Shown here: piece after piece, positions 1 through 64,000 of the stretch | Layout of the letters: the number at the start of each line of letters is the position of its first letter | Position numbering within the stretch: the stretch's first letter is position 1 | From: Pseudomonadota bacterium | GTDB taxonomy: Bacteria; Pseudomonadota; Alphaproteobacteria; Sphingomonadales; Sphingomonadaceae | Direction of reading: 5' to 3' | Assembly (NCBI GenBank): GCA_039818985.1 | Contig: JBCBSU010000001.1 | Coordinates: 1,018,367 to 1,082,366, forward strand | DNA: 64,000 nucleotides | Notes under the pieces: generated by a model | The model's database searches: none | Seen by the model: the letters and a program-made list of their open reading frames with translations, nothing else | What the model was told of the DNA's origin: nothing | Translations under genes and position numbers: made by a program

Positions 1-134
1 CCTCCTCAGTCGGGCGGGAGAGTAAGGACCATATATATTTAAGTCAACGTATATGCAGATATTTGAATATATAGGATTGCCTGATAACTGCGCTCAACAC
101 GTGCAGTAAAAGCGGCGCATATCGGCGGAGCGGA
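1..134. other. AT-rich stretch without a recognised gene
   Basis: This stretch at the window edge is richer in A and T than its surroundings, and no credible reading frame with a ribosome-binding site was found. It may hold the promoter region of a gene lying outside the window, but no promoter was identified. Confidence 0.4.
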
Positions 135-165
135 CACAAAAAGGGGCGCCGCAGCGCCCCTTGTG
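135..165 (-). terminator. Rho-independent terminator of the coiled-coil protein gene
   Basis: A GC-rich stem GGGGCGC/GCGCCCC encloses a four-base loop. On the minus strand it is followed by a run of T residues, and the hairpin is extended by the flanking CACAA/TTGTG arms. It lies about 20 bases past the stop codon of the minus-strand gene at 186-752, which fits intrinsic termination of that transcript. Confidence 0.85.
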
Positions 166-185
166 AATATATGACATCCTGTGCT

Positions 186-752
186 CTATTCCGATGACTC
201 GGTCGAGCGTTCGGCCACCTCGTCATTGCTGTCGGCGTCATCGGCGTTGTCGTCGGGCTCGCTTTTACGTTTCTGCGAGGCGACGATGCCGACGGTCGCT
301 GCGGTTGCGGCGATGCCCCCAATAATGGCGGCTGTCTTGCCCGGATTGCGCTTCGCGGCATCGACAGTGGCGCGCGATGCGTCGCTGGCGGCTTGCGCCG
401 CTTTTTTACCGGCATCGCTGGCCATGTGGGCCGCTGCAGCGGCACCCTTGCTCATCTGTTCACCGGCCTTTTTGGCGGTATCACGCGCGGCTTCTTTCAT
501 CGCCGGGATATTGTCGACAAATTTGTCTCTGGCTTCACGCGCCTGGCTGGCGGCTTTTTCGGAAGCGATTTTCGCCTGTTCCCGGGCTGTTTCAGCGGCG
601 CTGCCTGCCTTTTCGGCGAGGACCTTGCCGGTCTCGCTCGCCTTTTTGCCGATCAGTTCGGATGCCACCTTGGCAGTTTCACCGGCCTTGTGTTTCAGAT
701 CATCGGTGGTTGCCGCTTTGGCTGGGGTCTTGCTCTTGGGTTTCTGGGCCAT
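186..752 (-). CDS. Ala/Lys-rich repetitive coiled protein with one membrane segment
   Basis: This 188-residue protein of unknown function is dominated by Ala, Lys, Glu and Ser. Residues about 20-140 form irregular 11-residue-like repeats (EKA, KAG, ASEKAA patterns) that should fold as long amphipathic helices, as in phasins, apolipoprotein-like or LEA-like proteins. Residues about 143-162 are a short hydrophobic Gly/Ala/Ile-rich segment that could anchor the protein in a membrane. The tail is acidic (Asp/Glu/Ser). The start is well supported by AGGAGG a few bases upstream of the ATG. The gene is monocistronic, with a terminator behind it. A phasin-like or envelope-stress role is only a guess from composition. 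Confidence 0.75.
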   Translation of the reverse strand: MAQKPKSKTPAKAATTDDLKHKAGETAKVASELIGKKASETGKVLAEKAGSAAETAREQAKIASEKAASQAREARDKFVDNIPAMKEAARDTAKKAGEQMSKGAAAAAHMASDAGKKAAQAASDASRATVDAAKRNPGKTAAIIGGIAATAATVGIVASQKRKSEPDDNADDADSNDEVAERSTESSE

Positions 753-839
753 ATTGTCCTCCTCTTAAACCATGCCTAACGCTGTTGCATGAATACACCC
801 TTGCCCTGGCCGATCGTTCCGGTTTTGGTGGCGAAGCGG

Positions 840-1973
840 TCAGTCTGCCAGTGATTGTAGCAGATCATCGACAAGATCGTCAGGGTTTTCCAATCCGACG
901 GACAGCCGTAACAGCCCTGGTGGCGAAGTGATATGCGGCGCTTCGACCGAGGCGCGATGCTCAATCAGGCTTTCCACTCCGCCCAGGCTGGTCGCATTGG
1001 TGAAGAGGCGCACCTTGCTGGCCATTTCCAGTGCTGCTTTGCCTCCGCCCGCCAATTCGATTGACACCATACCACCGAAATCGCGCATCTGCCGCGCCGC
1101 GATGCCATGGCCGGAGTGGCTGACAAGGCCTGGATAATGCACATGGCTGAGTCTGGCATGACCGCTCAGCGCCTGCGCCACTTTCATGGCATGAGAACAA
1201 TGCGCTGCCATGCGACAATGCAATGTCTGCAGGCCGCGAGCGGCGAGCCATGCACTGAAAGGCGATAATATCGCGCCGGTGAGGCTGCGCGCCAGTGTCA
1301 GTTCCTCACGGCGATCCGCACTGTTTGCAATCAATGCGCCACCCATGACATCGCTATGGCCGCCAATATATTTGGTCAGCGAGTGGATGACATAATCGGC
1401 GCCCAGCGCCAGCGGCTGTTGCAGCGCTGGTGAGGCGAAGGTGCCGTCGACCGCCAGCGCAGCGCCTGCCTGATGCGCCTTGCTGGCCAGCGCCGCGATA
1501 TCAATGATCTCCAATGTCGGGTTGGTCGGGCTTTCGATCCACACCAGTGCCGGTTCCTCGTTCAGTTCGGAATCGAGCGCGGTTTCATCGTTGCAATCGA
1601 CAAAAACAGGAACAATGCGCCCACGCTCCGCCAGCAACCCGGCCAGTGCGCGAAAGCCATGATACAGGCTGTTGTGGAACACCACCCGTGCTCCTGTCGG
1701 CAAGGTGTCTAGCAACGCCATGCCCGTGGCCATGCCCGAGGCATAGACGAGAGCAAAACTGCCCTGTTCAAGTGCCGCCAGTCGTGCCTCCAGGTCGTCG
1801 ACATTGGGGTTGCCCGAACGGCTATAGTCAAAGCCATGCAGATTTTCATAGGCCGGGCCATGCTCGAAGGTGGTGGCCATATGGATGGGCGGCGCCATAG
1901 CGCCGTCGCGCCGAATGGCAGGCACATGGATAGCAGCGGTTTGCGGGTGCAGTTCTTTGTGCTTGTCCGCCAT
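840..1973 (-). CDS. Trans-sulfuration family PLP-dependent enzyme (Cys/Met metabolism)
   Basis: This 377-residue fold-type I PLP enzyme of the cystathionine gamma-synthase/lyase family handles a sulfur amino acid or a homoserine-type substrate. Visible marks are the SRSGNPNVDDLEARLA segment near residue 51, the cofactor-stacking region YASGMATG near 77, ESPTNPTLE near 147, and the PLP-binding lysine K201 in SLTKYIGGHSDV. The length is normal. It starts two bases after the stop codon of the AMP nucleosidase gene, so the two are probably co-transcribed. The family contains gamma-synthases, gamma-lyases and beta-lyases that cannot be told apart reliably here, so no gene symbol is given. Confidence 0.88.
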   Translation of the reverse strand: MADKHKELHPQTAAIHVPAIRRDGAMAPPIHMATTFEHGPAYENLHGFDYSRSGNPNVDDLEARLAALEQGSFALVYASGMATGMALLDTLPTGARVVFHNSLYHGFRALAGLLAERGRIVPVFVDCNDETALDSELNEEPALVWIESPTNPTLEIIDIAALASKAHQAGAALAVDGTFASPALQQPLALGADYVIHSLTKYIGGHSDVMGGALIANSADRREELTLARSLTGAILSPFSAWLAARGLQTLHCRMAAHCSHAMKVAQALSGHARLSHVHYPGLVSHSGHGIAARQMRDFGGMVSIELAGGGKAALEMASKVRLFTNATSLGGVESLIEHRASVEAPHITSPPGLLRLSVGLENPDDLVDDLLQSLAD

Positions 1974-1975
1974 GA

Positions 1976-3451
1976 TCAGCGGAAAGGAGGCTCGTTGAAC
2001 GCGCGCAGCTTGCGGCTGTGCAACCGATCACCTTGCTTGCGCAGCAATTCGCAGGTCAGGGTGCCGATCTGCATATGCGCTGAAATCGCCTCGTCATAAA
2101 AGCGGTTGGCCTGTCCCGGCAGTTTCAGCTCGCCGTGCAAGGGCTTGTCGGAAACGCACAACATGGTGCCATAGGGTACGCGGAAGCGATAACCCTGTGC
2201 TGCGATGGTCGCTGATTCCATATCGATGCCGACGGCGCGTGACTGCGAGAAACGCAGCGCGCTGGCGCTGTAGCGCAGCTCCCAGTTGCGGTCATCGGTG
2301 GTGACTACGGTTCCGGTGCGCATGCGGCGCTTGAGATCGGCGCCGCTGGAGCCGGAAATGGTCTCGGCGGCTTCGGCCAGGGCCTGCTGCACTTCGGCGA
2401 TGGGCGGGATCGGAATTTCCGGCGGCAGGACGGTATCGAGGATATGATCGTCGCGCAGATAGGCATGGGCCAGCACATAATCGCCGATACGCTGGGTTGG
2501 TCGCAGGCCGCCGCAATGGCCGATCATCAGAAACACCTCGGGGCGCATCACCGCCAGATGATCGGTGATTGTCTTGGCGTTGGACGGGCCGACACCGATA
2601 TTGACCAGGGTGATGCCGCTGCCATCGGGCGCCATCAGGTGATAGGCGGGCATCTGTATGCGGCGCCAGGCGCTGTCGGCGATAAGCTTTTTGGGATCGT
2701 CTGTCGGCTTTTCAATATAGAGACCGCCGGCGCCAGAAAGCGCAGTATAGCGTCCCTGGCCGACCTGGGTACAGGCCCAGCTTACAAATTCATCAACATA
2801 GCGATGATAGTTGGTGAACAATATGAAGCGCTGCGTATGCTCCGCCGGGGTGCCGGTATAGTGTTTCAGTCGTGCCAGCGAGAAGTCGGTGCGCAGGCCA
2901 TCGAATAGCGACAGGGGCGCTGCGCCCTCTTCATTGCTATGGATATTGCCATCGGCAATTTCATCGCCGATATCGGCCAGCTCGGTCGTCGGGAAATAGC
3001 GCGACAATTCCTGCGGCGTAATATCCCCCAGCTCGAGCCCGTCAATGCCGTCGAGCACATAGGGGAAGGGGATTTCCTGGTCGCTGGGCGATACTTCCAT
3101 GTCGATAGCATATTGCTCGGCGAGGATCTGCAACTGCTCATGCAGATAGTCGGCAAAGACATCGGGCCGGGTGACCGTGCCGGCATAGACGCCCGGAGTT
3201 TCCAGCCGGCCGAAGGACAGGCTGGGCTTGGTGCTGCGCTCATCGCCGGAATAGCGGATGGTGAGCTTGGGATAGGAAAACAGCCCGGCGGTACGTGCCG
3301 CATGATCGGGTATTGTCTTGTCGCGGCAATAGGCCTGCAGCGCATCCTGCAAGGCGCTGACTGCGGCATCATATTGCGCGCGCAGTTGTTCAATAACGGT
3401 ATCGATTGTGTGCATGGATGGCGATGTATCGGGAAAATGATGTGCTGTCAT
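1976..3451 (-). CDS. amn: AMP nucleosidase
   Basis: The enzyme hydrolyses AMP to adenine and ribose 5-phosphate in the cytoplasm, controlling the adenylate pool. The protein is near-collinear with E. coli Amn: an N-terminal regulatory domain (PSLTVTW-like segment, EIPFPYVLDG, YFPTTELADIGDE), LARLKHYTGTP, TRYVDEFV-type segment, then the nucleoside-phosphorylase-like domain with VNIGVGPSNAKTI, IGHCGGLR, TTDDRNWELRYSASALRFS and DMESATIAAQGYRFRVPYG. The C-terminus RKLRAFNEPPFR matches the family. The start is uncertain: ATG codons at 3478, 3451 and 3415 are all possible and none has a strong ribosome-binding site; 3451 gives an N-terminus closest in length to E. coli. It precedes the PLP-enzyme gene by two bases. 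Confidence 0.95.
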   Translation of the reverse strand: MTAHHFPDTSPSMHTIDTVIEQLRAQYDAAVSALQDALQAYCRDKTIPDHAARTAGLFSYPKLTIRYSGDERSTKPSLSFGRLETPGVYAGTVTRPDVFADYLHEQLQILAEQYAIDMEVSPSDQEIPFPYVLDGIDGLELGDITPQELSRYFPTTELADIGDEIADGNIHSNEEGAAPLSLFDGLRTDFSLARLKHYTGTPAEHTQRFILFTNYHRYVDEFVSWACTQVGQGRYTALSGAGGLYIEKPTDDPKKLIADSAWRRIQMPAYHLMAPDGSGITLVNIGVGPSNAKTITDHLAVMRPEVFLMIGHCGGLRPTQRIGDYVLAHAYLRDDHILDTVLPPEIPIPPIAEVQQALAEAAETISGSSGADLKRRMRTGTVVTTDDRNWELRYSASALRFSQSRAVGIDMESATIAAQGYRFRVPYGTMLCVSDKPLHGELKLPGQANRFYDEAISAHMQIGTLTCELLRKQGDRLHSRKLRAFNEPPFR

Positions 3452-3554
3452 TACGCAAATGCGCAGCAGAGCATCCATGATGAAGATTAATCATATCCTC
3501 GAGGCGGACTTTTGTGTTACGTCTGTGGAGGGTCGTGTTTATTGGGGAGTATTC

Positions 3555-4073
3555 ATGCGACTTTCAGCCATCACATCTGCAGCAACCGCGATAATGTGCA
3601 TTGCTTCGGCCTCGACCGCCGTGGCGCAAAGCGGTGGCAATGACAGCAGTCCGATACAATATTTTGACGGGCAGGTTATCCGTAATGCGATGGAACCAAA
3701 AGGCGGTACGGTCGAGGAACGCACCGGCAATAATGGCAGTACATTCTATCTGGTCAATTATGACGGTCTGAAAATGCTGGCTGTTCCGTCCAGCTGCAAG
3801 CCGGACAAGACGCGATGCATCGGGCTTGGTATTGCAGTGATATACCGCAGGTCGGACAGCATGTCCGATGCGGAAATTCTCACGGAGATCAACAAGTTCA
3901 ACCGGAGCTATGATTTCCCCAAGGCGGTGATGAACACCAATGGCAGTGTATCGATCACCCGCTATACCATTGCCGATCATGGCAGCAATCTGGGCAATTT
4001 GCGTGCGGAATTCACCAATTTGGCGGCGCTGGCCAAGAAATATGACGCGCAGATCACGGCAGCTACGAAATAG
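3555..4073 (+). CDS. Secreted YbjN-domain protein
   Basis: This 172-residue protein has a probable Sec signal peptide (MRLSAITSAATAIMC..., cleavage near AVAQS). After it comes a domain resembling YbjN, a type III secretion chaperone-like fold. The segment EINKFNRSYDFPKAV followed by GSVSITRYTIAD and a C-terminal LAALAKKYDAQI helix matches the usual pattern of that family (N-x-x-N-R...F.KA then a beta hairpin and helix). A possible disulfide pair is C(K)PDKTRC near residue 90. A longer reading frame starts upstream at 3459 but would bury the signal peptide, so the ATG at 3555 is preferred. It is transcribed divergently from amn. The function of exported YbjN proteins is not known. Confidence 0.75.
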   Translation: MRLSAITSAATAIMCIASASTAVAQSGGNDSSPIQYFDGQVIRNAMEPKGGTVEERTGNNGSTFYLVNYDGLKMLAVPSSCKPDKTRCIGLGIAVIYRRSDSMSDAEILTEINKFNRSYDFPKAVMNTNGSVSITRYTIADHGSNLGNLRAEFTNLAALAKKYDAQITAATK

Positions 4074-4104
4074 CTGCCGACCATGGGCTGACGGTGTTGC
4101 GGCT

Positions 4105-4773
4105 CTAGCCTTCGCCTTCCATCCACATGCGCAGCAGATTGAATTGCACCGATTGTAGTCGGGTGTAATTGGCATCGCTCATGCCCAGTCCTTCGAGCGC
4201 GGCGACCTCGTTGAGCTCGTAGAGCAGGTTGCGGCGTGCGGTATCGGCAATGCGGCTCTGGATGAAGCAAAGGCCAACCAGTCGCTCGCCGCTGGTCACC
4301 TCCTCGACCTCGTGCAGCGTGGTCGAGGGGTAGATCACCGCAGAACCCGGCTGGCCTTTGAACCGCATCTGCGAATCGCCAAACAGCATGCGCAAAGCAC
4401 CGCCTTCATAGCTGGCCGGGTCGTTGAGAAAGATGGTGCAGCTCAAATCGGTGCGGAAGGTCTTGCCCTGAACCACCATGATCGCGCTGTCGGGATGCAG
4501 GCCATAGCGCATGCCAGCTTCATATTTGGTCAGGATCGGCGCGGTAATGCCGACCGGGAAAGCGAAATTGCGAAAATCCTCATGCCGCATCAGTGCCGTT
4601 TCAAGCAGCTGGGCCGACTGGTCACCAGCCGTGTCGTCATGAAGGTGCAGGTTCTTCTTGACCTTGCTGTGCGGGTTGCTGATCCGTCCGTCGACAAATT
4701 GCGCGCTCGCCGCCATCTCCTTCAACTGGCTGATTTCCTGGGGCGTCAGCAGGTTCGGGATCTGCTTAATCAT
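4105..4773 (-). CDS. PKHD-type Fe(II)/2-oxoglutarate hydroxylase (PiuC/YbiX family)
   Basis: This 222-residue Fe(II)- and 2-oxoglutarate-dependent dioxygenase resembles E. coli YbiX and PiuC, which are often linked to iron-siderophore receptors. It begins with IPNLLTPQEISQLKEM and carries the VDGRISN segment. The iron-binding HxD lies in YGLHPDSAIM, followed by FRTDLSCTIFLNDPASYEGG, and the distal histidine is in STTLHEVEEVTSGERLV. The substrate-binding arginine would be the R in this last motif. An in-frame ATG six codons upstream (4791) is an alternative start. Length and motif order match the family. The substrate is unknown, and no TonB-dependent receptor is adjacent here. Confidence 0.9.
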   Translation of the reverse strand: MIKQIPNLLTPQEISQLKEMAASAQFVDGRISNPHSKVKKNLHLHDDTAGDQSAQLLETALMRHEDFRNFAFPVGITAPILTKYEAGMRYGLHPDSAIMVVQGKTFRTDLSCTIFLNDPASYEGGALRMLFGDSQMRFKGQPGSAVIYPSTTLHEVEEVTSGERLVGLCFIQSRIADTARRNLLYELNEVAALEGLGMSDANYTRLQSVQFNLLRMWMEGEG

Positions 4774-4846
4774 GCTGTTTCTCTTTATCACCGGGGCGCC
4801 GTCAGCAGCGCACCGCAGGCGCTATAACAGCGTCTCCGCAAAAACA

Positions 4847-4874
4847 AAACGGGCCGGAAAATCCGGCCCGTTTC
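4847..4874 (-). terminator. Terminator after rplI
   Basis: A perfect stem AAACGGGCCGGA/TCCGGCCCGTTT encloses a three-base loop and lies about 28 bases past the rplI stop codon on the minus strand. A T-run follows in both directions, so it can end rplI transcription and may also stop readthrough from the other side. Confidence 0.85.
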
Positions 4875-4901
4875 ATGATGTCAGAAGCAAGAATTTGTGC
4901 T

Positions 4902-5564
4902 TCAGGCGTCTTCGGCCTTTTCCTCGGCATCTTCTGCCGGGGTTTCAGCGTCATCCGCAGCAGTTTCTTCTTCTGCAGCGATCTCTTCCCCGGTTTCCTC
5001 ACCGGCGATTTCACCCGGTTCGAGGTTCTGGTCGATATTTTCGACAAAGCCGGTGGCTTCTTCCGTGTCGAACATCTGTGCCATTACATCGACACCGTCT
5101 TTCTGCAGCTCGGCTTCGTCTTCCGAGCGGGCAACGTTGACCTGTATCGTGACCGAGACTTCGGGGTGCAGCGCGATGCGGACATCGAACACGCCCAATG
5201 TCTTGATCGGACGTTCGAGAATGACCATCGACTTGTCGATATCGGCGCCGGTCTTGTTGAGCTCTTCAACAATGTCGCGCACCGCGACAGAACCGTAAAG
5301 CTGGCCGCTGTTCGACGAGGCGCGGATCAGGACGATCTGGGTACCGTCGACATTTTCGCCATGCTTGGCGGCGGCTTCGGCGCGGTCCTTATTCTCTTTC
5401 TCGATGCGCTCGCGATTGGCCTCGAAAACCTTTCTATTGGCTTCGTTGGCGCGCAGAGCCTTTTTGTTCGGCAGCAGGAAGTTGCGGGCATAGCCATCCT
5501 TCACGGTGACAACATCACCGATCGTGCCGAGCTTCTCGATCCGTTCGAGCAAAATGATATCCAT
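4902..5564 (-). CDS. rplI: 50S ribosomal protein L9
   Basis: L9 binds 23S rRNA near the L1 stalk base and bridges out from the ribosome. The N-terminal domain begins [19 protein letters not shown], has the RNA-binding [16 protein letters not shown] loop near residues 25-40 and is followed by the long connecting helix. The C-terminal domain shows [10 protein letters not shown] and LHPEV. The core ends near residue 155, and a further 65 residues form a strongly acidic Glu/Ala/Asp tail, making the protein 220 residues against about 150 in E. coli. It is the last gene of rpsF-rpsR-rplI, 12 bases after rpsR. Confidence 0.97.
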
Positions 5565-5576
5565 GTTTCTTGCTCC

Positions 5577-5801
5577 TTACTTCACGATGAAGGGCAGCAG
5601 GCCGATCTGGCGTGCGCGCTTGATGGCCTTGGACAGCTCGCGCTGTTTCTTGGCGGAAACCGCAGTGATGCGGCTGGGGACGATCTTGCCGCGCTCGGAC
5701 ATGAAGCCCTGGAGCAGGCGGACATCTTTATAATCGATCTTGGGAGCGTTCTTGCCGGAGAAGGGGCAAGATTTGCGGCGGCGAAAAAATGGGCGTGCCA
5801 T
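5577..5801 (-). CDS. rpsR: 30S ribosomal protein S18
   Basis: This 74-residue small-subunit protein forms a heterodimer with S6 on the platform of the 30S subunit. It begins [20 protein letters not shown] and contains the conserved [19 protein letters not shown] and the [20 protein letters not shown] helix ending near LLPF. Length is typical. It lies between rpsF and rplI with short spacers, in the order found in most bacteria. Confidence 0.98.
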
Positions 5802-5824
5802 GGGTCTTGTCTCCTGTTTCCGGA

Positions 5825-6184
5825 TCAGTCGTTACGGTCGCGACGGCCGCGGCGGTCACGATCATTTTTGCGCATCATCACCGACGGGCCGTTTTCATGC
5901 TCGTCGACACGGATGGTCATATAGCGGACAACATCTTCATTGATCGCGGTCTGGCGCTCAAGCTCGGCGACGACATTGGTCGGCGCGTCGATGTTGAGCA
6001 GCACATAATGCGCCTTGCGGTTCTTCTGAATTTTGTAGGCGAGGGTTCTGAGGCCCCAGGTTTCGGTCTTGGTGACCTTACCTTCATTTTTTTCGACGAT
6101 GTCCGTCGCGGTCTGGGCGAGTGTATCGACCTGAGCCTGACTCAAGTCCTGACGCGCCAGAAAAACATGCTCATAAAGCGGCAT
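5825..6184 (-). CDS. rpsF: 30S ribosomal protein S6
   Basis: This 119-residue ribosomal protein begins [15 protein letters not shown] and continues with the helix [40 protein letters not shown] and the strand YVLLNIDAP. The C-terminal tail after VRVDEHE is rich in Arg and Asp, as in other alphaproteobacterial S6 proteins. The reading frame extends 69 codons further upstream, but homology and an AAGGAA ribosome-binding site place the start at 6184. First gene of the ribosomal operon. Its leader could carry an S6:S18 autoregulatory hairpin, but I could not confirm one. Confidence 0.97.
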
Positions 6185-6287
6185 GGGCGTTTCCTTCACT
6201 GTTGCCGATCGCTGACGCAGCACCATGCATACGCCCCTCCGGCTTTCGTATTTCCCGTTTTTGCGAGAAGCGCGGCGCTTAGCGGGG

Positions 6288-7331
6288 TTATGCCGCTTTG
6301 GCAAGGGCTTTCGCGGCGTCTCTTGCCTCAGCCGTCCAGTTGCAGAGCCTGGTCCGGGTTTCTGCATCGAGACGTTTCCAGCGAGGCTCAAGACGTCTCG
6401 GGATGGCGGCCGCTGCGATCAACCAGTCCGGATCCGGGTCAGCATCCAGAAACCGGATCATATGGCGGAGTTCCGTCTCAGGGTTTTCGACCAGCCGTTC
6501 ATATTCCAGATAATGCCGGCTTTCTGTGGGCAGAGACAGAAATTCCGGGATGCTGCTCAGCATCAGATCGCTCCAGAAACCGGCACAGTCTTTGAGCGAG
6601 GGTGGTGTGTTGACCATCCATCTGACGAGCGGCTTGACGCCAAATAGCATGTCATTGAACCGCAAATAACGGCTTCGTCCTGCTGGATCATCGATATCGA
6701 TAGGGCTGCGGCCAAATCTGCGTGACCATTTCCAGTTCCAGATTGCCGGCCGTATCGGCTTGAAGGCCTGCATCGACAGGCTGACATCCCTGCCGTCGCG
6801 ATAGAGCAAGATGAATTTTGCGCCCGGGAACAGGCCGGGCAGAAGCTTCGCATACATTTGCGATAGCCCTGTGCGCTCAACCCAGATTTTGCGGCCCAGC
6901 TTTTCCTGTAATGTCCTGAACAGCATAGCATGATGCTTCTCAATGGTCTGGACAGGAAAGCCCGGCACGATTTGCGCAAGTTTGTCGAACAGTGTCTGCG
7001 GATCATCGCTGAGATGCGGCAGCGCCGAAACCATCAGGGGCGGTACATTATCAATCGAAAAGCGCCCCATGTCCTCGCGATACAGGAATTCCCTCGGAGC
7101 CGTATCGGGGGTGAACATGACTCGCATCGACCGCGTCTGGGTGGATAATTGCTTCCAGTACTGCCTTCCGCTGATTGTGCCCGGCAACAGGCTTTTTGCG
7201 CCCTGCATAGAAAAGAATTCAGACAGGCTGAGAATGTCAGGATGCAGGTTCAGAATGTCCGAAAGCATCGTCGAGCCGCATCGGCCCGGGCCAAGTACAA
7301 AAGCCCCCGTTTCACCCGATAATATTGTCAA
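6288..7331 (-). CDS. Sulfotransferase family protein
   Basis: This 347-residue protein would transfer a sulfuryl group from PAPS. The 5'-phosphosulfate loop is [13 protein letters not shown] at residues 11-23. The 3'-phosphate-binding element is [18 protein letters not shown] near the middle, with the expected Arg and Ser. The central region and a C-terminal [19 protein letters not shown] segment match the Sulfotransfer_3 type. The acceptor is unknown. It stands alone between the ribosomal operon and a divergent methyltransferase gene and could modify a lipid, polysaccharide or small molecule. Confidence 0.85.
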
Positions 7332-7637
7332 AGCCGTTCGCCCTGTTCACAATGCATGGTGGCAGAGGAGCATGCCAGTAAGGGGCATGGTTGAATAGCT
7401 GGAATCGGTGCGTGATTGGCACGAATTGGTTTTGCTCTAGGTACGAACAGCCGCCTCACGGGCAATCCACAAGGCGGGTGACATTGCATGGCTTGCTGTA
7501 CTGGGCAGGCATTGCCCTGCATGATCCATTGCGGCGCACCTTGGTGCAAGGGAAAAAGCAGGCTTTCAAAAAGCCAATCAGGCATAGGCCAAAGGCTGTT
7601 ATAGTGGCAGCGCCGAAAGTTTTTGGAAGGAACATCA
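7332..7637. other. Divergent intergenic region without a gene
   Basis: These roughly 300 bases separate the divergent sulfotransferase and methyltransferase genes. No reading frame here has coding character. Short inverted repeats are visible: GGCTTT/AAAGCC near 7560-7575 and GCACC/GGTGC near 7536. The region presumably holds both promoters, but no convincing -35/-10 pair was found. Confidence 0.5.
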
Positions 7638-8219
7638 TTGCCCGATGACACATCTTATGGCTGGGATGCGGTGGCAGGGGAATTTATCCGCGTACGGTCG
7701 GCGACCGGGGTTGCGGTTATCGAGACTGTGGCAGCCGCCTTGCGGCGACAGGCCACTGTGCTTGATATCGGGGCAGGATCTGGCGAACCGCTGACTCGCA
7801 TATTGGTTGAGAAAGGCTTTTCTGTCTCGGCGATCGATGCGTCACCGAATATGGTTGCGGCTTTTCGCCGGAATTTCCCCGATGTCGAGATTGTCTGCGA
7901 GCCAGCCGAGACCAGCCGGTTTTTCGACCGCTGCTTCGACGCGGTGGTGGCGGTGGGGCTGGTCTTCCTGTTGCCTGAGGGTGCGCAGCGCCGCCTCATC
8001 CCGCGCATGGCCGAGGTGGTGAAGCCGGGCGGCAGGCTGCTATTCTCTGCACCGGAACAGACGGGTAGCTGGGATGATTTGCTCACCGGCCAGCAGTCCT
8101 TCTCGCTCGGCTCTGCGGAATATTGCCGCATCCTCTCGGGCTGCGGGATGGAGGTCGTGGCTGATCATAGGGATGAGGGCGGGAGCCATTATTACGAAGC
8201 GCGCAAGCCGTCAGACTAG
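7638..8219 (+). CDS. Class I SAM-dependent methyltransferase
   Basis: This is a 193-residue methyltransferase of unknown substrate. SAM motif I is ATVLDIGAGSGEPLTRIL. Motif II ends in the acidic residue of VSAIDASPNM, motif IV is CFDAVVAVGLVFLLP, and the post-motif segment VVKPGGRLLFSAPE is typical of small-molecule methyltransferases. The start is decided by GGAAGG, which sits seven bases before the TTG at 7638; another TTG at 7623 has no such site. The gene converges on mpl with only six bases between stop codons. Confidence 0.85.
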   Translation: MPDDTSYGWDAVAGEFIRVRSATGVAVIETVAAALRRQATVLDIGAGSGEPLTRILVEKGFSVSAIDASPNMVAAFRRNFPDVEIVCEPAETSRFFDRCFDAVVAVGLVFLLPEGAQRRLIPRMAEVVKPGGRLLFSAPEQTGSWDDLLTGQQSFSLGSAEYCRILSGCGMEVVADHRDEGGSHYYEARKPSD

Positions 8220-8225
8220 CGCGCT

Positions 8226-9614
8226 TCATCCGGTCAGACGCGCCAGAATATTCCGCGCAAAGCCTCTCAGCGTATCGTCACGTGCACCCATGATCAGAAT
8301 GCGGTCGCCGGGGCGGGCCACGGCCACAATATGTTCTCCGCATGCTGCGCGGTCGGGGATATGGGTCGCTGTTGGCCCTTCGGTGATGGCCGCGATAATA
8401 TCGCCACTGCTCACCGAGCGATCCACGGTGCCGCCAAAATAGACCGGGTCGCAGAAGATGACGTGATCCTCTGCATCCAGTTCCGCTGCGAACATCGCTG
8501 CCAGTTCCTGCCCCATGACGCGTAGCGGGCCGAAGCCATGCGGCTGGAAAAAGGCGATCACCCGGCCGGGAAAGGCTTTGACCGTGCGTAATGTCGCCGC
8601 GATTTTTTCCGGGTTATGGCCGAAATCATCGATCACGCTGATGCCATTGGCGGTGCCCATAATGTCGAAGCGCCGGGCAAGGCCGGAGAATGTTGCAATG
8701 GCTGTCACTGCCTGTTGGGGTGAAAGGCCGGCGCAATGTGCAGCGGTAATAGCAGCCAGAGCATTGGCGATATTGTGACGTCCGGGCACCTGCAGCGTGA
8801 CAGGAAGTGTGGTGTCTGCCGTTTTTAGCGTAAAGCGCGCCGCCAGCGGTTCCTCAATCACGTCCACCGCACGAAAATCTGCACCATCTTCAAAACCGAA
8901 GCTGATCGCGCCGGGATGCTCGCGTCCGACCATCAGTGACTGGCTCTCGGCATCGTCATGGTTCCACACCACATGTCGCGCCTTGTCGGCAAAATCGCCG
9001 AACAGCGCGTGCAACTCCGTCAGCGACTTGTGGTCGAGACTGATATTGGTGAGCACCGCGATATCGGGCTGGAACAGGGCTATGGAACCGTCGCTTTCAT
9101 CGACCTCACTGACAAAAGCGTCGCCCTTGCCGATCCGTGCGCTGGCGAAGGGCGCATCATCGCTGGTGAAATCCTTCATTACCGCGCCATTCATGATCGT
9201 TGGATCACTACCGGCCCGATGCAATATCCAGCCGGTCATGCCGGTGACGGTCGACTTGCCGCTGGTGCCACCAATGGCGATGCGCTGTCCGGCTTGGTTG
9301 AACAGCGCCGCCAGCAATTCGGCGCGGGTCATGCGTTTGCAGCCCAGGTCACGGGCGGCACTTACGTCCGGCACCGTGTCTTCCACCGCTGCCGAGGCTA
9401 CCAATATCTGCTCGCTATCGCTGAGGCCGCTGCCATCCTGCGCGAACAGCTTCATGCCCTGTGCCTCGAGCCAGGAGAACTTGGCGGCGCTGCGCCCCTG
9501 GTCGTGTGCCCGGTCCGATCCGGCGACGTGTCCACCATGCGCTGCGATGATGCTGGCCAGCGGCAACATACCCGATCCGCCAATGCCACAGAAAAAATAG
9601 GATTTGTCGTTCAT
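8226..9614 (-). CDS. mpl: Mur ligase family protein, probably murein tripeptide ligase Mpl
   Basis: This 462-residue ATP-dependent ligase resembles MurC and Mpl. Mpl joins recycled L-Ala-gamma-D-Glu-mDAP to UDP-MurNAc. The N-terminal Rossmann element is FFCGIGGSGMLPLA, the ATP loop is IAIGGTSGKSTVTGM, and the central region shows FVSEVDESDGS, LTNISLDHKSL and VPGRHNIANALAA. The C-terminal domain has VIDDFGHNPEKIAATL and IMGARDD. The start at 9614 follows homology; the longer frame has no domain content. It is divergent from an LD-carboxypeptidase, another murein-recycling enzyme, which favours Mpl over MurC. The real murC would be expected in the dcw cluster elsewhere. Confidence 0.8.
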   Translation of the reverse strand: MNDKSYFFCGIGGSGMLPLASIIAAHGGHVAGSDRAHDQGRSAAKFSWLEAQGMKLFAQDGSGLSDSEQILVASAAVEDTVPDVSAARDLGCKRMTRAELLAALFNQAGQRIAIGGTSGKSTVTGMTGWILHRAGSDPTIMNGAVMKDFTSDDAPFASARIGKGDAFVSEVDESDGSIALFQPDIAVLTNISLDHKSLTELHALFGDFADKARHVVWNHDDAESQSLMVGREHPGAISFGFEDGADFRAVDVIEEPLAARFTLKTADTTLPVTLQVPGRHNIANALAAITAAHCAGLSPQQAVTAIATFSGLARRFDIMGTANGISVIDDFGHNPEKIAATLRTVKAFPGRVIAFFQPHGFGPLRVMGQELAAMFAAELDAEDHVIFCDPVYFGGTVDRSVSSGDIIAAITEGPTATHIPDRAACGEHIVAVARPGDRILIMGARDDTLRGFARNILARLTG

Positions 9615-9678
9615 CCGCGTCGCGCTATTGCCTTTGCATGGACTTGGCAATGGGGAAGCGGGGTGTGGTGTGGAGAAG

Positions 9679-10497
9679 ATGACCATTGGTGTCTGTGCGC
9701 CGTCGCGGCGGATCGACCGCTCGACCGCCGACCATGTGCTCGCCATTGCCGCGACCGGACACCGCGAGGCGGAGCTTGTGTTTCACGATCAGTGTTTTGC
9801 CAGCCACGGCCATTTTGCAGGGACGGACGAACAGCGCCGCAGTGCCTTTGTTGAACTGGCCAATGACCCCGATATCGACGCCATATGGTTCGCCCGTGGC
9901 GGCTATGGTGCCTGCCGCATTGCCGGCGATGCCGTGGGCGATCTTGGTGAAGCGGCGCGCACCAAAACCTATATGGGCTATAGCGATGGCGGCAATATGC
10001 TTGCGGCGCTGTATCGTCATGGCATTGGTACAGTGGCACATGGGCCGATGGTTGCCGATATCGGTCGTACCGGAGGCGATATGGCGATCACCCGCGCGCT
10101 GGACTGGCTATGCGACCGTGCGTCCGAGGCGCTGGCGCCGGGGCTGGAGCCGGACACGCCCTATGCCGCGTTCAATCTGATGACATTGGCCATGCTGGCC
10201 GCCAGCGATCTGTTGCCTGACCTTTCAGGCCATGTGCTGGTTGTCGAAGAGGTGGATGAACATCTCTATGCCATTGACCGGGCATTTTTTGCCATCACCA
10301 GCGCTTTGGCAGGCGCTCGATTGAGGGGTATCAGTCTGGGCCGCTTCAGCGCCATACCGGAAAACACCATCGATTTCGGCATCGATGTGGAACAGATTGC
10401 GCGACACTGGTGCGAACGCAGCGGCATTGCTTTACTTGATGCCATGGATATCGGCCATGATGCCGATAACAAGGTAGTGCCGTTCGGCACGGTCTGA
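9679..10497 (+). CDS. ldcA: LD-carboxypeptidase (peptidase S66, LdcA type)
   Basis: This 272-residue serine peptidase removes the terminal D-Ala from murein tetrapeptides in the cytoplasm during recycling. The family signature is seen in IGVCAPS at the start, the IWFARGGYGACRI segment and the nucleophile Ser102 in YMGYSDGGN. The catalytic Glu lies in VVEEVDEHLYAIDR, and the C-terminal His is in DIGHDADNKVVPFG. The frame extends 25 codons upstream, but homology starts at the ATG at 9679. It diverges from the Mpl-type gene, with 64 bases between starts. Confidence 0.88.
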   Translation: MTIGVCAPSRRIDRSTADHVLAIAATGHREAELVFHDQCFASHGHFAGTDEQRRSAFVELANDPDIDAIWFARGGYGACRIAGDAVGDLGEAARTKTYMGYSDGGNMLAALYRHGIGTVAHGPMVADIGRTGGDMAITRALDWLCDRASEALAPGLEPDTPYAAFNLMTLAMLAASDLLPDLSGHVLVVEEVDEHLYAIDRAFFAITSALAGARLRGISLGRFSAIPENTIDFGIDVEQIARHWCERSGIALLDAMDIGHDADNKVVPFGTV

Positions 10498-10595
10498 ACG
10501 TACGGTCAGACGCGCTGATGGCGAGGCAAAGGATAATCTGGCGAGCTGTCATGCGCTGAATGTGCTTGTTGCCCATGGCCATGATCTCTAGGGTC

Positions 10596-11438
10596 ATGGC
10601 CCTGACAAAGTTGCAGCATATAGGGGCTGTCATGCTTGTTGTTTCTGCATTGTTGATGCTCACCGGGGCCGCTGCTGCCCCCATTGCTGAAATGCAGGAA
10701 GATGACACGCCGGATATAGCCGCGGAAGCGCCGGCCGAGCAGGATGACGAGCGCTATGCCACTCTCAAACGCCATCTTGACGCTGCCGAATATCGCAAGA
10801 TCACCGAAATCCTCTACAGCAACCGTGACGCCGCCGTGGCCGAGCAGGACGCGCTGTGGCTGCGCGAACAGAGCCTGAAGGGGCAGTCGGCATTTATCAA
10901 CCTGACCTATAGTGACTATCTGTGGCAGGCGCTTTCTGACCATGGCGATGCCGCCCGGCCGATTCTCGCTACATCGGCGGCGATGTTGCTCTACACCCTG
11001 ATCGTCTTCGACATTGACGGGGCGCGCTGCGTCGACCGCACCGCACCCAGTGACCGCTCGCTGAAAATCATGTCGTCGCGCGGTGACCGCATGCAATTCA
11101 TCCAGAGCCTGACCGAAGAGGAGAAAGAGAGCGTTACCAATATCGTGCTGATGCTCGATGAGCTGACAGCGGAAAAACGGGCAGAGGATTTCGACGCCGA
11201 ATTTCTCTGCACCGGCGGGATGCAGCAGATGATGCAGGGCCTGCTTAGCGGCACGGTGAGGGAGCGTGAGCCGCGCGAGGGTGAGATTGGGCGCCAGTTC
11301 GAGGTTGATGATGGCGGCAGCTATGTGCCTGAGCTGATCGAGCGTGAGAAATGGGACAAGATCGCGGCAGAAAAGCGGGCGAAGCTGCCGGAAACGGTCA
11401 AATCCTTCCTTGAAGGCAGCGACAGACCGGACGATTAG
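10596..11438 (+). CDS. Secreted protein of unknown function
   Basis: This is a protein of about 280 residues with an N-terminal signal peptide (hydrophobic IGAVMLVVSALLMLTGAAAA) followed by an acidic low-complexity stretch (MQEDDTPDIAAEAPAEQDDE). The rest is mainly helical. Two cysteines, in GARCVDRTA and EFLCTGGMQQMM, could form a disulfide in the periplasm. No known domain was recognised. Three in-frame ATG codons (10560, 10575, 10596) are possible starts; the last leaves the signal peptide best placed. It ends 45 bases before a convergent membrane-protein gene. Confidence 0.65.
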   Translation: MALTKLQHIGAVMLVVSALLMLTGAAAAPIAEMQEDDTPDIAAEAPAEQDDERYATLKRHLDAAEYRKITEILYSNRDAAVAEQDALWLREQSLKGQSAFINLTYSDYLWQALSDHGDAARPILATSAAMLLYTLIVFDIDGARCVDRTAPSDRSLKIMSSRGDRMQFIQSLTEEEKESVTNIVLMLDELTAEKRAEDFDAEFLCTGGMQQMMQGLLSGTVREREPREGEIGRQFEVDDGGSYVPELIEREKWDKIAAEKRAKLPETVKSFLEGSDRPDD

Positions 11439-11482
11439 GGCCCGTTCGGCGCGCTACCAGACGCGCGCAGCCAGGCGTCCGA

Positions 11483-12082
11483 TTAAGCGGTGTGCGATGG
11501 CGAAGCCCAGATCGCGAGCGCAACGAACAGGGTAGCCAATGTGCCGGTTGCACCGGCGGGTTGGATAAGCGCGAGACCCTGGGGCAGGGCAAGAATGTTG
11601 ACTGCCGTTGCAGCAAGGCCTGTGAGGATTGCAAGAACCGCAAGAGCCTTGGCAATGCCGCCGCCGTTCCACAGCGACAGCCCGAAACCGATTCCGGCCA
11701 TGCCGATCAACACCTTGGCGAGGAAATAGAATAGAAACGCACCGGCCAGCACTGTCGTCATCAATGGCGCGAAATCTTCTCCGGCCTGGGTTGCGGGCAG
11801 GAACATGGAAAGCCCGATCCCCGCCTGCAAGGCGTTGAACAGCGCTGAAACGGCGAGCATCGCCCATATTACCCGGCGGGTCTGGTCTTCGACCATGGCT
11901 GCCATTGCCGCCACAGCCATCATCGTGAAGGCGACAGTTTCTACCGTCCAGATGGTCGAGCGTAGCGGCCAGCCTTCGACAATACCGACACCACTCAGCG
12001 TCGCGATATAAAGAATCTGCGTGGCAATGGTCACAAAAAGGGTCAGGGCAACGGCGCGACCGTTGGAAAGAAGGCTGTTCAT
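11483..12082 (-). CDS. Multi-pass inner-membrane protein of unknown function
   Basis: This 199-residue protein has about six hydrophobic segments: residues 9-30, 42-62, 72-93, 108-133, 142-160 and 175-192. Charged residues are rare and clustered (EDQTRR near 64-70). No catalytic motif is visible. The start at 12082 is supported by GGGGGA seven bases upstream, whereas the upstream in-frame ATG codons lack such a site. It is monocistronic on the minus strand. The pattern resembles small uncharacterised membrane proteins of the DUF4386 kind, but this is only a similarity of layout. Confidence 0.65.
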   Translation of the reverse strand: MNSLLSNGRAVALTLFVTIATQILYIATLSGVGIVEGWPLRSTIWTVETVAFTMMAVAAMAAMVEDQTRRVIWAMLAVSALFNALQAGIGLSMFLPATQAGEDFAPLMTTVLAGAFLFYFLAKVLIGMAGIGFGLSLWNGGGIAKALAVLAILTGLAATAVNILALPQGLALIQPAGATGTLATLFVALAIWASPSHTA

Positions 12083-12193
12083 GAGAAATCCCCCAAAATG
12101 ATAAGGCATGGCAAGACGCACGCGGGTGCGCGCAATAATGATGGTTCGCGTGGCTCTGCGCGAAGGTTACAGCAGTGAAATGAGTGCGCCGAT

Positions 12194-13471
12194 CTAATCG
12201 CTTTTGCCTATAAAGCCGAACATATGCCCCGCAACTTTGCGCATCTGGATTTCCTCGGCACCCTCGGTGATGCGATAGCGGCGATGGTGACGGTAAATAT
12301 GCTCGAACGGTTTGTGGCGCGAATAACCGATGCCGCCATGCACCTGCATCGCGCGGTCCGCGGCGTCGCAACACAGCCGGTTGGCGCGGTAGTTGCACAT
12401 CGAGATGCGGTCGGAGAGGCGCCTGGCGACTTCGGTTTTGGGCATGGTGTCCATAGCAGCCGCTGTCTGGTGGATCAGCGCGCGCAGCATCGCTGCTTCG
12501 CTGTGCAGCTCGACCAGCGGGAACTGGATCGCCTGATTGGCGGCGAGCGGCTTGCCAAAAGGCGTCCGCTTCCGAGCATAAGCCACCGATTCATTGATGC
12601 AATATTGCGCCGCACCCAACGAGGATGCGGCCTGGCGGATCCGGTTTTCATGGACGAAATGCTGTGCACAGGCCAGGCCCATGTCGAGATCGCCCAGTAC
12701 GGCATGTGCGGGAATCCAGACATTGGTGAACTTTACCTTGGGGTGGTCGGTGGGCATGTTGAAGGTCCAGAGATATTCGCCAATTTCCACCCCCGGCGTG
12801 TCATAGGGGACGAGGAAGCAGCCAATGCCGCGAGCATCACCGTCTTTGCCGCTGTGCCGCGCAAAGACCATGCAATGGGTGGCGATATGGCTGCCGGTGG
12901 TCCACATCTTGTTACCGTTGATCAGCCAGCCATCCACACCATCGCGTGTCTCGGGAACGGCGCGAGTGTCCATCCATGTCGCATCCGAGCCATGATCCTC
13001 TTCGGTCAGGCCGAAGGTCCAGAGCATCCGGCCTTCGAGCATTGCAGGGATGAATTCCCGTTTCTGTTGCTCGGTGCCGAAATCGCGCACCATCAGTGGC
13101 TGGACCAGATTGCCGACGATCGAGCTTTCATTCTGAAGGTCGTTGTGCAGGCCGAGACCTTTGGTGGCAAGATGTTCCCTGATGCACGCCATGGCGAGGT
13201 TGGAACCGTCCTTGCCGCCAAATTCCTCGGGCAATGAAAAGCGGTAATGCCCGGCGACATCGGCGCGGCGGCGCATCTCGGCGAGCAATTCCTCCCATTC
13301 GGGGCGGGGCAGGCCATGATTGTCCCAGTCGGTGCGCGCATGCTCGCGGCGATGGTCGAAAAAGCGAATATTGTCATCCGCCTGCTCCAGCGGCTTGATC
13401 TGGGCTTTGATAAAAGCGTCGAGTTCGGTGAGATAATCGGTGATGTCCTGCGGGATGGCGAATGGGGTCAT
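12194..13471 (-). CDS. Acyl-CoA dehydrogenase (ACAD10/11-like)
   Basis: This is a flavoenzyme of 425 residues that oxidises an acyl-CoA at the alpha-beta bond. The N-terminal helical domain contains FGGKDGSNLAMACI. The middle beta domain has FGLTEEDHGSDATWMDTRA and INGNKMWTTGSHIATHCMV. The C-terminal domain has RKRTPFGKPLAANQ and AMQVHGGIGYSRHKPFEHIYRHHRRYRI-type residues with the expected RITEGAEEIQ end. The start ATG overlaps the stop codon of the kinase-like gene upstream (ATGA), so the two are translationally coupled. That pairing recalls the ACAD10/ACAD11 proteins, in which a kinase domain and an acyl-CoA dehydrogenase are fused and act on 4-hydroxyacyl-CoAs. Confidence 0.92.
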   Translation of the reverse strand: MTPFAIPQDITDYLTELDAFIKAQIKPLEQADDNIRFFDHRREHARTDWDNHGLPRPEWEELLAEMRRRADVAGHYRFSLPEEFGGKDGSNLAMACIREHLATKGLGLHNDLQNESSIVGNLVQPLMVRDFGTEQQKREFIPAMLEGRMLWTFGLTEEDHGSDATWMDTRAVPETRDGVDGWLINGNKMWTTGSHIATHCMVFARHSGKDGDARGIGCFLVPYDTPGVEIGEYLWTFNMPTDHPKVKFTNVWIPAHAVLGDLDMGLACAQHFVHENRIRQAASSLGAAQYCINESVAYARKRTPFGKPLAANQAIQFPLVELHSEAAMLRALIHQTAAAMDTMPKTEVARRLSDRISMCNYRANRLCCDAADRAMQVHGGIGYSRHKPFEHIYRHHRRYRITEGAEEIQMRKVAGHMFGFIGKSD

Positions 13472-14844
13472 ACAGTTATCCACTTCTGTTGAGCGACCTT
13501 CAGGCCGGCATAGTGCGGCTGGTCGATGACGCAGCTTGCCAGCGCATCGCGGCGCAGATCGCGCCAAAGGTCGGCATTTTGCGCAATGCCACCGCCAGCG
13601 GCTATATGCTGTTGCCAATGGGTGGCGCGGTCGAGCCGAGCCCGTCGAGCTTTTGGATTTTCACGCGCCGCGCGTTCGATCATGCCCATGGCATTGATGG
13701 CAACTTTGCGTTCAAACCGGTGATGGCCCGAAAGCCCCTCCAGTGCGTCGCTTTCCAGCCAGTAGCGAATGGCCTGTGCCAGTTCATTATCGCTGGTCTG
13801 GCCGGTTGGGATGGTCTGACCCGATATTTGGTCCAAAGACGTTTCGGGCGCGTGCATAAGCTGTTCAAGCAGCAGCAGCAAGTCGACCTCCACCTCCGAT
13901 GCACGGCGACCGATAATCGCACGCTCGAGGCTGGTGTCTCGACCATCGCGCCAGATTTCGGTCATTTGCAGACAACATAGCCCCCACCACAAGGTGCTGT
14001 ACACTAGCCAGAAATCGAAACGTGACCGGCTGATCTCGCTGCCGCCCGCTGCGCTATAGGCCGCAAGCAGATCATCGATCTGGGCAAAGCCGCCAACCGG
14101 CCTGTCATAATGGCCGAAACGCCAGCTCGGCATGCAGAGATAGGCGAGATCCTGTGTCGGATCACCAAGATGCGCCAGTTCCCAGTCGAGGACGCCGCTC
14201 AGACCGTCCGCATCGACCATCAAATTGCCCATGCGAAAATCGCCATGCAGCAGCACGGCTGCTACATCCGGTGGACAATTTTCGCTTAGCCACCGCAGTG
14301 CCAGCGCATAGGCGGGCAAAACCGCGCGATAATGGGAGTAACGTTCGGCGAGTTGCTCGACCATTTCCGCTGTGTCGATATGGCTCAGCGTGACAGGCAG
14401 TTCCGCCATCGGCAAGGCGTGCAATCTGGCCAGCTCTGCCGCGCATTGGTGCGCCAGCTTTGGTCGTGCTTTGGCAAATTCCGGTTTGCGCAATATTCGC
14501 CCCGGCAGTGTCTCGCCTTCGATGCAACGCATGACGAAGCCATCGCCCATGGCGTCTGCCTCGACCAGTATTGCCACGACCGCGGGTGCCATCACCCCGG
14601 ATTTTTCCGCATAATCGATCAGCGCAGCCTGATCTGCCAGCGACAGAGCGCTATCCTCGGCTTCAATATCGGCAAATCCATCGGGCGCGCGGCGCAGGAC
14701 ATATTCTTCGTCCTGATAGCTGAATTTCCAGCTTTCCATATTGGCGCCACCGGAAAGCCGGCGCAGACCGGCGATAACAGCATCGCCGCCCCAAAGACGT
14801 GCGCACAAGCGGCCCAGTGCCTCTCCCAGCATGTTTTTATCCAT
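13468..14844 (-). CDS. APH-family phosphotransferase coupled to acyl-CoA dehydrogenase
   Basis: This 458-residue protein has an aminoglycoside-phosphotransferase/choline-kinase fold. LSGGANMESWKF and the YVLRR strand form the nucleotide pocket. The catalytic loop is VLLHGDFRMGNLMVD, and the metal-binding DWE follows in GVLDWELAHLGDPTQDLAYLC. The C-terminal 130 residues are an additional helical region. The gene precedes and overlaps the acyl-CoA dehydrogenase gene by four bases. By comparison with ACAD10/11 it may phosphorylate a hydroxyacyl-CoA. An antibiotic-resistance role is unlikely in this context. Confidence 0.88.
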   Translation of the reverse strand: MDKNMLGEALGRLCARLWGGDAVIAGLRRLSGGANMESWKFSYQDEEYVLRRAPDGFADIEAEDSALSLADQAALIDYAEKSGVMAPAVVAILVEADAMGDGFVMRCIEGETLPGRILRKPEFAKARPKLAHQCAAELARLHALPMAELPVTLSHIDTAEMVEQLAERYSHYRAVLPAYALALRWLSENCPPDVAAVLLHGDFRMGNLMVDADGLSGVLDWELAHLGDPTQDLAYLCMPSWRFGHYDRPVGGFAQIDDLLAAYSAAGGSEISRSRFDFWLVYSTLWWGLCCLQMTEIWRDGRDTSLERAIIGRRASEVEVDLLLLLEQLMHAPETSLDQISGQTIPTGQTSDNELAQAIRYWLESDALEGLSGHHRFERKVAINAMGMIERAARENPKARRARLDRATHWQQHIAAGGGIAQNADLWRDLRRDALASCVIDQPHYAGLKVAQQKWITV

Positions 14845-14989
14845 GTCCGAAGAAGGTTAAGCGAACGATTAAATCAGGGCAAGCGAAAGCCGCTGACACG
14901 GATGTCCTGCTGTGCATCATTGCCCTGGGTTATTGCCTAATCGCCATGGTGCCGGTAATCCCCCGCCAGTTTTGATAAAGGACATTGCG

Positions 14990-15928
14990 ATGACACGGGC
15001 TTTTCTCTTCCCCGGACAGGGCAGCCAGAAAGTGGGCATGGGTGCCGAACTGGCGACAAATCATCCTGTTGCGCAGCAGGTTTTCGATGAAGTCGACGAA
15101 GCGCTGGGCATGAATCTGTCACAGATCATGTTTGACGGCCCTGATGATGCACTGATGCTGACAGAAAATGCGCAACCGGCCATCATGGCCAATTCCATCG
15201 CGACATTGCGGTTATGGCTGGATCGCGCCGGTGGCCCGCTGGCGGGCCATGCCGACTGTGTCGCCGGGCACAGCCTTGGCGAATATACCGCCTTGTGCGC
15301 AGCCGGTTCGCTCGATCTGGCGACCACCGCCAGGTTGCTCAAGCTGCGCGGCGCAGCAATGCAGTCAGCAGTGCCGGTGGGTGAGGGGGCCATGGCGGCG
15401 TTGCTCGGCATTGGTTTCGAAGAGGCGGTCACGGTGACCGAACAGGCGAGTACGGAAAACAGCCTGTGCGTTGCCGCCAATCACAATGCGCCTGGGCAGG
15501 TGGTAATTTCCGGGCACAGGGAAGCGGTGGAACGCGCCTTGCCGCTGGCCAAGGAAGCGGGCGCACGCAAGGCCATGGCGTTACCGGTTTCGGCACCGTT
15601 TCACTGTCCGCTGATGCAGCCCGCTGCGGACAGGATGGCCGAGGCACTGGCAGATGTCGCCATCAATGCACCGGATGTTCCGCTCTATGCCAATGTCACT
15701 GCGTCAGCAGTCAACGATGGCGATGCCATACGCAAGCTGCTGGTCGAACAGGTGACAGGCATGGTGCGATGGCGTGAATCGATTACCGTGATGCATGATG
15801 AGGGTGTTGACCATTTTGTCGAATTTGGCAGCAAGGTCCTGACCCCGATGGTCAAGCGCATTACTCCCGAGGCAGCGACCACCAGCCTTGTGACCGCAGA
15901 CGATATTGAGGCTTTTTCACAGGGCTGA
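14990..15928 (+). CDS. fabD: Malonyl-CoA:ACP transacylase FabD
   Basis: FabD moves the malonyl group from CoA to the acyl carrier protein at the entry to fatty acid elongation. The 312-residue protein begins MTRAFLFPGQGSQKVGMG. The nucleophile Ser95 lies in VAGHSLGEYTA, and the catalytic His is in SAPFHCPLM near residue 205. The QPAIMANS and VEFGSKVLTPMVKR segments are conserved. The start at 14990 has a GGA-type ribosome-binding site (AAAGGA). It is the first gene of a fabD-fabG-acpP-fabF-mltG group, with a palindromic repeat lying between fabD and fabG. Confidence 0.97.
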   Translation: MTRAFLFPGQGSQKVGMGAELATNHPVAQQVFDEVDEALGMNLSQIMFDGPDDALMLTENAQPAIMANSIATLRLWLDRAGGPLAGHADCVAGHSLGEYTALCAAGSLDLATTARLLKLRGAAMQSAVPVGEGAMAALLGIGFEEAVTVTEQASTENSLCVAANHNAPGQVVISGHREAVERALPLAKEAGARKAMALPVSAPFHCPLMQPAADRMAEALADVAINAPDVPLYANVTASAVNDGDAIRKLLVEQVTGMVRWRESITVMHDEGVDHFVEFGSKVLTPMVKRITPEAATTSLVTADDIEAFSQG

Positions 15929-15939
15929 TAATCAAATTG

Positions 15940-16005
15940 CTCGGGCTGAGCTTGTCGAAGTCCCGCAGCGGAGGAAATAGCCCTAGGGCAAGCTCAGGGC
16001 CAATG
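15940..16005. repeat. Degenerate palindromic intergenic repeat (REP-like)
   Basis: The left arm TCGGGCTGAGCTTGTCGAAG at 15941-15960 is the sphingomonad-type intergenic repeat, also present at 58681-58759. The right arm (GGGCAAGCTCAGGGCCAA, about 15986-16003) is shorter and diverged. It lies in the gap between fabD and fabG and would form an imperfect hairpin in the polycistronic transcript. Confidence 0.7.
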
Positions 16006-16020
16006 GATGAGGATATCTGC

Positions 16021-16758
16021 ATGTTTGATCTTACAGGAAAAACCGCGCTGGTAACTGGCGCATCGGGGGGTATTGGCAGCGCCATCAGCAAGGCATTGGC
16101 GGCGCGTGGTGCGCGATTGGCACTGTCGGGTTCCAGCGAAGAGAAGCTCAACGCATTTCGTGACGATCTGGGCGGCGACCATGTCGCGCTGTTGTGCAAT
16201 CTCTCCGATTCGGATGCGGTCGATGCGCTGGTACCGGCAGCGGTCGAGACACTTGGCGGTCTTTCCATCCTGGTCAACAATGCCGGGATCACCCGGGATA
16301 ATCTGGCGATGCGGATGAAGGATGAGGAATGGTCCGATGTCATTCGTGTCAATCTGGAGGCTGCGTTCCGGCTGATGCGGGCAGCGGCGAAGCCGATGAT
16401 GCGGGCGCGCTCGGGCCGGATCATCTCGATCAGCTCGGTGGTCGGTGCCACTGGCAATCCTGGTCAGGCCAATTATGCCGCGTCCAAGGCCGGCCTGGTT
16501 GGCATGTCCAAGGCCATGGCGCAGGAACTGGCCTCGCGCGGGGTCACCGTCAACTGCATCGCACCGGGCTTTATCCAGTCGGCAATGACCGATGCATTGC
16601 CCGATGCGCAGAAAGAGGCGCTGATGCAGAAAATTCCTGCCGGACGGCTTGGTTCGGGCGACGATATTGGCACCGCCACGGCATTTCTCGCCAGCGATGA
16701 GGCTGGTTATATCACCGGGGAAACGTTGCACATCAATGGCGGCATGGCGATGCTCTGA
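16021..16758 (+). CDS. fabG: 3-oxoacyl-ACP reductase FabG
   Basis: FabG reduces 3-oxoacyl-ACP with NADPH in each elongation cycle. The 245-residue short-chain dehydrogenase has the cofactor loop VTGASGGIGSA near residue 12 and LVNNAGITRD. The catalytic Ser, Tyr and Lys are in ISISSVVGATGNPGQANYAASKAG, followed by VNCIAPGFI and the C-terminal GETLHINGGMAM. The reading frame continues 28 codons upstream through the repeat, but homology starts at 16021. It lies between fabD and acpP. Confidence 0.97.
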   Translation: MFDLTGKTALVTGASGGIGSAISKALAARGARLALSGSSEEKLNAFRDDLGGDHVALLCNLSDSDAVDALVPAAVETLGGLSILVNNAGITRDNLAMRMKDEEWSDVIRVNLEAAFRLMRAAAKPMMRARSGRIISISSVVGATGNPGQANYAASKAGLVGMSKAMAQELASRGVTVNCIAPGFIQSAMTDALPDAQKEALMQKIPAGRLGSGDDIGTATAFLASDEAGYITGETLHINGGMAML

Positions 16759-16904
16759 TACCGGCATTTGGCCGGGCCTGATGACAATCGCATTCTATCT
16801 GCTATATCAGCCGGGACTTGCCAGAGGCCGCGCAGGGCTTTAGGGCAGATTGCAAATCAAACACAATCAACAACAGACAAATCAACAAGCCAGAAGGAAC
16901 CCCG

Positions 16905-17141
16905 ATGAGTGATACAGCTGATCGCGTAAAGAAAATTGTTGTCGAGCATCTCGGCGTGGAAGCGGACAAGGTCTCGACCGATGCCAGCTTCATTGACGAT
17001 CTGGGCGCAGACAGCCTCGATATTGTCGAGCTGGTCATGGCATTCGAAGAGGAATTCGGTGTCGAAATCCCCGATGACGCGGCTGAAAAGATCAGCACCG
17101 TCAACGATGCAATCGACTATATCGACAACAATAAGGGCTGA
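16905..17141 (+). CDS. acpP: Acyl carrier protein
   Basis: This 78-residue acidic protein carries the growing fatty acyl chain on a phosphopantetheine arm attached to Ser37 in [11 protein letters not shown]. The remaining helices ([16 protein letters not shown] and TVNDAIDYI) match the family along the full length. AGAAGGAA lies just before the ATG. The 146-base gap after fabG may hold its own promoter, as acpP is usually expressed more strongly than its neighbours. A terminator follows it. Confidence 0.98.
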
Positions 17142-17224
17142 TTGCGTTTCCGCGTCTCGCCGACCGCGCAAGCGGGCAGACGCAGAGAGGCTTTTGCCAA
17201 GAAGATCGATTGATAGATATTTCC

Positions 17225-17270
17225 GGGTCTTCCGTTTCGGGCTATAGCGTCGGGCGGAAGGCCCTTTTTT
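17225..17270 (+). terminator. Rho-independent terminator after acpP
   Basis: The stem GGGTCTTCCG/CGGAAGGCCC (one G-T wobble) encloses a 20-base loop and is followed by TTTTTT. It separates acpP from fabF and would let acpP be expressed at a different level from the downstream genes. Confidence 0.75.
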
Positions 17271-17348
17271 ATCGGCTGATCACGCAATTGTGATTGGGAC
17301 CGCTTGTGAACAGGCGGTATCCCGGCCGAGCGATTTGGAGAACAAGCA

Positions 17349-18605
17349 ATGCGTCGTGTGGTGGTGACCGGATTGGGTTTGGTGACGCCTCTGGGCGGTG
17401 ATGTGGAAACCAGCTGGCAAAACCTGATTGCCGGAAGATCGGGCGCGGGACCGATTACCCGGTTCGATCCGGTTGATCAAAAATGCAAGATCGCCTGTGA
17501 GGTCAAACCGGCCGACCATGACTGGGGCTTCGACCCCGACAAACGGGTCGACAGCAAGATCCAGCGTCAGGTCGATCCGTTTATCGTCTACGGCATTGAT
17601 GCCGCCGGTCAGGCGCTTGAAGATGCCGGGCTGACCGATATGAGCGATGAAGAGAAACGTCGTACCGGCTGCTCGATCGGTGCCGGTATTGGCGGCTTGC
17701 CGGGTATCGAGAAGGAATCGATCGTTCTCCACGAGCGCGGTCCCGGTCGGGTAAGCCCGCATTTTGTCCATGGTCGTCTGATCAACCTTGTCACCGGTCA
17801 GGTGCAGATCAAATATGGCTTTATGGGCCCCAATCATGCGGTGGTGACAGCATGTTCCACCGGTGCGCACTCCATCGGCGATGCGGCACGAATGATCGCG
17901 CTCGACGATGCCGATGTGATGCTGGCCGGTGGTGCGGAAAGCACGATCAATCCGCTTGGTGTTGCCGGTTTTGCCCAGGCACGTGCGCTCAACACCGGTT
18001 ATAATGACCGCCCCGAAGCGGCGAGCCGCCCCTATGACAAGGACCGGGAGGGCTTCGTCATGGGTGAGGGTGCCGGTGTTGTGGTGCTCGAGGAATATGA
18101 GCGGGCCAAGGCACGCGGCGCGACCATCTATGCCGAAGTCGTCGGCTATGGTCTGTCGGGTGATGCCTATCATGTCACTGCACCGCATCCCGATGGTATC
18201 GGTGCGCAGCTGGCGATGGAAATGGCGCTGAAAAAGGCTGGCATGGGGCCTGGCGACATCGATTATGTCAATGCCCATGGTACATCAACCATGGCCGATA
18301 CCATTGAGCTGGCCGCGGTGAAGCGGGTGCTGGGCGATGATCTGGCGGGGGCTTCGATGAGCAGCACCAAATCGGCTATCGGTCATCTGCTCGGCGGTGC
18401 AGGTGCGGTGGAAGCGGTGTTCTGCATATTGGCACTGCGCGACCAGATCGTGCCGCCGACGCTCAACCTCGATAATCCGGATGAAGGCACGGAAGCTGTT
18501 GATCTGGTACCGCACAAGGCGAGGAAGCGCGAAGTGCGCGCGGTGCTTAACAACAGCTTCGGCTTTGGCGGTACCAATGCCAGCCTGATCATGAAGGCTG
18601 TGTAA
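17349..18605 (+). CDS. fabF: 3-oxoacyl-ACP synthase II FabF
   Basis: FabF condenses malonyl-ACP with acyl-ACP in fatty acid elongation and is needed for temperature control of unsaturated acids. The 418-residue protein has the nucleophile Cys169 in VVTACSTGAHS. The two active-site histidines are in YVNAHGTSTMADTIE and STKSAIGHLLGGAGAVE. The N-terminus MRRVVVTGLGLVTPLG and C-terminal SFGFGGTNASLI are typical. An upstream terminator isolates it from acpP. It continues into mltG with a five-base gap. Confidence 0.97.
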   Translation: MRRVVVTGLGLVTPLGGDVETSWQNLIAGRSGAGPITRFDPVDQKCKIACEVKPADHDWGFDPDKRVDSKIQRQVDPFIVYGIDAAGQALEDAGLTDMSDEEKRRTGCSIGAGIGGLPGIEKESIVLHERGPGRVSPHFVHGRLINLVTGQVQIKYGFMGPNHAVVTACSTGAHSIGDAARMIALDDADVMLAGGAESTINPLGVAGFAQARALNTGYNDRPEAASRPYDKDREGFVMGEGAGVVVLEEYERAKARGATIYAEVVGYGLSGDAYHVTAPHPDGIGAQLAMEMALKKAGMGPGDIDYVNAHGTSTMADTIELAAVKRVLGDDLAGASMSSTKSAIGHLLGGAGAVEAVFCILALRDQIVPPTLNLDNPDEGTEAVDLVPHKARKREVRAVLNNSFGFGGTNASLIMKAV

Positions 18606-18610
18606 CGCTC

Positions 18611-19585
18611 ATGGCCCGGCGCGTCGGCTGCCTTATCCTGCTGCTCGCGGTTCTCGGCGCAGGGGTGCTCGCCGGCAACTTCCTCTGGGGCTGGAACGGT
18701 GCCGGACCTGCGGAAGAAGAGATCAGCTTCATCCTGCCTGAAGGCACCAGCCTGACCGAGGCCGCTGCACTGCTAGAAGAGGCGGGCGCGGTGCGTTCGG
18801 CCAGCGCCTTTCTCAACCGGGCAAAGATTCTCGGCAATGGCGACCCGATCAAGGCGGGCGAATTCCTGATCCCTGCCGGGGCCAGCAATGCCGACATTTT
18901 GGCGATATTGCAGGGCAATGATTTCGTGCTGCGGCTGGTCACCATACCCGAAGGCATGCCCAGCATATTGGTACACGAAACGCTGATGGCCGAGCCGCTG
19001 CTGACGGGCGAGATCGCGATTCCGGCTGAAGGGTCGGTGCTGCCCGAAAGCTACAGTTTTGAACGCGGTGAGAGCCGCGCTGCGGTTCTTGGACGGATGC
19101 AGGAAGCGATGCGCGAGACACTGACCGATTTGTGGGATAAACGTAGCAGCGATATTGCGGTGTCATCGCCTGAAGAAGCGGTCGTGCTCGCCTCGATCGT
19201 CGAGAAGGAGACCGGTGTTGCCGAGGAACGCCGCACCGTCGCCGGATTATATTCCAATCGGCTGAAACGCGGCATGATGCTGCAGGCTGACCCTACGGTG
19301 ATCTATCCGGTGACCAGGGGCAAGCCGCTGGGACGGCGCATATTGCGCTCCGAGCTCAATGCGGTGAACGATTACAACACTTATACCAGCCTGGGTCTGC
19401 CCAAGGGACCGATCACCAATCCCGGTCGCGCTTCTATCGCCGCAGTGCTTAATCCGGCGCAGACCAGCGCGATTTATATGGTTGCCGATGGCAATAATGG
19501 TCATGTTTTCGCCGATACGCTGGAAGAACATAACCGCAATGTTGAACGCTGGTTTGCAATCCGGCGTCAGCGCGGCGAGATGTGA
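18611..19585 (+). CDS. mltG: Endolytic transglycosylase MltG
   Basis: MltG cuts nascent glycan strands at the inner membrane and sets their length. The 324-residue protein has an N-terminal membrane anchor (CLILLLAVLGAGVLAGNFLWG), a LysM-like region (FILPEGTSLTEAAALLEEAG) and the YceG catalytic domain. The latter includes VLASIVEKETGVAEERRTVAGLYSNRL with the catalytic Glu in EKETG, LQADPTVIY and YNTYTSLGLPKGPITNPG. It follows fabF closely, a frequent arrangement in alphaproteobacteria. Confidence 0.95.
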   Translation: MARRVGCLILLLAVLGAGVLAGNFLWGWNGAGPAEEEISFILPEGTSLTEAAALLEEAGAVRSASAFLNRAKILGNGDPIKAGEFLIPAGASNADILAILQGNDFVLRLVTIPEGMPSILVHETLMAEPLLTGEIAIPAEGSVLPESYSFERGESRAAVLGRMQEAMRETLTDLWDKRSSDIAVSSPEEAVVLASIVEKETGVAEERRTVAGLYSNRLKRGMMLQADPTVIYPVTRGKPLGRRILRSELNAVNDYNTYTSLGLPKGPITNPGRASIAAVLNPAQTSAIYMVADGNNGHVFADTLEEHNRNVERWFAIRRQRGEM

Positions 19586-19599
19586 CTGTCTGGCTCCGC

Positions 19600-20016
19600 C
19601 TATCGCATGGAGCCTTTGGCAATAGCGCGCTGACACGTCCACAAGCCGACAAGAATGGAAACCACAATCGCAGCCTGTAGCCCGGCAAAGCCCGAAGGCA
19701 GTGCCGTGCGTGCTGTTTCGTTGCCGAAGAACCAGATATCCTGCAATATAAGGCCGATCAGCGAGGTGACAAAGAAAGTGCGGGCAATCTTCCGCCTGGC
19801 CAGCATCATCAGGCCCGCCAGGACCCCCGCTACAACGGCGGTAACGGAACCGGCCAATGCCCAAGCTGGTCGTGCCTCGAGCATTTTGAGCTGGTCCGGT
19901 TCAATCGCGCCATAGCCCAACAGATAAGGATCACCGAATACGGCGTACATCCCGAAGGCGTTCCATAACGTCAGGATCGTCGTGATTATCCAATAGGATA
20001 TTGATGGTTTCTGCAT
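19600..20016 (-). CDS. Four-helix inner-membrane protein of unknown function
   Basis: This 138-residue protein has hydrophobic segments at about residues 7-28, 55-76, 81-101 and 110-128. The N-terminus is SISYWIITTILTLWNAFG. No functional motif is recognised, and small proteins of this type are widespread and uncharacterised. GGGGGAGGA immediately precedes the ATG at 20016 and decides the start; the frame includes an earlier TTG that overlaps this site. It is convergent with mltG. Confidence 0.65.
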   Translation of the reverse strand: MQKPSISYWIITTILTLWNAFGMYAVFGDPYLLGYGAIEPDQLKMLEARPAWALAGSVTAVVAGVLAGLMMLARRKIARTFFVTSLIGLILQDIWFFGNETARTALPSGFAGLQAAIVVSILVGLWTCQRAIAKGSMR

Positions 20017-20218
20017 GTTTTCCTCCCCCAAGGATGGTGACGATTTTAGGCCTTAACCGCATGTCAAGGCAACTCCTGCGCCGTCGATTGTTACGAACAG
20101 GCAAAAATCTGTGGAACCAAAGCCTTAGTCAGGCGTCTTGGGTTGATGTTGCGGTGCACAATATCCATGTGTGCAGCGCATCATTCGTCTCAAATTTATC
20201 CTGGAGGAGAAAGAATTC

Positions 20219-20767
20219 ATGATCGGCCGTAATATACCCAATGTCTGCCTGAAAACCCGTGTGCGCGATGAGAGCGTCGGTGGCGAAAATCCGTTTCGCT
20301 GGCAGGATGTGATGACCGGCGACCTGTTTGCCGGCAAGCGCGTAGTCCTGTTTTCGCTGCCGGGTGCTTTTACCCCGACCTGCAGCACCTACCAGCTACC
20401 CAATTTCGAAAAACTGCAAAGCGATTTTGCCGCTCAGGGCATTGACGATATCTACTGCATCTCGGTCAATGACGCCTTTGTCATGTACCAGTGGGGCAAG
20501 CAGCAGGGCGTCGAGAAGGTCAAGCTGCTTCCCGATGGCTCGGGTGCTTTCACCCGCCGCATGGGCATGCTGATCAACAAGGATCATCTCGGCTTCGGTC
20601 CGCGCAGCTGGCGTTACGCCGTGGTCGTAGAAGACGGCAAGATCACCCATTGGTTCGAGGAACCGGGCATCAACGATGATGGCTCCGACGAAGATCCCTA
20701 TGGCGAGACGTCGCCGGAGAATATCCTGGAAACGCTGCGCGGCGAGGATGTTGCCAAGGCAGCCTGA
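20219..20767 (+). CDS. Peroxiredoxin of the Prx5 type
   Basis: This 182-residue thiol peroxidase reduces hydrogen peroxide or organic peroxides. The peroxidatic Cys55 lies in the PxxxTxxC motif of SLPGAFTPTCSTYQLP. A second Cys at 80 is in DIYCISVNDAFVMYQWG, a strongly conserved Prx5 segment. The catalytic Arg is in GFGPRSWRYAVVVEDG. It has no glutaredoxin domain. GGAGGA precedes the ATG at 20219, which is preferred to the earlier ATG at 20171. A strong terminator follows, so the gene is monocistronic. Confidence 0.9.
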   Translation: MIGRNIPNVCLKTRVRDESVGGENPFRWQDVMTGDLFAGKRVVLFSLPGAFTPTCSTYQLPNFEKLQSDFAAQGIDDIYCISVNDAFVMYQWGKQQGVEKVKLLPDGSGAFTRRMGMLINKDHLGFGPRSWRYAVVVEDGKITHWFEEPGINDDGSDEDPYGETSPENILETLRGEDVAKAA

Positions 20768-20789
20768 CCTTTCCGGTAAAGAATGATGA

Positions 20790-20830
20790 GGGCGCGGGCA
20801 AGGCAATTGCTGCCGCGCCCTTTTCTTTTT
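20790..20830 (+). terminator. Rho-independent terminator after the peroxiredoxin gene
   Basis: The stem GGGCGCGG/CCGCGCCC encloses a 15-base loop and is followed by TTTTCTTTTT. It starts 22 bases past the stop codon of the peroxiredoxin gene. Confidence 0.85.
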
Positions 20831-20867
20831 CGTTTTCTGTGCTGGCCTGGTGGTTTAAGCGCATGGC

Positions 20868-21398
20868 ATGACAGATCGTCGTCCGATCATCATGACCGCA
20901 CGCATGGGGCGCGATGACTTTGCCTGGGCCAATGGACTGAGGCGACAATATTATCCGATTGAGCGCAACCATGTGGCGGCGCATATCACCCTGTTTCACC
21001 ATCTTCCCGGGCCCTATGCCGGTGAGGTGGTGCGATGTGCCCAGCAAATGGCGGCACAATATGCCGCGCCGCGCAGTATGGTCAGTGACGTTATCAAACG
21101 CGATGGCGGTGTCGCCTATCATGTAGAAAGTGCGGATTTACTGGCCATCCGGATGGAAATGGCCGAGCAGTTTCACGGGTTGCTGACGGCGCAGGATCAG
21201 GGCGAGCCGAGACTCCACATCACGGTACAGAACAAGGTAACCGCGGCGGTGGCGAAAGAGACTTTCGCAAAGCTGGGCGCGGGCTTCATGCCGCGCCCGC
21301 TCAGCATTACCGGGCTGGCGCTGTACCGCTATGCCGATGGCCTGTGGGAAAACATGGGCGAATATGGTTTTCGTGGCAAAGTCACTGTCGCGCAATAG
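20868..21398 (+). CDS. 2'-5' RNA ligase family (2H phosphoesterase) protein
   Basis: This 176-residue protein shows the paired HxT motifs of the 2H phosphoesterase fold: HITLFHHLPG near residue 39 and LHITVQNKV near residue 116. The family includes LigT/ThpR-like RNA 2',3'-cyclic phosphodiesterases that act on tRNA-type ends, but the true substrate is usually unknown. The ATG at 20868 has only a weak ribosome-binding site. It lies between the peroxiredoxin terminator and a convergent flavoprotein gene. Confidence 0.82.
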   Translation: MTDRRPIIMTARMGRDDFAWANGLRRQYYPIERNHVAAHITLFHHLPGPYAGEVVRCAQQMAAQYAAPRSMVSDVIKRDGGVAYHVESADLLAIRMEMAEQFHGLLTAQDQGEPRLHITVQNKVTAAVAKETFAKLGAGFMPRPLSITGLALYRYADGLWENMGEYGFRGKVTVAQ

Positions 21399-21406
21399 GT
21401 CAGGGG

Positions 21407-22651
21407 TTAGGCGCGGCAGACTTCCTTGAGCGGTATTTCGGGGTCGCCGAGCTGTCCTTTGTCCAGTTCTTCACCTTCCTCGACTGCCGCCTCGATCAGT
21501 GCCCGGCCCTGGACATAATCCTTGGTCTTGTTGACACAGTCGAGCGCAATTACCCGGTCATCCTTGAGATAAATTACTGAAAAGTTGCCGCTTGCCGGGT
21601 CGCCACGGATAATTTCTTCATCATGGCCGATGGCGATGCCAACTGTCTGCAGCCGGGCATCATATTGGTTAGACCAGAACCAGGGCATCTCCTTATAGGG
21701 CTTGCTCTTGCCAACGATGTCGAGCGCCACGGTCTTGGCCTGATCATTGGCATTCTGCACCGATTCGAGCCGGATATGCGCGCCATTGGCGTAAGGATTG
21801 GCATGGTTTGCGCAGTCGCCAATGGCATAGATGTCAGATAGACTGGTGCGACACAGGCCATCGACATCGATGCCGTTGCCGCCCATCGCGCCATCGGCGA
21901 TCAGCGGCCCGGTTTCGGGGATGATCCCGATGCCGAACACCACCATGTCGCAGGCCAGGCTGGTGCCGTCGTCGAGCAATATCGATGTCGCCAGGCCAGC
22001 ATCATTAGTGATGAATTTCTCCGCCCTGGTCCCAAGCCGGATGGCAACGCCATGCTGCTGGTGCAGCGCTTGATAATAATCGGCGATGGCCTCACCACAG
22101 ACCCGTGACAGCAGCCGGTCCTGCAATTCGACCACGGTGACTGCCTTGCCGGCTTTTGCCGCCACCGCCGCCACTTCTAGACCGATAAAACCGCCGCCGA
22201 TGATCACGATATTTTCGGCATCGGCCAGCGCCGCGCTGATGGCGTCGGAATCGGACTTGCGACGCAGACCAAAGACATTGTGGCTATGGCTGCCGGGGCA
22301 GTCGAGCATGCGCGGTGCACCGCCACCGGCCCAGACCAGCTTGCCATAGCGCAGCAGGCTGTCATCGGAGAGGGTGATCTCGTTCAGGCCCGATGTGACG
22401 CTCGAAACGCGCCGACCCAGCATCATGGTGATGTCGCGTTCCTGCCAGAATTTTTCCGGGCGCAACGCCATGCGATCGAATTCCTTGTCGCCGCTGAGAT
22501 ATTCCTTGGAAAGTGGCGGGCGTTCATAGGGCAGGTGTTTTTCATCACCGACCAGTGCGATGCTGCCCTCATAGCCATATTGCCTCAGTGCGATTGCGGT
22601 CTGCGCGCCGGCATGACCCGCGCCGACAATGATAGTGTCGAACTCTTGCAT
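21407..22651 (-). CDS. FAD/NAD(P)-dependent ferredoxin reductase-like oxidoreductase
   Basis: This 414-residue flavoprotein resembles rhodocoxin and putidaredoxin reductases, passing electrons from NAD(P)H to a ferredoxin. The FAD-binding loop is TIIVGAGHAGAQTA at residues 6-19, the NAD-binding Rossmann motif is IVIIGGGFIGLEVAAVA, and the FAD-closing segment is IYAIGDCANH. The C-terminal reductase domain has WFWSNQYDARLQTVG. The start at 22651 fits the family; the longer frame adds 20 unrelated residues. No ferredoxin or P450 gene is adjacent, so the partner is unknown. Confidence 0.9.
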   Translation of the reverse strand: MQEFDTIIVGAGHAGAQTAIALRQYGYEGSIALVGDEKHLPYERPPLSKEYLSGDKEFDRMALRPEKFWQERDITMMLGRRVSSVTSGLNEITLSDDSLLRYGKLVWAGGGAPRMLDCPGSHSHNVFGLRRKSDSDAISAALADAENIVIIGGGFIGLEVAAVAAKAGKAVTVVELQDRLLSRVCGEAIADYYQALHQQHGVAIRLGTRAEKFITNDAGLATSILLDDGTSLACDMVVFGIGIIPETGPLIADGAMGGNGIDVDGLCRTSLSDIYAIGDCANHANPYANGAHIRLESVQNANDQAKTVALDIVGKSKPYKEMPWFWSNQYDARLQTVGIAIGHDEEIIRGDPASGNFSVIYLKDDRVIALDCVNKTKDYVQGRALIEAAVEEGEELDKGQLGDPEIPLKEVCRA

Positions 22652-22831
22652 ATATCTGCCCTGCCACCCTTTTGTTTTGGCCTTATGTCCCCGCCATGCC
22701 CCATCTGACAAGCTCTGAGCGATGAAGCATTGATAAAAATACGGTTCAAGCCATTCGCGATATTGACCCGCATGGCATGCGCAACTATAGCCCGCGACCT
22801 GCGATCCCGCTATGCGGGACCGTGCCGATAT

Positions 22832-22908
22832 GGCGGAGTAGCTCAGGTGGTTAGAGCAGTGGAATCATAATCCATGTGTCGGGGGTTCGAGTCCCTCCTC
22901 CGCTACCA
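22832..22908 (+). tRNA. tRNA-Met (anticodon CAT), elongator type
   Basis: A 77-base cloverleaf with a seven-pair acceptor stem ending in ACCA encoded in the gene. The anticodon arm GTGGA/TCCAT has the loop ATCATAA with anticodon CAT. The TpsiC arm has GTTCGAGTC. The acceptor stem is paired at its end by a G-T wobble, not the C-A mismatch of initiators, and the sequence resembles the alphaproteobacterial elongator tRNA-Met more than tRNA-Ile(CAU). A small TCCCGC/GCGGGA hairpin lies just upstream (22805-22819). Confidence 0.95.
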
Positions 22909-22974
22909 GTCTTTCCAGAAACCGAAATCCCCGGCGATATTGCTCGCGCTGCGACACTCGCCAACAGGCTATTG

Positions 22975-23976
22975 CTAGCCGATCAGCCGCTCGATCAGCC
23001 AGAAACTACCTGTGGTCCCAATGCCATAGGTGGCGAATTTGAGTGTGCGGTTCCAGGCCATTTCTGGGACTTGCCTTAATGCAGCCAGAACCAGCAAGGT
23101 AACTGCTACAACCAGCAGCTGGCCAGCCTCTACCCCTATATTGAAAGCAAAAAGCGCGGTCGCAAGCTGGGTTTGCGGGAGCCCAATATCAGCAAGGGCA
23201 CCTGCAAAGCCAAAGCCGTGCACAAGGCCAAAGACAAAAGCGACGGCCCAGGGGTAGTTGCGGGTCAGCGTGCGCCTCTCGGGGTCGCGCAACACCATGG
23301 CCACTTCGACTGCAAGAAACACGATCGATAGCGCTATAAGCGCTTCGACCGGACGACCGGGAAGACCCGAATAGCCCAGGATAGTCGCAACTAGCGTGAT
23401 CGAGTGCGCGATAGTGAACGCGGTTGCGGCTTTGATGACTGGCCATGGAGCCTGAACCAGCAGTACCAACGCAATCACAAACAGCAAATGGTCCCAGCCG
23501 AATACAATATGTTCGGCACCGATTATAAAATAGTCTGCCAGCACACTCAGCGGTGAAGGTTCGGCCAATATCGTTGCAGTCGGTGCATCCGCAGTGAGAC
23601 GAAAGCTTTGCGCCGGGGCATTCTGCGGAATGAAGCGCGCAATCGCATCGGATTTGCCAAGCAATTCACTGAGTCCGAAATTCCCACCCGCAGGCGTGCC
23701 CTTGCAGATAAGGTTGACCCGACCCATCAGCGCTGCAGATTGGATGCGTTGCGCCGGATTGTCCTGCATGGTGCAGTTTTCGGGGATCACCGGTTCAAGC
23801 CGGTCTGCCAAAATGGTTGCGCTGCCGATAGCGAGCGTGACTTTCCATTCCAGAGTGTATGCGTCCTGCTCTACCTCGCGCAATTCCACAACCGAGGGGC
23901 GCAGTTCATGCGCCATAACCGGAAATGCCGTCAGCATGGCGATCAGACCAATCAGCAAGCGGATCATGGCGTTCAT
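22975..23976 (-). CDS. HupE/UreJ-like membrane protein
   Basis: This is a membrane protein of about 333 residues with a signal-like first segment, a periplasmic domain of about 125 residues and six or seven hydrophobic helices in the C-terminal half. The motif GAEHIVFGWDHLLFVIALVLL-type segment (H-x5-DH) and FTIAHSITLVATIL are the presumed metal-binding signatures of the HupE/UreJ family, which includes nickel and cobalt permease-like proteins. The start overlaps the stop of the upstream parvulin gene (ATGA), indicating coupling. The metal or other substrate of this larger subfamily is not known. Confidence 0.85.
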   Translation of the reverse strand: MNAMIRLLIGLIAMLTAFPVMAHELRPSVVELREVEQDAYTLEWKVTLAIGSATILADRLEPVIPENCTMQDNPAQRIQSAALMGRVNLICKGTPAGGNFGLSELLGKSDAIARFIPQNAPAQSFRLTADAPTATILAEPSPLSVLADYFIIGAEHIVFGWDHLLFVIALVLLVQAPWPVIKAATAFTIAHSITLVATILGYSGLPGRPVEALIALSIVFLAVEVAMVLRDPERRTLTRNYPWAVAFVFGLVHGFGFAGALADIGLPQTQLATALFAFNIGVEAGQLLVVAVTLLVLAALRQVPEMAWNRTLKFATYGIGTTGSFWLIERLIG

Positions 23977-24773
23977 CGATCGATATCGATGCGGTAAGCA
24001 CTGCGCAGCACTTCGTAAGCGCGCTCCTTGCGCGTTTTTATCTGGGCGTTGCGCCAATCATTGGCAAGAGCGCCACGCATGGATTCGAAATCAGGCGGTT
24101 CCGTAGCGCGTTCGCGCAGGCGTACCAGATGCCAGCCAAAGCCTGAGGGCAGGGGTCCCTGCCAATCATCGCCTGGTTCGAGCACGTTTAGCCCGCTGAC
24201 AAAGTCCTGGCCAAAGCGCGCCTCTACATCGCGCATGGCTGTAGTTTCGATGCTCGCAGGAAGGCTTGTTGCCTCGCCTGCATTGGCACCGCTGCTCAAG
24301 GCGACTCTTGCCTCAGCTTCGCTGGAAAAGAAACTCTGGTCAAAGCTCACCCTGGAATTCTCCGTGCCATAATCAGCATAAAGCTCGGGATTCTCCTTGA
24401 GGAAGGCGCGCAGTACCTCTTCGGACGGCTCAGCGGTTTCCGCAGCAAGGCTGGCAGAGAAATCCATCTTGGAAACCAGACGGCGACGGACAATCGCGTC
24501 GCTTTCATCTAGCCCGAGGCGCAGCGCTTCGCGGTAGAGCACTTCTTCGCGCACATAGGCGTCAATCGCCTGGTCCAGTTCCGCGTCGGTTGGCGAGCGC
24601 CCCATGGTAAGCGTCCAGCTCTCGGCGATCTTCTCCTTCTCGCTTGCACCTACCTTGATAACCCGTGAGGCAGGATCAGGCGGTGAGCCGCCCCAGGTCA
24701 GGGCGACATAAAGCGCTGCGCCCAAGACGATGAAATGGACCAGCGGTTCACGCGCCCAGCCAGGTAGATTCAC
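23973..24773 (-). CDS. Membrane-anchored parvulin-type peptidyl-prolyl isomerase
   Basis: This 266-residue protein has an N-terminal membrane anchor (residues 12-28, VHFIVLGAALYVALTWG) and a helical region with RSPTDAELDQAIDAYVREEVLYREALRLGLDESD, broken here as a SurA/PpiC-like N-terminal motif. The C-terminal PpiC-like domain ends with the GFGWHLVRLRER segment. The start is GTG with GAGGG five bases upstream. It lies between the DUF3604 gene (nine bases) and the HupE-like gene (four-base overlap), so it probably helps to fold the exported partners. Confidence 0.85.
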   Translation of the reverse strand: MNLPGWAREPLVHFIVLGAALYVALTWGGSPPDPASRVIKVGASEKEKIAESWTLTMGRSPTDAELDQAIDAYVREEVLYREALRLGLDESDAIVRRRLVSKMDFSASLAAETAEPSEEVLRAFLKENPELYADYGTENSRVSFDQSFFSSEAEARVALSSGANAGEATSLPASIETTAMRDVEARFGQDFVSGLNVLEPGDDWQGPLPSGFGWHLVRLRERATEPPDFESMRGALANDWRNAQIKTRKERAYEVLRSAYRIDIDR

Positions 24774-24782
24774 ATCGCCCTC

Positions 24783-26705
24783 TTATGATTTCGATTGGAG
24801 CCAGATGGGTGAAGTATAGGCGCGCTCCTGCGCCACGGCATCGGCCATTGCTTCATCGGACAGCTTCACGCCAAAGCGTACTGCATCGAACAGAGTCCAG
24901 CGTGGTGTCGGGATTTCCAGAACGCGGACATAATAGAAGGCGCGCTGGCCGGGGCGGTAATTCGGGTCGGTCCAGACCGTGCGCAGTTCCGTTGCCCCGA
25001 TATTGTTGCTGTAGGTCGCATCGTCACGGTTTACGGTGTCGCCGACAGCGGGGACGCGCCCGCCGCTCCTGCGCCGGCTGTCCATATCGCTCCACACCAC
25101 ATCATAAATCTGCTCCTGCATCTGGCCAGAGGCATCGAGCCAGCCCTTGATAACCTGAACCCGGTCAAGATTGGCACCGTCAGGATCTTTCATCGCGGTG
25201 ATCAGAAAGCTGGGTGCATCGCCCTGATCATCCAGTTCGCCACCCATGGGTACGCCGCGCGTATAGCCTGTGCGTACCCAATCACCGTCCAAGTCTGCTT
25301 CGGTAAAGCCAAAACCGCCAAAAATGCGCACCGTCATGCGTGGGCCGGTTGTGGCGTACACCTCGCGCCGGGCAAAGGCGTCAAAGATTTCCGCCCGTGT
25401 ATTGCCGCGCGCCCAGGCTGCTGCATAGCCGCCGGCAAGATAGTGCCAACCAAAGCGCCCTTCGCGCGTGCCAAGATTCTGTCCCTTGTTCGCACGGTCG
25501 GTATAGGCTTGTTCATTGCCGGTATGCTTGCCCCAGAAATTGTCCTCATCGCCTGTCGCCAGCGAAGTATGACTGTCGGTCGAACCGATCATGCCAAAGG
25601 TGTATGGATTGACGCCCATTTGCGCTTCCAGAGTCAGGCCACGCAACAGGGCAGATCGCGCATAGGACCCGGCATACATCGATGGTACCGTCTTTTCGGT
25701 GAGGGGAAGGTTGCCGAGTTCCCAGCCTTTAACACCAAAGCCTGCCATTTCGTCATTGGGAGACAGATAGGGGTGGGTTTCGCTGTCACCCTTGATCTGC
25801 GTGACTTCGACCACTGGCTCCGCCCAGGCGCGCAAGGCTGCATATTCAGGCGTCATTGGCGAGCCATCTTCCATGGTCATCTGGAACATCAGGCCATTGG
25901 AAACATTGGGATTGTGCGGGATAGCCAGCACTCTGCCCCCGGTTTCTTTTTCATAGGCGCGCATATATTCCCAGAGTTGCGGCGCGGTGGTGGAAATGCC
26001 GGGGAACGGTACAGTCTGACGCGTCTTGTCGCTGCCATCGCGGAACATCACGACCCGGTGCAGATTGTTGCCATTCGGCATCGCTGTCCATTCATAGCCT
26101 GCTAGCGCTGTAAAAACTCCAGGTTCATTGTAACGATCGAGGATGCTGAGCTGGGTGTTCCAGATGTCCTTGGTTGCCTCGGCTGCCGCTTCAGGATCAG
26201 CGAATGCTTCAGGTACATTTCCTTCTGCTGCCGCTGAAATCAACTCGCCTACCGCTTTCGTCGACTGCTCAGGGCTTTCGTGCATCATATCATACCAGCG
26301 CAATACGGTCTCATCGCCCATGACCCAGTTCACATACCAGCGCGGAGCGTCATAAAGGCGGCGTGTCGCGCCCAATCCGTCAGAGTGATCAGCGATCACC
26401 AGGAAATCGAGTGGACGGGACAGCTGAGTTTCGGCGCCAGTGGTGGCGGTGACTTTTTCGCCGCGGGCGAAACGCAGGGCCTCTTCCGGCCCCAGCCGGG
26501 TGCCAAAGCCAAAGGCATCAACAGAATTGTCGGTGTGCAGGTGGGTGTCGCCCCAATAGGGTCGGTCTGGGAACTCCGCGAGCTCTACCGTGTCTGTGCC
26601 ATCGCCTGATTGTGTTTCACTGACGGTCGGTTCACTCTCTGAACAAGCCGCAACTGCGACCGCCAGAACGCTCGCAACGGAAAGTGTCTTCCATAATTGT
26701 CGCAC
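24783..26705 (-). CDS. DUF3604 lipoprotein (PHP-like hydrolase)
   Basis: This protein of about 640 residues belongs to the DUF3604 family, related to PHP-type metal-dependent hydrolases. Residues 1-21 form a lipoprotein signal peptide with lipobox VAAC, placing it in the periplasm. The metal-binding start is YWGDTHLHTDNSVDAFGFG, followed by FLVIADHSDGLG, LAGYEWTAMPNG, AIPHNPNVSNGL and MIGSTDSHTSLATGDEDNF, each supplying expected His/Asp ligands. GTG at 26705 is preferred as start because AGGAG lies about six bases before it. It is the first gene of the operon with the parvulin and HupE-like genes. The substrate is unknown. Confidence 0.88.
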   Translation of the reverse strand: MRQLWKTLSVASVLAVAVAACSESEPTVSETQSGDGTDTVELAEFPDRPYWGDTHLHTDNSVDAFGFGTRLGPEEALRFARGEKVTATTGAETQLSRPLDFLVIADHSDGLGATRRLYDAPRWYVNWVMGDETVLRWYDMMHESPEQSTKAVGELISAAAEGNVPEAFADPEAAAEATKDIWNTQLSILDRYNEPGVFTALAGYEWTAMPNGNNLHRVVMFRDGSDKTRQTVPFPGISTTAPQLWEYMRAYEKETGGRVLAIPHNPNVSNGLMFQMTMEDGSPMTPEYAALRAWAEPVVEVTQIKGDSETHPYLSPNDEMAGFGVKGWELGNLPLTEKTVPSMYAGSYARSALLRGLTLEAQMGVNPYTFGMIGSTDSHTSLATGDEDNFWGKHTGNEQAYTDRANKGQNLGTREGRFGWHYLAGGYAAAWARGNTRAEIFDAFARREVYATTGPRMTVRIFGGFGFTEADLDGDWVRTGYTRGVPMGGELDDQGDAPSFLITAMKDPDGANLDRVQVIKGWLDASGQMQEQIYDVVWSDMDSRRRSGGRVPAVGDTVNRDDATYSNNIGATELRTVWTDPNYRPGQRAFYYVRVLEIPTPRWTLFDAVRFGVKLSDEAMADAVAQERAYTSPIWLQSKS

Positions 26706-27010
26706 GATTTTCTCCTGCCCCGCATATTTTTCGTCAACCATTGCTCTGGATTGAGCAGCCGTCAAGCGCAACGCTATGTAGCAGTGAACAGGAAAATACG
26801 GGGCATGGATGCCTGATGCGCTTATGGAACATAATTTTCTGATAGGATTTTATACCGTGCGGCAATTGTTCCGGATGATTCGGCAATCGGCGAATCCGTG
26901 TGTATAAAGCCGTTTTGCGGCATCGCATTTTGTCGATCAGCGCCAGACACTTGCCGTAAACTGATGATCAGCCGATTGCGCAGATAGCAGGAGCGTTTAC
27001 AATTCTCTTA
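26706..27010. other. Divergent control region with a small inverted repeat
   Basis: These 305 bases separate the divergent DUF3604 and LuxR-type genes and contain no credible coding frame. GATTCG-GCAATCGG-CGAATC at 26877-26896 is a six-base inverted repeat of operator size. Two TGATCAGC/CGATCAGC-type words occur near 26934-26975. These may be regulator sites for either gene, but no promoter was identified with confidence. Confidence 0.45.
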
Positions 27011-27469
27011 ATGGGGCTAATGGAATCCGAGTCGATGTTGGACAGGCTATCGGGCCGGCAACGCGAGTGTCTGACGCTCGTTGGTGATGGCTATACATCC
27101 AAGGAAATTGCCCGGAAACTGTCGATTTCTCCGTCGACCGTAGACAATCATATCAATTCCGCAATTCACCTTACCGGAGCAGCGAACCGCGCCGAGGCTG
27201 CACGCATGCTCAAGCAGATTGCCCATAGGCAGGCATTGCCTAGGCAGCCGCAAACTCTTCTCAAACCCGAAAAAACCGGCACTGATGAAGCGGTGGACAG
27301 ACCTGCTGTCTGGACGCAGTTTTTGAAATTACCGCCGTTCAGGGGAACAGCTGACAATATGAGTGGAAGGTTGCGAACCTTCCACATAGTGCAACTCGCC
27401 ATAGTTTCTTCCATCGCGGTTCTTGCAATCGCTTTGATCATGGCAGGAGCAATGCACATATTGTCCTGA
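27011..27469 (+). CDS. LuxR-type HTH regulator with C-terminal membrane anchor
   Basis: This 152-residue protein joins a GerE/LuxR DNA-binding domain (residues about 10-65, LSGRQRECLTLVGDGYTSKEIARKLSISPSTVDNH broken into the usual helices) to a linker and one transmembrane helix near residues 126-149 (IVQLAIVSSIAVLAIALIM). It lacks a receiver or autoinducer-binding domain. The DNA-binding domain would be held at the inner membrane on the cytoplasmic side. In-frame ATG codons at 27011, 27020 and 27035 are all possible starts. It begins a four-gene run on the plus strand. Confidence 0.8.
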   Translation: MGLMESESMLDRLSGRQRECLTLVGDGYTSKEIARKLSISPSTVDNHINSAIHLTGAANRAEAARMLKQIAHRQALPRQPQTLLKPEKTGTDEAVDRPAVWTQFLKLPPFRGTADNMSGRLRTFHIVQLAIVSSIAVLAIALIMAGAMHILS

Positions 27470-27503
27470 TTTGGCCCCGCGGAGGTTGATGAAGGAGGCC
27501 ATT

Positions 27504-27866
27504 TTGAAAATCGAAGAGAAAAACGGTCGCGTAGTGGCCAATGATACGCAAGTCACCCTCGCCAGCATCGATCAGGCAATTACGGATAACCTCAACCTGT
27601 GTTCGAGCATCCTCGAAGTCTCGAAAGCCTCGAACCTCCCCATATCTGCCAATCAGCCGTTGATCGAAGGCTGCGCCGAAAGCCTGAACGACATCGTTAG
27701 CGGTCGGCGAAAGATGGTCAAACTGCTGGCCAGCATGCAACGCATACAACGCCAGAGCAATCTCTCCGAAACTGCCTTTGGCTGCCCCGATGGTCTGCAT
27801 GGCATGGTCAGCAGTCCGGAAACAGCCACTGAAACGGTTCGTCAGCCGGAGGCTGTCAGCCAGTAA
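27504..27866 (+). CDS. Small soluble protein of unknown function in the LuxR/MarR cassette
   Basis: This is a 120-residue protein, predicted helical, with the recognisable stretch TQVTLASIDQAITDNLNLCSSILE and GRRKMVKLLASMQRIQ. No known domain was recognised. The start choice rests on AAGGAGG, which lies five bases before TTG at 27504; an ATG at 27489 overlaps that site and has only GGAGG three bases upstream. It follows the LuxR-type gene by 34 bases and precedes the membrane-protein gene by 73. Confidence 0.6.
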   Translation: MKIEEKNGRVVANDTQVTLASIDQAITDNLNLCSSILEVSKASNLPISANQPLIEGCAESLNDIVSGRRKMVKLLASMQRIQRQSNLSETAFGCPDGLHGMVSSPETATETVRQPEAVSQ

Positions 27867-27939
27867 CGCCGCGCTGCCGATCACATTATCGGCAGCGACC
27901 TAAATCGATAACACCAGTCGAAAGTGATATCCTCGACCC

Positions 27940-28389
27940 ATGATTGCACTGATTTTCTGGGTGCTGGTTCTGCTGGCATGCGCTTACGGTTTCCTCTGCG
28001 GAGGATGGGAGGCGAGGGTCGCCTCGATAGTCACGGTCGCCGCATCTCTCGGTACCTACGGTATATACTGGGCAGGTGCGGGCGGACCGTGGCTATCGTT
28101 GCAAATGGGTGTGCTGCTGGTCGATCTGGCCTATCTCGGTGCATTGCACTGGCTCGTCCTGCGCAGCCGCTATTGCTGGCCGATATGGATGTGTGCATTT
28201 CAGCTGGCCGGCGTGTCGACACACTTCCCGGGACTGATGCCGGTCAGTCTGGTCTCCGACATTTACGAAGCATTGCAGGGCTTCTGGTCGATTCCCGTGA
28301 TCCTCTCGATGGTCCTGGGGGTCTATTATGAGCAAAATCAGAGGAACGGTTATGATCGAGGGCAGTCCTTTGGGCGCATCGATATCTGA
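27940..28389 (+). CDS. Small multi-pass membrane protein of the LuxR/MarR cassette
   Basis: This 149-residue protein has about four hydrophobic segments: residues 1-20, 28-46, 55-75 and 103-127. Trp and Tyr residues are frequent. The C-terminal 25 residues are hydrophilic and lie in the part that overlaps the next gene by 38 bases in a different frame. No known function or motif. The overlap and orientation make co-expression with the MarR-like gene likely. Confidence 0.6.
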   Translation: MIALIFWVLVLLACAYGFLCGGWEARVASIVTVAASLGTYGIYWAGAGGPWLSLQMGVLLVDLAYLGALHWLVLRSRYCWPIWMCAFQLAGVSTHFPGLMPVSLVSDIYEALQGFWSIPVILSMVLGVYYEQNQRNGYDRGQSFGRIDI

Positions 28390-28828
28390 TGAGCCGACCG
28401 ACGCGAATATAGCCAGACTGAAGCTTTTGCTTCGGACAAATGTCGCACATGACGAAGATGTCACTGCCGCAGGAGATCAGGCCGGGAATCTGATTAATGT
28501 CAGCCGGCTTGTCGATACCGGTGTGCTGCTGAAGGCGCTGCATGCGCATCTCTTCTCCAGAGAAGTCTTTGGCGAGGCCGCATGGGAAATGCTCGTTGCG
28601 CTGAGCCTGTCGGGTTCTGGCTCAGGCGAGGGAAGTAAAAGCTTCACCGTCGATATGCGTGTATTGACCCCTTTGGCGCGACGATATGTCGATGTCATGC
28701 GCCATCATGGCTATCTGATCCAGGCGGCCGCCAATGATGGTGTCGAGGGTATCATTATCAGGCTGACGGAAAAATCCTGGATAATCATCCGTGCCTGGAT
28801 TGCCATGAACGACCGCGAAGGAACATAG
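28352..28828 (+). CDS. MarR-like winged-helix protein
   Basis: This protein of about 158 residues has a winged-helix pattern resembling MarR-type regulators. A helical start is followed by LLKALHAHLFSREVFGEAAWEMLVALSL, split here as helices around a dimer and recognition region, the FTVDMRVLTPLARRYVDVMRHHGYLIQ helix pair and the wing strands GIIIRLTEKSWIIIRAWI. The start is probably the ATG at 28352, with an earlier ATG at 28328. It overlaps the membrane-protein gene. Sphingomonads often encode such short MarR-like proteins near LuxR-type genes; their targets are unknown. Confidence 0.65.
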   Translation: MIEGSPLGASISDEPTDANIARLKLLLRTNVAHDEDVTAAGDQAGNLINVSRLVDTGVLLKALHAHLFSREVFGEAAWEMLVALSLSGSGSGEGSKSFTVDMRVLTPLARRYVDVMRHHGYLIQAAANDGVEGIIIRLTEKSWIIIRAWIAMNDREGT

Positions 28829-28870
28829 AACTGCTCTCTGACTCAAGGGCTTGCTGTCTGTTTCAGGGCC

Positions 28871-29638
28871 TTACTCTGCCTGTGCGCTTTCCTCCTTTGT
28901 CTCTTCCTGGCCAAGCACACCGGATCCGAAATCGATGACGAAGTTGATCGGAATATCGGCAATGGCGGTGTCGCCGTCATAATTGGCTGGCAAAGGTTCC
29001 AGTTGGGTTACCATTTTCGCTACGCGGCGGATTTCGAAATCGAGCCGACGATGGCCTGTGGACTTGACGATCTCGGCCTTTAGCACCTTTCCCGAGCGGG
29101 CGACGGTGACGCGCAATATGCCCGTGCCTTGGCGCTTATTGTCGATGGCGCTTTGCGGGTAGCGAAGATTCTGGGTGTATTGTTGCTGCGATATGCGGAT
29201 AAAGCGCTCGCTCAGTCGCGTGATCTTGGCCGGAGGTTTGGGTTTTGGGGCTGCCTTTTGAGGTGGCGGTGGTGGCGGTACGGCTTTGGCACCGGTCCCC
29301 GATGACAATGGCCCGCCTTCGGACGATGCAGCGACAGCGCGTGGCTGATCCGGCGGTGCCGGTGGCGGGGCATCATCGGCGCGTTCGGAGGGCACCACCG
29401 GGTCTTCGGTGGTTTCGACACCCGGAGGAGGTGGTTCGAGCCGTCGCGCCGGTGCGCCCAGCGCGATCACCGTTTCCTCCAGTGCTTCCGCCATTTCCGG
29501 CAGGGCGCTACGCGAATATTGCCAGATGGCGAAGAACAATATCGTGGCGGAGAAAACCAGCCCCAGGCCCCAATGCCATTCGCGCGGAACCGGCGGTCGA
29601 TCCGGGCTGATCGCGCTGCTCCACTGGTCGGCATACAT
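28871..29638 (-). CDS. tonB: Energy transducer TonB
   Basis: This 255-residue protein carries proton-motive energy from the inner membrane to outer-membrane receptors. The N-terminal anchor lies near residues 22-43 (HWGLGLVFSATILFFAIW). A Pro-rich periplasmic region contains PPPPPPQKAAPKPKPPAK. The C-terminal domain has RYPQSAIDNKRQGTGILRVTVARSGKV, here divided as the TonB_C strand pair, and ends near PINFVIDFG. It is last in the exbB-exbD-exbD-tonB operon, 19 bases after the second exbD. Confidence 0.9.
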   Translation of the reverse strand: MYADQWSSAISPDRPPVPREWHWGLGLVFSATILFFAIWQYSRSALPEMAEALEETVIALGAPARRLEPPPPGVETTEDPVVPSERADDAPPPAPPDQPRAVAASSEGGPLSSGTGAKAVPPPPPPQKAAPKPKPPAKITRLSERFIRISQQQYTQNLRYPQSAIDNKRQGTGILRVTVARSGKVLKAEIVKSTGHRRLDFEIRRVAKMVTQLEPLPANYDGDTAIADIPINFVIDFGSGVLGQEETKEESAQAE

Positions 29639-29657
29639 GGCGTTATCCCTTCGAGCC

Positions 29658-30068
29658 CTAGCCTTCGCGCGCCCGACCGACAGTCAGCAGCACGATATAT
29701 TCCGCTCCAGCCTGGCGGATATCCTCCATGATTGCGATGACCTCTTTCGCTTCCGCCTCGGAATCGGGTTTGAGCTGGATCAGGCCATCGGGCTTTTCGT
29801 TCAGCGCCTGGCGGATACGCGCGGTCAGCTGGTCGCGCGCTATCGGTTCATCGCCCAGCGCAACCTTGCCGTCCTCGCTGACCAGAATGACAAAATCCTT
29901 GACGTCGCCGCGCTTGTCGATGCCCGATTGTGCCGGCGCAACCGGAAAGGCATCCTCTTTTTCGATGGTGCCGGCGAGCATGAAGAACACCAGCAGGATG
30001 AACACCACGTCTATCAGCGGTGTGATGTTGATCAATTCCCCCTTGGGCCGGTAGCGTTCGATTCTCAT
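29658..30068 (-). CDS. exbD: ExbD/TolR family protein (second copy)
   Basis: This 136-residue protein works in the ExbB-ExbD proton channel. It has a short cytoplasmic start, one transmembrane helix beginning INITPLIDVVFILLVFFMLAG with the proton-carrying Asp in PLIDVVF, and a periplasmic domain (VSEDGKVALGDEPIARDQL). It overlaps the preceding exbD by four bases. Two ExbD proteins beside one ExbB suggest a heteromeric channel. It is distinct in sequence from the first copy. Confidence 0.92.
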   Translation of the reverse strand: MRIERYRPKGELINITPLIDVVFILLVFFMLAGTIEKEDAFPVAPAQSGIDKRGDVKDFVILVSEDGKVALGDEPIARDQLTARIRQALNEKPDGLIQLKPDSEAEAKEVIAIMEDIRQAGAEYIVLLTVGRAREG

Positions 30069-30478
30069 GGCGCTACCACCTCTTCTTCAGGCGGTGAGAA
30101 GGTAACCGCAAAAGCCCCCGAATCGCGCGTCAGCTGATAGATGTCGATCGCCTTCTGCATGGTGACATCGGACATTGGCCGGATCAGAAAAGTGCGGCCC
30201 GGGTCGATCTCGGTGAGCGCGGCGACATCGGCTTCGATCTGCTGCGCCGATGCAGGTTCGCCGTCATATTCCAGATCGCCATTGCTTTTGATGCGAATGA
30301 CGATGGCGGCGGTCGGGTCCTGCACCACCTCCATGTCCTGCGGTGTATCGATGCCGATGAGGCGGAATCGGGCGAAATTGGTGGTCAGCATGAAGAACAC
30401 CAGCAATATGAAAACAACGTCGATCAGCGGCGTGACATTGAGCAGGGTGATATTTCGGCGTTTGCGCCGGAGGTTCAT
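30065..30478 (-). CDS. exbD: ExbD/TolR family protein (first copy)
   Basis: This 137-residue protein has an N-terminal cationic segment (NLRRKRRNITLLNVTP), a transmembrane helix with the conserved Asp in PLIDVVFILLVFFML, and a periplasmic domain containing DGEPASAQQIEADV. It probably pairs with the second ExbD in the ExbB pentamer. Start and stop overlap its neighbours by four bases each, so exbB-exbD-exbD are translationally coupled. Confidence 0.92.
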   Translation of the reverse strand: MNLRRKRRNITLLNVTPLIDVVFILLVFFMLTTNFARFRLIGIDTPQDMEVVQDPTAAIVIRIKSNGDLEYDGEPASAQQIEADVAALTEIDPGRTFLIRPMSDVTMQKAIDIYQLTRDSGAFAVTFSPPEEEVVAP

Positions 30479-31284
30479 GTGACTGGGCTCTGGGCCGGTT
30501 GTTCAGGCGCGTCGGCAGCAGCGGCGCCGTTGGGCCGGTTTTCGGGGACTGCTTCATAGAGCGGGATGGTGAAGACCTGGGTCGCGGCATCTTCCATCCG
30601 CTGCGCCTCAACATCGACCGAGCGCTGTAGCCAGGTGAACAATACCGCTGCCGGGATGGCCACTGCCAAACCTGCCGCAGTGGTAAGCAGGGCTTCCCAG
30701 ATACCGCCAGCAAGCACTGCCGGCTCGATACTGTCGCCGACGCTTTCCATCTGCTGAAATGCCTCGATCATGCCTAGAACGGTACCGAGAAGGCCGAGCA
30801 GCGGCGCAATGGTGGCGATCAGGCTGAGCAGCGCCAGTCCGCGTTCCAGCCCATCGAGCTGGGCCTGGGCAATACGGGTGGTCTCCTCGCGGACAATGGT
30901 GTCGTTCATCTGCGGGTTGGCATTGCCGCGTACCGCTGCCGCCATCACCTTGGCCACGGGGCTGTGACGCGGTTCCAGGTCGTTTAACGCATCTGCATAG
31001 CGGCCATTGCGGATGACCGGTACAATGTCGCCCACAAAGGAAGAGCGCCCGACACCGAGGCGAGCAAACTGGACGAATTTCACCAGCGCCACCGCCAAAG
31101 CCAGCAGGGCCAAAACCGCCAATATCGCGATGATCGGCCCACCCACCTCGAACAGCCGTTGCACCGGTGACATCTCGCTGGCGACTGTTGCAGCTTGTGC
31201 CGGAGAGCTGAATAGCAGCAGTAAAGCGCAGCAGGATGTTGTCAAAGCGCGCCTGTTTTCGGGAATAGCCGTGTCTATGCGCAT
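30475..31284 (-). CDS. exbB: ExbB/TolQ/MotA family proton channel protein
   Basis: This 269-residue channel protein has an N-terminal signal-like hydrophobic segment (SCCALLLLFSSPAQA) followed by three membrane helices: residues about 52-74, 160-185 and 205-228. The conserved SLIATIAPLLGLLGTVLGMIEAF and GGIWEALLTTAAGLAVAIPA motifs are present. It is first in the operon and is divergent from the ECF transporter gene with 133 bases between starts. Confidence 0.92.
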   Translation of the reverse strand: MRIDTAIPENRRALTTSCCALLLLFSSPAQAATVASEMSPVQRLFEVGGPIIAILAVLALLALAVALVKFVQFARLGVGRSSFVGDIVPVIRNGRYADALNDLEPRHSPVAKVMAAAVRGNANPQMNDTIVREETTRIAQAQLDGLERGLALLSLIATIAPLLGLLGTVLGMIEAFQQMESVGDSIEPAVLAGGIWEALLTTAAGLAVAIPAAVLFTWLQRSVDVEAQRMEDAATQVFTIPLYEAVPENRPNGAAAADAPEQPAQSPVT

Positions 31285-31417
31285 GATTCTTACCCGCCCA
31301 CCTCTTGAATGTGTCGTCTCTAGGCGTGATTGACGTAATTTTTATTACAAAATAACGACAGCCGCTTGCATATATTCTTCATATCTCTGTCATACCGCCA
31401 TGAAACAGTGATCTTTC

Positions 31418-33694
31418 ATGGCGGTCGATACACTCTCTTCGCAACGGAAAACCGGGCAGGGCAACAGTGGGGGGACACCGCTTTCCGGCGCACGTTTTGT
31501 AATGATTCTCGGCGTCACTGCAGTGCTGTTTTTTCTCGGCCTGATCCCGCTTGAGGCAATCCCCGAAATCCCCGTCGATATCGACAGCAAGCCGTTTTTT
31601 ATCCCGTTGGTGCTGGCGGCTTTACTGCCGACGGGGCGGCCGGGCTTTGCCGTGGCGCTGGGCGCGTCGCTTGGCGAGGGGCTGCGCGACATGATGGAGG
31701 GCTATGAACTCGACGATCCGATCGGCTTTGTCGGCTACGCTGTCGGGTTTGCTTTGGCGAGTTATGTCATTGGTACACGCGCCCGTAGCCCGCTATTCCT
31801 CACTATAGGGGCCATTGTCGCAGCGTTCGTTCAGGCGCTTTTCGAGGCATCTTCCTTCCTGCTGTTCGGCACCGAAAGCATGGGCATCGTCATTCAGAGC
31901 ACTATTGGCAATACCATCACCCATGGGGTGATCTGGGGTGCCATTCCGCTGCTGTTTCTGGTTCCTGCATTGCATGGCCGGTTTGAACGCTTTCTCGGTT
32001 TTGCGCCCAAGGGCTTCGAGGCAGATGTACCACCATTGCAGCCGCTGGTTCCGCGGCATCCCCCCGATCCGGATGCCTTGTTGAGTGCACAGGCCTTGCA
32101 ATTCCGCTATCCGGGTGAGACCGGACGGGCGCTGGCGGGCGTCGATATCGATATATTGCCGTTCCGGGTGACCGGACTGATCGGCCCATCACAGGCCGGC
32201 AAATCGACGCTGTGCAAGGTGCTGGCTGGCTTGGCCCCGCATGTCACCGGCGGTGAAATGACGGGCGAATTGCAGCAGCCGGCTACCGGACCGGAGGCTC
32301 TGGGTATCGGCTATGTCGCCGATGATGCAGCGGCGATGATGACCCGTACACGCGGACTGATGGAGGTGGCCTCGGCGCTGGCCGGATCCGGGTTATCCGT
32401 CGAAGAGATAGAATATAGAGCGCTCGACGCGCTCGACGCTGTGGGCATATCCGAGACCGAAGCGCGGCGCTATATCTGGGAATTGCCGCTGCAGAAACAA
32501 TCGCTTGTTGCGCTGGTAGCGGCGACGGTGACCAATCCGCATATCCTGATCATCGATGAATTGCCGTCGCATCTGGACAAGGTGGGCAAGACGATTTTGC
32601 GCCAGCAGATCGCCCGCGTTACCGCCAGGGGTGGTGCGGTGCTGCTGGTCGACAATGACACCGACCGACAGCTGGTGCATTGCGATCATATTGCCATTAT
32701 GCGCGATGGCCGGATTGTCGCTATGGGAGAGGCCCCGGATATATTGTCGAACGCGCAAATCCTGGAACCTCTGGGCCTTTCGCCGCCACTGGAGCTGACG
32801 AAAATGGCACAGCCTGATGGCAGTGAACAAGATGCGCCGCTGGCGACACCGCTACCGGCTGATGATCATGATCCATCCATAAGCACACCAATTCTCGAAC
32901 TGCGCGCGATCGCGATGGACAATGATGATGGTGAGCGCGTGTTGCGCGATTGCAGCCTGTCCGTCGCTGCTGGCCGGGTCATCGGCATTGCCGGTGCCTA
33001 TGGCGCGGGCAAGTCCGCTCTGGCACGGCTGATCGCCGGGCTCGCCAGGGCACGCAGCGGGCAAGTCATCGTTGGTGGCGACGATATCACCAACTGGTCA
33101 GTTGCGCAGCGGCTAGACCATGTGGCGACGGTCATCCATGCGCCGCATGCCTTTTTCAGCGAGCGCACTGTGGCGCTGGAAATGGTCCGGTCGCTGCGCA
33201 CAGCCGGCGACACTGGATCCGAAGACAGGCACCGCCAGGACGCGTTGGTGCAGCGATATGCAGCTATGCTCGACCTTGTGGATATACTCGACGCCGATCC
33301 ACTGGCGCTGCCGCCCGGCATCGCCAAGCGGGTCCAGGTCGCGGCCATGTTGACGCGTGGCGCGCCGCTGCTGGTGCTTGACCGGGCGCTGGCCAATCTC
33401 GACCCCAAAGGCGTCACGCTGATGCATGAGGCGCTGCGCAACTACGTCACCACCGGTGGCACGGTTTTGCTGCTCGATCACGACATGGATATTCTCAGTG
33501 AATGGGCCAACCAGTTGTTCTTCCTCTCCGACGGTAGGCTGAACCCGGCCGAGCCGCAGCATGATGCGCTGCTGAGCCAGATATCTCGCTTCGGCCTGGA
33601 CTGGCCGCATGCCGCTGATATTGCGGTGCAGAATGGGCGTCAGGCAATGACCCGTGCCGAATTGTTGGCGGTTGCTGATGGAGGCACAGCATGA
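31418..33694 (+). CDS. ECF-type transporter fusion: S-like membrane domain with two ATPase domains
   Basis: This 758-residue polypeptide joins three parts. Residues about 27-192 have five or six hydrophobic helices and resemble an ECF S (substrate-capture) component. Residues about 222-455 and 492-712 are ABC ATPase domains. The first has Walker A GPSQAGKST at 256-264, Walker B ILIIDE ending at E381, but Asn413 in place of the switch His and LPLQKQ at 356-361 in place of LSGGQ. The second has Walker A GAYGAGKSA at 526-534, His688 in LLDHDMD, but Arg656 in place of the catalytic Glu, and LPPGIAKR at 631-638 as signature. It overlaps ecfT by four bases. Substrate unknown. Confidence 0.88.
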   Translation: MAVDTLSSQRKTGQGNSGGTPLSGARFVMILGVTAVLFFLGLIPLEAIPEIPVDIDSKPFFIPLVLAALLPTGRPGFAVALGASLGEGLRDMMEGYELDDPIGFVGYAVGFALASYVIGTRARSPLFLTIGAIVAAFVQALFEASSFLLFGTESMGIVIQSTIGNTITHGVIWGAIPLLFLVPALHGRFERFLGFAPKGFEADVPPLQPLVPRHPPDPDALLSAQALQFRYPGETGRALAGVDIDILPFRVTGLIGPSQAGKSTLCKVLAGLAPHVTGGEMTGELQQPATGPEALGIGYVADDAAAMMTRTRGLMEVASALAGSGLSVEEIEYRALDALDAVGISETEARRYIWELPLQKQSLVALVAATVTNPHILIIDELPSHLDKVGKTILRQQIARVTARGGAVLLVDNDTDRQLVHCDHIAIMRDGRIVAMGEAPDILSNAQILEPLGLSPPLELTKMAQPDGSEQDAPLATPLPADDHDPSISTPILELRAIAMDNDDGERVLRDCSLSVAAGRVIGIAGAYGAGKSALARLIAGLARARSGQVIVGGDDITNWSVAQRLDHVATVIHAPHAFFSERTVALEMVRSLRTAGDTGSEDRHRQDALVQRYAAMLDLVDILDADPLALPPGIAKRVQVAAMLTRGAPLLVLDRALANLDPKGVTLMHEALRNYVTTGGTVLLLDHDMDILSEWANQLFFLSDGRLNPAEPQHDALLSQISRFGLDWPHAADIAVQNGRQAMTRAELLAVADGGTA

Positions 33695-34416
33695 AGGTCC
33701 CGACGCTGCACACAGGCCGTGACAATTTCTGGCGTCGCCGCGACCCTCGCGTTAAATGGGCGCTGTTCTTCATCTATATCCTGCTCATCTACCTTGCGCC
33801 CGACTGGCGCTGGATGGCGGCGGCCTCTGCTGCCGGCTTTGTCATCGCTCTCACGGCACAGGCACCAGTCGGCTGGCTGTTGTTGATGCTGATGATCCAG
33901 ATCCCCAATGTCACCGGGCTGGTGATTATCCCGATGCTGGGGAGCGATTTCAGCTTCAACGACGAATTCCGCTTCGGCTTGCATATGGGCTTTGGCTGGA
34001 TCGCGGCGATCCTGATCGGGATCAGCCTGTTTTCGACTATGGATGTCGACGAGTTGGTGCAGGGATTGCGCGGCCTCGGCCTTCCAGCACAGTTCGCCTT
34101 TGTCGTCGGCTATGCCTTTGTGCTGGTCTATCTCAGCTTCACCGATCTCAGCCGCATCTATGATTCGATGCGACTCAAGGGGATGGAGCTGCGCTGGCGT
34201 CAGCCAATCGGCTCGCTGCGCAATTTGATGACAATGTTCATTCCGGCGCTGATTACCATTGTGCGGCGCGGCGGCACCATGGCTGTTGCATTGGAGGCAC
34301 GCGGCTTTGATGCCAAAAGCGTGATGACGGCCCGTTCCGAGAAAATTGATTCTGCGGATATCGCCGTTCTGACAGCAGGCATAGCCTGCCTCGTGGGAGC
34401 CCTGGTGATGCGATAA
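33691..34416 (+). CDS. ecfT: ECF transporter transmembrane component EcfT
   Basis: This 241-residue membrane protein has helices at about residues 25-43, 48-70, 92-110, 130-150 and 222-240. The coupling-helix region carries the two Ala-Arg-Gly-like motifs typical of EcfT (MRLKGMELRWRQPIGSLRN and ALEARGFDAKSVMT). It would scaffold the two ATPase domains of the upstream fusion and the S-like domain. Its start overlaps the upstream stop (ATGA), so the two proteins are made together. It is convergent with the ICMT-like gene. Confidence 0.9.
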   Translation: MKVPTLHTGRDNFWRRRDPRVKWALFFIYILLIYLAPDWRWMAAASAAGFVIALTAQAPVGWLLLMLMIQIPNVTGLVIIPMLGSDFSFNDEFRFGLHMGFGWIAAILIGISLFSTMDVDELVQGLRGLGLPAQFAFVVGYAFVLVYLSFTDLSRIYDSMRLKGMELRWRQPIGSLRNLMTMFIPALITIVRRGGTMAVALEARGFDAKSVMTARSEKIDSADIAVLTAGIACLVGALVMR

Positions 34417-34442
34417 TGCCGGGATTCGGCCAAGGCAGGTAC

Positions 34443-34982
34443 TTATCCATCGCGATGCTGAAGCACATCCGCTTCGGTGCGGATGCGGACAAACAATATC
34501 CCGGCATTGAGTAGCGAGAAGAGCAGGCTGATCCAGATATGGCCGAAGATCAGCGGTATAGTCATTATTTCGAGCGTCACCACCAGATAATTGGGGTGGC
34601 GGACAAAGCGAAATGGCCCATCGCTAATGCGTGGGAAATCGGGTGAGGAGATAATCCGCGTGGTCCAATAGGGACCAAGCGTCGCCAGCACCCAGAGCCG
34701 CATAGCCTGTAGCAGCAGGAACAGGACTGCCAGCGGCCAGATAATCGCCGCATCGGGCAGCGTGGCATAGACCAGCGTCAGCAGAAACGCGCCATGGATG
34801 ACGACCATCGCCGGATAATGCGACCGGCCATATTCCTGTGCCCCGCGTGCCAGCAATGCCCGCGTATTGCGCCGGGCATAGACCAGTTCACCCAGCCGCT
34901 GCATGATCAGCAGGGCGATAATGATCCCGGCGGCGGGCCAGTCGGGTTGCCAGGTCAGCGCGGCGGGCAGGGCATCAATCAT
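34443..34982 (-). CDS. Isoprenylcysteine carboxyl methyltransferase (ICMT) family protein
   Basis: This 179-residue membrane methyltransferase has about five hydrophobic segments. The ICMT core is seen in LGPYWTTRIISSPDFPRISDGPFRFVRHPNYLVV, split as the SAM-binding GPFRFVRHPNY motif and the preceding strand, and EIMTIPLIFGHIWIS. Its start overlaps the stop codon of the type III PKS gene. In Bacillus and Streptomyces, ICMT-like partners of type III PKSs (BpsB, SrsB) methylate alkylpyrones or alkylresorcinols, so the same role is likely here. Confidence 0.9.
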   Translation of the reverse strand: MIDALPAALTWQPDWPAAGIIIALLIMQRLGELVYARRNTRALLARGAQEYGRSHYPAMVVIHGAFLLTLVYATLPDAAIIWPLAVLFLLLQAMRLWVLATLGPYWTTRIISSPDFPRISDGPFRFVRHPNYLVVTLEIMTIPLIFGHIWISLLFSLLNAGILFVRIRTEADVLQHRDG

Positions 34983-36022
34983 GGATGAATCAGGCCGATA
35001 GCGCCGGTAAAGCCCGGCCCCAGCGCCGTCATCAGCAGCGGCCTGTCCTCTCCCGGCTCAGATTCGAGCAGTTGCTTGAGTATAAAATGCACTGTTGGTG
35101 AGGACATGTTGCCATAATCATTGAGCACTTTCCGTGTCGCGCAAAGACCGGTGTCGAGATGGTCGAAATAGCGCTCCAGCGCTTCGATCACCTTGCGTCC
35201 GCCCGGATGGCAGGCAGGTTGGCGCAGGCCGGTCCGCTCGAGCCCTTCACGGTCCAGAAAATCGTCGATAATGGGTGCAAATTCACGGGTGACGAAGGAC
35301 GGGATATCGCGTGCCAGGATGAGGCCGAGACCTGCCTCGTCAATATCCCAGCCCATCATATCGCGGGTGTCGGGCCAGGTTTTCTGTACCGATGCACCGA
35401 TGCGCGGCCCATATCCATTCGCGCTGATCACCATCGCACTGCCGCCATCGGCGAACAGCGCGGTCGATACTAGCCCCTTTTTGCTGAAATCACCCATGCG
35501 AAAGGCAAGCGAACACAGCTCGACGCAGAGCAGCAATATGATGGTATCGGGGCGGGCACAGGCCAGGTCCCGCGCCACTTGCAACCCCAATATGCCACCG
35601 GCACAGCCATAGCCGAACAGCGGCACCGTCTCGATATCATCGCGAAAGCCATGGTTTTTAAGCATCTGCGTCGGGATCGACGGCGTGGCAATTCCAGTCG
35701 ATGACACACAGACGATGATATCCACCATATCTGCTGTCATCTCGGCTTCGGCCAGCGCATCTGCGGCAAGGCGCGCCATCAGCTTTTCGGCTTCTTCGAG
35801 ATAGATGGCGTTGCGCTCGGGCCAGTGTGCCGGTGCCATATAGGCATCGGCGGGCCGGGCGATGTGCCGCGTTGCGATGCCGGCTCCGGCATAAACCTGT
35901 TCGATCTTTGCCGGCATGCCTCCGGGCATGCGCTGCGACATGCGGCTGACGACCTCATCCTGGGTGATCCGGTGCTCGGGCACCGCAGTGGCAATAGAAT
36001 GAATATGCGCAGCAGCTGACAT
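34979..36022 (-). CDS. Type III polyketide synthase
   Basis: This 347-residue chalcone/stilbene synthase-family enzyme makes polyketide rings by repeated condensation of malonyl-CoA on an acyl starter. The catalytic triad is visible: Cys140 in FGYGCAGGI, His272 in QPACHPGG and Asn305 in NDYGNMSSPT. The N-terminal IHSIATAVPEH and C-terminal TALGPGFTGAIGLI loops are conserved. The following ICMT-like methyltransferase gene overlaps by four bases. An alkylpyrone or alkylresorcinol lipid product is the likely outcome. It is divergent from trxB. Confidence 0.95.
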   Translation of the reverse strand: MSAAAHIHSIATAVPEHRITQDEVVSRMSQRMPGGMPAKIEQVYAGAGIATRHIARPADAYMAPAHWPERNAIYLEEAEKLMARLAADALAEAEMTADMVDIIVCVSSTGIATPSIPTQMLKNHGFRDDIETVPLFGYGCAGGILGLQVARDLACARPDTIILLLCVELCSLAFRMGDFSKKGLVSTALFADGGSAMVISANGYGPRIGASVQKTWPDTRDMMGWDIDEAGLGLILARDIPSFVTREFAPIIDDFLDREGLERTGLRQPACHPGGRKVIEALERYFDHLDTGLCATRKVLNDYGNMSSPTVHFILKQLLESEPGEDRPLLMTALGPGFTGAIGLIHP

Positions 36023-36214
36023 TGGGCGTAGATGCGTTGTGCACTGCAGAAAAACAAGAACCGTTACGCCTATGCACCAATCGGATCGAAGAAATCAGGG
36101 CCTAAAGCGGCACCTTTTCGGTGCAAAGAATATGTTGAAGGGCGCTGTCTTCACCTTGCCGATGCGCATTCCTATCTCTACCGAAACGCCATAGGCAATT
36201 TGACGGAAATAACC

Positions 36215-37177
36215 ATGAGCACAGTCCATACAACTCGCATGCTGATCCTGGGATCGGGCCCGGCTGGCCTTTCTGCTGCCATTTACGGCGCGCGTGCCGG
36301 TCTGGAGCCGATCGTGGTGCAGGGCCTGCAACCTGGCGGCCAGCTGACCATCACCACCGATGTCGAGAACTATCCCGGCTTTCGCGATGTCATTCAGGGG
36401 CCATGGCTGATGCAGGAAATGCAGGCTCAGGCCGAGCATGTCGGCACCCGTATGATGTATGACACCATTGTCGATGTTGATCTGTCGCGGCGCCCGTTCC
36501 GCATGACCGGCGACAGCGGCGATATTTATGAAGGCGAAACGCTGGTGATTGCCACCGGCGCCCAAGCCAAATGGCTGGGCGTCGAGGGCGAAGAGTCGCT
36601 GGGAGGCAAGGGCGTATCGGCCTGTGCCACCTGTGACGGCTTTTTCTATCGCGGCAAGAAAGTCGTGGTTATTGGCGGCGGCAATACCGCTGTCGAGGAA
36701 GCACTGTATCTCACCAATCATAGCGATGATGTCACGTTGATCCATCGCCGTGACAGTCTGCGCGCGGAAAAAATCCTGCAGGACAGACTGTTCGCCAACC
36801 CCAAGATCACGGTGTTGTGGAACAAGACTGTCGAGCGTTTTGTCGGTGGCGGTGACCCCGAAGGGCTGGTCGGCGTTGATCTGAAGGACACAGTCACCGG
36901 CGCGACCTCGCATGAGCCTGCTGATGGTGCCTTTGTCGCCATTGGCCATGCGCCGGCGACGGAACTGTTCAAAGGCCATCTCGAGCTGGATGGTGGCGGC
37001 TATATCCCGGTTGAAGCGGGTACACCGAAAACGATTATCCCTGGTGTGTTTGCCTGTGGCGATGTCATGGATCATGTCTATCGTCAGGCAGTAACAGCGG
37101 CGGGGACCGGCTGTATGGCAGCGCTCGATGCTGAACGCTTCCTTGCCGAACAGGATTTCGCCAAGGCGGCTGCCTGA
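36215..37177 (+). CDS. trxB: Thioredoxin-disulfide reductase
   Basis: TrxB reduces thioredoxin with NADPH and FAD. The 320-residue protein has the FAD loop ILGSGPAGLSAA at 11-22, GGQLTITTDVENYPGF near 41, the redox Cys pair C137-A-T-C140 in SACATCDGFFYRG, and the NADPH loop VVIGGGNTAVEEALYL near 151. The C-terminal segment is GVFACGDVMDHVYRQAVTAAGTG, separated as the FAD-closing GD motif. The frame extends upstream to 36032, but family homology and length place the start at 36215. Confidence 0.96.
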   Translation: MSTVHTTRMLILGSGPAGLSAAIYGARAGLEPIVVQGLQPGGQLTITTDVENYPGFRDVIQGPWLMQEMQAQAEHVGTRMMYDTIVDVDLSRRPFRMTGDSGDIYEGETLVIATGAQAKWLGVEGEESLGGKGVSACATCDGFFYRGKKVVVIGGGNTAVEEALYLTNHSDDVTLIHRRDSLRAEKILQDRLFANPKITVLWNKTVERFVGGGDPEGLVGVDLKDTVTGATSHEPADGAFVAIGHAPATELFKGHLELDGGGYIPVEAGTPKTIIPGVFACGDVMDHVYRQAVTAAGTGCMAALDAERFLAEQDFAKAAA

Positions 37178-37221
37178 ACTTTACCCGGTCCTGGTCGCCA
37201 GGCGTGTGGTGACAGGGTGGA

Positions 37222-38058
37222 TCAGCTGCGATTCAGTCCTGAAAGATAGGCGAGCAATTGCTTATCCAGCCATTGCTGCGCTTCCGCATCAGCGAAGCTG
37301 TGCGAGCCATTGGCCAGTCTTTTGACATGGATGTTGCTCCGGTGATGGCAATCGGCAAAGGCAGGACCGTTCCATGCGGTAAGGAAGTACTGTGCCGTGC
37401 GGTCCTGTTCCGCGAGCAGGATGGTCACCGGCATATCGGCCGCTGCCAGTGATGTACTCAGCTGCCTGGCAAAGGGTGCCGGTGCATCACTGTCACCCGT
37501 GGCGGCACGGCCCAGTCCCTTGGCGAGCTTGCCGAAATTGACACCGCCACTGACCAGCCGCTTGAGCGCCTGCGGGTCTTTCAGTCGCTGCCAATAACGT
37601 GCACGGATAGCTTCGGCGGGTGGCAGATCATTCTCAGCCGCTTCCTCTTCAAATGTCCACGGATTGGCGAGGATCAGTGCGTCGAGCGCGAGCGTTTCAT
37701 GGAACAGGATCAGCGCCGCCGCTGCGTCGCAATTGCCGAATGCAGCTATGCCGGTGAGACCCGGCAGCTGCTCACGAAAACAGGCCAGCGCGGCGGCGAT
37801 ATCGGTCTCGCTTGACAGAAAACCGTGATTATCGCCGCTGCTGTCGCCGATACCACGTCGGTCATAGCGAAACACTGCATGCCCCGCCTGTGTCAGCCGT
37901 GCCGCCAGCATTGCTTGTCCGGCATGGGCACCGCTTCGGATCTCATTACCGCCGCTGATCAGCAGCAGGCCGCTAGCGGTGTCACCGCTGTCGGGCAGGT
38001 CGAGCGTCGCGTAAAGCGTGTCGCCGGCGCAGGGAAATGTAAGCTGGCGGCGCATCAT
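37222..38058 (-). CDS. XrtA-associated alpha/beta hydrolase 1
   Basis: This 278-residue alpha/beta hydrolase is of the kind encoded beside exosortase A (hydrolase 1 of that system). The nucleophile elbow reads AFGNCDAAAALIL, with Cys in place of the usual Ser, as in the family. The oxyanion-side LLLISGGNEIRSGAHAG and HAVFRYDRRGIGDSSGD segments are conserved, and the catalytic His is in LANGSHSFAD. The ATG at 38058 overlaps the stop codon of hydrolase 2. A role in exopolysaccharide or lipid precursor handling is inferred from linkage only. Confidence 0.88.
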   Translation of the reverse strand: MMRRQLTFPCAGDTLYATLDLPDSGDTASGLLLISGGNEIRSGAHAGQAMLAARLTQAGHAVFRYDRRGIGDSSGDNHGFLSSETDIAAALACFREQLPGLTGIAAFGNCDAAAALILFHETLALDALILANPWTFEEEAAENDLPPAEAIRARYWQRLKDPQALKRLVSGGVNFGKLAKGLGRAATGDSDAPAPFARQLSTSLAAADMPVTILLAEQDRTAQYFLTAWNGPAFADCHHRSNIHVKRLANGSHSFADAEAQQWLDKQLLAYLSGLNRS

Positions 38059-38783
38059 TCGGTCATCCATTGTGCAATATCGCCAGCAATCGCGGTGGCA
38101 AGCGACTGGTCGTCTCCGGGTTCTGCGCGCAACCATAAGGGCGGTCCGTCGAGACGTGCATCCGCGGGTTTGGTGTCCTCTGCGAGCCGCACGGTGCGGT
38201 CGGCACCGTCGGCAATATTGTGCCTGTCCATGAGTGCCGCGACCATGGAGGGCCCCAGCGTATAGCCTGCGAGCATCAGGCCATCCTGGCGTCCGCTGCC
38301 TAGCATGTCGCTGAGCGCCGGTGTTGCTTCACCAGCATCGCGCAGCGATGCGATTTCGCTGCGTGCCAGCGTGCGCAACTGCTGCGCCGGGGGTATCGGC
38401 GACAATCGCCAGTGCGGAATATCGGGCAATGCGCCATCGAGCGCAGCCCCGCCGCGGATTGCCGCGCTATGGGTTACCGAACCGCATTGCTCCGCAGCCA
38501 TAGCCAATGCTTTTTGCCAATCGGTGAAGCCGGTATCTGCCAGCAATGTCCTACTGTCCATCGTGCCGGGCAGATCGGGAAGCATAGAGGCGATATGATG
38601 CGTGGTTGCGATATACCGCATCACCGACACCATAAGCCGCCGCATCCGGTTGGCTTCGGCAAAGAGCGGCGGGATCAGGCACAGCATATGCGCTGCTTTG
38701 GTCGGTGCATCCGGGCGGATCACCAGGCATGGTTCGGCCTTGCCGTTATAGTCATAGCGGGTGATTTGCGGATTGGCGGCCAT
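38055..38783 (-). CDS. XrtA-associated alpha/beta hydrolase 2
   Basis: This 242-residue protein of the hydrolase 2 type is normally found with exosortase A. It begins with an open strand region (CLVIRPDAP, CLIPPLFAEANRMRRLM) and contains LPDLPGTMDS and the degenerate elbow MLAGYTLGPSMVAALM, which lacks a Ser or Cys at the nucleophile position. It may therefore be catalytically inactive or act differently. It lies between the acyl carrier protein gene (11 bases) and hydrolase 1 (four-base overlap). Confidence 0.82.
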   Translation of the reverse strand: MAANPQITRYDYNGKAEPCLVIRPDAPTKAAHMLCLIPPLFAEANRMRRLMVSVMRYIATTHHIASMLPDLPGTMDSRTLLADTGFTDWQKALAMAAEQCGSVTHSAAIRGGAALDGALPDIPHWRLSPIPPAQQLRTLARSEIASLRDAGEATPALSDMLGSGRQDGLMLAGYTLGPSMVAALMDRHNIADGADRTVRLAEDTKPADARLDGPPLWLRAEPGDDQSLATAIAGDIAQWMTE

Positions 38784-38794
38784 ATCCGCGCCGG

Positions 38795-39088
38795 TCAGGC
38801 AGCGACTTTCTGAACCGAAAAGTCGAGGAGATTGCCGTAATTCTCGAATACCTCGCCATCGACATCCTCATCCTCGATGACGATGTCGAAGCGATCCTCC
38901 ATCTCGGTCAGCAGCCCGGCAACAGCCATGGAATCGAGCTCGGGTAGCGCACCGAACAGTTCGGTATCGCGGTCGAAGGCATCGACGCGCGCCTGATCCA
39001 GTCCCAATATGTCGCGCAAGATAGTGCGCAGCACCATATCGGTGTCTGCCTCTGGCTGGCTGGAAACAGGCTCGGCAATACTGGCCAT
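38795..39088 (-). CDS. XrtA-associated acyl carrier protein
   Basis: This 97-residue acyl carrier protein has the phosphopantetheine-attachment Ser in LPELDSMAVAGLL. A start region of about 18 residues precedes helix I (VLRTILRDILGLDQ). The C-terminal part is very acidic (IEDEDVDGEVFENYGN). It is distinct from the fatty-acid AcpP at 16905-17141. With the AMP-ligase and decarboxylase across the divergent junction it probably activates and holds a small acyl or amino-acyl group used to modify the XrtA-linked polysaccharide. Confidence 0.85.
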   Translation of the reverse strand: MASIAEPVSSQPEADTDMVLRTILRDILGLDQARVDAFDRDTELFGALPELDSMAVAGLLTEMEDRFDIVIEDEDVDGEVFENYGNLLDFSVQKVAA

Positions 39089-39146
39089 AGGGTACCTCGA
39101 AATTGCGGATCAGCGTGCTTTGCAACGCTGGCTGCGGCTTGCTGCC

Positions 39147-40208
39147 TTAGTCTTTCCGGCGCTTGGCGGCAAGATCGGAAATGGCCTGCTTGCCAGCCCG
39201 CAGGATCAGATCGGGCCATGACAAGGGCGAGTGCGGCCAGTAAAAATCCTGGGCAAAACGCGGTCGCTGCTGCTCCATCCAGTCGGCCTTGTAGCGATCA
39301 TCGCCGGTGCCGAAGTCGATCTGCTGCACCCCGTCAATATCGATGACATGCTGGAACATTGCAGCGCTCAACACCGTGCCAGGTGACGCTTTCTCCGCTG
39401 CCTTGTCATAGGCCAGCTTGTGGATCAGCGCGATGCCATGATCGACGGTCCATAGCTGCGCCGCCACCGGCGCTCCCTCAATAAAGGCGAAGCCCAGCCG
39501 CAGCGCGCCATGTGCCGCTTCATTCTCGGCGAAATGGCGGATAAAGGCCGGGCTACCCTCACCGGGCTTCCAGCTGCGGTTATACACACTCTCATAATCG
39601 GACCAGTTTTCCGGGGTAACCATGGTATCGATACGCACCGATATTTCATGGCTCCTGGCCTTGCGCCGGACTGTGGAGCGCATCCGGCCAGGGCGGCCCT
39701 GCCAATAATCGTCAAAGCTGCGATCGCCGAGCTGGAGATAATGGTTCACATCACAGGGGGCATGGCTGGTGATCCAGCCTTCCTGACGAAAAGCGCGGCG
39801 CAGCAATGTTGCCTCGCTGTTATCGTCGGGGATCTGGTGCAGTGAAATACGGTGCGCCTTGCGCCGGGCGATACGGGCGATGCTGCGCAGCAGCGACATT
39901 CGTGTCACCTCGTCATAATCACCGCCGAAAATCGGCCCGCAGGTGAAGCTGTACCAATTGGCGAGGCCCTGAAGTCGCCAGGGCAGGGCGGTCTGCATCA
40001 GGAACAGCCAGGCAAAACTGGGGTGCTCGGGATCATTGCTGGCAGCACGGAAAATCGCCGGCTGCTGCCGCGGCAGGCAATGCGCATGCAATGCCTCGAA
40101 CCATTCCAGCCGCTGGAACAGGCTCGGCAAGGCGCTGCGCGACAGCTCTTCGCGTGCCTGTTCTTGCACTGCGGCAAAGTTATCGTGATATTCACCAATG
40201 ATCGGCAT
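39147..40208 (-). CDS. GNAT/FemAB-like acyltransferase of the XrtA locus
   Basis: This is a protein of about 353 residues with a CelD/BcsL-type GNAT fold. The N-terminal half has LPSLFQRLEWFEALHAHCLP, and the acetyltransferase half has WQGRPGRMRSTVRRKARS, YNRSWKPGEGSPAFIRHF and GAPVAAQLWTVDHGIALIHK, ending in a QQIDFGTGDDRYKADWM segment. It is separate from the FemAB protein at 50478-51596. The start is unclear: an ATG at 40262 would overlap the divergent ligase start at 40261, so the ATG at 40208 is used. It leads the minus-strand arm with the ACP and hydrolases. Confidence 0.8.
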   Translation of the reverse strand: MPIIGEYHDNFAAVQEQAREELSRSALPSLFQRLEWFEALHAHCLPRQQPAIFRAASNDPEHPSFAWLFLMQTALPWRLQGLANWYSFTCGPIFGGDYDEVTRMSLLRSIARIARRKAHRISLHQIPDDNSEATLLRRAFRQEGWITSHAPCDVNHYLQLGDRSFDDYWQGRPGRMRSTVRRKARSHEISVRIDTMVTPENWSDYESVYNRSWKPGEGSPAFIRHFAENEAAHGALRLGFAFIEGAPVAAQLWTVDHGIALIHKLAYDKAAEKASPGTVLSAAMFQHVIDIDGVQQIDFGTGDDRYKADWMEQQRPRFAQDFYWPHSPLSWPDLILRAGKQAISDLAAKRRKD

Positions 40209-40260
40209 ATCATGCGCATAACCCGCCGACAGATCATCAGAAAGGCTTTTGCGTCGCGGC

Positions 40261-41817
40261 ATGAATATCCCGCTATCAAAACCTCCAAAGTCTAAACCCA
40301 TCGATCATCTGGCCTTTTGTGGCTCCGGAGGGGCTCCGGCGCTGGTCGTTCGTAAAGACACCATTAGCTATGAAGGGTTAAACTTGCGTATCGCCGCGCT
40401 GGCGGGCTGGTTGCGCGGGCAGGGGTTGCAACCGGGCGACCGGGTTGCGACCTGGCTCGGCAAGACGGACATTGCCTGCATCATGCCGCTGGTGGCCGCA
40501 CGCGCCGGGTTGGTGCATGTGCCGGTCAATCCGCTGCTCAAGGCGCCACAGGTCAGGCATATCATGGCCGATAGCGGCGCAACGCTGCTGATCGCCAACC
40601 GCCAGCGCCTGGGCCTGCTTGACGATACCATGCAGGATTTTCAGACCGTCGAAGACAAGGCGCTGACCGCCATTCTGGAAAGCGATACGGAAATCGGTGC
40701 TGACTGGGAGACGGGATCGACACAATCACCCGATGCTCTCGCCGCCATTCTCTATACCAGCGGTTCGACCGGTCGACCCAAAGGGGTAATGCTGAGCCAT
40801 GCAAATCTCTGGCTCGGTGCGGTTTCGGTGGCGCGCTATCTTGGCCTTTGGCCGGAAGATCGCACACTCTGTGTCTTGCCGCTGAGTTTCGATTATGGCC
40901 AGAACCAGCTGCTTTCGACCTGGTATGCCGGGGGCTGTTGCTATCCGCTCGACTATCTGATGCCGCGCGACGTGCTGAAAGCGATGGTGCGGCACCGGAT
41001 CACGACATTGGCGGCAGTGCCGCCTCTTTGGCTGCAACTGGCAGAACTGGACTGGCCTGCAGAGGCGACTGACGCGTTGCGGCGAATGACCAATAGCGGT
41101 GGCGCGCTTACTGAGCCGCTGGTGCGGCGGCTGCGTCAGCTTGCACCACAGGCTGATCTGGTGGCGATGTATGGCCTGACCGAAGCGTTTCGCTCGACCT
41201 GGCTCGATCCGGCACTGATCGACAGTCACCCGACATCGATCGGCCATGCCATTCCCTTTGCCGAGATCATGCTGGTGGGCGATGATGGCACGATCATCGC
41301 CGGTCAGGGAGAGGGCGAGCTGGTGCATGGCGGCCCGCTGGTGGCGCAGGGCTATTGGCAGGATGCGGAACGCACCGCCCGGCGCTTCAGACGAGCACCT
41401 GAAGGCGCGTATTTCTCTGGCATGGCGGTATGGTCGGGCGATACGGTGCGACGCGATGTGCAGGGCCTGCTCTATTTTGTCGGCCGTGATGACGCCATGA
41501 TCAAGACCAGCGGCAATCGCGTATCGCCGCATGAGATCGAGGAAGCGGCGATCGCCACCGGACTGGTGGCCGAAGCGGTGGCCTTTGGCGTTGCCGATGC
41601 AGCGCTGGGACAGGCAATTATCCTGATTGCAAGGGCCAGTGTCACCGATGAAACGGCGATAATCAATGCGATGAAGCCGCTGGTACCCAATTATATGCTG
41701 CCGCAGCGGATCGCGCTCAGCGATACCCTGCCGCGCAATGCCAATGGCAAGATCGACCGGGTGCGGCTAAAGGCGGAGTTTATTGCTGCCGAAACCGACG
41801 GGGAGCCCGCATCATGA
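40261..41817 (+). CDS. XrtA-associated acyl-CoA ligase (AMP-forming)
   Basis: This 518-residue adenylate-forming enzyme has the phosphate-binding motif AAILYTSGSTGRPKGVMLSH near residue 160, the adenine motif YGLTEAFRSTWL, the SGDTVRRD hinge region and the C-terminal catalytic Lys in LPRNANGKIDRVRL. It matches the type of ligase routinely encoded with exosortase A. It probably loads a substrate onto the adjacent acyl carrier protein. It overlaps the decarboxylase gene by four bases. The ATG at 40261 lacks a strong ribosome-binding site; a TTG at 40249 is an alternative. Confidence 0.9.
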   Translation: MNIPLSKPPKSKPIDHLAFCGSGGAPALVVRKDTISYEGLNLRIAALAGWLRGQGLQPGDRVATWLGKTDIACIMPLVAARAGLVHVPVNPLLKAPQVRHIMADSGATLLIANRQRLGLLDDTMQDFQTVEDKALTAILESDTEIGADWETGSTQSPDALAAILYTSGSTGRPKGVMLSHANLWLGAVSVARYLGLWPEDRTLCVLPLSFDYGQNQLLSTWYAGGCCYPLDYLMPRDVLKAMVRHRITTLAAVPPLWLQLAELDWPAEATDALRRMTNSGGALTEPLVRRLRQLAPQADLVAMYGLTEAFRSTWLDPALIDSHPTSIGHAIPFAEIMLVGDDGTIIAGQGEGELVHGGPLVAQGYWQDAERTARRFRRAPEGAYFSGMAVWSGDTVRRDVQGLLYFVGRDDAMIKTSGNRVSPHEIEEAAIATGLVAEAVAFGVADAALGQAIILIARASVTDETAIINAMKPLVPNYMLPQRIALSDTLPRNANGKIDRVRLKAEFIAAETDGEPAS

Positions 41818-43049
41818 CCCGCAAAGCCAAGCCATTCGGCCCGATTCCCGAAGCTTTCGGACAGGATGGTGCTGATATTCATATCGGTGGTCGGACGGTC
41901 GGCGAATGGGTGGCGGAGGCCGGCAGCACGCCGCTATTCCTTTATAGCGGTGATCTATTGCGCCAGCGCATGGCCGGTCTGCGCGCTGCAATGCCCGACA
42001 GGCTGGCGATTCATTATGCGATGAAGGCCAATCCCTTTGCGCCCTTGCTCAAACTGATGACCGAAATCAGCGATGGCATCGACATTGCGTCGGCGGGGGA
42101 GTTGCGGATGGCGCAGGAAGCGGGTGCCATGGCTGATCGGATCAGCTTTGCCGGGCCGGCGAAGCGCGATGCCGATCTGGAAGCGGCGATCAGCGCCGGG
42201 GTGACGCTCAATCTCGAATCCGAAGGCGAGGCCGACCGCGCGCTTGCCATCGCCGATAAGCTGGGCATGAGACCAGGGCTGGCAATACGGGTCAATCCCG
42301 ATTTCGAGCTTAAGGGTTCGGGGATGCGCATGGGCGGCGGCGCCAAGGCCTTTGGTGTCGATCAGACGCGGGTGCCGGACCTGATCCGCCATATCATCGC
42401 CGCCGGGGCAGAGTATCGCGGCCTGCACATCTATGCCGGGTCGCAGGCGCTCGATGCCGATGCCTTGATCGAGGCGCAGGCCAATACGCTGCGACTTGCC
42501 GCTAAGCTGTCCGATGCTACGGGTACAGCGTTGCCGCATTGTAATCTGGGTGGTGGTTTCGGTATTCCCTATTTTCCCAATGATATCGCGCTCGATATTG
42601 AGAAAATAGGTGAAGCTCTGGAAACGCAATTTGCCAGTCTGCCGGACAGTCTGGCCGGGTGCGAATTTGCGATTGAGCTGGGCCGCTATCTGGTTGGCGA
42701 GGCAGGCATTTACGTTACCAGGGTGATCGACCGTAAGGAAAGCCATGGCGCGGTGTTCCTCACCTGTGACGGCGGGCTGCACCATCAGCTCGCCGCCAGC
42801 GGGAACTTCGGCACGGTGGTAAGGCGCAACTATCCGGTGGCCATGGCGGCGCATCGCGACCGGCCGCAGGAAATCGTCTCGGTGGTGGGCTGCCTGTGCA
42901 CCCCGCTCGACCGGCTGGCCGATAATGTGCTTTTGCCGCGCGCCGAGCCGGGAGACCTGGTGGTGATTTTCTGCGCCGGGGCCTATGGTGCCAGCGCCAG
43001 CCCGGTGAATTTTCTCGGCCATGGCGCGGCGGCAGAGCGACTGGTCTGA
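41814..43049 (+). CDS. XrtA-associated PLP-dependent decarboxylase
   Basis: This 411-residue fold-type III decarboxylase resembles diaminopimelate/ornithine decarboxylases. The PLP-binding Lys71 is in IHYAMKANPFAPLL. Other marks are GIDIASAGELRMA, the substrate-side HIYAGSQALD, the phosphate loop NLGGGFGIPYF and the C-terminal Cys in VVGCLCTPLDRLADN. It is coupled by overlap to the AMP-ligase gene. An amino acid-derived amine or acid may be made and passed on to the ACP system. The protein belongs to the decarboxylase set found with exosortase A. Confidence 0.9.
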   Translation: MTRKAKPFGPIPEAFGQDGADIHIGGRTVGEWVAEAGSTPLFLYSGDLLRQRMAGLRAAMPDRLAIHYAMKANPFAPLLKLMTEISDGIDIASAGELRMAQEAGAMADRISFAGPAKRDADLEAAISAGVTLNLESEGEADRALAIADKLGMRPGLAIRVNPDFELKGSGMRMGGGAKAFGVDQTRVPDLIRHIIAAGAEYRGLHIYAGSQALDADALIEAQANTLRLAAKLSDATGTALPHCNLGGGFGIPYFPNDIALDIEKIGEALETQFASLPDSLAGCEFAIELGRYLVGEAGIYVTRVIDRKESHGAVFLTCDGGLHHQLAASGNFGTVVRRNYPVAMAAHRDRPQEIVSVVGCLCTPLDRLADNVLLPRAEPGDLVVIFCAGAYGASASPVNFLGHGAAAERLV

Positions 43050-43353
43050 GCCCCGGGACGGCCGACACCTATCGGCAGGGCGCTTTGGAAATAGCAGTTT
43101 TTACCGGAAATCCGCTATTTCCAGAGCGTAACGATCCTGCATGGGGCTGGCAAATCTGCTAGGTTTACCGTTTGCGTGATGGCCGCCCCGATATGGCACA
43201 GACCATAGTTACCGGGAATCCGTCATACAATCCTAACGCTATGTTCACCCTTTCTGAGCATAGTGGGCATGATCGGCGAGGAGCAGCTTCATGGGGCAAG
43301 GGTCCATGGGGCAATTCTCCGCGCGTGTTGGGGAAATGAGACAGGACGTAAAA
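43050..43353 (+). other. Intergenic gap with a 15-base inverted repeat
   Basis: This gap separates the decarboxylase gene from the export-protein gene. CGCTTTGGAAATAGC at 43081-43095 and GCTATTTCCAGAGCG at 43114-43128 form a near-perfect inverted repeat with one mismatch and an 18-base loop. It has no T-run, so it may be a processing hairpin or a protein-binding site. The remaining sequence should hold the promoter of the export operon, but no consensus, including a sigma-54 type site, was found. Confidence 0.5.
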
Positions 43354-44028
43354 ATGATGGTCATTTCAGATATGTTTGCAGACTGGTCCGATATTCGGCG
43401 CATGATCATGCGCGTATTTGTCGCTGGTTTTGCAGTTCTGGCGCTGTCGGCCTGTGTTGGCGGATCCGGTGCCCAACTGCCGCCTGCTTCTTCGGTATCG
43501 GTGTCCGAAGGTCCGGGTGAGGATTATGTCATCGGGCCGCTCGACGAGCTGACCATCTTCGTCTGGCGCAATCCCGAGCTTGGCGCGACGGTGCAGGTGC
43601 GCCCCGATGGCCGGATCACGACGCCGCTGATTACCGATATGCCCGCTGTCGGCAAGACACCGACGATGCTGGCCCAGGATATTCGCCTGGCGCTGTCGGA
43701 ATATATTCAGGACCCGATCGTCTCGGTCACCGTGAGCAACTTCTCCGGCACCTTCTCGCAACAGGTGCGGATTGTCGGCGCCATCGAGAAGCCGGCATCG
43801 ATACCCTATCGCGCCAATATGACGTTGCTCGATGCCATGATCGCGGTCGGTGGCCTGTCGGAATTTGCCGCCGGAAACCGCGCCAAGCTGCTGCGCGTCG
43901 ATCCACAGACCGGACGCCAGCGTGAATATGCCGTGCGTCTGGGCGATTTGCTCAAGCGCGGCGACAGCCGGGCCAATGTGCTGTTGCAGCCGGGTGACGT
44001 CATCATCATCCCGGAAAGCGCATTCTGA
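43354..44028 (+). CDS. XrtA-system polysaccharide export lipoprotein
   Basis: This is a periplasmic or outer-membrane export protein of about 224 residues of the Wza type. A lipobox-like ALSAC follows the hydrophobic VFVAGFAVLAL. The polysaccharide-export domain begins GEDYVIGPLDELTIFVWRN, and a SLBB-like part contains RIVGAIEKPASIPYRANMTL. AGGACG lies about five bases before ATG 43354; a later ATG at 43402 gives a cleaner signal peptide, so the start is uncertain. It begins the export operon and would form the channel that takes the polymer across the outer membrane. Confidence 0.88.
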   Translation: MMVISDMFADWSDIRRMIMRVFVAGFAVLALSACVGGSGAQLPPASSVSVSEGPGEDYVIGPLDELTIFVWRNPELGATVQVRPDGRITTPLITDMPAVGKTPTMLAQDIRLALSEYIQDPIVSVTVSNFSGTFSQQVRIVGAIEKPASIPYRANMTLLDAMIAVGGLSEFAAGNRAKLLRVDPQTGRQREYAVRLGDLLKRGDSRANVLLQPGDVIIIPESAF

Positions 44029-44073
44029 GTGGAACGATAGGGGCTGCGGCAAGGAAGATTTCAAGGGGCTGGC

Positions 44074-45606
44074 ATGAACGGAATATATGACGAGTTCAGG
44101 ATAGCGGTGCACAGCGTCTGGCAACGGCGCTGGATGGCGCTGGCCGTCGCCTGGCTGCTGTGCGTGGCCGGCTGGCTCGTGGTGGCGATGATCCCCAACA
44201 GCTATCAGTCCAGCGCCCGGGTGCTGGTGCAGATGAAGTCCATCCTGCCCGATCAGTCGCGCAATGATGCGCTCGAGCGCCAGCGTCAGATCGATCAGGT
44301 CGAGCAGACGCTGACCTCGGCAGTCAATCTGGAGAAGGTCATTCGCGCCACAGATCTCGGCCAGAATGTGACCAGTCCGCGCGAGATGGAAGGCAAGGTC
44401 GAAGGACTTCGCGGCAATATCCAGGTGGTCTCCGAAGAGGACAGCTTCTTTGAAATCACCGCGACATCGGGCGATCCGAACCGTACTGACGGTGAGAATG
44501 CCCGGCTGGCGCGCGATATCGTGCAGAAACTGATCGATATCTTCATCGAGGAAAATCTGGCCGGCGGTCGCGGCGAGACCCGCAAATCGCTGCAATTCTA
44601 TGATGATCAGCTGGCGCTGCGTCAGAAGGAACTGGAAGACGCCGAAGCCCGGCGCGTTGCCTTCGAGACCGAGAATCTCGGCCTGCTGCCGGGTGTCGGA
44701 TCGATCAGCCAGCGTCTGGAAAGCGCGCGCGCCGAACTGCGCCAGATCGAGGTGCAGCTGTCATCGGCGCAAAGCGCATTGGCGGCGATCAATTCGCAGT
44801 TGAGCGGTACGCCGGCAACCATCGCCGCACCCGGCACTGGAGCAGGCGGCGCACAGGGATTGCTGGCCCAGGCGCAAAGCCAACTGGCGGCACTGCGGGC
44901 CCGTGGACTGAAGGACTCGCACCCCGATATTATCGCAATCAAGCGCCAGATTTCCGATTATGAGAACCGGGCAGCGACGGAGCCCGCGGGTACCGGCGGG
45001 GTCCAGACGCCCAATCCTGCCTATAGTTCGCTGCAGAGCATCCGTGCCGAGCGCCAGGCCAATGTCTCGGCACTGACCGCGCGCAAGCGGGCGCTGGAAA
45101 CAGATCTGGCCACCATGTCGGCGAAACAGGCGTCGGAACCGGGTGTTGCCGCCGAGCAGGCGCGCATCAATCGCGATTATGAGGTGCTCAAGGCGCAATA
45201 TGACCGCCTGCTCGAAGAGCGCGAGGAACTGCGGCTCAAGGGCCAGGTCGAGACCGAGACAGACGCGCTGCGCTTCAGCGTCCCCGATCCGCCGACCAGC
45301 CCGACAACGCCTGTCGCGCCCAACCGCCCGCTGTTGCTGCTGATGGTGCTGGCGGCCGGTATCTGTGGCGGCATCGGTGTCGCGTTCGCCCTTGCCCAGA
45401 TCAACGCCAGCTTCTCGACCGTAGGCAAGCTGGAGAAGGTTTCCGGCCTGCCGGTACTGGGAGCGATCTCACAGACACTGACCAACAAGCAGCGCGTGAT
45501 CCGCAAGCGTCGCATGCGCTGGTTCTATGGTGCCTCGGCAGCTCTGGTCGGGGTGTTGGGCATATTGCTCGTGGTTGAATTCATCCAGCGTGGCTCTGTG
45601 GTTTGA
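44074..45606 (+). CDS. XrtA-system polysaccharide chain-length determinant
   Basis: This 510-residue inner-membrane protein is of the Wzz/GumC type. A membrane helix lies near residues 25-43 (MALAVAWLLCVAGWLVVAMI) with the Wzz start PNSYQSSARVLVQMKSILPDQ. A long periplasmic coiled-coil fills residues about 160-400, including LEDAEARRVAFETENL. A second helix lies near 413-437 and a third near 480-503. It works with the tyrosine kinase downstream, overlapping its 5' region. Confidence 0.92.
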   Translation: MNGIYDEFRIAVHSVWQRRWMALAVAWLLCVAGWLVVAMIPNSYQSSARVLVQMKSILPDQSRNDALERQRQIDQVEQTLTSAVNLEKVIRATDLGQNVTSPREMEGKVEGLRGNIQVVSEEDSFFEITATSGDPNRTDGENARLARDIVQKLIDIFIEENLAGGRGETRKSLQFYDDQLALRQKELEDAEARRVAFETENLGLLPGVGSISQRLESARAELRQIEVQLSSAQSALAAINSQLSGTPATIAAPGTGAGGAQGLLAQAQSQLAALRARGLKDSHPDIIAIKRQISDYENRAATEPAGTGGVQTPNPAYSSLQSIRAERQANVSALTARKRALETDLATMSAKQASEPGVAAEQARINRDYEVLKAQYDRLLEEREELRLKGQVETETDALRFSVPDPPTSPTTPVAPNRPLLLLMVLAAGICGGIGVAFALAQINASFSTVGKLEKVSGLPVLGAISQTLTNKQRVIRKRRMRWFYGASAALVGVLGILLVVEFIQRGSVV

Positions 45607-45617
45607 GGAAGAAGAAG

Positions 45618-46628
45618 ATGACCCGATATTCACCACTGCCATCGGTGCCGAAGGATGGCGACTCGCTGCTCGAGCGGGCGTCGCAAAAATTCGATCTGGG
45701 CGATATCCATCGCGCCAGCAGCGCGGCCACGCCTATCGAAACGCCTGCCGAAGATGCGACAGCGGACGAAGTCCGGGGCCTGGCATCTGATCGGGACCCG
45801 CAAACAAGCAAGCCTGTGGTCGAGATGCAGCCAGTGCACGCTCGGGCTCCGCAGCCAGCCCCGGCTCCGCGCAGCAATCGCCGGGTACAGGAAATCGACC
45901 GCGACGCACTGCGCGCCGCCAATTTCATCATTCCCGATGGTCCGGTAAGCGGGCTTTCCGAGGAGTTCCGCATCGTCAAACGACAGCTGCTGCATAATGT
46001 CGAACAGGATATTGGCAGCGACGGGAAGCCGCATAGCGGCTGGGCAAGACGCATATTGATTTGTTCGGCCAAGTCGGGCGACGGCAAGACATTCTGTGCC
46101 ATCAATCTGGCGTTGTCGATCGCCGCCGAACGCGATTATAGCGTTGTGCTGGTCGATGCCGACTTTGCCAAACCGGGCGCGAGCCGGATTTTCGGCCTTG
46201 ATGGCGAACTCGGCCTGATGGATGCACTGAGCAATCCCGAGGTGTCGATCAATGACTGCATCGTTGAAACCGATATTCCCGGTTTCTCGGTGCTGCCCGC
46301 CGGCAAGCAAACCAATAACGATACCGAATATCTGGCGTCATCGCGCACCAGCAGCCTGTTGTCGCAGCTCGCGCTTGATGATCCGCGCCGGATATTGATT
46401 TTCGATTCACCGCCGACCCTGTCGGCCTCACCGGCATCGGAACTGGCGCGTCATGTCGGCCAGGCGCTGATGGTGGTGCGTGCCGACAAGACCAGCGAGT
46501 CCGCGCTCAGCGATGCGCTGACGCTGATTTCTCGCTGCGACACCATCCAGCTGTTGCTCAATGGGGCGAAATTCTCGCCCACAGGCCGCAGTTTCGGATC
46601 CTATTATGGCTATGGAGAAGAGCAATGA
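45618..46628 (+). CDS. XrtA-associated tyrosine autokinase
   Basis: This 336-residue BY-kinase resembles CpsD/CapB and regulates polymer assembly. A low-complexity N-terminal region of about 105 residues precedes the ATPase. The Walker A motif is ICSAKSGDGKTFCAINLA (residues 148-165), Walker A' is VVLVDADFAKPG and Walker B is RILIFDSPP. The tail has a Tyr cluster, SFGSYYGYGEEQ, the usual site of autophosphorylation. GAGGAAG directly before ATG 45618 supports this start. It overlaps the next gene by four bases. Confidence 0.93.
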   Translation: MTRYSPLPSVPKDGDSLLERASQKFDLGDIHRASSAATPIETPAEDATADEVRGLASDRDPQTSKPVVEMQPVHARAPQPAPAPRSNRRVQEIDRDALRAANFIIPDGPVSGLSEEFRIVKRQLLHNVEQDIGSDGKPHSGWARRILICSAKSGDGKTFCAINLALSIAAERDYSVVLVDADFAKPGASRIFGLDGELGLMDALSNPEVSINDCIVETDIPGFSVLPAGKQTNNDTEYLASSRTSSLLSQLALDDPRRILIFDSPPTLSASPASELARHVGQALMVVRADKTSESALSDALTLISRCDTIQLLLNGAKFSPTGRSFGSYYGYGEEQ

Positions 46629-48313
46629 CCCGTTTCCCCAGAGGTCGTCTTGCACTGAAATCCCTGATGATCGGACTGGCACTGCCGTGCTGCATTGCAC
46701 CCGTAGCAGCGCAGCAACTGCCGGCAGGCGGAGATGATCTGACGCTGGGTGACGACAATGTCACCACCAGTGAACGTCGGAGCCAGGCCCAGATCACCCC
46801 CTATATCGAGGTTGGTCAGGTGCTGTTGGCCGATCTTAACAATGACGATGTGCTGACCTACAGCGTCATTGCCGCCGGTGTCGACGCCGTTGCATCGGGG
46901 CCACGCGCCGCCGGCCAGATCAGTGTGCGCTATGAGCGCCGGATCGACTGGGACGACGATCTGGGCGATCAGGATGTGTTGAGCGGTATCGCTCGTGGCG
47001 CAGTCCAGGTGGTGCCCAATTTCCTCAGCCTGGAAGCCGGGGGTATTGCTACCCGCAGCCGTATCGATCTGCGCGGTGCACAGCCAACCAACCTTGTCGG
47101 CGATGCTGATAACGTCACCCAGGTCTATTCGATCTTTGCCGGGCCGAGCATCACCACCAATATTGATACGCTGTTTCTCAATGCCAATTACCGCTTTGGC
47201 TATACCTCGATCGAGAGCGATACCGATATTGCCATCGCTCCGGGCCAGCCGCAGCTCGACATTTTCGATGAGAGTACCAGCCATTTCGCCAATGCCACGA
47301 TCGGCCAGGCACCGAGGACTACCGACCTGCCGTTCGGTTGGGCGCTGAGCGCCGGATATCGCCGTGAAGATACAACCCAGCTCGACCAGCGCTTCGAGGA
47401 TCTGTTCCTGCGCGGCGATCTCACCGTTCCGGTATCGCCTACTTTGGCTCTGGTCGGGGGTGTCGGCTATGAAAATGTCGAAGTCAGCGAGCGTGATGCG
47501 CTGCGCGATGATGAAGGCAATCCGCTGGTCGGCAATGATGGCCGGCTGATCACCGATCCGGATTCGCCAAGGCTGCTGTCTTTCGAGGCCGATGGCCTGA
47601 TCTGGGATGTCGGGGTGCTGTGGCGCCCGAGCAGTCGTACTTCGCTCGAGGCGCGCTATGGCCGGCGCTTTGGCGGTGAGACCTATTTCGGCAATTTCAG
47701 CTGGCAGGCAAGCTCGCGCACGCTGGTCAGCGTCAATGTCTTTGACACTGTAGCCGGCTTTGGCTCGCGGCTGGTGGACAATGTTGCGCTGCTGCCGACC
47801 GAGTTTACCAGCTTCCGTAACCCGCTGACCGGTGACCTGAATGGCTGTGTTATCGGCGGCGATGATAATCTATGCTTCAACGATGCGCTGCAATCGGCGG
47901 CGTCTTCGGTGTTCCGCCTGCGCGGCGTGAACGCCATCGTGTCGACCGAGATCAACAACTGGCAAACCGGATTGGCGCTTGGCTATAACCGCCGCCGCTT
48001 CCTCAATTCCAATGCCGGTGTTCTGGCCGATATTGCCGGCGGGGTTGATGAAAATTATTTTGCCAACTTCTTCGCATCGACACAGATTGATCAGGCATCG
48101 GCGTTCAACGCCAATGTCTATGCCAATTATTTCGACAGTGCCTTTATCGATGGCGGCAATGCCTTTGCCGTTGGTGCCAATGCCGCCTATCTGCGCAACC
48201 TGACGCGCCGGTTGCGCGCCACGGCGGCGCTGGGTCTCGACAATTTCGATGTCGACGGCGTCGAGAACCAGCTGATCGGCTCGGCACTGGTAGGATTGCG
48301 TTATTCGTTCTGA
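46625..48313 (+). CDS. XrtA-system outer-membrane beta-barrel protein
   Basis: This 562-residue exported protein of the TIGR03016 type is found in exosortase A loci. A signal peptide (LKSLMIGLALPCCIAPVAAQ) precedes an OMP-like sequence rich in alternating strands with aromatic girdle residues, such as LEARYGRRFGGETYFGNFSWQASSRTL, separated into strands. It ends in GLRYSF, the usual C-terminal Phe of outer-membrane barrels. It may be the outer-membrane route for polymer export or a structural element of the secretion complex. It overlaps the kinase gene by four bases. Confidence 0.88.
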   Translation: MTRFPRGRLALKSLMIGLALPCCIAPVAAQQLPAGGDDLTLGDDNVTTSERRSQAQITPYIEVGQVLLADLNNDDVLTYSVIAAGVDAVASGPRAAGQISVRYERRIDWDDDLGDQDVLSGIARGAVQVVPNFLSLEAGGIATRSRIDLRGAQPTNLVGDADNVTQVYSIFAGPSITTNIDTLFLNANYRFGYTSIESDTDIAIAPGQPQLDIFDESTSHFANATIGQAPRTTDLPFGWALSAGYRREDTTQLDQRFEDLFLRGDLTVPVSPTLALVGGVGYENVEVSERDALRDDEGNPLVGNDGRLITDPDSPRLLSFEADGLIWDVGVLWRPSSRTSLEARYGRRFGGETYFGNFSWQASSRTLVSVNVFDTVAGFGSRLVDNVALLPTEFTSFRNPLTGDLNGCVIGGDDNLCFNDALQSAASSVFRLRGVNAIVSTEINNWQTGLALGYNRRRFLNSNAGVLADIAGGVDENYFANFFASTQIDQASAFNANVYANYFDSAFIDGGNAFAVGANAAYLRNLTRRLRATAALGLDNFDVDGVENQLIGSALVGLRYSF

Positions 48314-48391
48314 TGCCGAACCGCGCTGCATGCGGTATATGGCGATAGAGCCCGGTCGCGACGGCGCGCCGGGACAAGGGAGACAGGGATT

Positions 48392-49579
48392 ATGTATGAG
48401 AGCTATTATGGACTGGACGCCCGTCCGTTTCAGCTGACGCCCGATCCGCAATATTATTTCGACAGCCGTACCCATCGCAAGGCGCTGTCCTATCTCGGCT
48501 ATGGTCTGGCCCAGGGTGAGGGCTTTATCGTCATCACCGGAGAAATCGGCTCGGGCAAGACAACGCTGGTCGGTCATCTGATGCAGACTATTGATCGCGA
48601 GCGGCTGACCGTCGCGCAGATCGTCACCAGCCAGCTATCGGGCGATGACCTGCTGAAAATGGCGGCGCAGCAATTCGGTATTGCCGGCGAAGGCATGGAC
48701 AAGGCAGCGCTGCTGCGTGCGCTGGAAAACCATTTTCAGGCCGAGGCACGCGCCGGACGGCGTTGCCTGCTGATCGTTGACGAAGCACAGAATCTCGACC
48801 GCACAGCGCTGGAACAGCTGCGTATGTTGTCCAATTTCCAGCTTGGCAATCAGGCGTTGTTGCAGATATTCCTGCTCGGCCAGCCGGAATTTCGCGACAT
48901 GCTGCGGGGCGATTCTTCGCTCGAGCAACTGCGCCAGCGGATCATTGCGACGCACCATCTCGAAGGCATGAGCGAGGATGAGGTGCAGCCTTACATCAAG
49001 CACCGCCTGGCGCGGGCAGGTGGCAATGGCCGACCGACTTTCAGTGACGAGGCAATTGCCGATATCGCCGCTGAAACCAGCGGTATTCCGCGCGCGCTCA
49101 ACCGGCTGATGAGCCGGGTGCTGCTGATGGGCGCTATCGAGGAAGCCGACCATATCGATGCCGTATTGGTCGAGCGGGTTATTGCCGATCTTGCCGAAGA
49201 CCTGCCCCAAGCAGCAGACGAAGCAGCGTTCGAGCCCGTGGATAGTGTCACCGAGGCAGAGCCGGAAGAGCAGGAAGAACCGATGCAGGTGGCGCAGGCG
49301 GTATTGCAGTCCACCGTCACGCCTGCGATCCTGGACAATGATGCTGAGGGCGTTGTGGCCGAGGAAGGCGAAACAGATGCGGAAGACGAGACCGCAATCG
49401 AAGCTGTATCTGCAGCCGCACCGTCCATTGACCCGGCTGACTTTCGCGCTGCGATAGACAGGATTTGCGCCCTTGAGGCGCGCATGGCAGAACAGGAACA
49501 CTCGCTTCGCCAATTACTGGTGCGTCTGGTGCGCTGGGTCGAGAGCGAGGATAATGACAACCGGCGCGACGCCGCCTGA
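48392..49579 (+). CDS. XrtA-associated ATPase (ExeA/GspA-like)
   Basis: This 395-residue AAA ATPase is of the secretion-ATPase type seen in PEP-CTERM loci. It starts MYESYYGLDARPFQLTPDPQ, Walker A is ITGEIGSGKTTLVGHL near residues 48-63, Walker B is RCLLIVDEAQNLDRTA, and the sensor-like ALNRLMSRVLLMG is present. The C-terminal 110 residues are an acidic, low-complexity extension that ends in a helix (ICALEARMAEQEHSLRQLL). GGGAGACAGGG-type sequence precedes the ATG. It follows the barrel gene and precedes the deacetylase gene. Confidence 0.92.
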   Translation: MYESYYGLDARPFQLTPDPQYYFDSRTHRKALSYLGYGLAQGEGFIVITGEIGSGKTTLVGHLMQTIDRERLTVAQIVTSQLSGDDLLKMAAQQFGIAGEGMDKAALLRALENHFQAEARAGRRCLLIVDEAQNLDRTALEQLRMLSNFQLGNQALLQIFLLGQPEFRDMLRGDSSLEQLRQRIIATHHLEGMSEDEVQPYIKHRLARAGGNGRPTFSDEAIADIAAETSGIPRALNRLMSRVLLMGAIEEADHIDAVLVERVIADLAEDLPQAADEAAFEPVDSVTEAEPEEQEEPMQVAQAVLQSTVTPAILDNDAEGVVAEEGETDAEDETAIEAVSAAAPSIDPADFRAAIDRICALEARMAEQEHSLRQLLVRLVRWVESEDNDNRRDAA

Positions 49580-49593
49580 ACGGGATAACGCCC

Positions 49594-50481
49594 ATGCTGC
49601 ACGGCCCGGACATAGTGCCCAAGCCATTCACCAAGGGTCCGATTCCCAATGGGCTGTCGGTCGATATTGAAGACTGGTTCCAGGTCGGTGCGTTTGAGAA
49701 CACCATCAGTCGTGATGACTGGGACAGCCTGCCGCATCGTGTCGAAGCCAATAGCGATGCGGTGCTGGCGCTGTTTGCGGAAGCCGATGTCAAGGCGACC
49801 TTCTTCATCCTGGGATGGGTGGCCGAACGCTATCCGGCCCTGATCCGCCGCATCGCCGATGCCGGGCATGAAATCGCCAGCCATGGCTGGGCGCATGACC
49901 GGGTGTTCACCATGGACGCCAAGACCTTTGCCGAGGATATCAGACGGACGCGCAAGGTGCTTGAAGATGCTGGCGGCCAGAAGGTCACCGGCTATCGCGC
50001 ACCCAGCTTTTCGATCGACAGCCGTACGCCTTTTGCTCACCAGGTGCTGGCCGAACAGGGCTATGCTTATTCGTCCAGTGTCGCCCCGGTGATGCATGAT
50101 CATTACGGCTGGCCGGAAGCGCCGCGCTTTGCCTGGCGTCCGGTGGAAGGTTCGTCACTGGTCGAATTGCCGGTAACCACGGTACAGCTTAATGGCCGCA
50201 ATTTTGCAGCCGGTGGTGGCGGATTTTTCCGGCTGTTCCCCTATGCGCTGTCGCGCTGGGCGATCAACCGGGTGAACCGTCACGATGCAGAACCGGCAAT
50301 ATTTTATTTTCACCCATGGGAAATCGATCCGGGACAGCCGCGCGTCGATGATGCGCCGCTGAAATCGCGGCTGCGCCATTATGCGCGGCTCGATGCCATG
50401 GCCGAGAAGCTGCGCCGTCTGGCACGCGATTTTGCCTGGGGCCGTATCGATACGCTGGCGGCGCTGCGGGTGCCGCAATGA
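49594..50481 (+). CDS. XrtA-system polysaccharide deacetylase
   Basis: This 295-residue NodB-fold deacetylase removes acetyl groups from the polymer or its intermediates. The catalytic and metal-binding Asp pair is in GLSVDIEDWFQVGAF, and the metal-binding His pair in HEIASHGWAHDRVFTM. VTGYRAPSFSID and IFYFHPWEIDPGQPRV are also typical. It lies 14 bases after the ATPase gene and overlaps the FemAB gene by four bases. Length and layout match the exosortase A-associated deacetylase type. Confidence 0.92.
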   Translation: MLHGPDIVPKPFTKGPIPNGLSVDIEDWFQVGAFENTISRDDWDSLPHRVEANSDAVLALFAEADVKATFFILGWVAERYPALIRRIADAGHEIASHGWAHDRVFTMDAKTFAEDIRRTRKVLEDAGGQKVTGYRAPSFSIDSRTPFAHQVLAEQGYAYSSSVAPVMHDHYGWPEAPRFAWRPVEGSSLVELPVTTVQLNGRNFAAGGGGFFRLFPYALSRWAINRVNRHDAEPAIFYFHPWEIDPGQPRVDDAPLKSRLRHYARLDAMAEKLRRLARDFAWGRIDTLAALRVPQ

Positions 50482-51596
50482 CCATGGCCTTTGACCATAA
50501 TCCTGAAGCTTTGGAAGCCTGTCGCATCGATATTGTCGCGGCCGATGATGCAGTGGCGCGTGCTGCCTGGTCGGATTATGTCGCGGATCATAAGGAAGCG
50601 ACTGCCTTTCACCGGCTTGAATGGATCGATGCCATCACGGAAGCGACCGGGCACGAAAGCTGCCTGCTGATGGCGCGGACTGCAGCAGAGCCGGGCGATG
50701 ATGCGGTGATATGCGGGGTGCTGCCTTGTCATATCATCCATTCACCGCTCTTCGGGCGGGCACTGGTGTCCTGCGGTTTTGCGGTGGATGGCGGGGTGCT
50801 GGCTGATGATCCGGTGGCAGCCGAGGCGCTGGTGGCATCAATGTGGAAGCTGGCCGAACGGCGCAGCTGCCCGACGGCAGAATTGCGTGGCGGCATGGTG
50901 CCTCTCGACCCTTCCTGGCATCGCAATACCGATAGTTATCTTGGCTTTGTGCGCGCTCTTGCCGAAAATGATGAAGCGGAACTGCTTGCCATTTCGCGCA
51001 AGCAGCGCGCCGAGGTGCGCAAGGCGATCAAATTGCGCGATACCGGCGACCTGACCGTCGAAACCGGCGCGGGACAGCGTGATCGTGACTGGCATTATCG
51101 CGTTTACAGCGAGAGTGTACGCAACCTCGGCACGCCGGTTTTCCCGCGCGCGCTGTTTGCCGCGGTGCTCGATCATTTTGGCGAAGATGCCGATATACTG
51201 AGCGTGCTGCACCAGGGCGAACCGGTCGCTTCGGTGCTTAGCCTCTATCACCGCGGCACGGTGATGCCCTATTGGGGCGGCGGTGTCTGGGATGCGCGGC
51301 GGCTGCGTGCCAATGACCTGATGTATTATGCGCTGATGAATCATGCGCGCGATCACGGCTGTCATCGTTTCGATTTCGGTCGTTCCAAGACCGGTACCGG
51401 TGCTGCCGCATTCAAGAAGAATTGGGGCTTTGACGGTGTATCGTTGACCTATGCCGTGCGCACCGCCAGCGGTGCCGAGCCGCGCGACACCAATCCCCTG
51501 AGTCCGAAATATCAGGCCCGGATCCGCCTGTGGCAGAAACTGCCTTTGTCGCTTGCGAACCGTTTGGGGCCGATGATCGCCAAGGGTCTGGGCTAA
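50478..51596 (+). CDS. FemAB-family protein of the XrtA system
   Basis: This 372-residue FemAB-like acyl/aminoacyltransferase has a double GNAT fold. Conserved parts are FHRLEWIDAITEATGHE, RKQRAEVRKAIKLRDTG, GEPVASVLSLYHRGTVMPYWGGG and GCHRFDFGRSKTGTGAAAFKKNWGF. It matches the FemAB protein that is standard in exosortase A loci. ATG at 50478 overlaps the deacetylase stop; an ATG at 50484 is also possible. It may transfer an amino-acyl or acyl group to the polysaccharide. Confidence 0.92.
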   Translation: MTMAFDHNPEALEACRIDIVAADDAVARAAWSDYVADHKEATAFHRLEWIDAITEATGHESCLLMARTAAEPGDDAVICGVLPCHIIHSPLFGRALVSCGFAVDGGVLADDPVAAEALVASMWKLAERRSCPTAELRGGMVPLDPSWHRNTDSYLGFVRALAENDEAELLAISRKQRAEVRKAIKLRDTGDLTVETGAGQRDRDWHYRVYSESVRNLGTPVFPRALFAAVLDHFGEDADILSVLHQGEPVASVLSLYHRGTVMPYWGGGVWDARRLRANDLMYYALMNHARDHGCHRFDFGRSKTGTGAAAFKKNWGFDGVSLTYAVRTASGAEPRDTNPLSPKYQARIRLWQKLPLSLANRLGPMIAKGLG

Positions 51597-51611
51597 GGCA
51601 GCGGGCAGGCT

Positions 51612-52853
51612 ATGGCAGCGGTTCTCTATCTGGCGCATCGCATCCCGTTCCCGCCTGATCGCGGTGACAAGATACGCTCGTTCCACATGCTGCGGGCTAT
51701 TGCCCGCTTCACCCCGGTGCATGTCGCCTGTTTTGCCGACAGTGCGCGCGAAATGGCCTATCAGGGCGATCTCGCCGCTGTGGCGCAAAGCCATAAGGTG
51801 GTACGTCGCCGCAAGTCACCGGTATCGGCCGGCATCGAGGCTCTGGCCAGGGGAAAGCCGATTTCGCTTACCGCCTTTTATCATCCGGCGCTGGCGGAAT
51901 ATGTCACGCGCACGCTGGCGGAACAGGATATATCGGCGATCTTCTGTTTTTCTGGTCAGATGGCGCAATATATTCCGGATGATTATCAGGGCAGGGTTGT
52001 GCTCGATCTGGTCGATGTCGACTCGATGAAGTTCGAGAGTTATGCCGCCAGCGGTCATGGGCTTATGCGCCGTATCTATGAACGCGAGGGGCGCAGGCTG
52101 TCGCAGTTCGAGCATCGCATGGCGAACCGTGCCGATGTCATCTCGCTGGTCAGCGATAACGAGGCGGAGCTTTTCCGTCAGCGCATGGCAGCGGATGGTC
52201 ACAAGGTCGATGAACGAATAGGCTGCATCGCCAATGGTATAGACTGCAACCGCTATGACCCCCGCCATATCGAGCTGGCGGCAATGCCCAACCATCATGG
52301 CAGTCATGACATTATCTTTACCGGGCAAATGGATTATCCGCCCAATGTTACGGCGGTGACGCATTTCGCTGCGCATATCATGCCGACCATCGTCTCGGCT
52401 GTGCCGGATGCGCGATTCATCATCGCCGGGCGTAACCCGACCGATCGCGTTACAGGGCTGCATAATGACGAGAACATTATCGTCACAGGAGAGGTTGAGG
52501 ATATCCGCAGCTGGCTGGCACAGGCGAATATCGCGGTGGCGCCGTTGACCATTGCACGCGGGGTGCAGAACAAGGTGCTCGAGGCGATGGCAATGGAAAA
52601 ACCGGTCGTCGTTTCAGCCGAAGCCGCCACTGGCATCGACGCCAAAGATGGCGAGCATTTCTGCATCGCCCGTGACGATGCCCATTTTGCTGCATTGTGC
52701 ATCGATCTGCTCGAACATCCGCGCAAGGCGGCAAATATGGGGGTAGAGGCTCGCCGCCATGTCCAGGACACGATGAGCTGGGGCGCAACGCTTGCCCGGC
52801 TGGACAAGATCGTCATGGGCGATGACTTTCATATATGCGCGGCCGCATCATGA
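51612..52853 (+). CDS. XrtA-system GT-B glycosyltransferase
   Basis: This 413-residue glycosyltransferase is of the TIGR03087 type that accompanies exosortase A. It starts LYLAHRIPFPPDRGDKIRSF. The acceptor-side domain ends near SLVSDNEAELFR, and the nucleotide-sugar domain includes FTGQMDYPPNVTAVTHF, FIIAGRNPTD, VTGEVEDIRSWLAQANIAVAPL and a donor-binding GVQNKVLEAMAMEKPVV. It lies between the FemAB gene and exosortase A and overlaps the latter's start by four bases. Donor and acceptor are unknown. Confidence 0.92.
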   Translation: MAAVLYLAHRIPFPPDRGDKIRSFHMLRAIARFTPVHVACFADSAREMAYQGDLAAVAQSHKVVRRRKSPVSAGIEALARGKPISLTAFYHPALAEYVTRTLAEQDISAIFCFSGQMAQYIPDDYQGRVVLDLVDVDSMKFESYAASGHGLMRRIYEREGRRLSQFEHRMANRADVISLVSDNEAELFRQRMAADGHKVDERIGCIANGIDCNRYDPRHIELAAMPNHHGSHDIIFTGQMDYPPNVTAVTHFAAHIMPTIVSAVPDARFIIAGRNPTDRVTGLHNDENIIVTGEVEDIRSWLAQANIAVAPLTIARGVQNKVLEAMAMEKPVVVSAEAATGIDAKDGEHFCIARDDAHFAALCIDLLEHPRKAANMGVEARRHVQDTMSWGATLARLDKIVMGDDFHICAAAS

Positions 52854-54418
52854 GCGCCGTTTCCCCTCCGCATGAAGGCAAGGCGCTGGGCCGGGACACG
52901 GGGGGCCATGCGATCACCCAAAGCGGCTGGTCACCGTCATGGCATATGGCGTTTCGCCAGCTTGGCCTGTTCGCTCTGGTTTTTGTCGCTCTGTTCTGGC
53001 GCGATATTGCCGATATGGCGCTGATCTGGTGGAATATTTCCACCTATAATCATATCCTGCTAATCCCGCCGATCCTTGGCTGGCTTGCATGGCAACGTGC
53101 CGATGCATTGCGTGCCATCACTCCGACCTATGCTCCGCTCGCGCTGCTCTGGGTCGTTCTCGGGGCGCTGGTGTGGATTGCCGGAGAAGCCTCGGGGACG
53201 GCACTATTGCGCCATGGCGCGCTGGTGGTGATGGCGCAGGGAGTCATCGTCGCTTTGCTCGGGCGGCAGGCGGGGACAGTGCTGCTGTTTCCGCTATTTT
53301 ACGGATTTTTCCTTGTGCCAGTGGGTGAAGAGATTGTCCCGCAGTTGCAGACGATTACTGCGGATATCTCGATGGTACTTCTAAGCTGGATCGGGATACC
53401 GGCCTTTCGCGAGGGCGTGTTTATCTCGATCCCCACAGGCTATTTCGAGGTCGCAGAGGCCTGTTCCGGGGTCAAATTCCTGATCGCGATGATTGCCTAT
53501 GGCGTGCTGGTGGCGCATCTGTGCTTCCGCCGGTGGAGCCGTCGCATAGCCTTTCTCGCCGCCTGTGTCATCCTGCCGATCATCGCCAATGGCATTCGTG
53601 CCTGGGGCACCATTGCTATCGCCCATTATCATGGCCTCGATTTCGCTGTCGGTTTCGACCATGTCTTTTACGGCTGGTTCTTCTTCGCGCTGGTGATGAT
53701 CATCATCATGGCAGTTGCCTGGCCGTTTTTCGACCGCGCGCTCGATGCGCCTGTGGCCGTGCCGCAGCGAGAGACGGCAATGGACGCGCCGCATCGCTGG
53801 GGCGCGCCGCTGGTGCTGGCACTGGCAACGCTGATGGTGTTGCCCCTGGGCTGGTCGCTGGCCACCGCCAATGCCCGTGCCGAGATTGCCGAACGCATCA
53901 GCCTGCCGGATATTGCCGGCTGGAGCCAGATGGACTATGCCCCGGCCTATGAATGGTCGCCGCAACAGCAAGGCGCGGCGCACCGACTGCTCGGTCGCTA
54001 TCGCAGCGATGACGGTACCAAGGTTGACCTGTTCTATGCGCTCTATGATCGCCAGTCCGAGGGTGCGGAATTGATCGGCTATGGCCAGGGCGCACATGAT
54101 CCGGCGACAGAATGGGCGTGGACCGCGAGCGACGAGACAGCCACCGGGCTTGTCAGTCAGCGGCTGGTGGCACCTGGACCGGTGGTGCGAGAGGCGGTGA
54201 CGCTTTATGTCTATGGCGACCTTGCCACGCAGAGTGCACGTTCGATCAAGCTGGCGATGCTGCGCGATCGCCTGATCGGGCAGCAGCAGCGGGCAGCGGT
54301 GCTGATCATTGCAGCGGAGGCCGGCGGCGAGGCTGCTGCAAAGATGGCACTGGATCGCTTTATCGCAGATGCCGGATCGCTTGACAGTCTGGCGCTTGCC
54401 ATTGCATCGGGCGCCTGA
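52850..54418 (+). CDS. xrtA: Exosortase A fused to an EpsI-like domain
   Basis: This 522-residue inner-membrane protein has residues about 35-295 as exosortase with about eight membrane helices. The proposed catalytic triad is Cys205 in EACSGVKF, Arg250 in ANGIRAWG and His271 in FDHVFYGW. Exosortase A cuts the C-terminal PEP-CTERM anchor of exported proteins. Residues about 315-522 form an EpsI-like periplasmic domain behind a further helix. Fusion of XrtA and EpsI is a known architecture in this family. It begins by overlapping the glycosyltransferase stop and is 34 bases before the amidotransferase gene. Confidence 0.95.
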   Translation: MSAVSPPHEGKALGRDTGGHAITQSGWSPSWHMAFRQLGLFALVFVALFWRDIADMALIWWNISTYNHILLIPPILGWLAWQRADALRAITPTYAPLALLWVVLGALVWIAGEASGTALLRHGALVVMAQGVIVALLGRQAGTVLLFPLFYGFFLVPVGEEIVPQLQTITADISMVLLSWIGIPAFREGVFISIPTGYFEVAEACSGVKFLIAMIAYGVLVAHLCFRRWSRRIAFLAACVILPIIANGIRAWGTIAIAHYHGLDFAVGFDHVFYGWFFFALVMIIIMAVAWPFFDRALDAPVAVPQRETAMDAPHRWGAPLVLALATLMVLPLGWSLATANARAEIAERISLPDIAGWSQMDYAPAYEWSPQQQGAAHRLLGRYRSDDGTKVDLFYALYDRQSEGAELIGYGQGAHDPATEWAWTASDETATGLVSQRLVAPGPVVREAVTLYVYGDLATQSARSIKLAMLRDRLIGQQQRAAVLIIAAEAGGEAAAKMALDRFIADAGSLDSLALAIASGA

Positions 54419-54452
54419 TCATTTGCGCTTCCTTCAGCCGGAGACCTGACCG

Positions 54453-56348
54453 ATGTGCGGCATAGCCGGCCTGTTCCACCCCGAAACCCCCAAGCCGGTT
54501 GATCCCGAGCGGGTACGGCGCATGAGCGACGCGCTGGCGCATCGCGGGCCGGATGGCAGCGGTATCTGGGTTGACCGTGGCATCGGGCTGGGACACCGAC
54601 GGCTGGCGATTATCGACCTGGAGGGTGGGGCGCAGCCGATGGCGACACCTGAGGGCCGCTATCACATCAGCTTCAATGGTGAGATTTACAATTTCGCGGA
54701 TATCCGCAAGGATCTGGAAGCGGCGGGTGATATCTTTCAAACTGACAGCGATACCGAAGTTATATTGCTGGCATGGCGGCGCTGGGGCAGAGCGGCAATA
54801 GAGCGGCTCAACGGCATGTTCGCCTTCGCCATTTATGACCGCGAAGAGCACAGCCTAACGCTGGTGCGTGACCGGCTTGGCGTCAAACCGCTGCATTATG
54901 TGCGCCTGCCCGATGGCAGTATCGCCTTTGCTTCCGAGCTGAAAGGGCTGTTGGCACATCCCGCGCTGCGCCGCGTGCCCGATGAGCAGGCGATCGAAGC
55001 CTATATGACCTGGGGCTATGTCCCTGATAACCAGTGCATTATAAGCGGGGTGAAGAAGCTGCCCGCCGGGCACAGCATCCGCTTTTCTGCCAGCCAGCCT
55101 GAAGGCGTATTGCACCGCTATTGGGATGTCAGCTTTGCCGAACGCAGCATCGCCAAGCCGCAGGCGCTTGAGGAAGAACTGCTCGACCTTATGCGCGATG
55201 CTGTGCGGTTGCGGATGATCTCCGACGTACCGCTGGGCGCGTTTCTCTCCGGCGGTGTCGATAGCTCCAGCGTAGTAGCGCTGATGGCCGAACGGTCCAA
55301 GGCTGCCGTCACCAGTTGCAGCATCGGTTTCGATGAGGCTTCGCTTGACGAGACCAGCCATGCCCGGGCTGTAGCGCAGCGTTTTGCCACCGACCATCAT
55401 GAGGAAATCGTCACTGCTGGCGATTTCGCACTCATCGACAGGCTTGTGGACCAGTTTGATGAACCCTTTGCGGATGGATCGGCGCTGCCGACGGCACAGG
55501 TCTGCGCACTGGCGCGCAAGCATGTCACCGTGGCACTGTCGGGCGATGGCGCGGATGAGGCGCTGGCCGGTTACCGCCGCCATGTGTTCCACCATAGCGA
55601 GGAACGGGTGCGCAGTCTGTTGCCGCTTGGCCTGCGTCAGAACCTGTTCGGGGCGTTGGGACGGTTTTATCCCAAGGCCGATTGGGCACCGCGGCCACTG
55701 CGTGCGAAAACGACGTTGCTGGCGCTGGCCGCTGACGGCAATGCCGCCTATGCCGACGCATTGTCGGTGACCGGACCGGGGTATCGATCAGGGCTGTATA
55801 GCGCCGATTTTACAAGGGCGCTTTCCGGTTATCGCGCCGAAACGGCGATGGTCGACCTGATGCAACAGGCACCGGCACGTTCCGGTCTCGACCGGGCGCA
55901 ATATGCGGATCTGAAAGTCTGGATGCCCGGCGATATATTGACCAAGGTTGATCGTACCAGCATGGCGGTCAGTCTCGAGGCGCGCGAGCCGCTGCTGGAC
56001 TATCGCCTGATCGAATTTGCCGCGCGGCTGCCGGAGAACTACCGCATCCAGGGCGGGCAGGGCAAATGGCTGCTGAAAAAGACGATGCAGCGCTATCTGC
56101 CCGAGGATATTCTCTATCGTCCGAAAATGGGCTTTGTGACGCCGATCAGCCAATGGTTCCGTGGTCCTCTGGCCGATGCGGCACGGAGCATTGCCGATGG
56201 CGACGGACTGGCGCGGACAGGTTGGTTCAACAGCATGGCGATGACCAATATGGCCGAAGCGCATATTTCGGGCCGCAGCGACTATGGCCGCACTTTATGG
56301 CAATTGGTGATGCTTGATAAGGCGATGAAAAAGCTGTTTGCGCTTTAA
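54453..56348 (+). CDS. XrtA-system asparagine synthase-like amidotransferase
   Basis: This 631-residue protein has an N-terminal class II glutaminase domain with the nucleophile Cys2 in [11 protein letters not shown]. Conserved residues follow in [27 protein letters not shown] and FNGEIYN. The synthetase domain has the PP-loop [14 protein letters not shown]. It matches the amidotransferase common in exosortase A loci and could amidate a sugar acid or polymer residue with glutamine nitrogen. It is the last gene of the export run, and its stop overlaps that of truA from the other strand by four bases. Confidence 0.95.
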
Positions 56349-57088
56349 TCGGGATAGACCGCCTCGACAAAATACAGACCATCGGGTGGCGCGTTCAGCC
56401 CCAATGCTTGCCTATCCTTCGCCTCCAGCGCCGCCCGCAAATCATCCGCACTCCATTGCCCGCGCCCGACCAGCGACAGGCAACCAACCATCGACCGCAC
56501 CTGATGGTGCAGGAAGGAGGGTGCGGCAACATGCACCGATATGCGATCACCATTGTGCGCTACATCGATCCGCTCCATCGTCTTGACCGGGCTCCTTGCC
56601 TGACAATGCGATGAACGGAAGGTGGTGAAGTCATGCTTGCCAATCAGGCACTGTGCCGCTTCATGCATCGCATCCGTGTCAAGATCGACCGCGACCCGCC
56701 AAGCCAGCCCCTTTTGCCAGGTCAGTGGCGCGCGGCGGTTGATAATGTCATAGCGATAGCGCCGCCCGATACAGGAAAAGCGGGCGTGCCATTCCTCATC
56801 CACCTCGGAGCACTGGCTCACCGCAATCGGGGCAGGGCGCAGATGGGCATTCACAGCCTCCATCAGCCGGAAAGGGTCAAAATCGCGCCCGACATCGACA
56901 TGCACTCGCATCGCCTCGGCATGGACTCCGGCATCGGTGCGGCCGGCGGCATAAAGCGTGGCAGGCAGGCCAAGCGTGGCTTCGACTGCTTCTTCCACCG
57001 CTTGTTGCACGCTTGGGCCATGCTTTTGCCGTTGCAGCCCCATAAAGGGTCGCCCGTCATATTCCAGCGTCATAGCAAAGCGGGTCAT
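56345..57088 (-). CDS. truA: tRNA pseudouridine synthase A
   Basis: TruA makes pseudouridine at positions 38-40 of tRNA anticodon stems. The 247-residue protein starts [20 protein letters not shown], the catalytic Asp52 is in [14 protein letters not shown], and [11 protein letters not shown] and APPDGLYF are the usual C-terminal segments. The start overlaps the fmt stop codon by four bases, so the two genes are coupled. Confidence 0.96.
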
Positions 57089-57999
57089 GTCAGCTGTGCG
57101 CCCTTGGACAGGCTGTTGCCACGCAGAAAATCGGCGAGCGCCATGGCCGGTTTGCCCGCCTTCTGAATGATGATCGGGCGAATCGCGCTGTTGTCGGCAC
57201 AGGCGATGGTGAGATGCTCGTCGATAATCGTGCTCGGTGCAGCCTCTGTTGCACCGTCCAAAATGTCCGCCTGATGCACGCGATAGCGCTGTCCCTCAAA
57301 CTCAAAAAACGCGCCGGGCCAGGGGGTAAAGGCACGCACCTGCCGCTCGACCTGAAGTGCATTCTGCGAGAAATCCAGACGCCCCTCGGCCTTTTCAATC
57401 TTGTGTGCATAGGTCACGCCATCGTCTGGCTGTACTTCGGGCGGATAGGCCTCCAGATCAGCCAGCACCTCGACCATTAGCTTTGCACCCATGGCGGCAA
57501 TTTCGTCCGTCAGTTCGCCTGCATTTTTGCCAGCAACCGGAGTTTCCGCCTTGGCCAGCATCGGGCCGGTGTCCAGCCCCGCCTCCATTTGCATAATGGT
57601 CACGCCGGTCATGGTATCGCCCGCCAATATCGCCCGCTGCACCGGTGCAGCGCCGCGCCAGCGGGGCAGCAGTGAGCCATGGACATTGAGACAGCCATTT
57701 GTTGGCGCATCAAGGATTGCCTGTGGCAGGATCAGGCCATAGGCGGCGACCACCGCAATGTCCGGCTTGAATGCGGCAAATTCTGCCTTGGCTTCAGGAG
57801 GCTTGAACGATGTGGGCGTTCGCACTTTCAGTCCCAATTCCTCAGCGCGCTGCTGCACCACGCAAGGGCGGGGCCTTTTGCCGCGACCGGCGGGGCGGGC
57901 CGGTTGGCAATAAACCGCAACAATGTCATGCCCTGCCTGATGCAGCGCATCGAGCGTCGGCACCGCAAAATCGGGTGTGCCCATGAAGATGATGCGCAT
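57085..57999 (-). CDS. fmt: Methionyl-tRNA formyltransferase
   Basis: Fmt formylates initiator Met-tRNA with 10-formyl-tetrahydrofolate. The 304-residue protein starts [20 protein letters not shown]. The folate and catalytic site is in [21 protein letters not shown] with [16 protein letters not shown]. The C-terminal anticodon-contact domain follows [14 protein letters not shown]. It is divergent from recR with 65 bases between starts and is coupled to truA. Confidence 0.97.
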
Positions 58000-58064
58000 G
58001 ATTGTCCCCGCGTCCCGTTGAGATGGCTTGCCTTGCCAATGCCAATCCCCCTAATGGTGCCGCC

Positions 58065-58661
58065 ATGGCATCGCAAGAGATAGAGGAACTGGCCAGCCAG
58101 CTTGCCCGCCTGCCCGGGCTGGGTCCGCGCTCGGCGCGGCGTGCGGTGCTGCATCTGATCAAGAAACGCGAAACCGCGCTGGCGCCGCTGATCGCCTCGA
58201 TGGAAGAAGTGCGCGAAAAGCTCTCCGTCTGCAGCATCTGCAACAATGTCGACACCAGTAATCCCTGCGGCATCTGCACCGATCCGCGCCGCGATCCCAA
58301 AGCGATCTGCGTTGTAGAAGAAGTTGCCGATCTCTGGGCGCTCGACAGGGCGCGGCTGTTTGCCGGGCGCTATCATGTGCTTGGCGGTACATTGTCGGCG
58401 CTCGACGGCGTTGGGCCGGAGGATCTTAGCATCGACAAGCTGGTCAGCCGTATTGCTGATGGCGGCGTGGATGAAGTGGTGCTGGGGCTCAATGCGACGC
58501 TGGAGGGCCAGACTACAGCGCATTATATCGCTGAACGTCTCGAGGGTATGCCGGTGCGGATCACCCAGCTCGCGCATGGCCTGCCTGTGGGTGGCGAGCT
58601 GGATTATCTTGACGAAGGCACGCTGGCCCAGGCACTCAGGGCGCGGCGGCCATTGGGTTAG
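58065..58661 (+). CDS. recR: Recombination mediator RecR
   Basis: RecR works with RecF and RecO to load RecA at gaps. The 198-residue protein has the helix-hairpin-helix [17 protein letters not shown], a zinc-binding Cys4 motif [16 protein letters not shown] and the Toprim domain with [33 protein letters not shown] and VTQLAHG-type end. The ATG at 58065 is chosen because it gives the usual short N-terminus; the frame runs upstream to 58002. It is followed by a palindromic repeat and then def. Confidence 0.96.
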
Positions 58662-58680
58662 AGCGCATTGATCTAGCAAC

Positions 58681-58760
58681 CGTTCGGGCTGAGCTTGTCG
58701 AAGCCTTGCACTTTTCTTTGCAAAAAAGGACGGCCCTTCGACAGGCTCAGGGCGAACGGA
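58681..58760. repeat. Palindromic intergenic repeat of the sphingomonad type
   Basis: The left arm CGTTCGGGCTGAGCTTGTCG and the following AAG is matched by an inverted arm CTTCGACAGGCTCAGGGCGA and the following ACGG, with a spacer of about 30 bases. It fills the gap between recR and def and would form a strong hairpin in readthrough RNA. A diverged copy lies at 15940-16005. Confidence 0.85.
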
Positions 58761-58817
58761 TTAAGTGCAACCGCACTGTCTCTTGAACAATCCCGCCACC
58801 ACAGCTATTTTGCGCCC

Positions 58818-59342
58818 ATGGCTATCAGACCGATTGTAGAAGTGCCCGATCCGCGACTCAAAACCGTATCGAAACCGGTTGAGGTGTTCGATGATGCGTT
58901 GAAAACGCTGGTCGGGGACATGTTCGACACCATGTATGACGCGCCCGGAATCGGCTTGGCGGCGATACAGGTGGGTGTGCCGCTGCGTGTGCTTGTCATC
59001 GATCTGCAGGAACCGGACGAAAATGACGAGCCGGTGAAAGATCCGCGCATCTTTATCAATCCGGAAATTCTCGACCCGTCCGAAAATGTTTCGACCTATC
59101 AGGAAGGCTGCCTTTCGGTCCCTGACCAATATGCCGATGTTGATCGCCCCGCGACCTGCACCGCGCGCTGGCAGGACCTTGACGGCAACACCCATGAAGA
59201 ACGCTTTGCGGGTCTGCTTGCCACCTGTTTGCAGCATGAGATGGACCATCTCGAGGGCATTCTTTTCATCGACCATCTCTCACGCCTCAAGCGGCAAATG
59301 GTGCTGAAACGGCTCAACAAGGCGCGCAAGGCTGTGGCCTGA
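58818..59342 (+). CDS. def: Peptide deformylase
   Basis: Def removes the formyl group from new proteins, using a metal ion. The 174-residue protein has the three motifs GIGLAAIQVG (residues 45-54), EGCLS with Cys98 and HEMDH with His140, Glu141 and His144. These three residues and the fold are complete. The frame continues upstream to 58695 through the palindromic repeat, but homology starts at ATG 58818 (MAIRPIVEVPDPRLK). Placement beside recR and opposite fmt is common in alphaproteobacteria. Confidence 0.97.
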   Translation: MAIRPIVEVPDPRLKTVSKPVEVFDDALKTLVGDMFDTMYDAPGIGLAAIQVGVPLRVLVIDLQEPDENDEPVKDPRIFINPEILDPSENVSTYQEGCLSVPDQYADVDRPATCTARWQDLDGNTHEERFAGLLATCLQHEMDHLEGILFIDHLSRLKRQMVLKRLNKARKAVA

Positions 59343-59477
59343 CCCGCCATAATTCATAACCAGACCTATGGATCGATTTTCTATCGCGCGCTTCACCGAA
59401 GATGGTTGAGCGCGCCTCTGGTCTCGATTATACCCTTGGCGAAGCCGGCATGCGGCATGGCAAGGAGTTGACGGGGT

Positions 59478-60770
59478 ATGCATTCTTTTTCCCGGCGTCG
59501 ACTTCTTATTGACGGTGCAGGCGGATTGGCTGCTGCCGCTGCTATTAGTCCGCTATGGGCGCACTCTTCCCCGACCCGACTGCAGAAGGCAGACCCACTG
59601 CGGATTGGCGAACCTAGACTGGAACTGGAAAGGCGTCTCGGCGAAATTGCAGCACAGTATCGCTCGCCCGGACTGGCAGCCGGGCTGATCGAAAAAGGTC
59701 GCTTTACCTGGGCTGCGGGCATTGGCTTTGCGGATGTTGATGCCAAAACACCGATGTCTCCTTCGACACTGATCAATTTCGGTTCGGTGACCAAAACGGT
59801 AACAGCGACCGCCATATTGTAACTGGTGGAATCGGATAAAATCAATCTGGATTCCGATGTCAGCGATTATGTCGGCTTTTCAGTACGCAATCCCCGCTTC
59901 CCGGATACCGTGATTACCTTGCGCCAGCTACTGGCCCATCGTTCATCAATTGCGGATGGCGATGCATATGGTGATAGCTATCACTGTGGCGATCCTGCAC
60001 AATCGCTGCGTGACTTTTTATCAGATTATCTGCGAGATGCGGCTAAAGAGGAGCACTTCCATATATGGGAGCCAGGCACTAATCCGCCTGCAGGAGGGCC
60101 TCGCGCATACAGCAATGTCGCCTATGGATTAATTGGTTTGGCCATCGAGGCAGTTTCCGGCCTTAGCTATGAAGAGTATTACAAGACCCGCATATTTGTG
60201 CCGCTGGGTATGGCGGATACGGGCTTTACTCTGTCCAATATTGCGTTGGAGAAGCACGCTGTTCCTTATACCGTATTGCCAGAGGATTTTGATCCGCAAA
60301 GGATACGCGGCAAATTTCTTGAACTGAGCCGCTATACGCCAGAGCAGAGACAAGTGGTCCCGGGTCAGCCCTGGCCATTTTGCCTGTACAGCTTTGCTAC
60401 GCCACCCGATGGCCTGATGCGCACCAGCATAGCTGATTTCGCCCGTTTTCTGACGATGTGGAGCGCAATGGGCACCAAGACGGAGGGAAGCATAAGTCTG
60501 TTGCGGCGCGAAACTATGGCAATGGCACTGTCTGATGAACATTTCGGGCGCAAGCTGGCATGGAGTGAGCGCACAGCTTCTGTTGGCTCCGGACGCGGTC
60601 TTCCAGGCGGCGCAATTATCTATCATAATGGCGGTGATCCCGGCATCGGAACAATGGCTGGATTTCGCCCGGAAACAGGGGATGGTTTTCTCTTTGCATT
60701 TAATCGTGGGTATGATGATGATTTCGCCGATCCGCTAACGGAAGTGCTGCTACAGGCATTGTCTGATTAG
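59478..60770 (+). pseudogene. Beta-lactamase-family serine hydrolase broken by an in-frame stop
   Basis: A single reading frame of 431 codons is interrupted only by TAA at 59820-59822 (codon 115). Reading through it gives a complete class C beta-lactamase-like serine hydrolase. A Tat-type signal (SRRRLLIDGAGGLAAAAA), the SxxK motif in FGSVTKTVTA (residues 105-108), YSN in PRAYSNVAYGLIG and HNGGDPGIGT near the end are all present. Codons around the stop read Ala-Ile-Leu-stop-Leu-Val-Glu, and homologues usually have Gln there, so CAA to TAA is the simplest cause. The downstream part could in principle start at GTG 59826 but would lack the catalytic Ser. Confidence 0.8.
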
Positions 60771-60860
60771 ATGATATGTTTTGACTGAATCTTGTCAGAA
60801 GTGGAATTAGCGCCTAATGTTCCTGCTATGTTTCACATGGCGGCAAAGGTATAGTTTTTT

Positions 60861-62270
60861 GTGATCGAACAGTTACTTCCGGTCATTATCGGCATTGTTG
60901 CGCTGATTATCGGTCTCGTTCTGGGTTGGGTTCTCGGTGGACGTCCAGCATTAGCGGCGCGTACCTCCAGGGATGAAGCTGAGGCGGAGCTGAAGGCGCT
61001 CAACGAGAAATTCCAGAGCGCCATCAGCGACCTCGCCACTGAATCGGAAAAGGCCCGACAGGCAGATGAGCTGGCCCGGCAAAATGAGACATTGCGCTCC
61101 GAACGTGAGGCCATGGCCACCGAAAATGCCCGGCTCAAGGCCGATGCCGCCAATCATGACAAGCAGATAAATCAGCTGTCCGCTCAGCGCGAGGAATTGG
61201 TCCGCCAATTCGGGGAAGTCGGCAACAAATTGCTTGGCGAGGCGCAGAAGCAGTTTCTCGAACGCGCCGACCAACGCTTTTCCCAATCGGAAGAGAAGAA
61301 CGAGGCACGGATAAAGGCACTGCTCAACCCGGTTGGCGAGAAGCTGCAATCCTATGAGCAACAAATTGAACGCATCGAGAAGCAGCGCAGCGAGGCCTAT
61401 GGCGATCTCAAGGGCCTGATGGACCAGATGCGTTCCGGGCAGCAGCAGGTGCGTGACGAGACGGCAAAGCTGGTCAATTCGCTACGCAACGCGCCCAAGG
61501 CCCGGGGTCGCTGGGGCGAGCAGCAATTGCGCAATGTGCTCGAAGCCTGTGGCCTCGCTGAACATACCGATTTCGTCATGGAGCAGAGCGTCACCACCGA
61601 AGATGGCACGCGGATGCGCCCCGACGCGGTGGTACGGGTGCCCGGCGGTCGCTCGCTTGTGATCGACGCGAAGGTTTCGCTCAATGCCTATCAGGATGCG
61701 TTCGAGGCCGATGGCGATGAGGCGCGGGCGCTGGCGCTGGCTGCACATGGTCAGTCTATGCGCACGCATATCGATGGCCTGTCGCGCAAGGCCTATTGGG
61801 ATCAGTTCGAGGACGCGCCCGATTATGTCATCATGTTCGTACCCGGCGAGCATTTCCTCTCTGCCGCTTTGGAGCATGATCCCGGTCTTTGGGATTTCGC
61901 TTTTGAGAAGAAGGTGTTGCTCGCGACGCCGACCAATCTGGTGGCAATCGCCCGCACCGTGGCCAGCGTCTGGCGGCAAGAAGGTCTGGCGGCAGAAGCC
62001 AAGCAGATCGGTGCTTTGGGTAAGGAAATGTATGACCGGCTGGCCATCTCCGCCGAGCATCTCAAACGTGTCGGCGCCGGGCTCAACAGCGCGGTAGGCA
62101 ATTACAACAAATTTGTCGGCAGCTTCGAGCGCAATGTGCTGTCGACCGGCCGCCGCTTTGCCGAGCTTAATATCGAGACCGGCAAGCGCGATCTGGAAGA
62201 ATTGCCAGAAATCGAGGCCCTGCCGCGCTATGGTGAAGCGGAGTCGGAGGCGGACGGGAACAGCGACTGA
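60861..62270 (+). CDS. rmuC: DNA recombination protein RmuC
   Basis: This 469-residue protein is thought to limit DNA rearrangements at inverted repeats. An N-terminal membrane anchor (VIIGIVALIIGLVLGWVLGG) is followed by a coiled coil over residues about 35-210. The conserved RmuC domain includes KARGRWGEQQLRNVLEACGL, RPDAVVRVPGGRSLVIDAKVSLNAY and YVIMFVPGEHFL with LATPTNLVAIARTVA, all typical of the PD-(D/E)XK-like core. The start is GTG at 60861. It converges with the META-domain gene after 11 bases. Confidence 0.93.
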   Translation: MIEQLLPVIIGIVALIIGLVLGWVLGGRPALAARTSRDEAEAELKALNEKFQSAISDLATESEKARQADELARQNETLRSEREAMATENARLKADAANHDKQINQLSAQREELVRQFGEVGNKLLGEAQKQFLERADQRFSQSEEKNEARIKALLNPVGEKLQSYEQQIERIEKQRSEAYGDLKGLMDQMRSGQQQVRDETAKLVNSLRNAPKARGRWGEQQLRNVLEACGLAEHTDFVMEQSVTTEDGTRMRPDAVVRVPGGRSLVIDAKVSLNAYQDAFEADGDEARALALAAHGQSMRTHIDGLSRKAYWDQFEDAPDYVIMFVPGEHFLSAALEHDPGLWDFAFEKKVLLATPTNLVAIARTVASVWRQEGLAAEAKQIGALGKEMYDRLAISAEHLKRVGAGLNSAVGNYNKFVGSFERNVLSTGRRFAELNIETGKRDLEELPEIEALPRYGEAESEADGNSD

Positions 62271-62281
62271 CGCGTTACGTG

Positions 62282-62725
62282 CTATAGTGTCCCGGCTGGT
62301 TGCGGTTCCAGCACGGCCTGATGGCTGCGGCCATTCATCATCAGCCGGCCTTGTTCGTCCACCCGTAGGGTCACCGTATCGGACAACAGCGCCAGCAGCG
62401 CCTGCTCCTGTTCGCCCACAGCTCCAAAGCATGCCATCATGGTAGAGGCGATTGGTTGCGTTGTGGTCAGCTTGTCAGCCACAACCTTATAGGCGCCGGA
62501 AAATCGATTACAGCCTGCCGAACCGGACAGACTCGCGCCGTCAAAACGCATTTCCGCAGGTCGCTCACTTGCTATGGGCGCGCCATCGATGCTGACAATG
62601 CGCCAGGTGCTGTCATTTAGAAGCTCCTGCGGCGGCGGCGTTGAGGCAAGCTCTCCGGATGGCGGGCATGCCGTCAGTGTCAGAAACAGCAGCGGCGCGG
62701 CAAAGGGGAAAATAGATAGGCGCAT
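62282..62725 (-). CDS. META-domain lipoprotein
   Basis: This 147-residue protein has a lipoprotein signal (LLFLTLTAC) and a single META domain. The latter shows STWRIVSIDGAPIA, MRFDGASLSGSAGCNRFSGAY, TMMACFGAVGEQEQALLALL and a final strand LRVDEQGRLMM. Similar proteins (HslJ type) are linked to envelope stress, but this role is not proven here. AAAGGAG precedes the ATG at a good distance. It lies six bases after the rRNA methyltransferase gene. Confidence 0.9.
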   Translation of the reverse strand: MRLSIFPFAAPLLFLTLTACPPSGELASTPPPQELLNDSTWRIVSIDGAPIASERPAEMRFDGASLSGSAGCNRFSGAYKVVADKLTTTQPIASTMMACFGAVGEQEQALLALLSDTVTLRVDEQGRLMMNGRSHQAVLEPQPAGTL

Positions 62726-62731
62726 AGGCGA

Positions 62732-63559
62732 TTACTCCTTTGACGGGACTATAGCAGAAGCGCGTTGCTGGTTAAGCACCTCATAGGCCATCACTGCAGT
62801 GGCGACCGCGGCGTTGAGACTGTCAGCCTTGCCCAGCATCGGCATTTTCACCAGCACATCGCATTCCGCCTCATAGTCGGCCGGCAGGCCCTGTGCCTCA
62901 TTGCCGGTGAGCAGGAAGGTCGGCGCGCTATAGCGCTCGGCCTGATAATCCCTGTCGGTGTTGAGGCTGGTGCCGACCAGCTGCCCTGGACCAGAGCGCA
63001 GCCAGCGAAGAAAATCGGGCCATGCCGCTTGCACGATCTTTTGCGTGAACACCGCACCCATGCTGGCGCGCACGGCCTCGACCGAAAAAGGGTCGACGCA
63101 TTGATCGATCAGGATCAGCCCGCCAGCGCCAACGGCATCGCCGGTGCGTAGCATCGTGCCAAGATTGCCCGGATCGCGCATGTCCTGCGCCACCAGCCAG
63201 ATGCCGCTGCTGTGGCGATCGAGCGCGTCGAACGACACATCGCAATCGCGAAACATGCCGATCACCGCCTGCGGATTGTCCTTGCCCGAGATCTTGGTGA
63301 GAATGTCACGGCTGGTGGTGATGATATCACCGCCCTTCTGCTCCACCGCGTCGCTGAGCGCCTCGACCAACGGATGCGGGTCGCGGCCCTCGGCAAGCAC
63401 GATCATCTCGGGGATATGCCCCGCCTCGCGCGCTTCGGTGACCAGGCGCAGCCCCTCGGCAAGGAACAGTCCCTCGCGCTTGCGGTGCTTCTTCTCACGC
63501 AACGAACGGAGATATTTAACCCTGGGGTTGGAAAAGCCGGTGATATGGATATGTGGCAT
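62732..63559 (-). CDS. TrmH/SpoU-family RNA methyltransferase
   Basis: This 275-residue SPOUT methyltransferase is probably a 23S rRNA 2'-O-ribose methyltransferase. The N-terminal substrate domain has NPRVKYLRSLREKKHRKREG, while the knotted SPOUT domain has QDMRDPGNLGTMLRTGDAVG, FLLTGNEAQGLPAD and DSLNAAVATAVMAYE. The exact target base is unclear. It lies 23 bases after the HPr gene and before the META-domain gene. Confidence 0.88.
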   Translation of the reverse strand: MPHIHITGFSNPRVKYLRSLREKKHRKREGLFLAEGLRLVTEAREAGHIPEMIVLAEGRDPHPLVEALSDAVEQKGGDIITTSRDILTKISGKDNPQAVIGMFRDCDVSFDALDRHSSGIWLVAQDMRDPGNLGTMLRTGDAVGAGGLILIDQCVDPFSVEAVRASMGAVFTQKIVQAAWPDFLRWLRSGPGQLVGTSLNTDRDYQAERYSAPTFLLTGNEAQGLPADYEAECDVLVKMPMLGKADSLNAAVATAVMAYEVLNQQRASAIVPSKE

Positions 63560-63582
63560 CGACTGACTGTGGCGCGTGGCGC

Positions 63583-63864
63583 CTAATCTTCACCAAAACC
63601 GTCGGCGACGAGTTCAATCAGCTTTCCCAACGCGGCGCCTGCGGCTTCCTGGTCGTTGCCGTCGACATGGATATCGATGCTGTGGCCGCGTGCCGCACCG
63701 AGCATCATCAATCCCATGATGCTGGCGCCATTGGCCGTGTTTCCGTCCTTGGCAACACTGATGGACAGGCCGTCGGGAAGCTCGGCAACAGTATTGACGA
63801 ACTTCGCGCTGGCCCGCGCATGAAGCCCCTTGCTGTTGGTAATGGTCACCCGCTCTTGCGGCAT
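63583..63864 (-). CDS. ptsH: HPr-family phosphocarrier protein
   Basis: This 93-residue HPr-like protein accepts phosphate on His15 in NSKGLHARASAKFV. The region around residue 46 reads NTANGASIMGLMMLGAARG. In alphaproteobacteria such proteins belong to a regulatory PTS (EI-Ntr, HPr, EIIA types) and not to a sugar-transport PTS. It overlaps the stop codon of the upstream EIIA gene by one to three bases (ATGA). Confidence 0.94.
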   Translation of the reverse strand: MPQERVTITNSKGLHARASAKFVNTVAELPDGLSISVAKDGNTANGASIMGLMMLGAARGHSIDIHVDGNDQEAAGAALGKLIELVADGFGED

Positions 63865-64000
63865 CAGGCACCGCTTCCCGACTGGCTGACCTGATCATTG
63901 TCGAACAGCTCGGAGGCGACCGAAATATATTTCTGTCCGGCATCGCGCGCAGCGGCAACGGCCTCGGACACCGACATCGCCTTGCGCGCACCCTCGAGAC
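63864..64000 (-). CDS. PTS EIIA (mannose-family) component, C-terminal part
   Basis: The minus-strand frame that runs off the window end encodes LEGARKAMSVSEAVAAARDA and then GQKYISVASELFDND, ending soon after. This is the C-terminal end of a mannose-type EIIA domain, as found before HPr in many alphaproteobacteria. Its start and active-site His lie outside the window. The stop codon at 63864-63866 overlaps the HPr start. An HprK gene would be expected further upstream. Confidence 0.8.
   Translation of the reverse strand, partial: LEGARKAMSVSEAVAAARDAGQKYISVASELFDNDQVSQSGSGA

Follow-up and report, generated by a model that had tools for sequence, protein, structure and literature searches.

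A putative S component fused to both ATPases in a sphingomonad ECF-type transporter, and its possible role in phosphate starvation

Organization of the locus

The window, that is, the whole stretch of 64,000 nucleotides analysed here, carries on its plus strand a single open reading frame of 758 codons with no internal stop (31418..33694). Its product begins with a membrane domain and continues into two ECF-type ABC ATPases (A-A'), and the Pfam family ABC_tran matches it in two stretches (E 3e-30). The ATPases occupy residues 219-709, with ABC1 at residues 219-445 (32072..32752, plus strand) and ABC2 at residues 491-709 (32888..33544, plus strand). The top NCBIfam model for this part is ECF_ATPase_2 (E 7.7e-53), at a score of 179 bits that falls under the equivalog cut-off of 330 bits. 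The N-terminal membrane domain, referred to here as the S part, lies at about residues 20-200 (31475..32017, plus strand). The next gene on the same strand (33691..34416) encodes a separate EcfT of 241 aa, which belongs to the CbiQ family PF02361 (E 2.3e-17, above the Pfam cut-off) and overlaps the fusion gene by four bases, the ATGA common to both ORFs. It is the only CbiQ-family match in its own genome.

An earlier note on this DNA had described an S-like domain and both ATPases in one uninterrupted polypeptide, accompanied by an EcfT gene with a four-base overlap, and had called the system a dedicated transporter. This description holds: the same architecture is seen in two further loci, where the frame is also intact (see below), and the joint encoding of S, A-A' and T together with the single CbiQ-family match fits a dedicated system. 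Where it had counted five or six N-terminal helices, we see several overlapping hydrophobic stretches, and a model of low confidence has six helices. It mentioned neither the Ton cassette beside the ECF genes nor the changes in the ATP sites that are described below.

Divergent from the ECF genes, and sharing the promoter gap with them, is an extra Ton cassette on the minus strand. It encodes in this order ExbB (30475..31284; MotA_ExbB, E 3.5e-31), a first ExbD (30065..30478), a second ExbD (29658..30068) and TonB (28871..29638; TonB_C, E 1.5e-12). The two ExbD proteins are 29% identical to each other.

Conservation and distribution in the host family

We compared the genome of the window (G000) with two congeners, G276 and G230, and with a genome from another genus of the family, G465. 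Fusion proteins of identical layout are encoded in G276 (locus L004, 9534-11747, 737 aa, 69% identity to the window protein) and in G465 (locus L008, 8350-10599, 50% identity). In L008 the likely start of the fusion gene is at 8410, inside the end of tonB (8417). The fused state is present in all three host-family loci that were read, and three intact fusions rule out a sequencing error that joined two genes. The dN/dS values between the window and G276 (S part 0.045, ABC1 0.18, ABC2 0.16, EcfT 0.13, Ton genes 0.08-0.13) are rough, since dS is near or above 1. The S part is 88% identical between the two, and EcfT 83%. The S membrane domain is under strong purifying selection, and purifying selection also rules out a pseudogene.

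The fusion is rare among the sampled genomes. With the S part as query, relatives turned up in 2 of the 296 genomes sampled from the order; 2 of 3 genomes of the genus have relatives, and a search with EcfT gave relatives in 3 of 397 genomes of the family. The own genome is counted each time and the samples, including that of the phylum, overlap. In the phylum, a search with the S profile gave two matches among 398 genomes, one of them the own genome. The other (G657) was set aside as false, because it sits in a frame that we take, from its translation, to be a PepN-like aminopeptidase. The third congener, G230, has no match to the S part or to EcfT. Viral contigs gave no match, and the single match of the genome-contig search (L003) translates into an SsuB-like ABC protein.

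The Ton cassette and the ECF genes occur together in G000, G276 and G465. The G276 locus has EcfT and a divergent exbB-exbD-exbD-tonB cassette as in the window, and in L008 exbB, exbD, exbD, tonB, the fusion gene and ecfT are consecutive and collinear on one strand. In G230, the 20 kb around the polyketide synthase and ICMT genes described below contain no S, EcfT or Ton gene, and its top ExbD match is weak (E 5e-8, 28%). In these four genomes, the ECF and Ton gene sets thus share one pattern of presence and absence. In the family, relatives of the second ExbD with at least 50% identity occur in 3 of 149 genomes, own included. A related Ton cassette (ExbD 50%) is found in G155, where the 20 kb read contain no ECF genes. 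This cassette, in the region L083 1050-13275, has the order exbB-exbD-exbD-tonB on the minus strand and is followed on the same strand by genes for proteins that resemble V-type ATPases; the names of the cassette genes and of the V-type ATPase-like genes are presumed from their translations.

On the other side of the ECF genes, EcfT is adjoined by genes for an ICMT-like methyltransferase and a type III polyketide synthase (34443-36022, minus strand), a possible alkylresorcinol pair. The pair is kept in G276, where one additional frame precedes it, and in G230, where it is found without the ECF genes. Farther along, positions 43291-56348 hold what we take, judging by translation, to be a polysaccharide export cluster with an XrtA-type exosortase.

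Relatives with separate genes

A tblastn search of 72,556 plasmid records with the fusion protein gave near-full-length matches in Rubrobacter radiotolerans, Halorussus and Haladaptatus; it also matched ordinary ABC proteins. Haloarchaea and Actinomycetota were covered through plasmid records alone. At E 1e-3, the S family is present in five of the 72,556 records, of which four are distinct, as the proteins of H. aquaticus and of H. limi plasmid 4 share accessions. In all five, S is a gene of its own, annotated as hypothetical protein, and is followed by an A-A' gene and then by EcfT. Identity in the S family is 39-51% for Rubrobacter and the haloarchaea. In Rubrobacter, the S and A-A' genes are in the same frame with 42 bases between them. 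The fusion is probably derived from the separate-gene state, because the latter is the broader one.

Some further observations concern the same records. A match on a Vibrio plasmid (H4) was rejected, as it carries another S family, PF07155. In the haloarchaeal loci EcfT is followed by a gene for a hydrophobic protein of 148 aa (L010 13271-13717, L011 13194-13640, L013 13172-13618) that has no Pfam match. The Rubrobacter ECF locus, like the G155 cassette, has V-type ATPase genes nearby.

Identity of the N-terminal domain

We read the N-terminal domain as a putative S component because its relatives are encoded by a separate gene directly before A-A' and T. Residues 1-224 match no NCBIfam family and no Pfam family except COE1_HLH, by chance (E 0.24). 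In a seven-row alignment of the S family, 48 columns are invariant; 10 of these hold acidic and 4 hold basic residues, and His169 is invariant too. None of its members matches a CbiM/NikM model in Pfam or NCBIfam. AlphaFold, run from one sequence, gave a model of the S domain alone with six helices at a pLDDT of 54, and one of the whole fusion protein at a pLDDT of 42. A Foldseek search with the S-domain model (pLDDT 54) yielded no match below E 0.001, and no S component was among the best 50 of 78 matches.

A profile comparison of the S family by hhalign gave E 0.18 against one riboflavin-type S sequence. With four riboflavin-type S sequences, the values were 0.034 in local mode, over 15-18 columns, and 0.044 in global mode, where the alignment is collinear over the full length; EcfT and the 148-aa protein, used as controls, gave E 0.23-0.58. 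The resemblance of the S family to riboflavin-type S components is suggestive only. The proposal of an S-like domain is backed by the gene order in the relatives and not by AlphaFold, Foldseek or hhalign, none of which produced a significant S-fold match.

In ECF systems described before, a small-xxx-Ala motif in helix 1 of S docks on EcfT; the motif is not strict, and YkoE has a variant of it (PMC5037267, PMC11109136). The corresponding position reads AxxxA in three haloarchaeal rows of our alignment, AxxxG in Rubrobacter, and LxxxA or VxxxA in the fused proteins.

Loss of consensus motifs in the ATP sites

In the fused proteins, neither ATP site has kept all of its consensus motifs. In the window protein, ABC1 has Walker A and the Walker B Glu, while its LSGGQ signature is replaced by LPLQK and its H-loop His by Asn. 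ABC2 keeps Walker A and the H-loop His; its Q-loop Gln is replaced by His and its Walker B Glu by Arg656, and its signature reads LPPGI. The proteins of the haloarchaea and Rubrobacter have one complete composite site, in which Walker A, Glu and His of ABC2 face LSGGQ of ABC1, and a second that is without Glu and His. A complete consensus site of this kind, combining ABC2 and the ABC1 signature, is present in L009, L010, L011 and L013. The ATP sites form a natural series, from one complete site in archaea and Rubrobacter to none in the fused proteins.

The three fused proteins share part of these changes. The ABC1 signature is LPLQK, LPAQK or LPARA, and the ABC2 Q-loop Gln is His in all of them. 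The window protein and that of L004 have Arg or Lys for the ABC2 Walker B Glu, and their ABC1 has a Glu not seen in the proteins of archaea and Rubrobacter. The ABC2 site of L008 keeps Glu and His and misses just the facing signature and the Q-loop Gln. Both Walker A lysines and both Walker B aspartates are retained. Since consensus motifs are lost in both composite sites, strong ATP-driven transport is not assured.

It is conceivable that a tethered S-A-A' protein with degenerate ATP sites is a sensor and not a pump, either as a transceptor that reports substrate to the cell or because the ATPases bind ATP and do no more. In the window protein, Glu, His and LSGGQ are not found together in any composite ATP site, and the S fold is described as common to the membrane domains of receptors (PMC11109136). 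However, EcfT is kept at 83% identity under purifying selection, none of the Walker A lysines or Walker B aspartates is missing, and L008 retains the ABC2 Glu and His. A sensor appears very unlikely to us.

Phosphate genes beside the haloarchaeal operons

The block around the Haladaptatus operon contains genes for two PhoU proteins, one PhoX, three PhoD-family phosphatases and one 5'-nucleotidase; three endonuclease/exonuclease/phosphatase-family genes in the block are left out of this count. All seven are among the 20 genes nearest the operon (ten per side), out of 177 other genes, and these names occur nowhere else among the 181 features of the plasmid. The hypergeometric probability of such clustering is 8e-8, a post hoc value, as the gene list was picked after viewing. 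On Halorussus limi plasmid 3, the sole annotated PhoU among 163 features is the next gene downstream of the operon. In H. aquaticus and on H. limi plasmid 4, genes for PstS, PstS, PstC, PstA, PstB and PhoU are divergent from the operon and separated from it by one small hypothetical gene. The phosphate association is found in all four haloarchaeal records (three of them distinct) with differing surroundings; the three distinct loci represent two genera of one family, the Haladaptataceae. Arsenic genes are near the operon in three of the four records, Haladaptatus being the exception. The Rubrobacter copy has no annotated phosphate gene in the 26 kb read.

The haloarchaeal neighbourhoods suggest a role in phosphorus starvation. 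According to the earlier note, the substrate cannot be told from the sequence; strictly speaking this stands, but the archaeal neighbourhoods do point in one direction.

Two other kinds of cargo have to be weighed against this direction. The first is a vitamin or cofactor, as ECF systems are usually described as importers of micronutrients and vitamins (PMC5037267, PMC11109136). The phosphate context of the haloarchaeal operons would then be a matter of plasmid islands and not of function, which would agree with the Rubrobacter copy and its surroundings free of annotated phosphate genes. A recurrence in 4 of 4 haloarchaeal records, three distinct, in different surroundings speaks against this view, and inspection by eye showed no vitamin gene next to the transporter. 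A riboswitch had been named in the earlier note as something to look for; Rfam finds none in the window, where the single match over the gathering score is one tRNA, and a riboswitch-controlled vitamin importer was rejected on this ground. We consider an ordinary vitamin importer unlikely.

The second is a metal, which the acidic character of the S family makes the chief rival. The bias among the invariant charged residues (10 acidic and 4 basic in 48 columns) is odd for a binding site for the free phosphate anion. PhoX and PhoD phosphatases fold with their metal in the cytoplasm before export. An importer within the phosphate response could bind a divalent cation through the acidic S residues, to which His169 can be added, and supply the metal that loads phosphatases of the PhoX/PhoD type; PhoX and PhoD-family genes do adjoin the Haladaptatus operon. 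An ECF transporter for nickel and cobalt, with NikM as S component, is also on record (PMC5037267). On the other hand, neither Pfam nor NCBIfam has a metal S model that the S family matches, inspection by eye showed no metal-uptake gene next to the host-family loci, and the genes that flank three of the four haloarchaeal records are for arsenic and not for metal uptake. We consider a metal importer of this kind unlikely as well.

A Pho-box-like site in the promoter gap

A matrix scan of the window revealed, in the gap between the ECF genes and exbB, a Pho-box-like site of three 7-base half-sites with 11-base spacing that faces the ECF genes (31365..31393, plus strand) and a second one that faces exbB (31344..31361, minus strand). 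Half-sites of 7 bases spaced by 11 are also found upstream of pstS in three congeners. Among the 127,944 three-half-site positions of the window, the one at 31365-31393 scores best, and the runner-up is on the opposite strand of the same gap. The longest stretch of the gap that is conserved with L004, CTTCATATYTCTGTCAT, is the second-ranked two-half-site match of the 20-kb L004 locus, and the last two half-sites of 31365-31393 are conserved there. The matrix was built from nine half-sites chosen by eye upstream of three pstS genes, so that p-values are lenient: of 1000 column-permuted matrices, 13 (two half-sites) and 30 (three) equalled the joint rank in window and L004, 74 and 144 were as good in the window alone, and 56 and 89 in L004 alone. 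With the same matrix, no good Pho-like site was found before the operon of L008. The distance from the end of the box to the ATG is 24 bases in both the window and L004, so that there is hardly room for a leader. PhoB control of the ECF genes via this candidate Pho box has modest support.

In the three congeners, the pattern CTGTCAT-N4-CTGTCAT with two mismatches occurs at 23, 25 and 32 sites, and the reversed pattern at 9, 3 and 4. In G276, one of the sites is some 190 bases upstream of the pstS match. We took 30 of the 80 sites as loci and judged the 13 with a plus-strand site, none of which is visibly upstream of a recognisable phosphate gene. In G000, tandem Pho-box-like half-sites (C1:1106180-1106208) lie about 100 bases before a frame that we assume to be HisI-like.

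Proposed function

Most likely, the locus encodes a dedicated ECF importer that belongs to the phosphate-starvation response and has a Ton complex of its own; as a single reading, the phosphate role accounts best for neighbours and promoter. We would give an even chance to a group I (dedicated) ECF-type importer with S fused N-terminally to A-A' that serves phosphorus starvation. As in other systems of group I, an EcfT is present (PF02361, E 2.3e-17), the ATPases are paired (two ABC_tran stretches), and S, A-A' and T are encoded together and mutually dedicated, both in the host-family loci and in the plasmid relatives. An S component on a separate polypeptide is found in the relatives and not in the window, L004 or L008, and these three also have no complete consensus ATP site.

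In ECF systems, S is described as binding the substrate outside, EcfT as coupling and A-A' as driving transport (PMC5037267, PMC11109136). Here, the adjacent Ton complex would energise an outer-membrane receptor so that the substrate reaches the periplasm, where the S domain would bind it. EcfT would couple ATP-driven movements of A-A' to a tilting of S, with release of the substrate inside. The cargo may be a compound that contains phosphorus, or else a cation required along with it. Because a linker of about 20 residues tethers S, it would not be exchangeable for another S; it could at most let go of EcfT while remaining attached to A-A'.

A more far-reaching version is that this would be the first ECF importer for phosphate starvation, shared by archaea, Rubrobacter and the host family and built on a new S family. 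Its host-family form would have S-A-A' as one molecule with non-consensus ATP sites and a Ton complex of its own, and uptake of one phosphorus source across outer and inner membrane would be a single genetic unit in which S never leaves the motor. We put this forward tentatively and think it rather doubtful as a whole. If the phosphate link is true, a transporter family known for vitamins and metals would gain a further class of nutrient, and an S family for which Pfam and NCBIfam have no model would gain a function.

Comparison with known systems

Among the matches listed in a search of the open literature, there was no phosphate-linked ECF system, no S-A-A' fusion and no ECF-ExbB operon. What is new here is the haloarchaeal phosphate context, the linked Ton cassette, the Pho-box-like site and the degraded ATP sites. 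A close likeness is to YkoEDC, a group I system of the thiamine type, in which S, a fused A-A' and T form a dedicated operon as in the unfused relatives; in contrast to the window protein, S and A-A' are separate proteins there, and the system is described as riboswitch-controlled (PMC5037267), whereas Rfam finds no riboswitch in the window. No sequence match of the S family to known S families was found, in a comparison that covered families other than YkoE. Group II modules (EcfA-EcfA'-EcfT) also have a CbiQ-family EcfT and two related ABC ATPases, but they work with exchangeable S components; the window system has one S, covalently attached, and its genome has no second CbiQ-family match. 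The metal transporters NikMNQO and CbiMNQO share an EcfT in PF02361, but the S family matches no CbiM/NikM model.

In each ECF cycle, S is described as bound to the motor and expelled from it (PMC11109136). A natural S tied to both ATPases makes this release model testable: with such a tether, either full release is dispensable or release from EcfT alone is enough. The Ton cassette has a known counterpart as well. The Ton operon of the sphingomonad strain SYK-6 resembles it in having one TonB, one ExbB and two ExbD, but its order is described as tonB1-exbB1-exbD1-exbD2 (PMC8599685), as opposed to exbB-exbD-exbD-tonB in the window.
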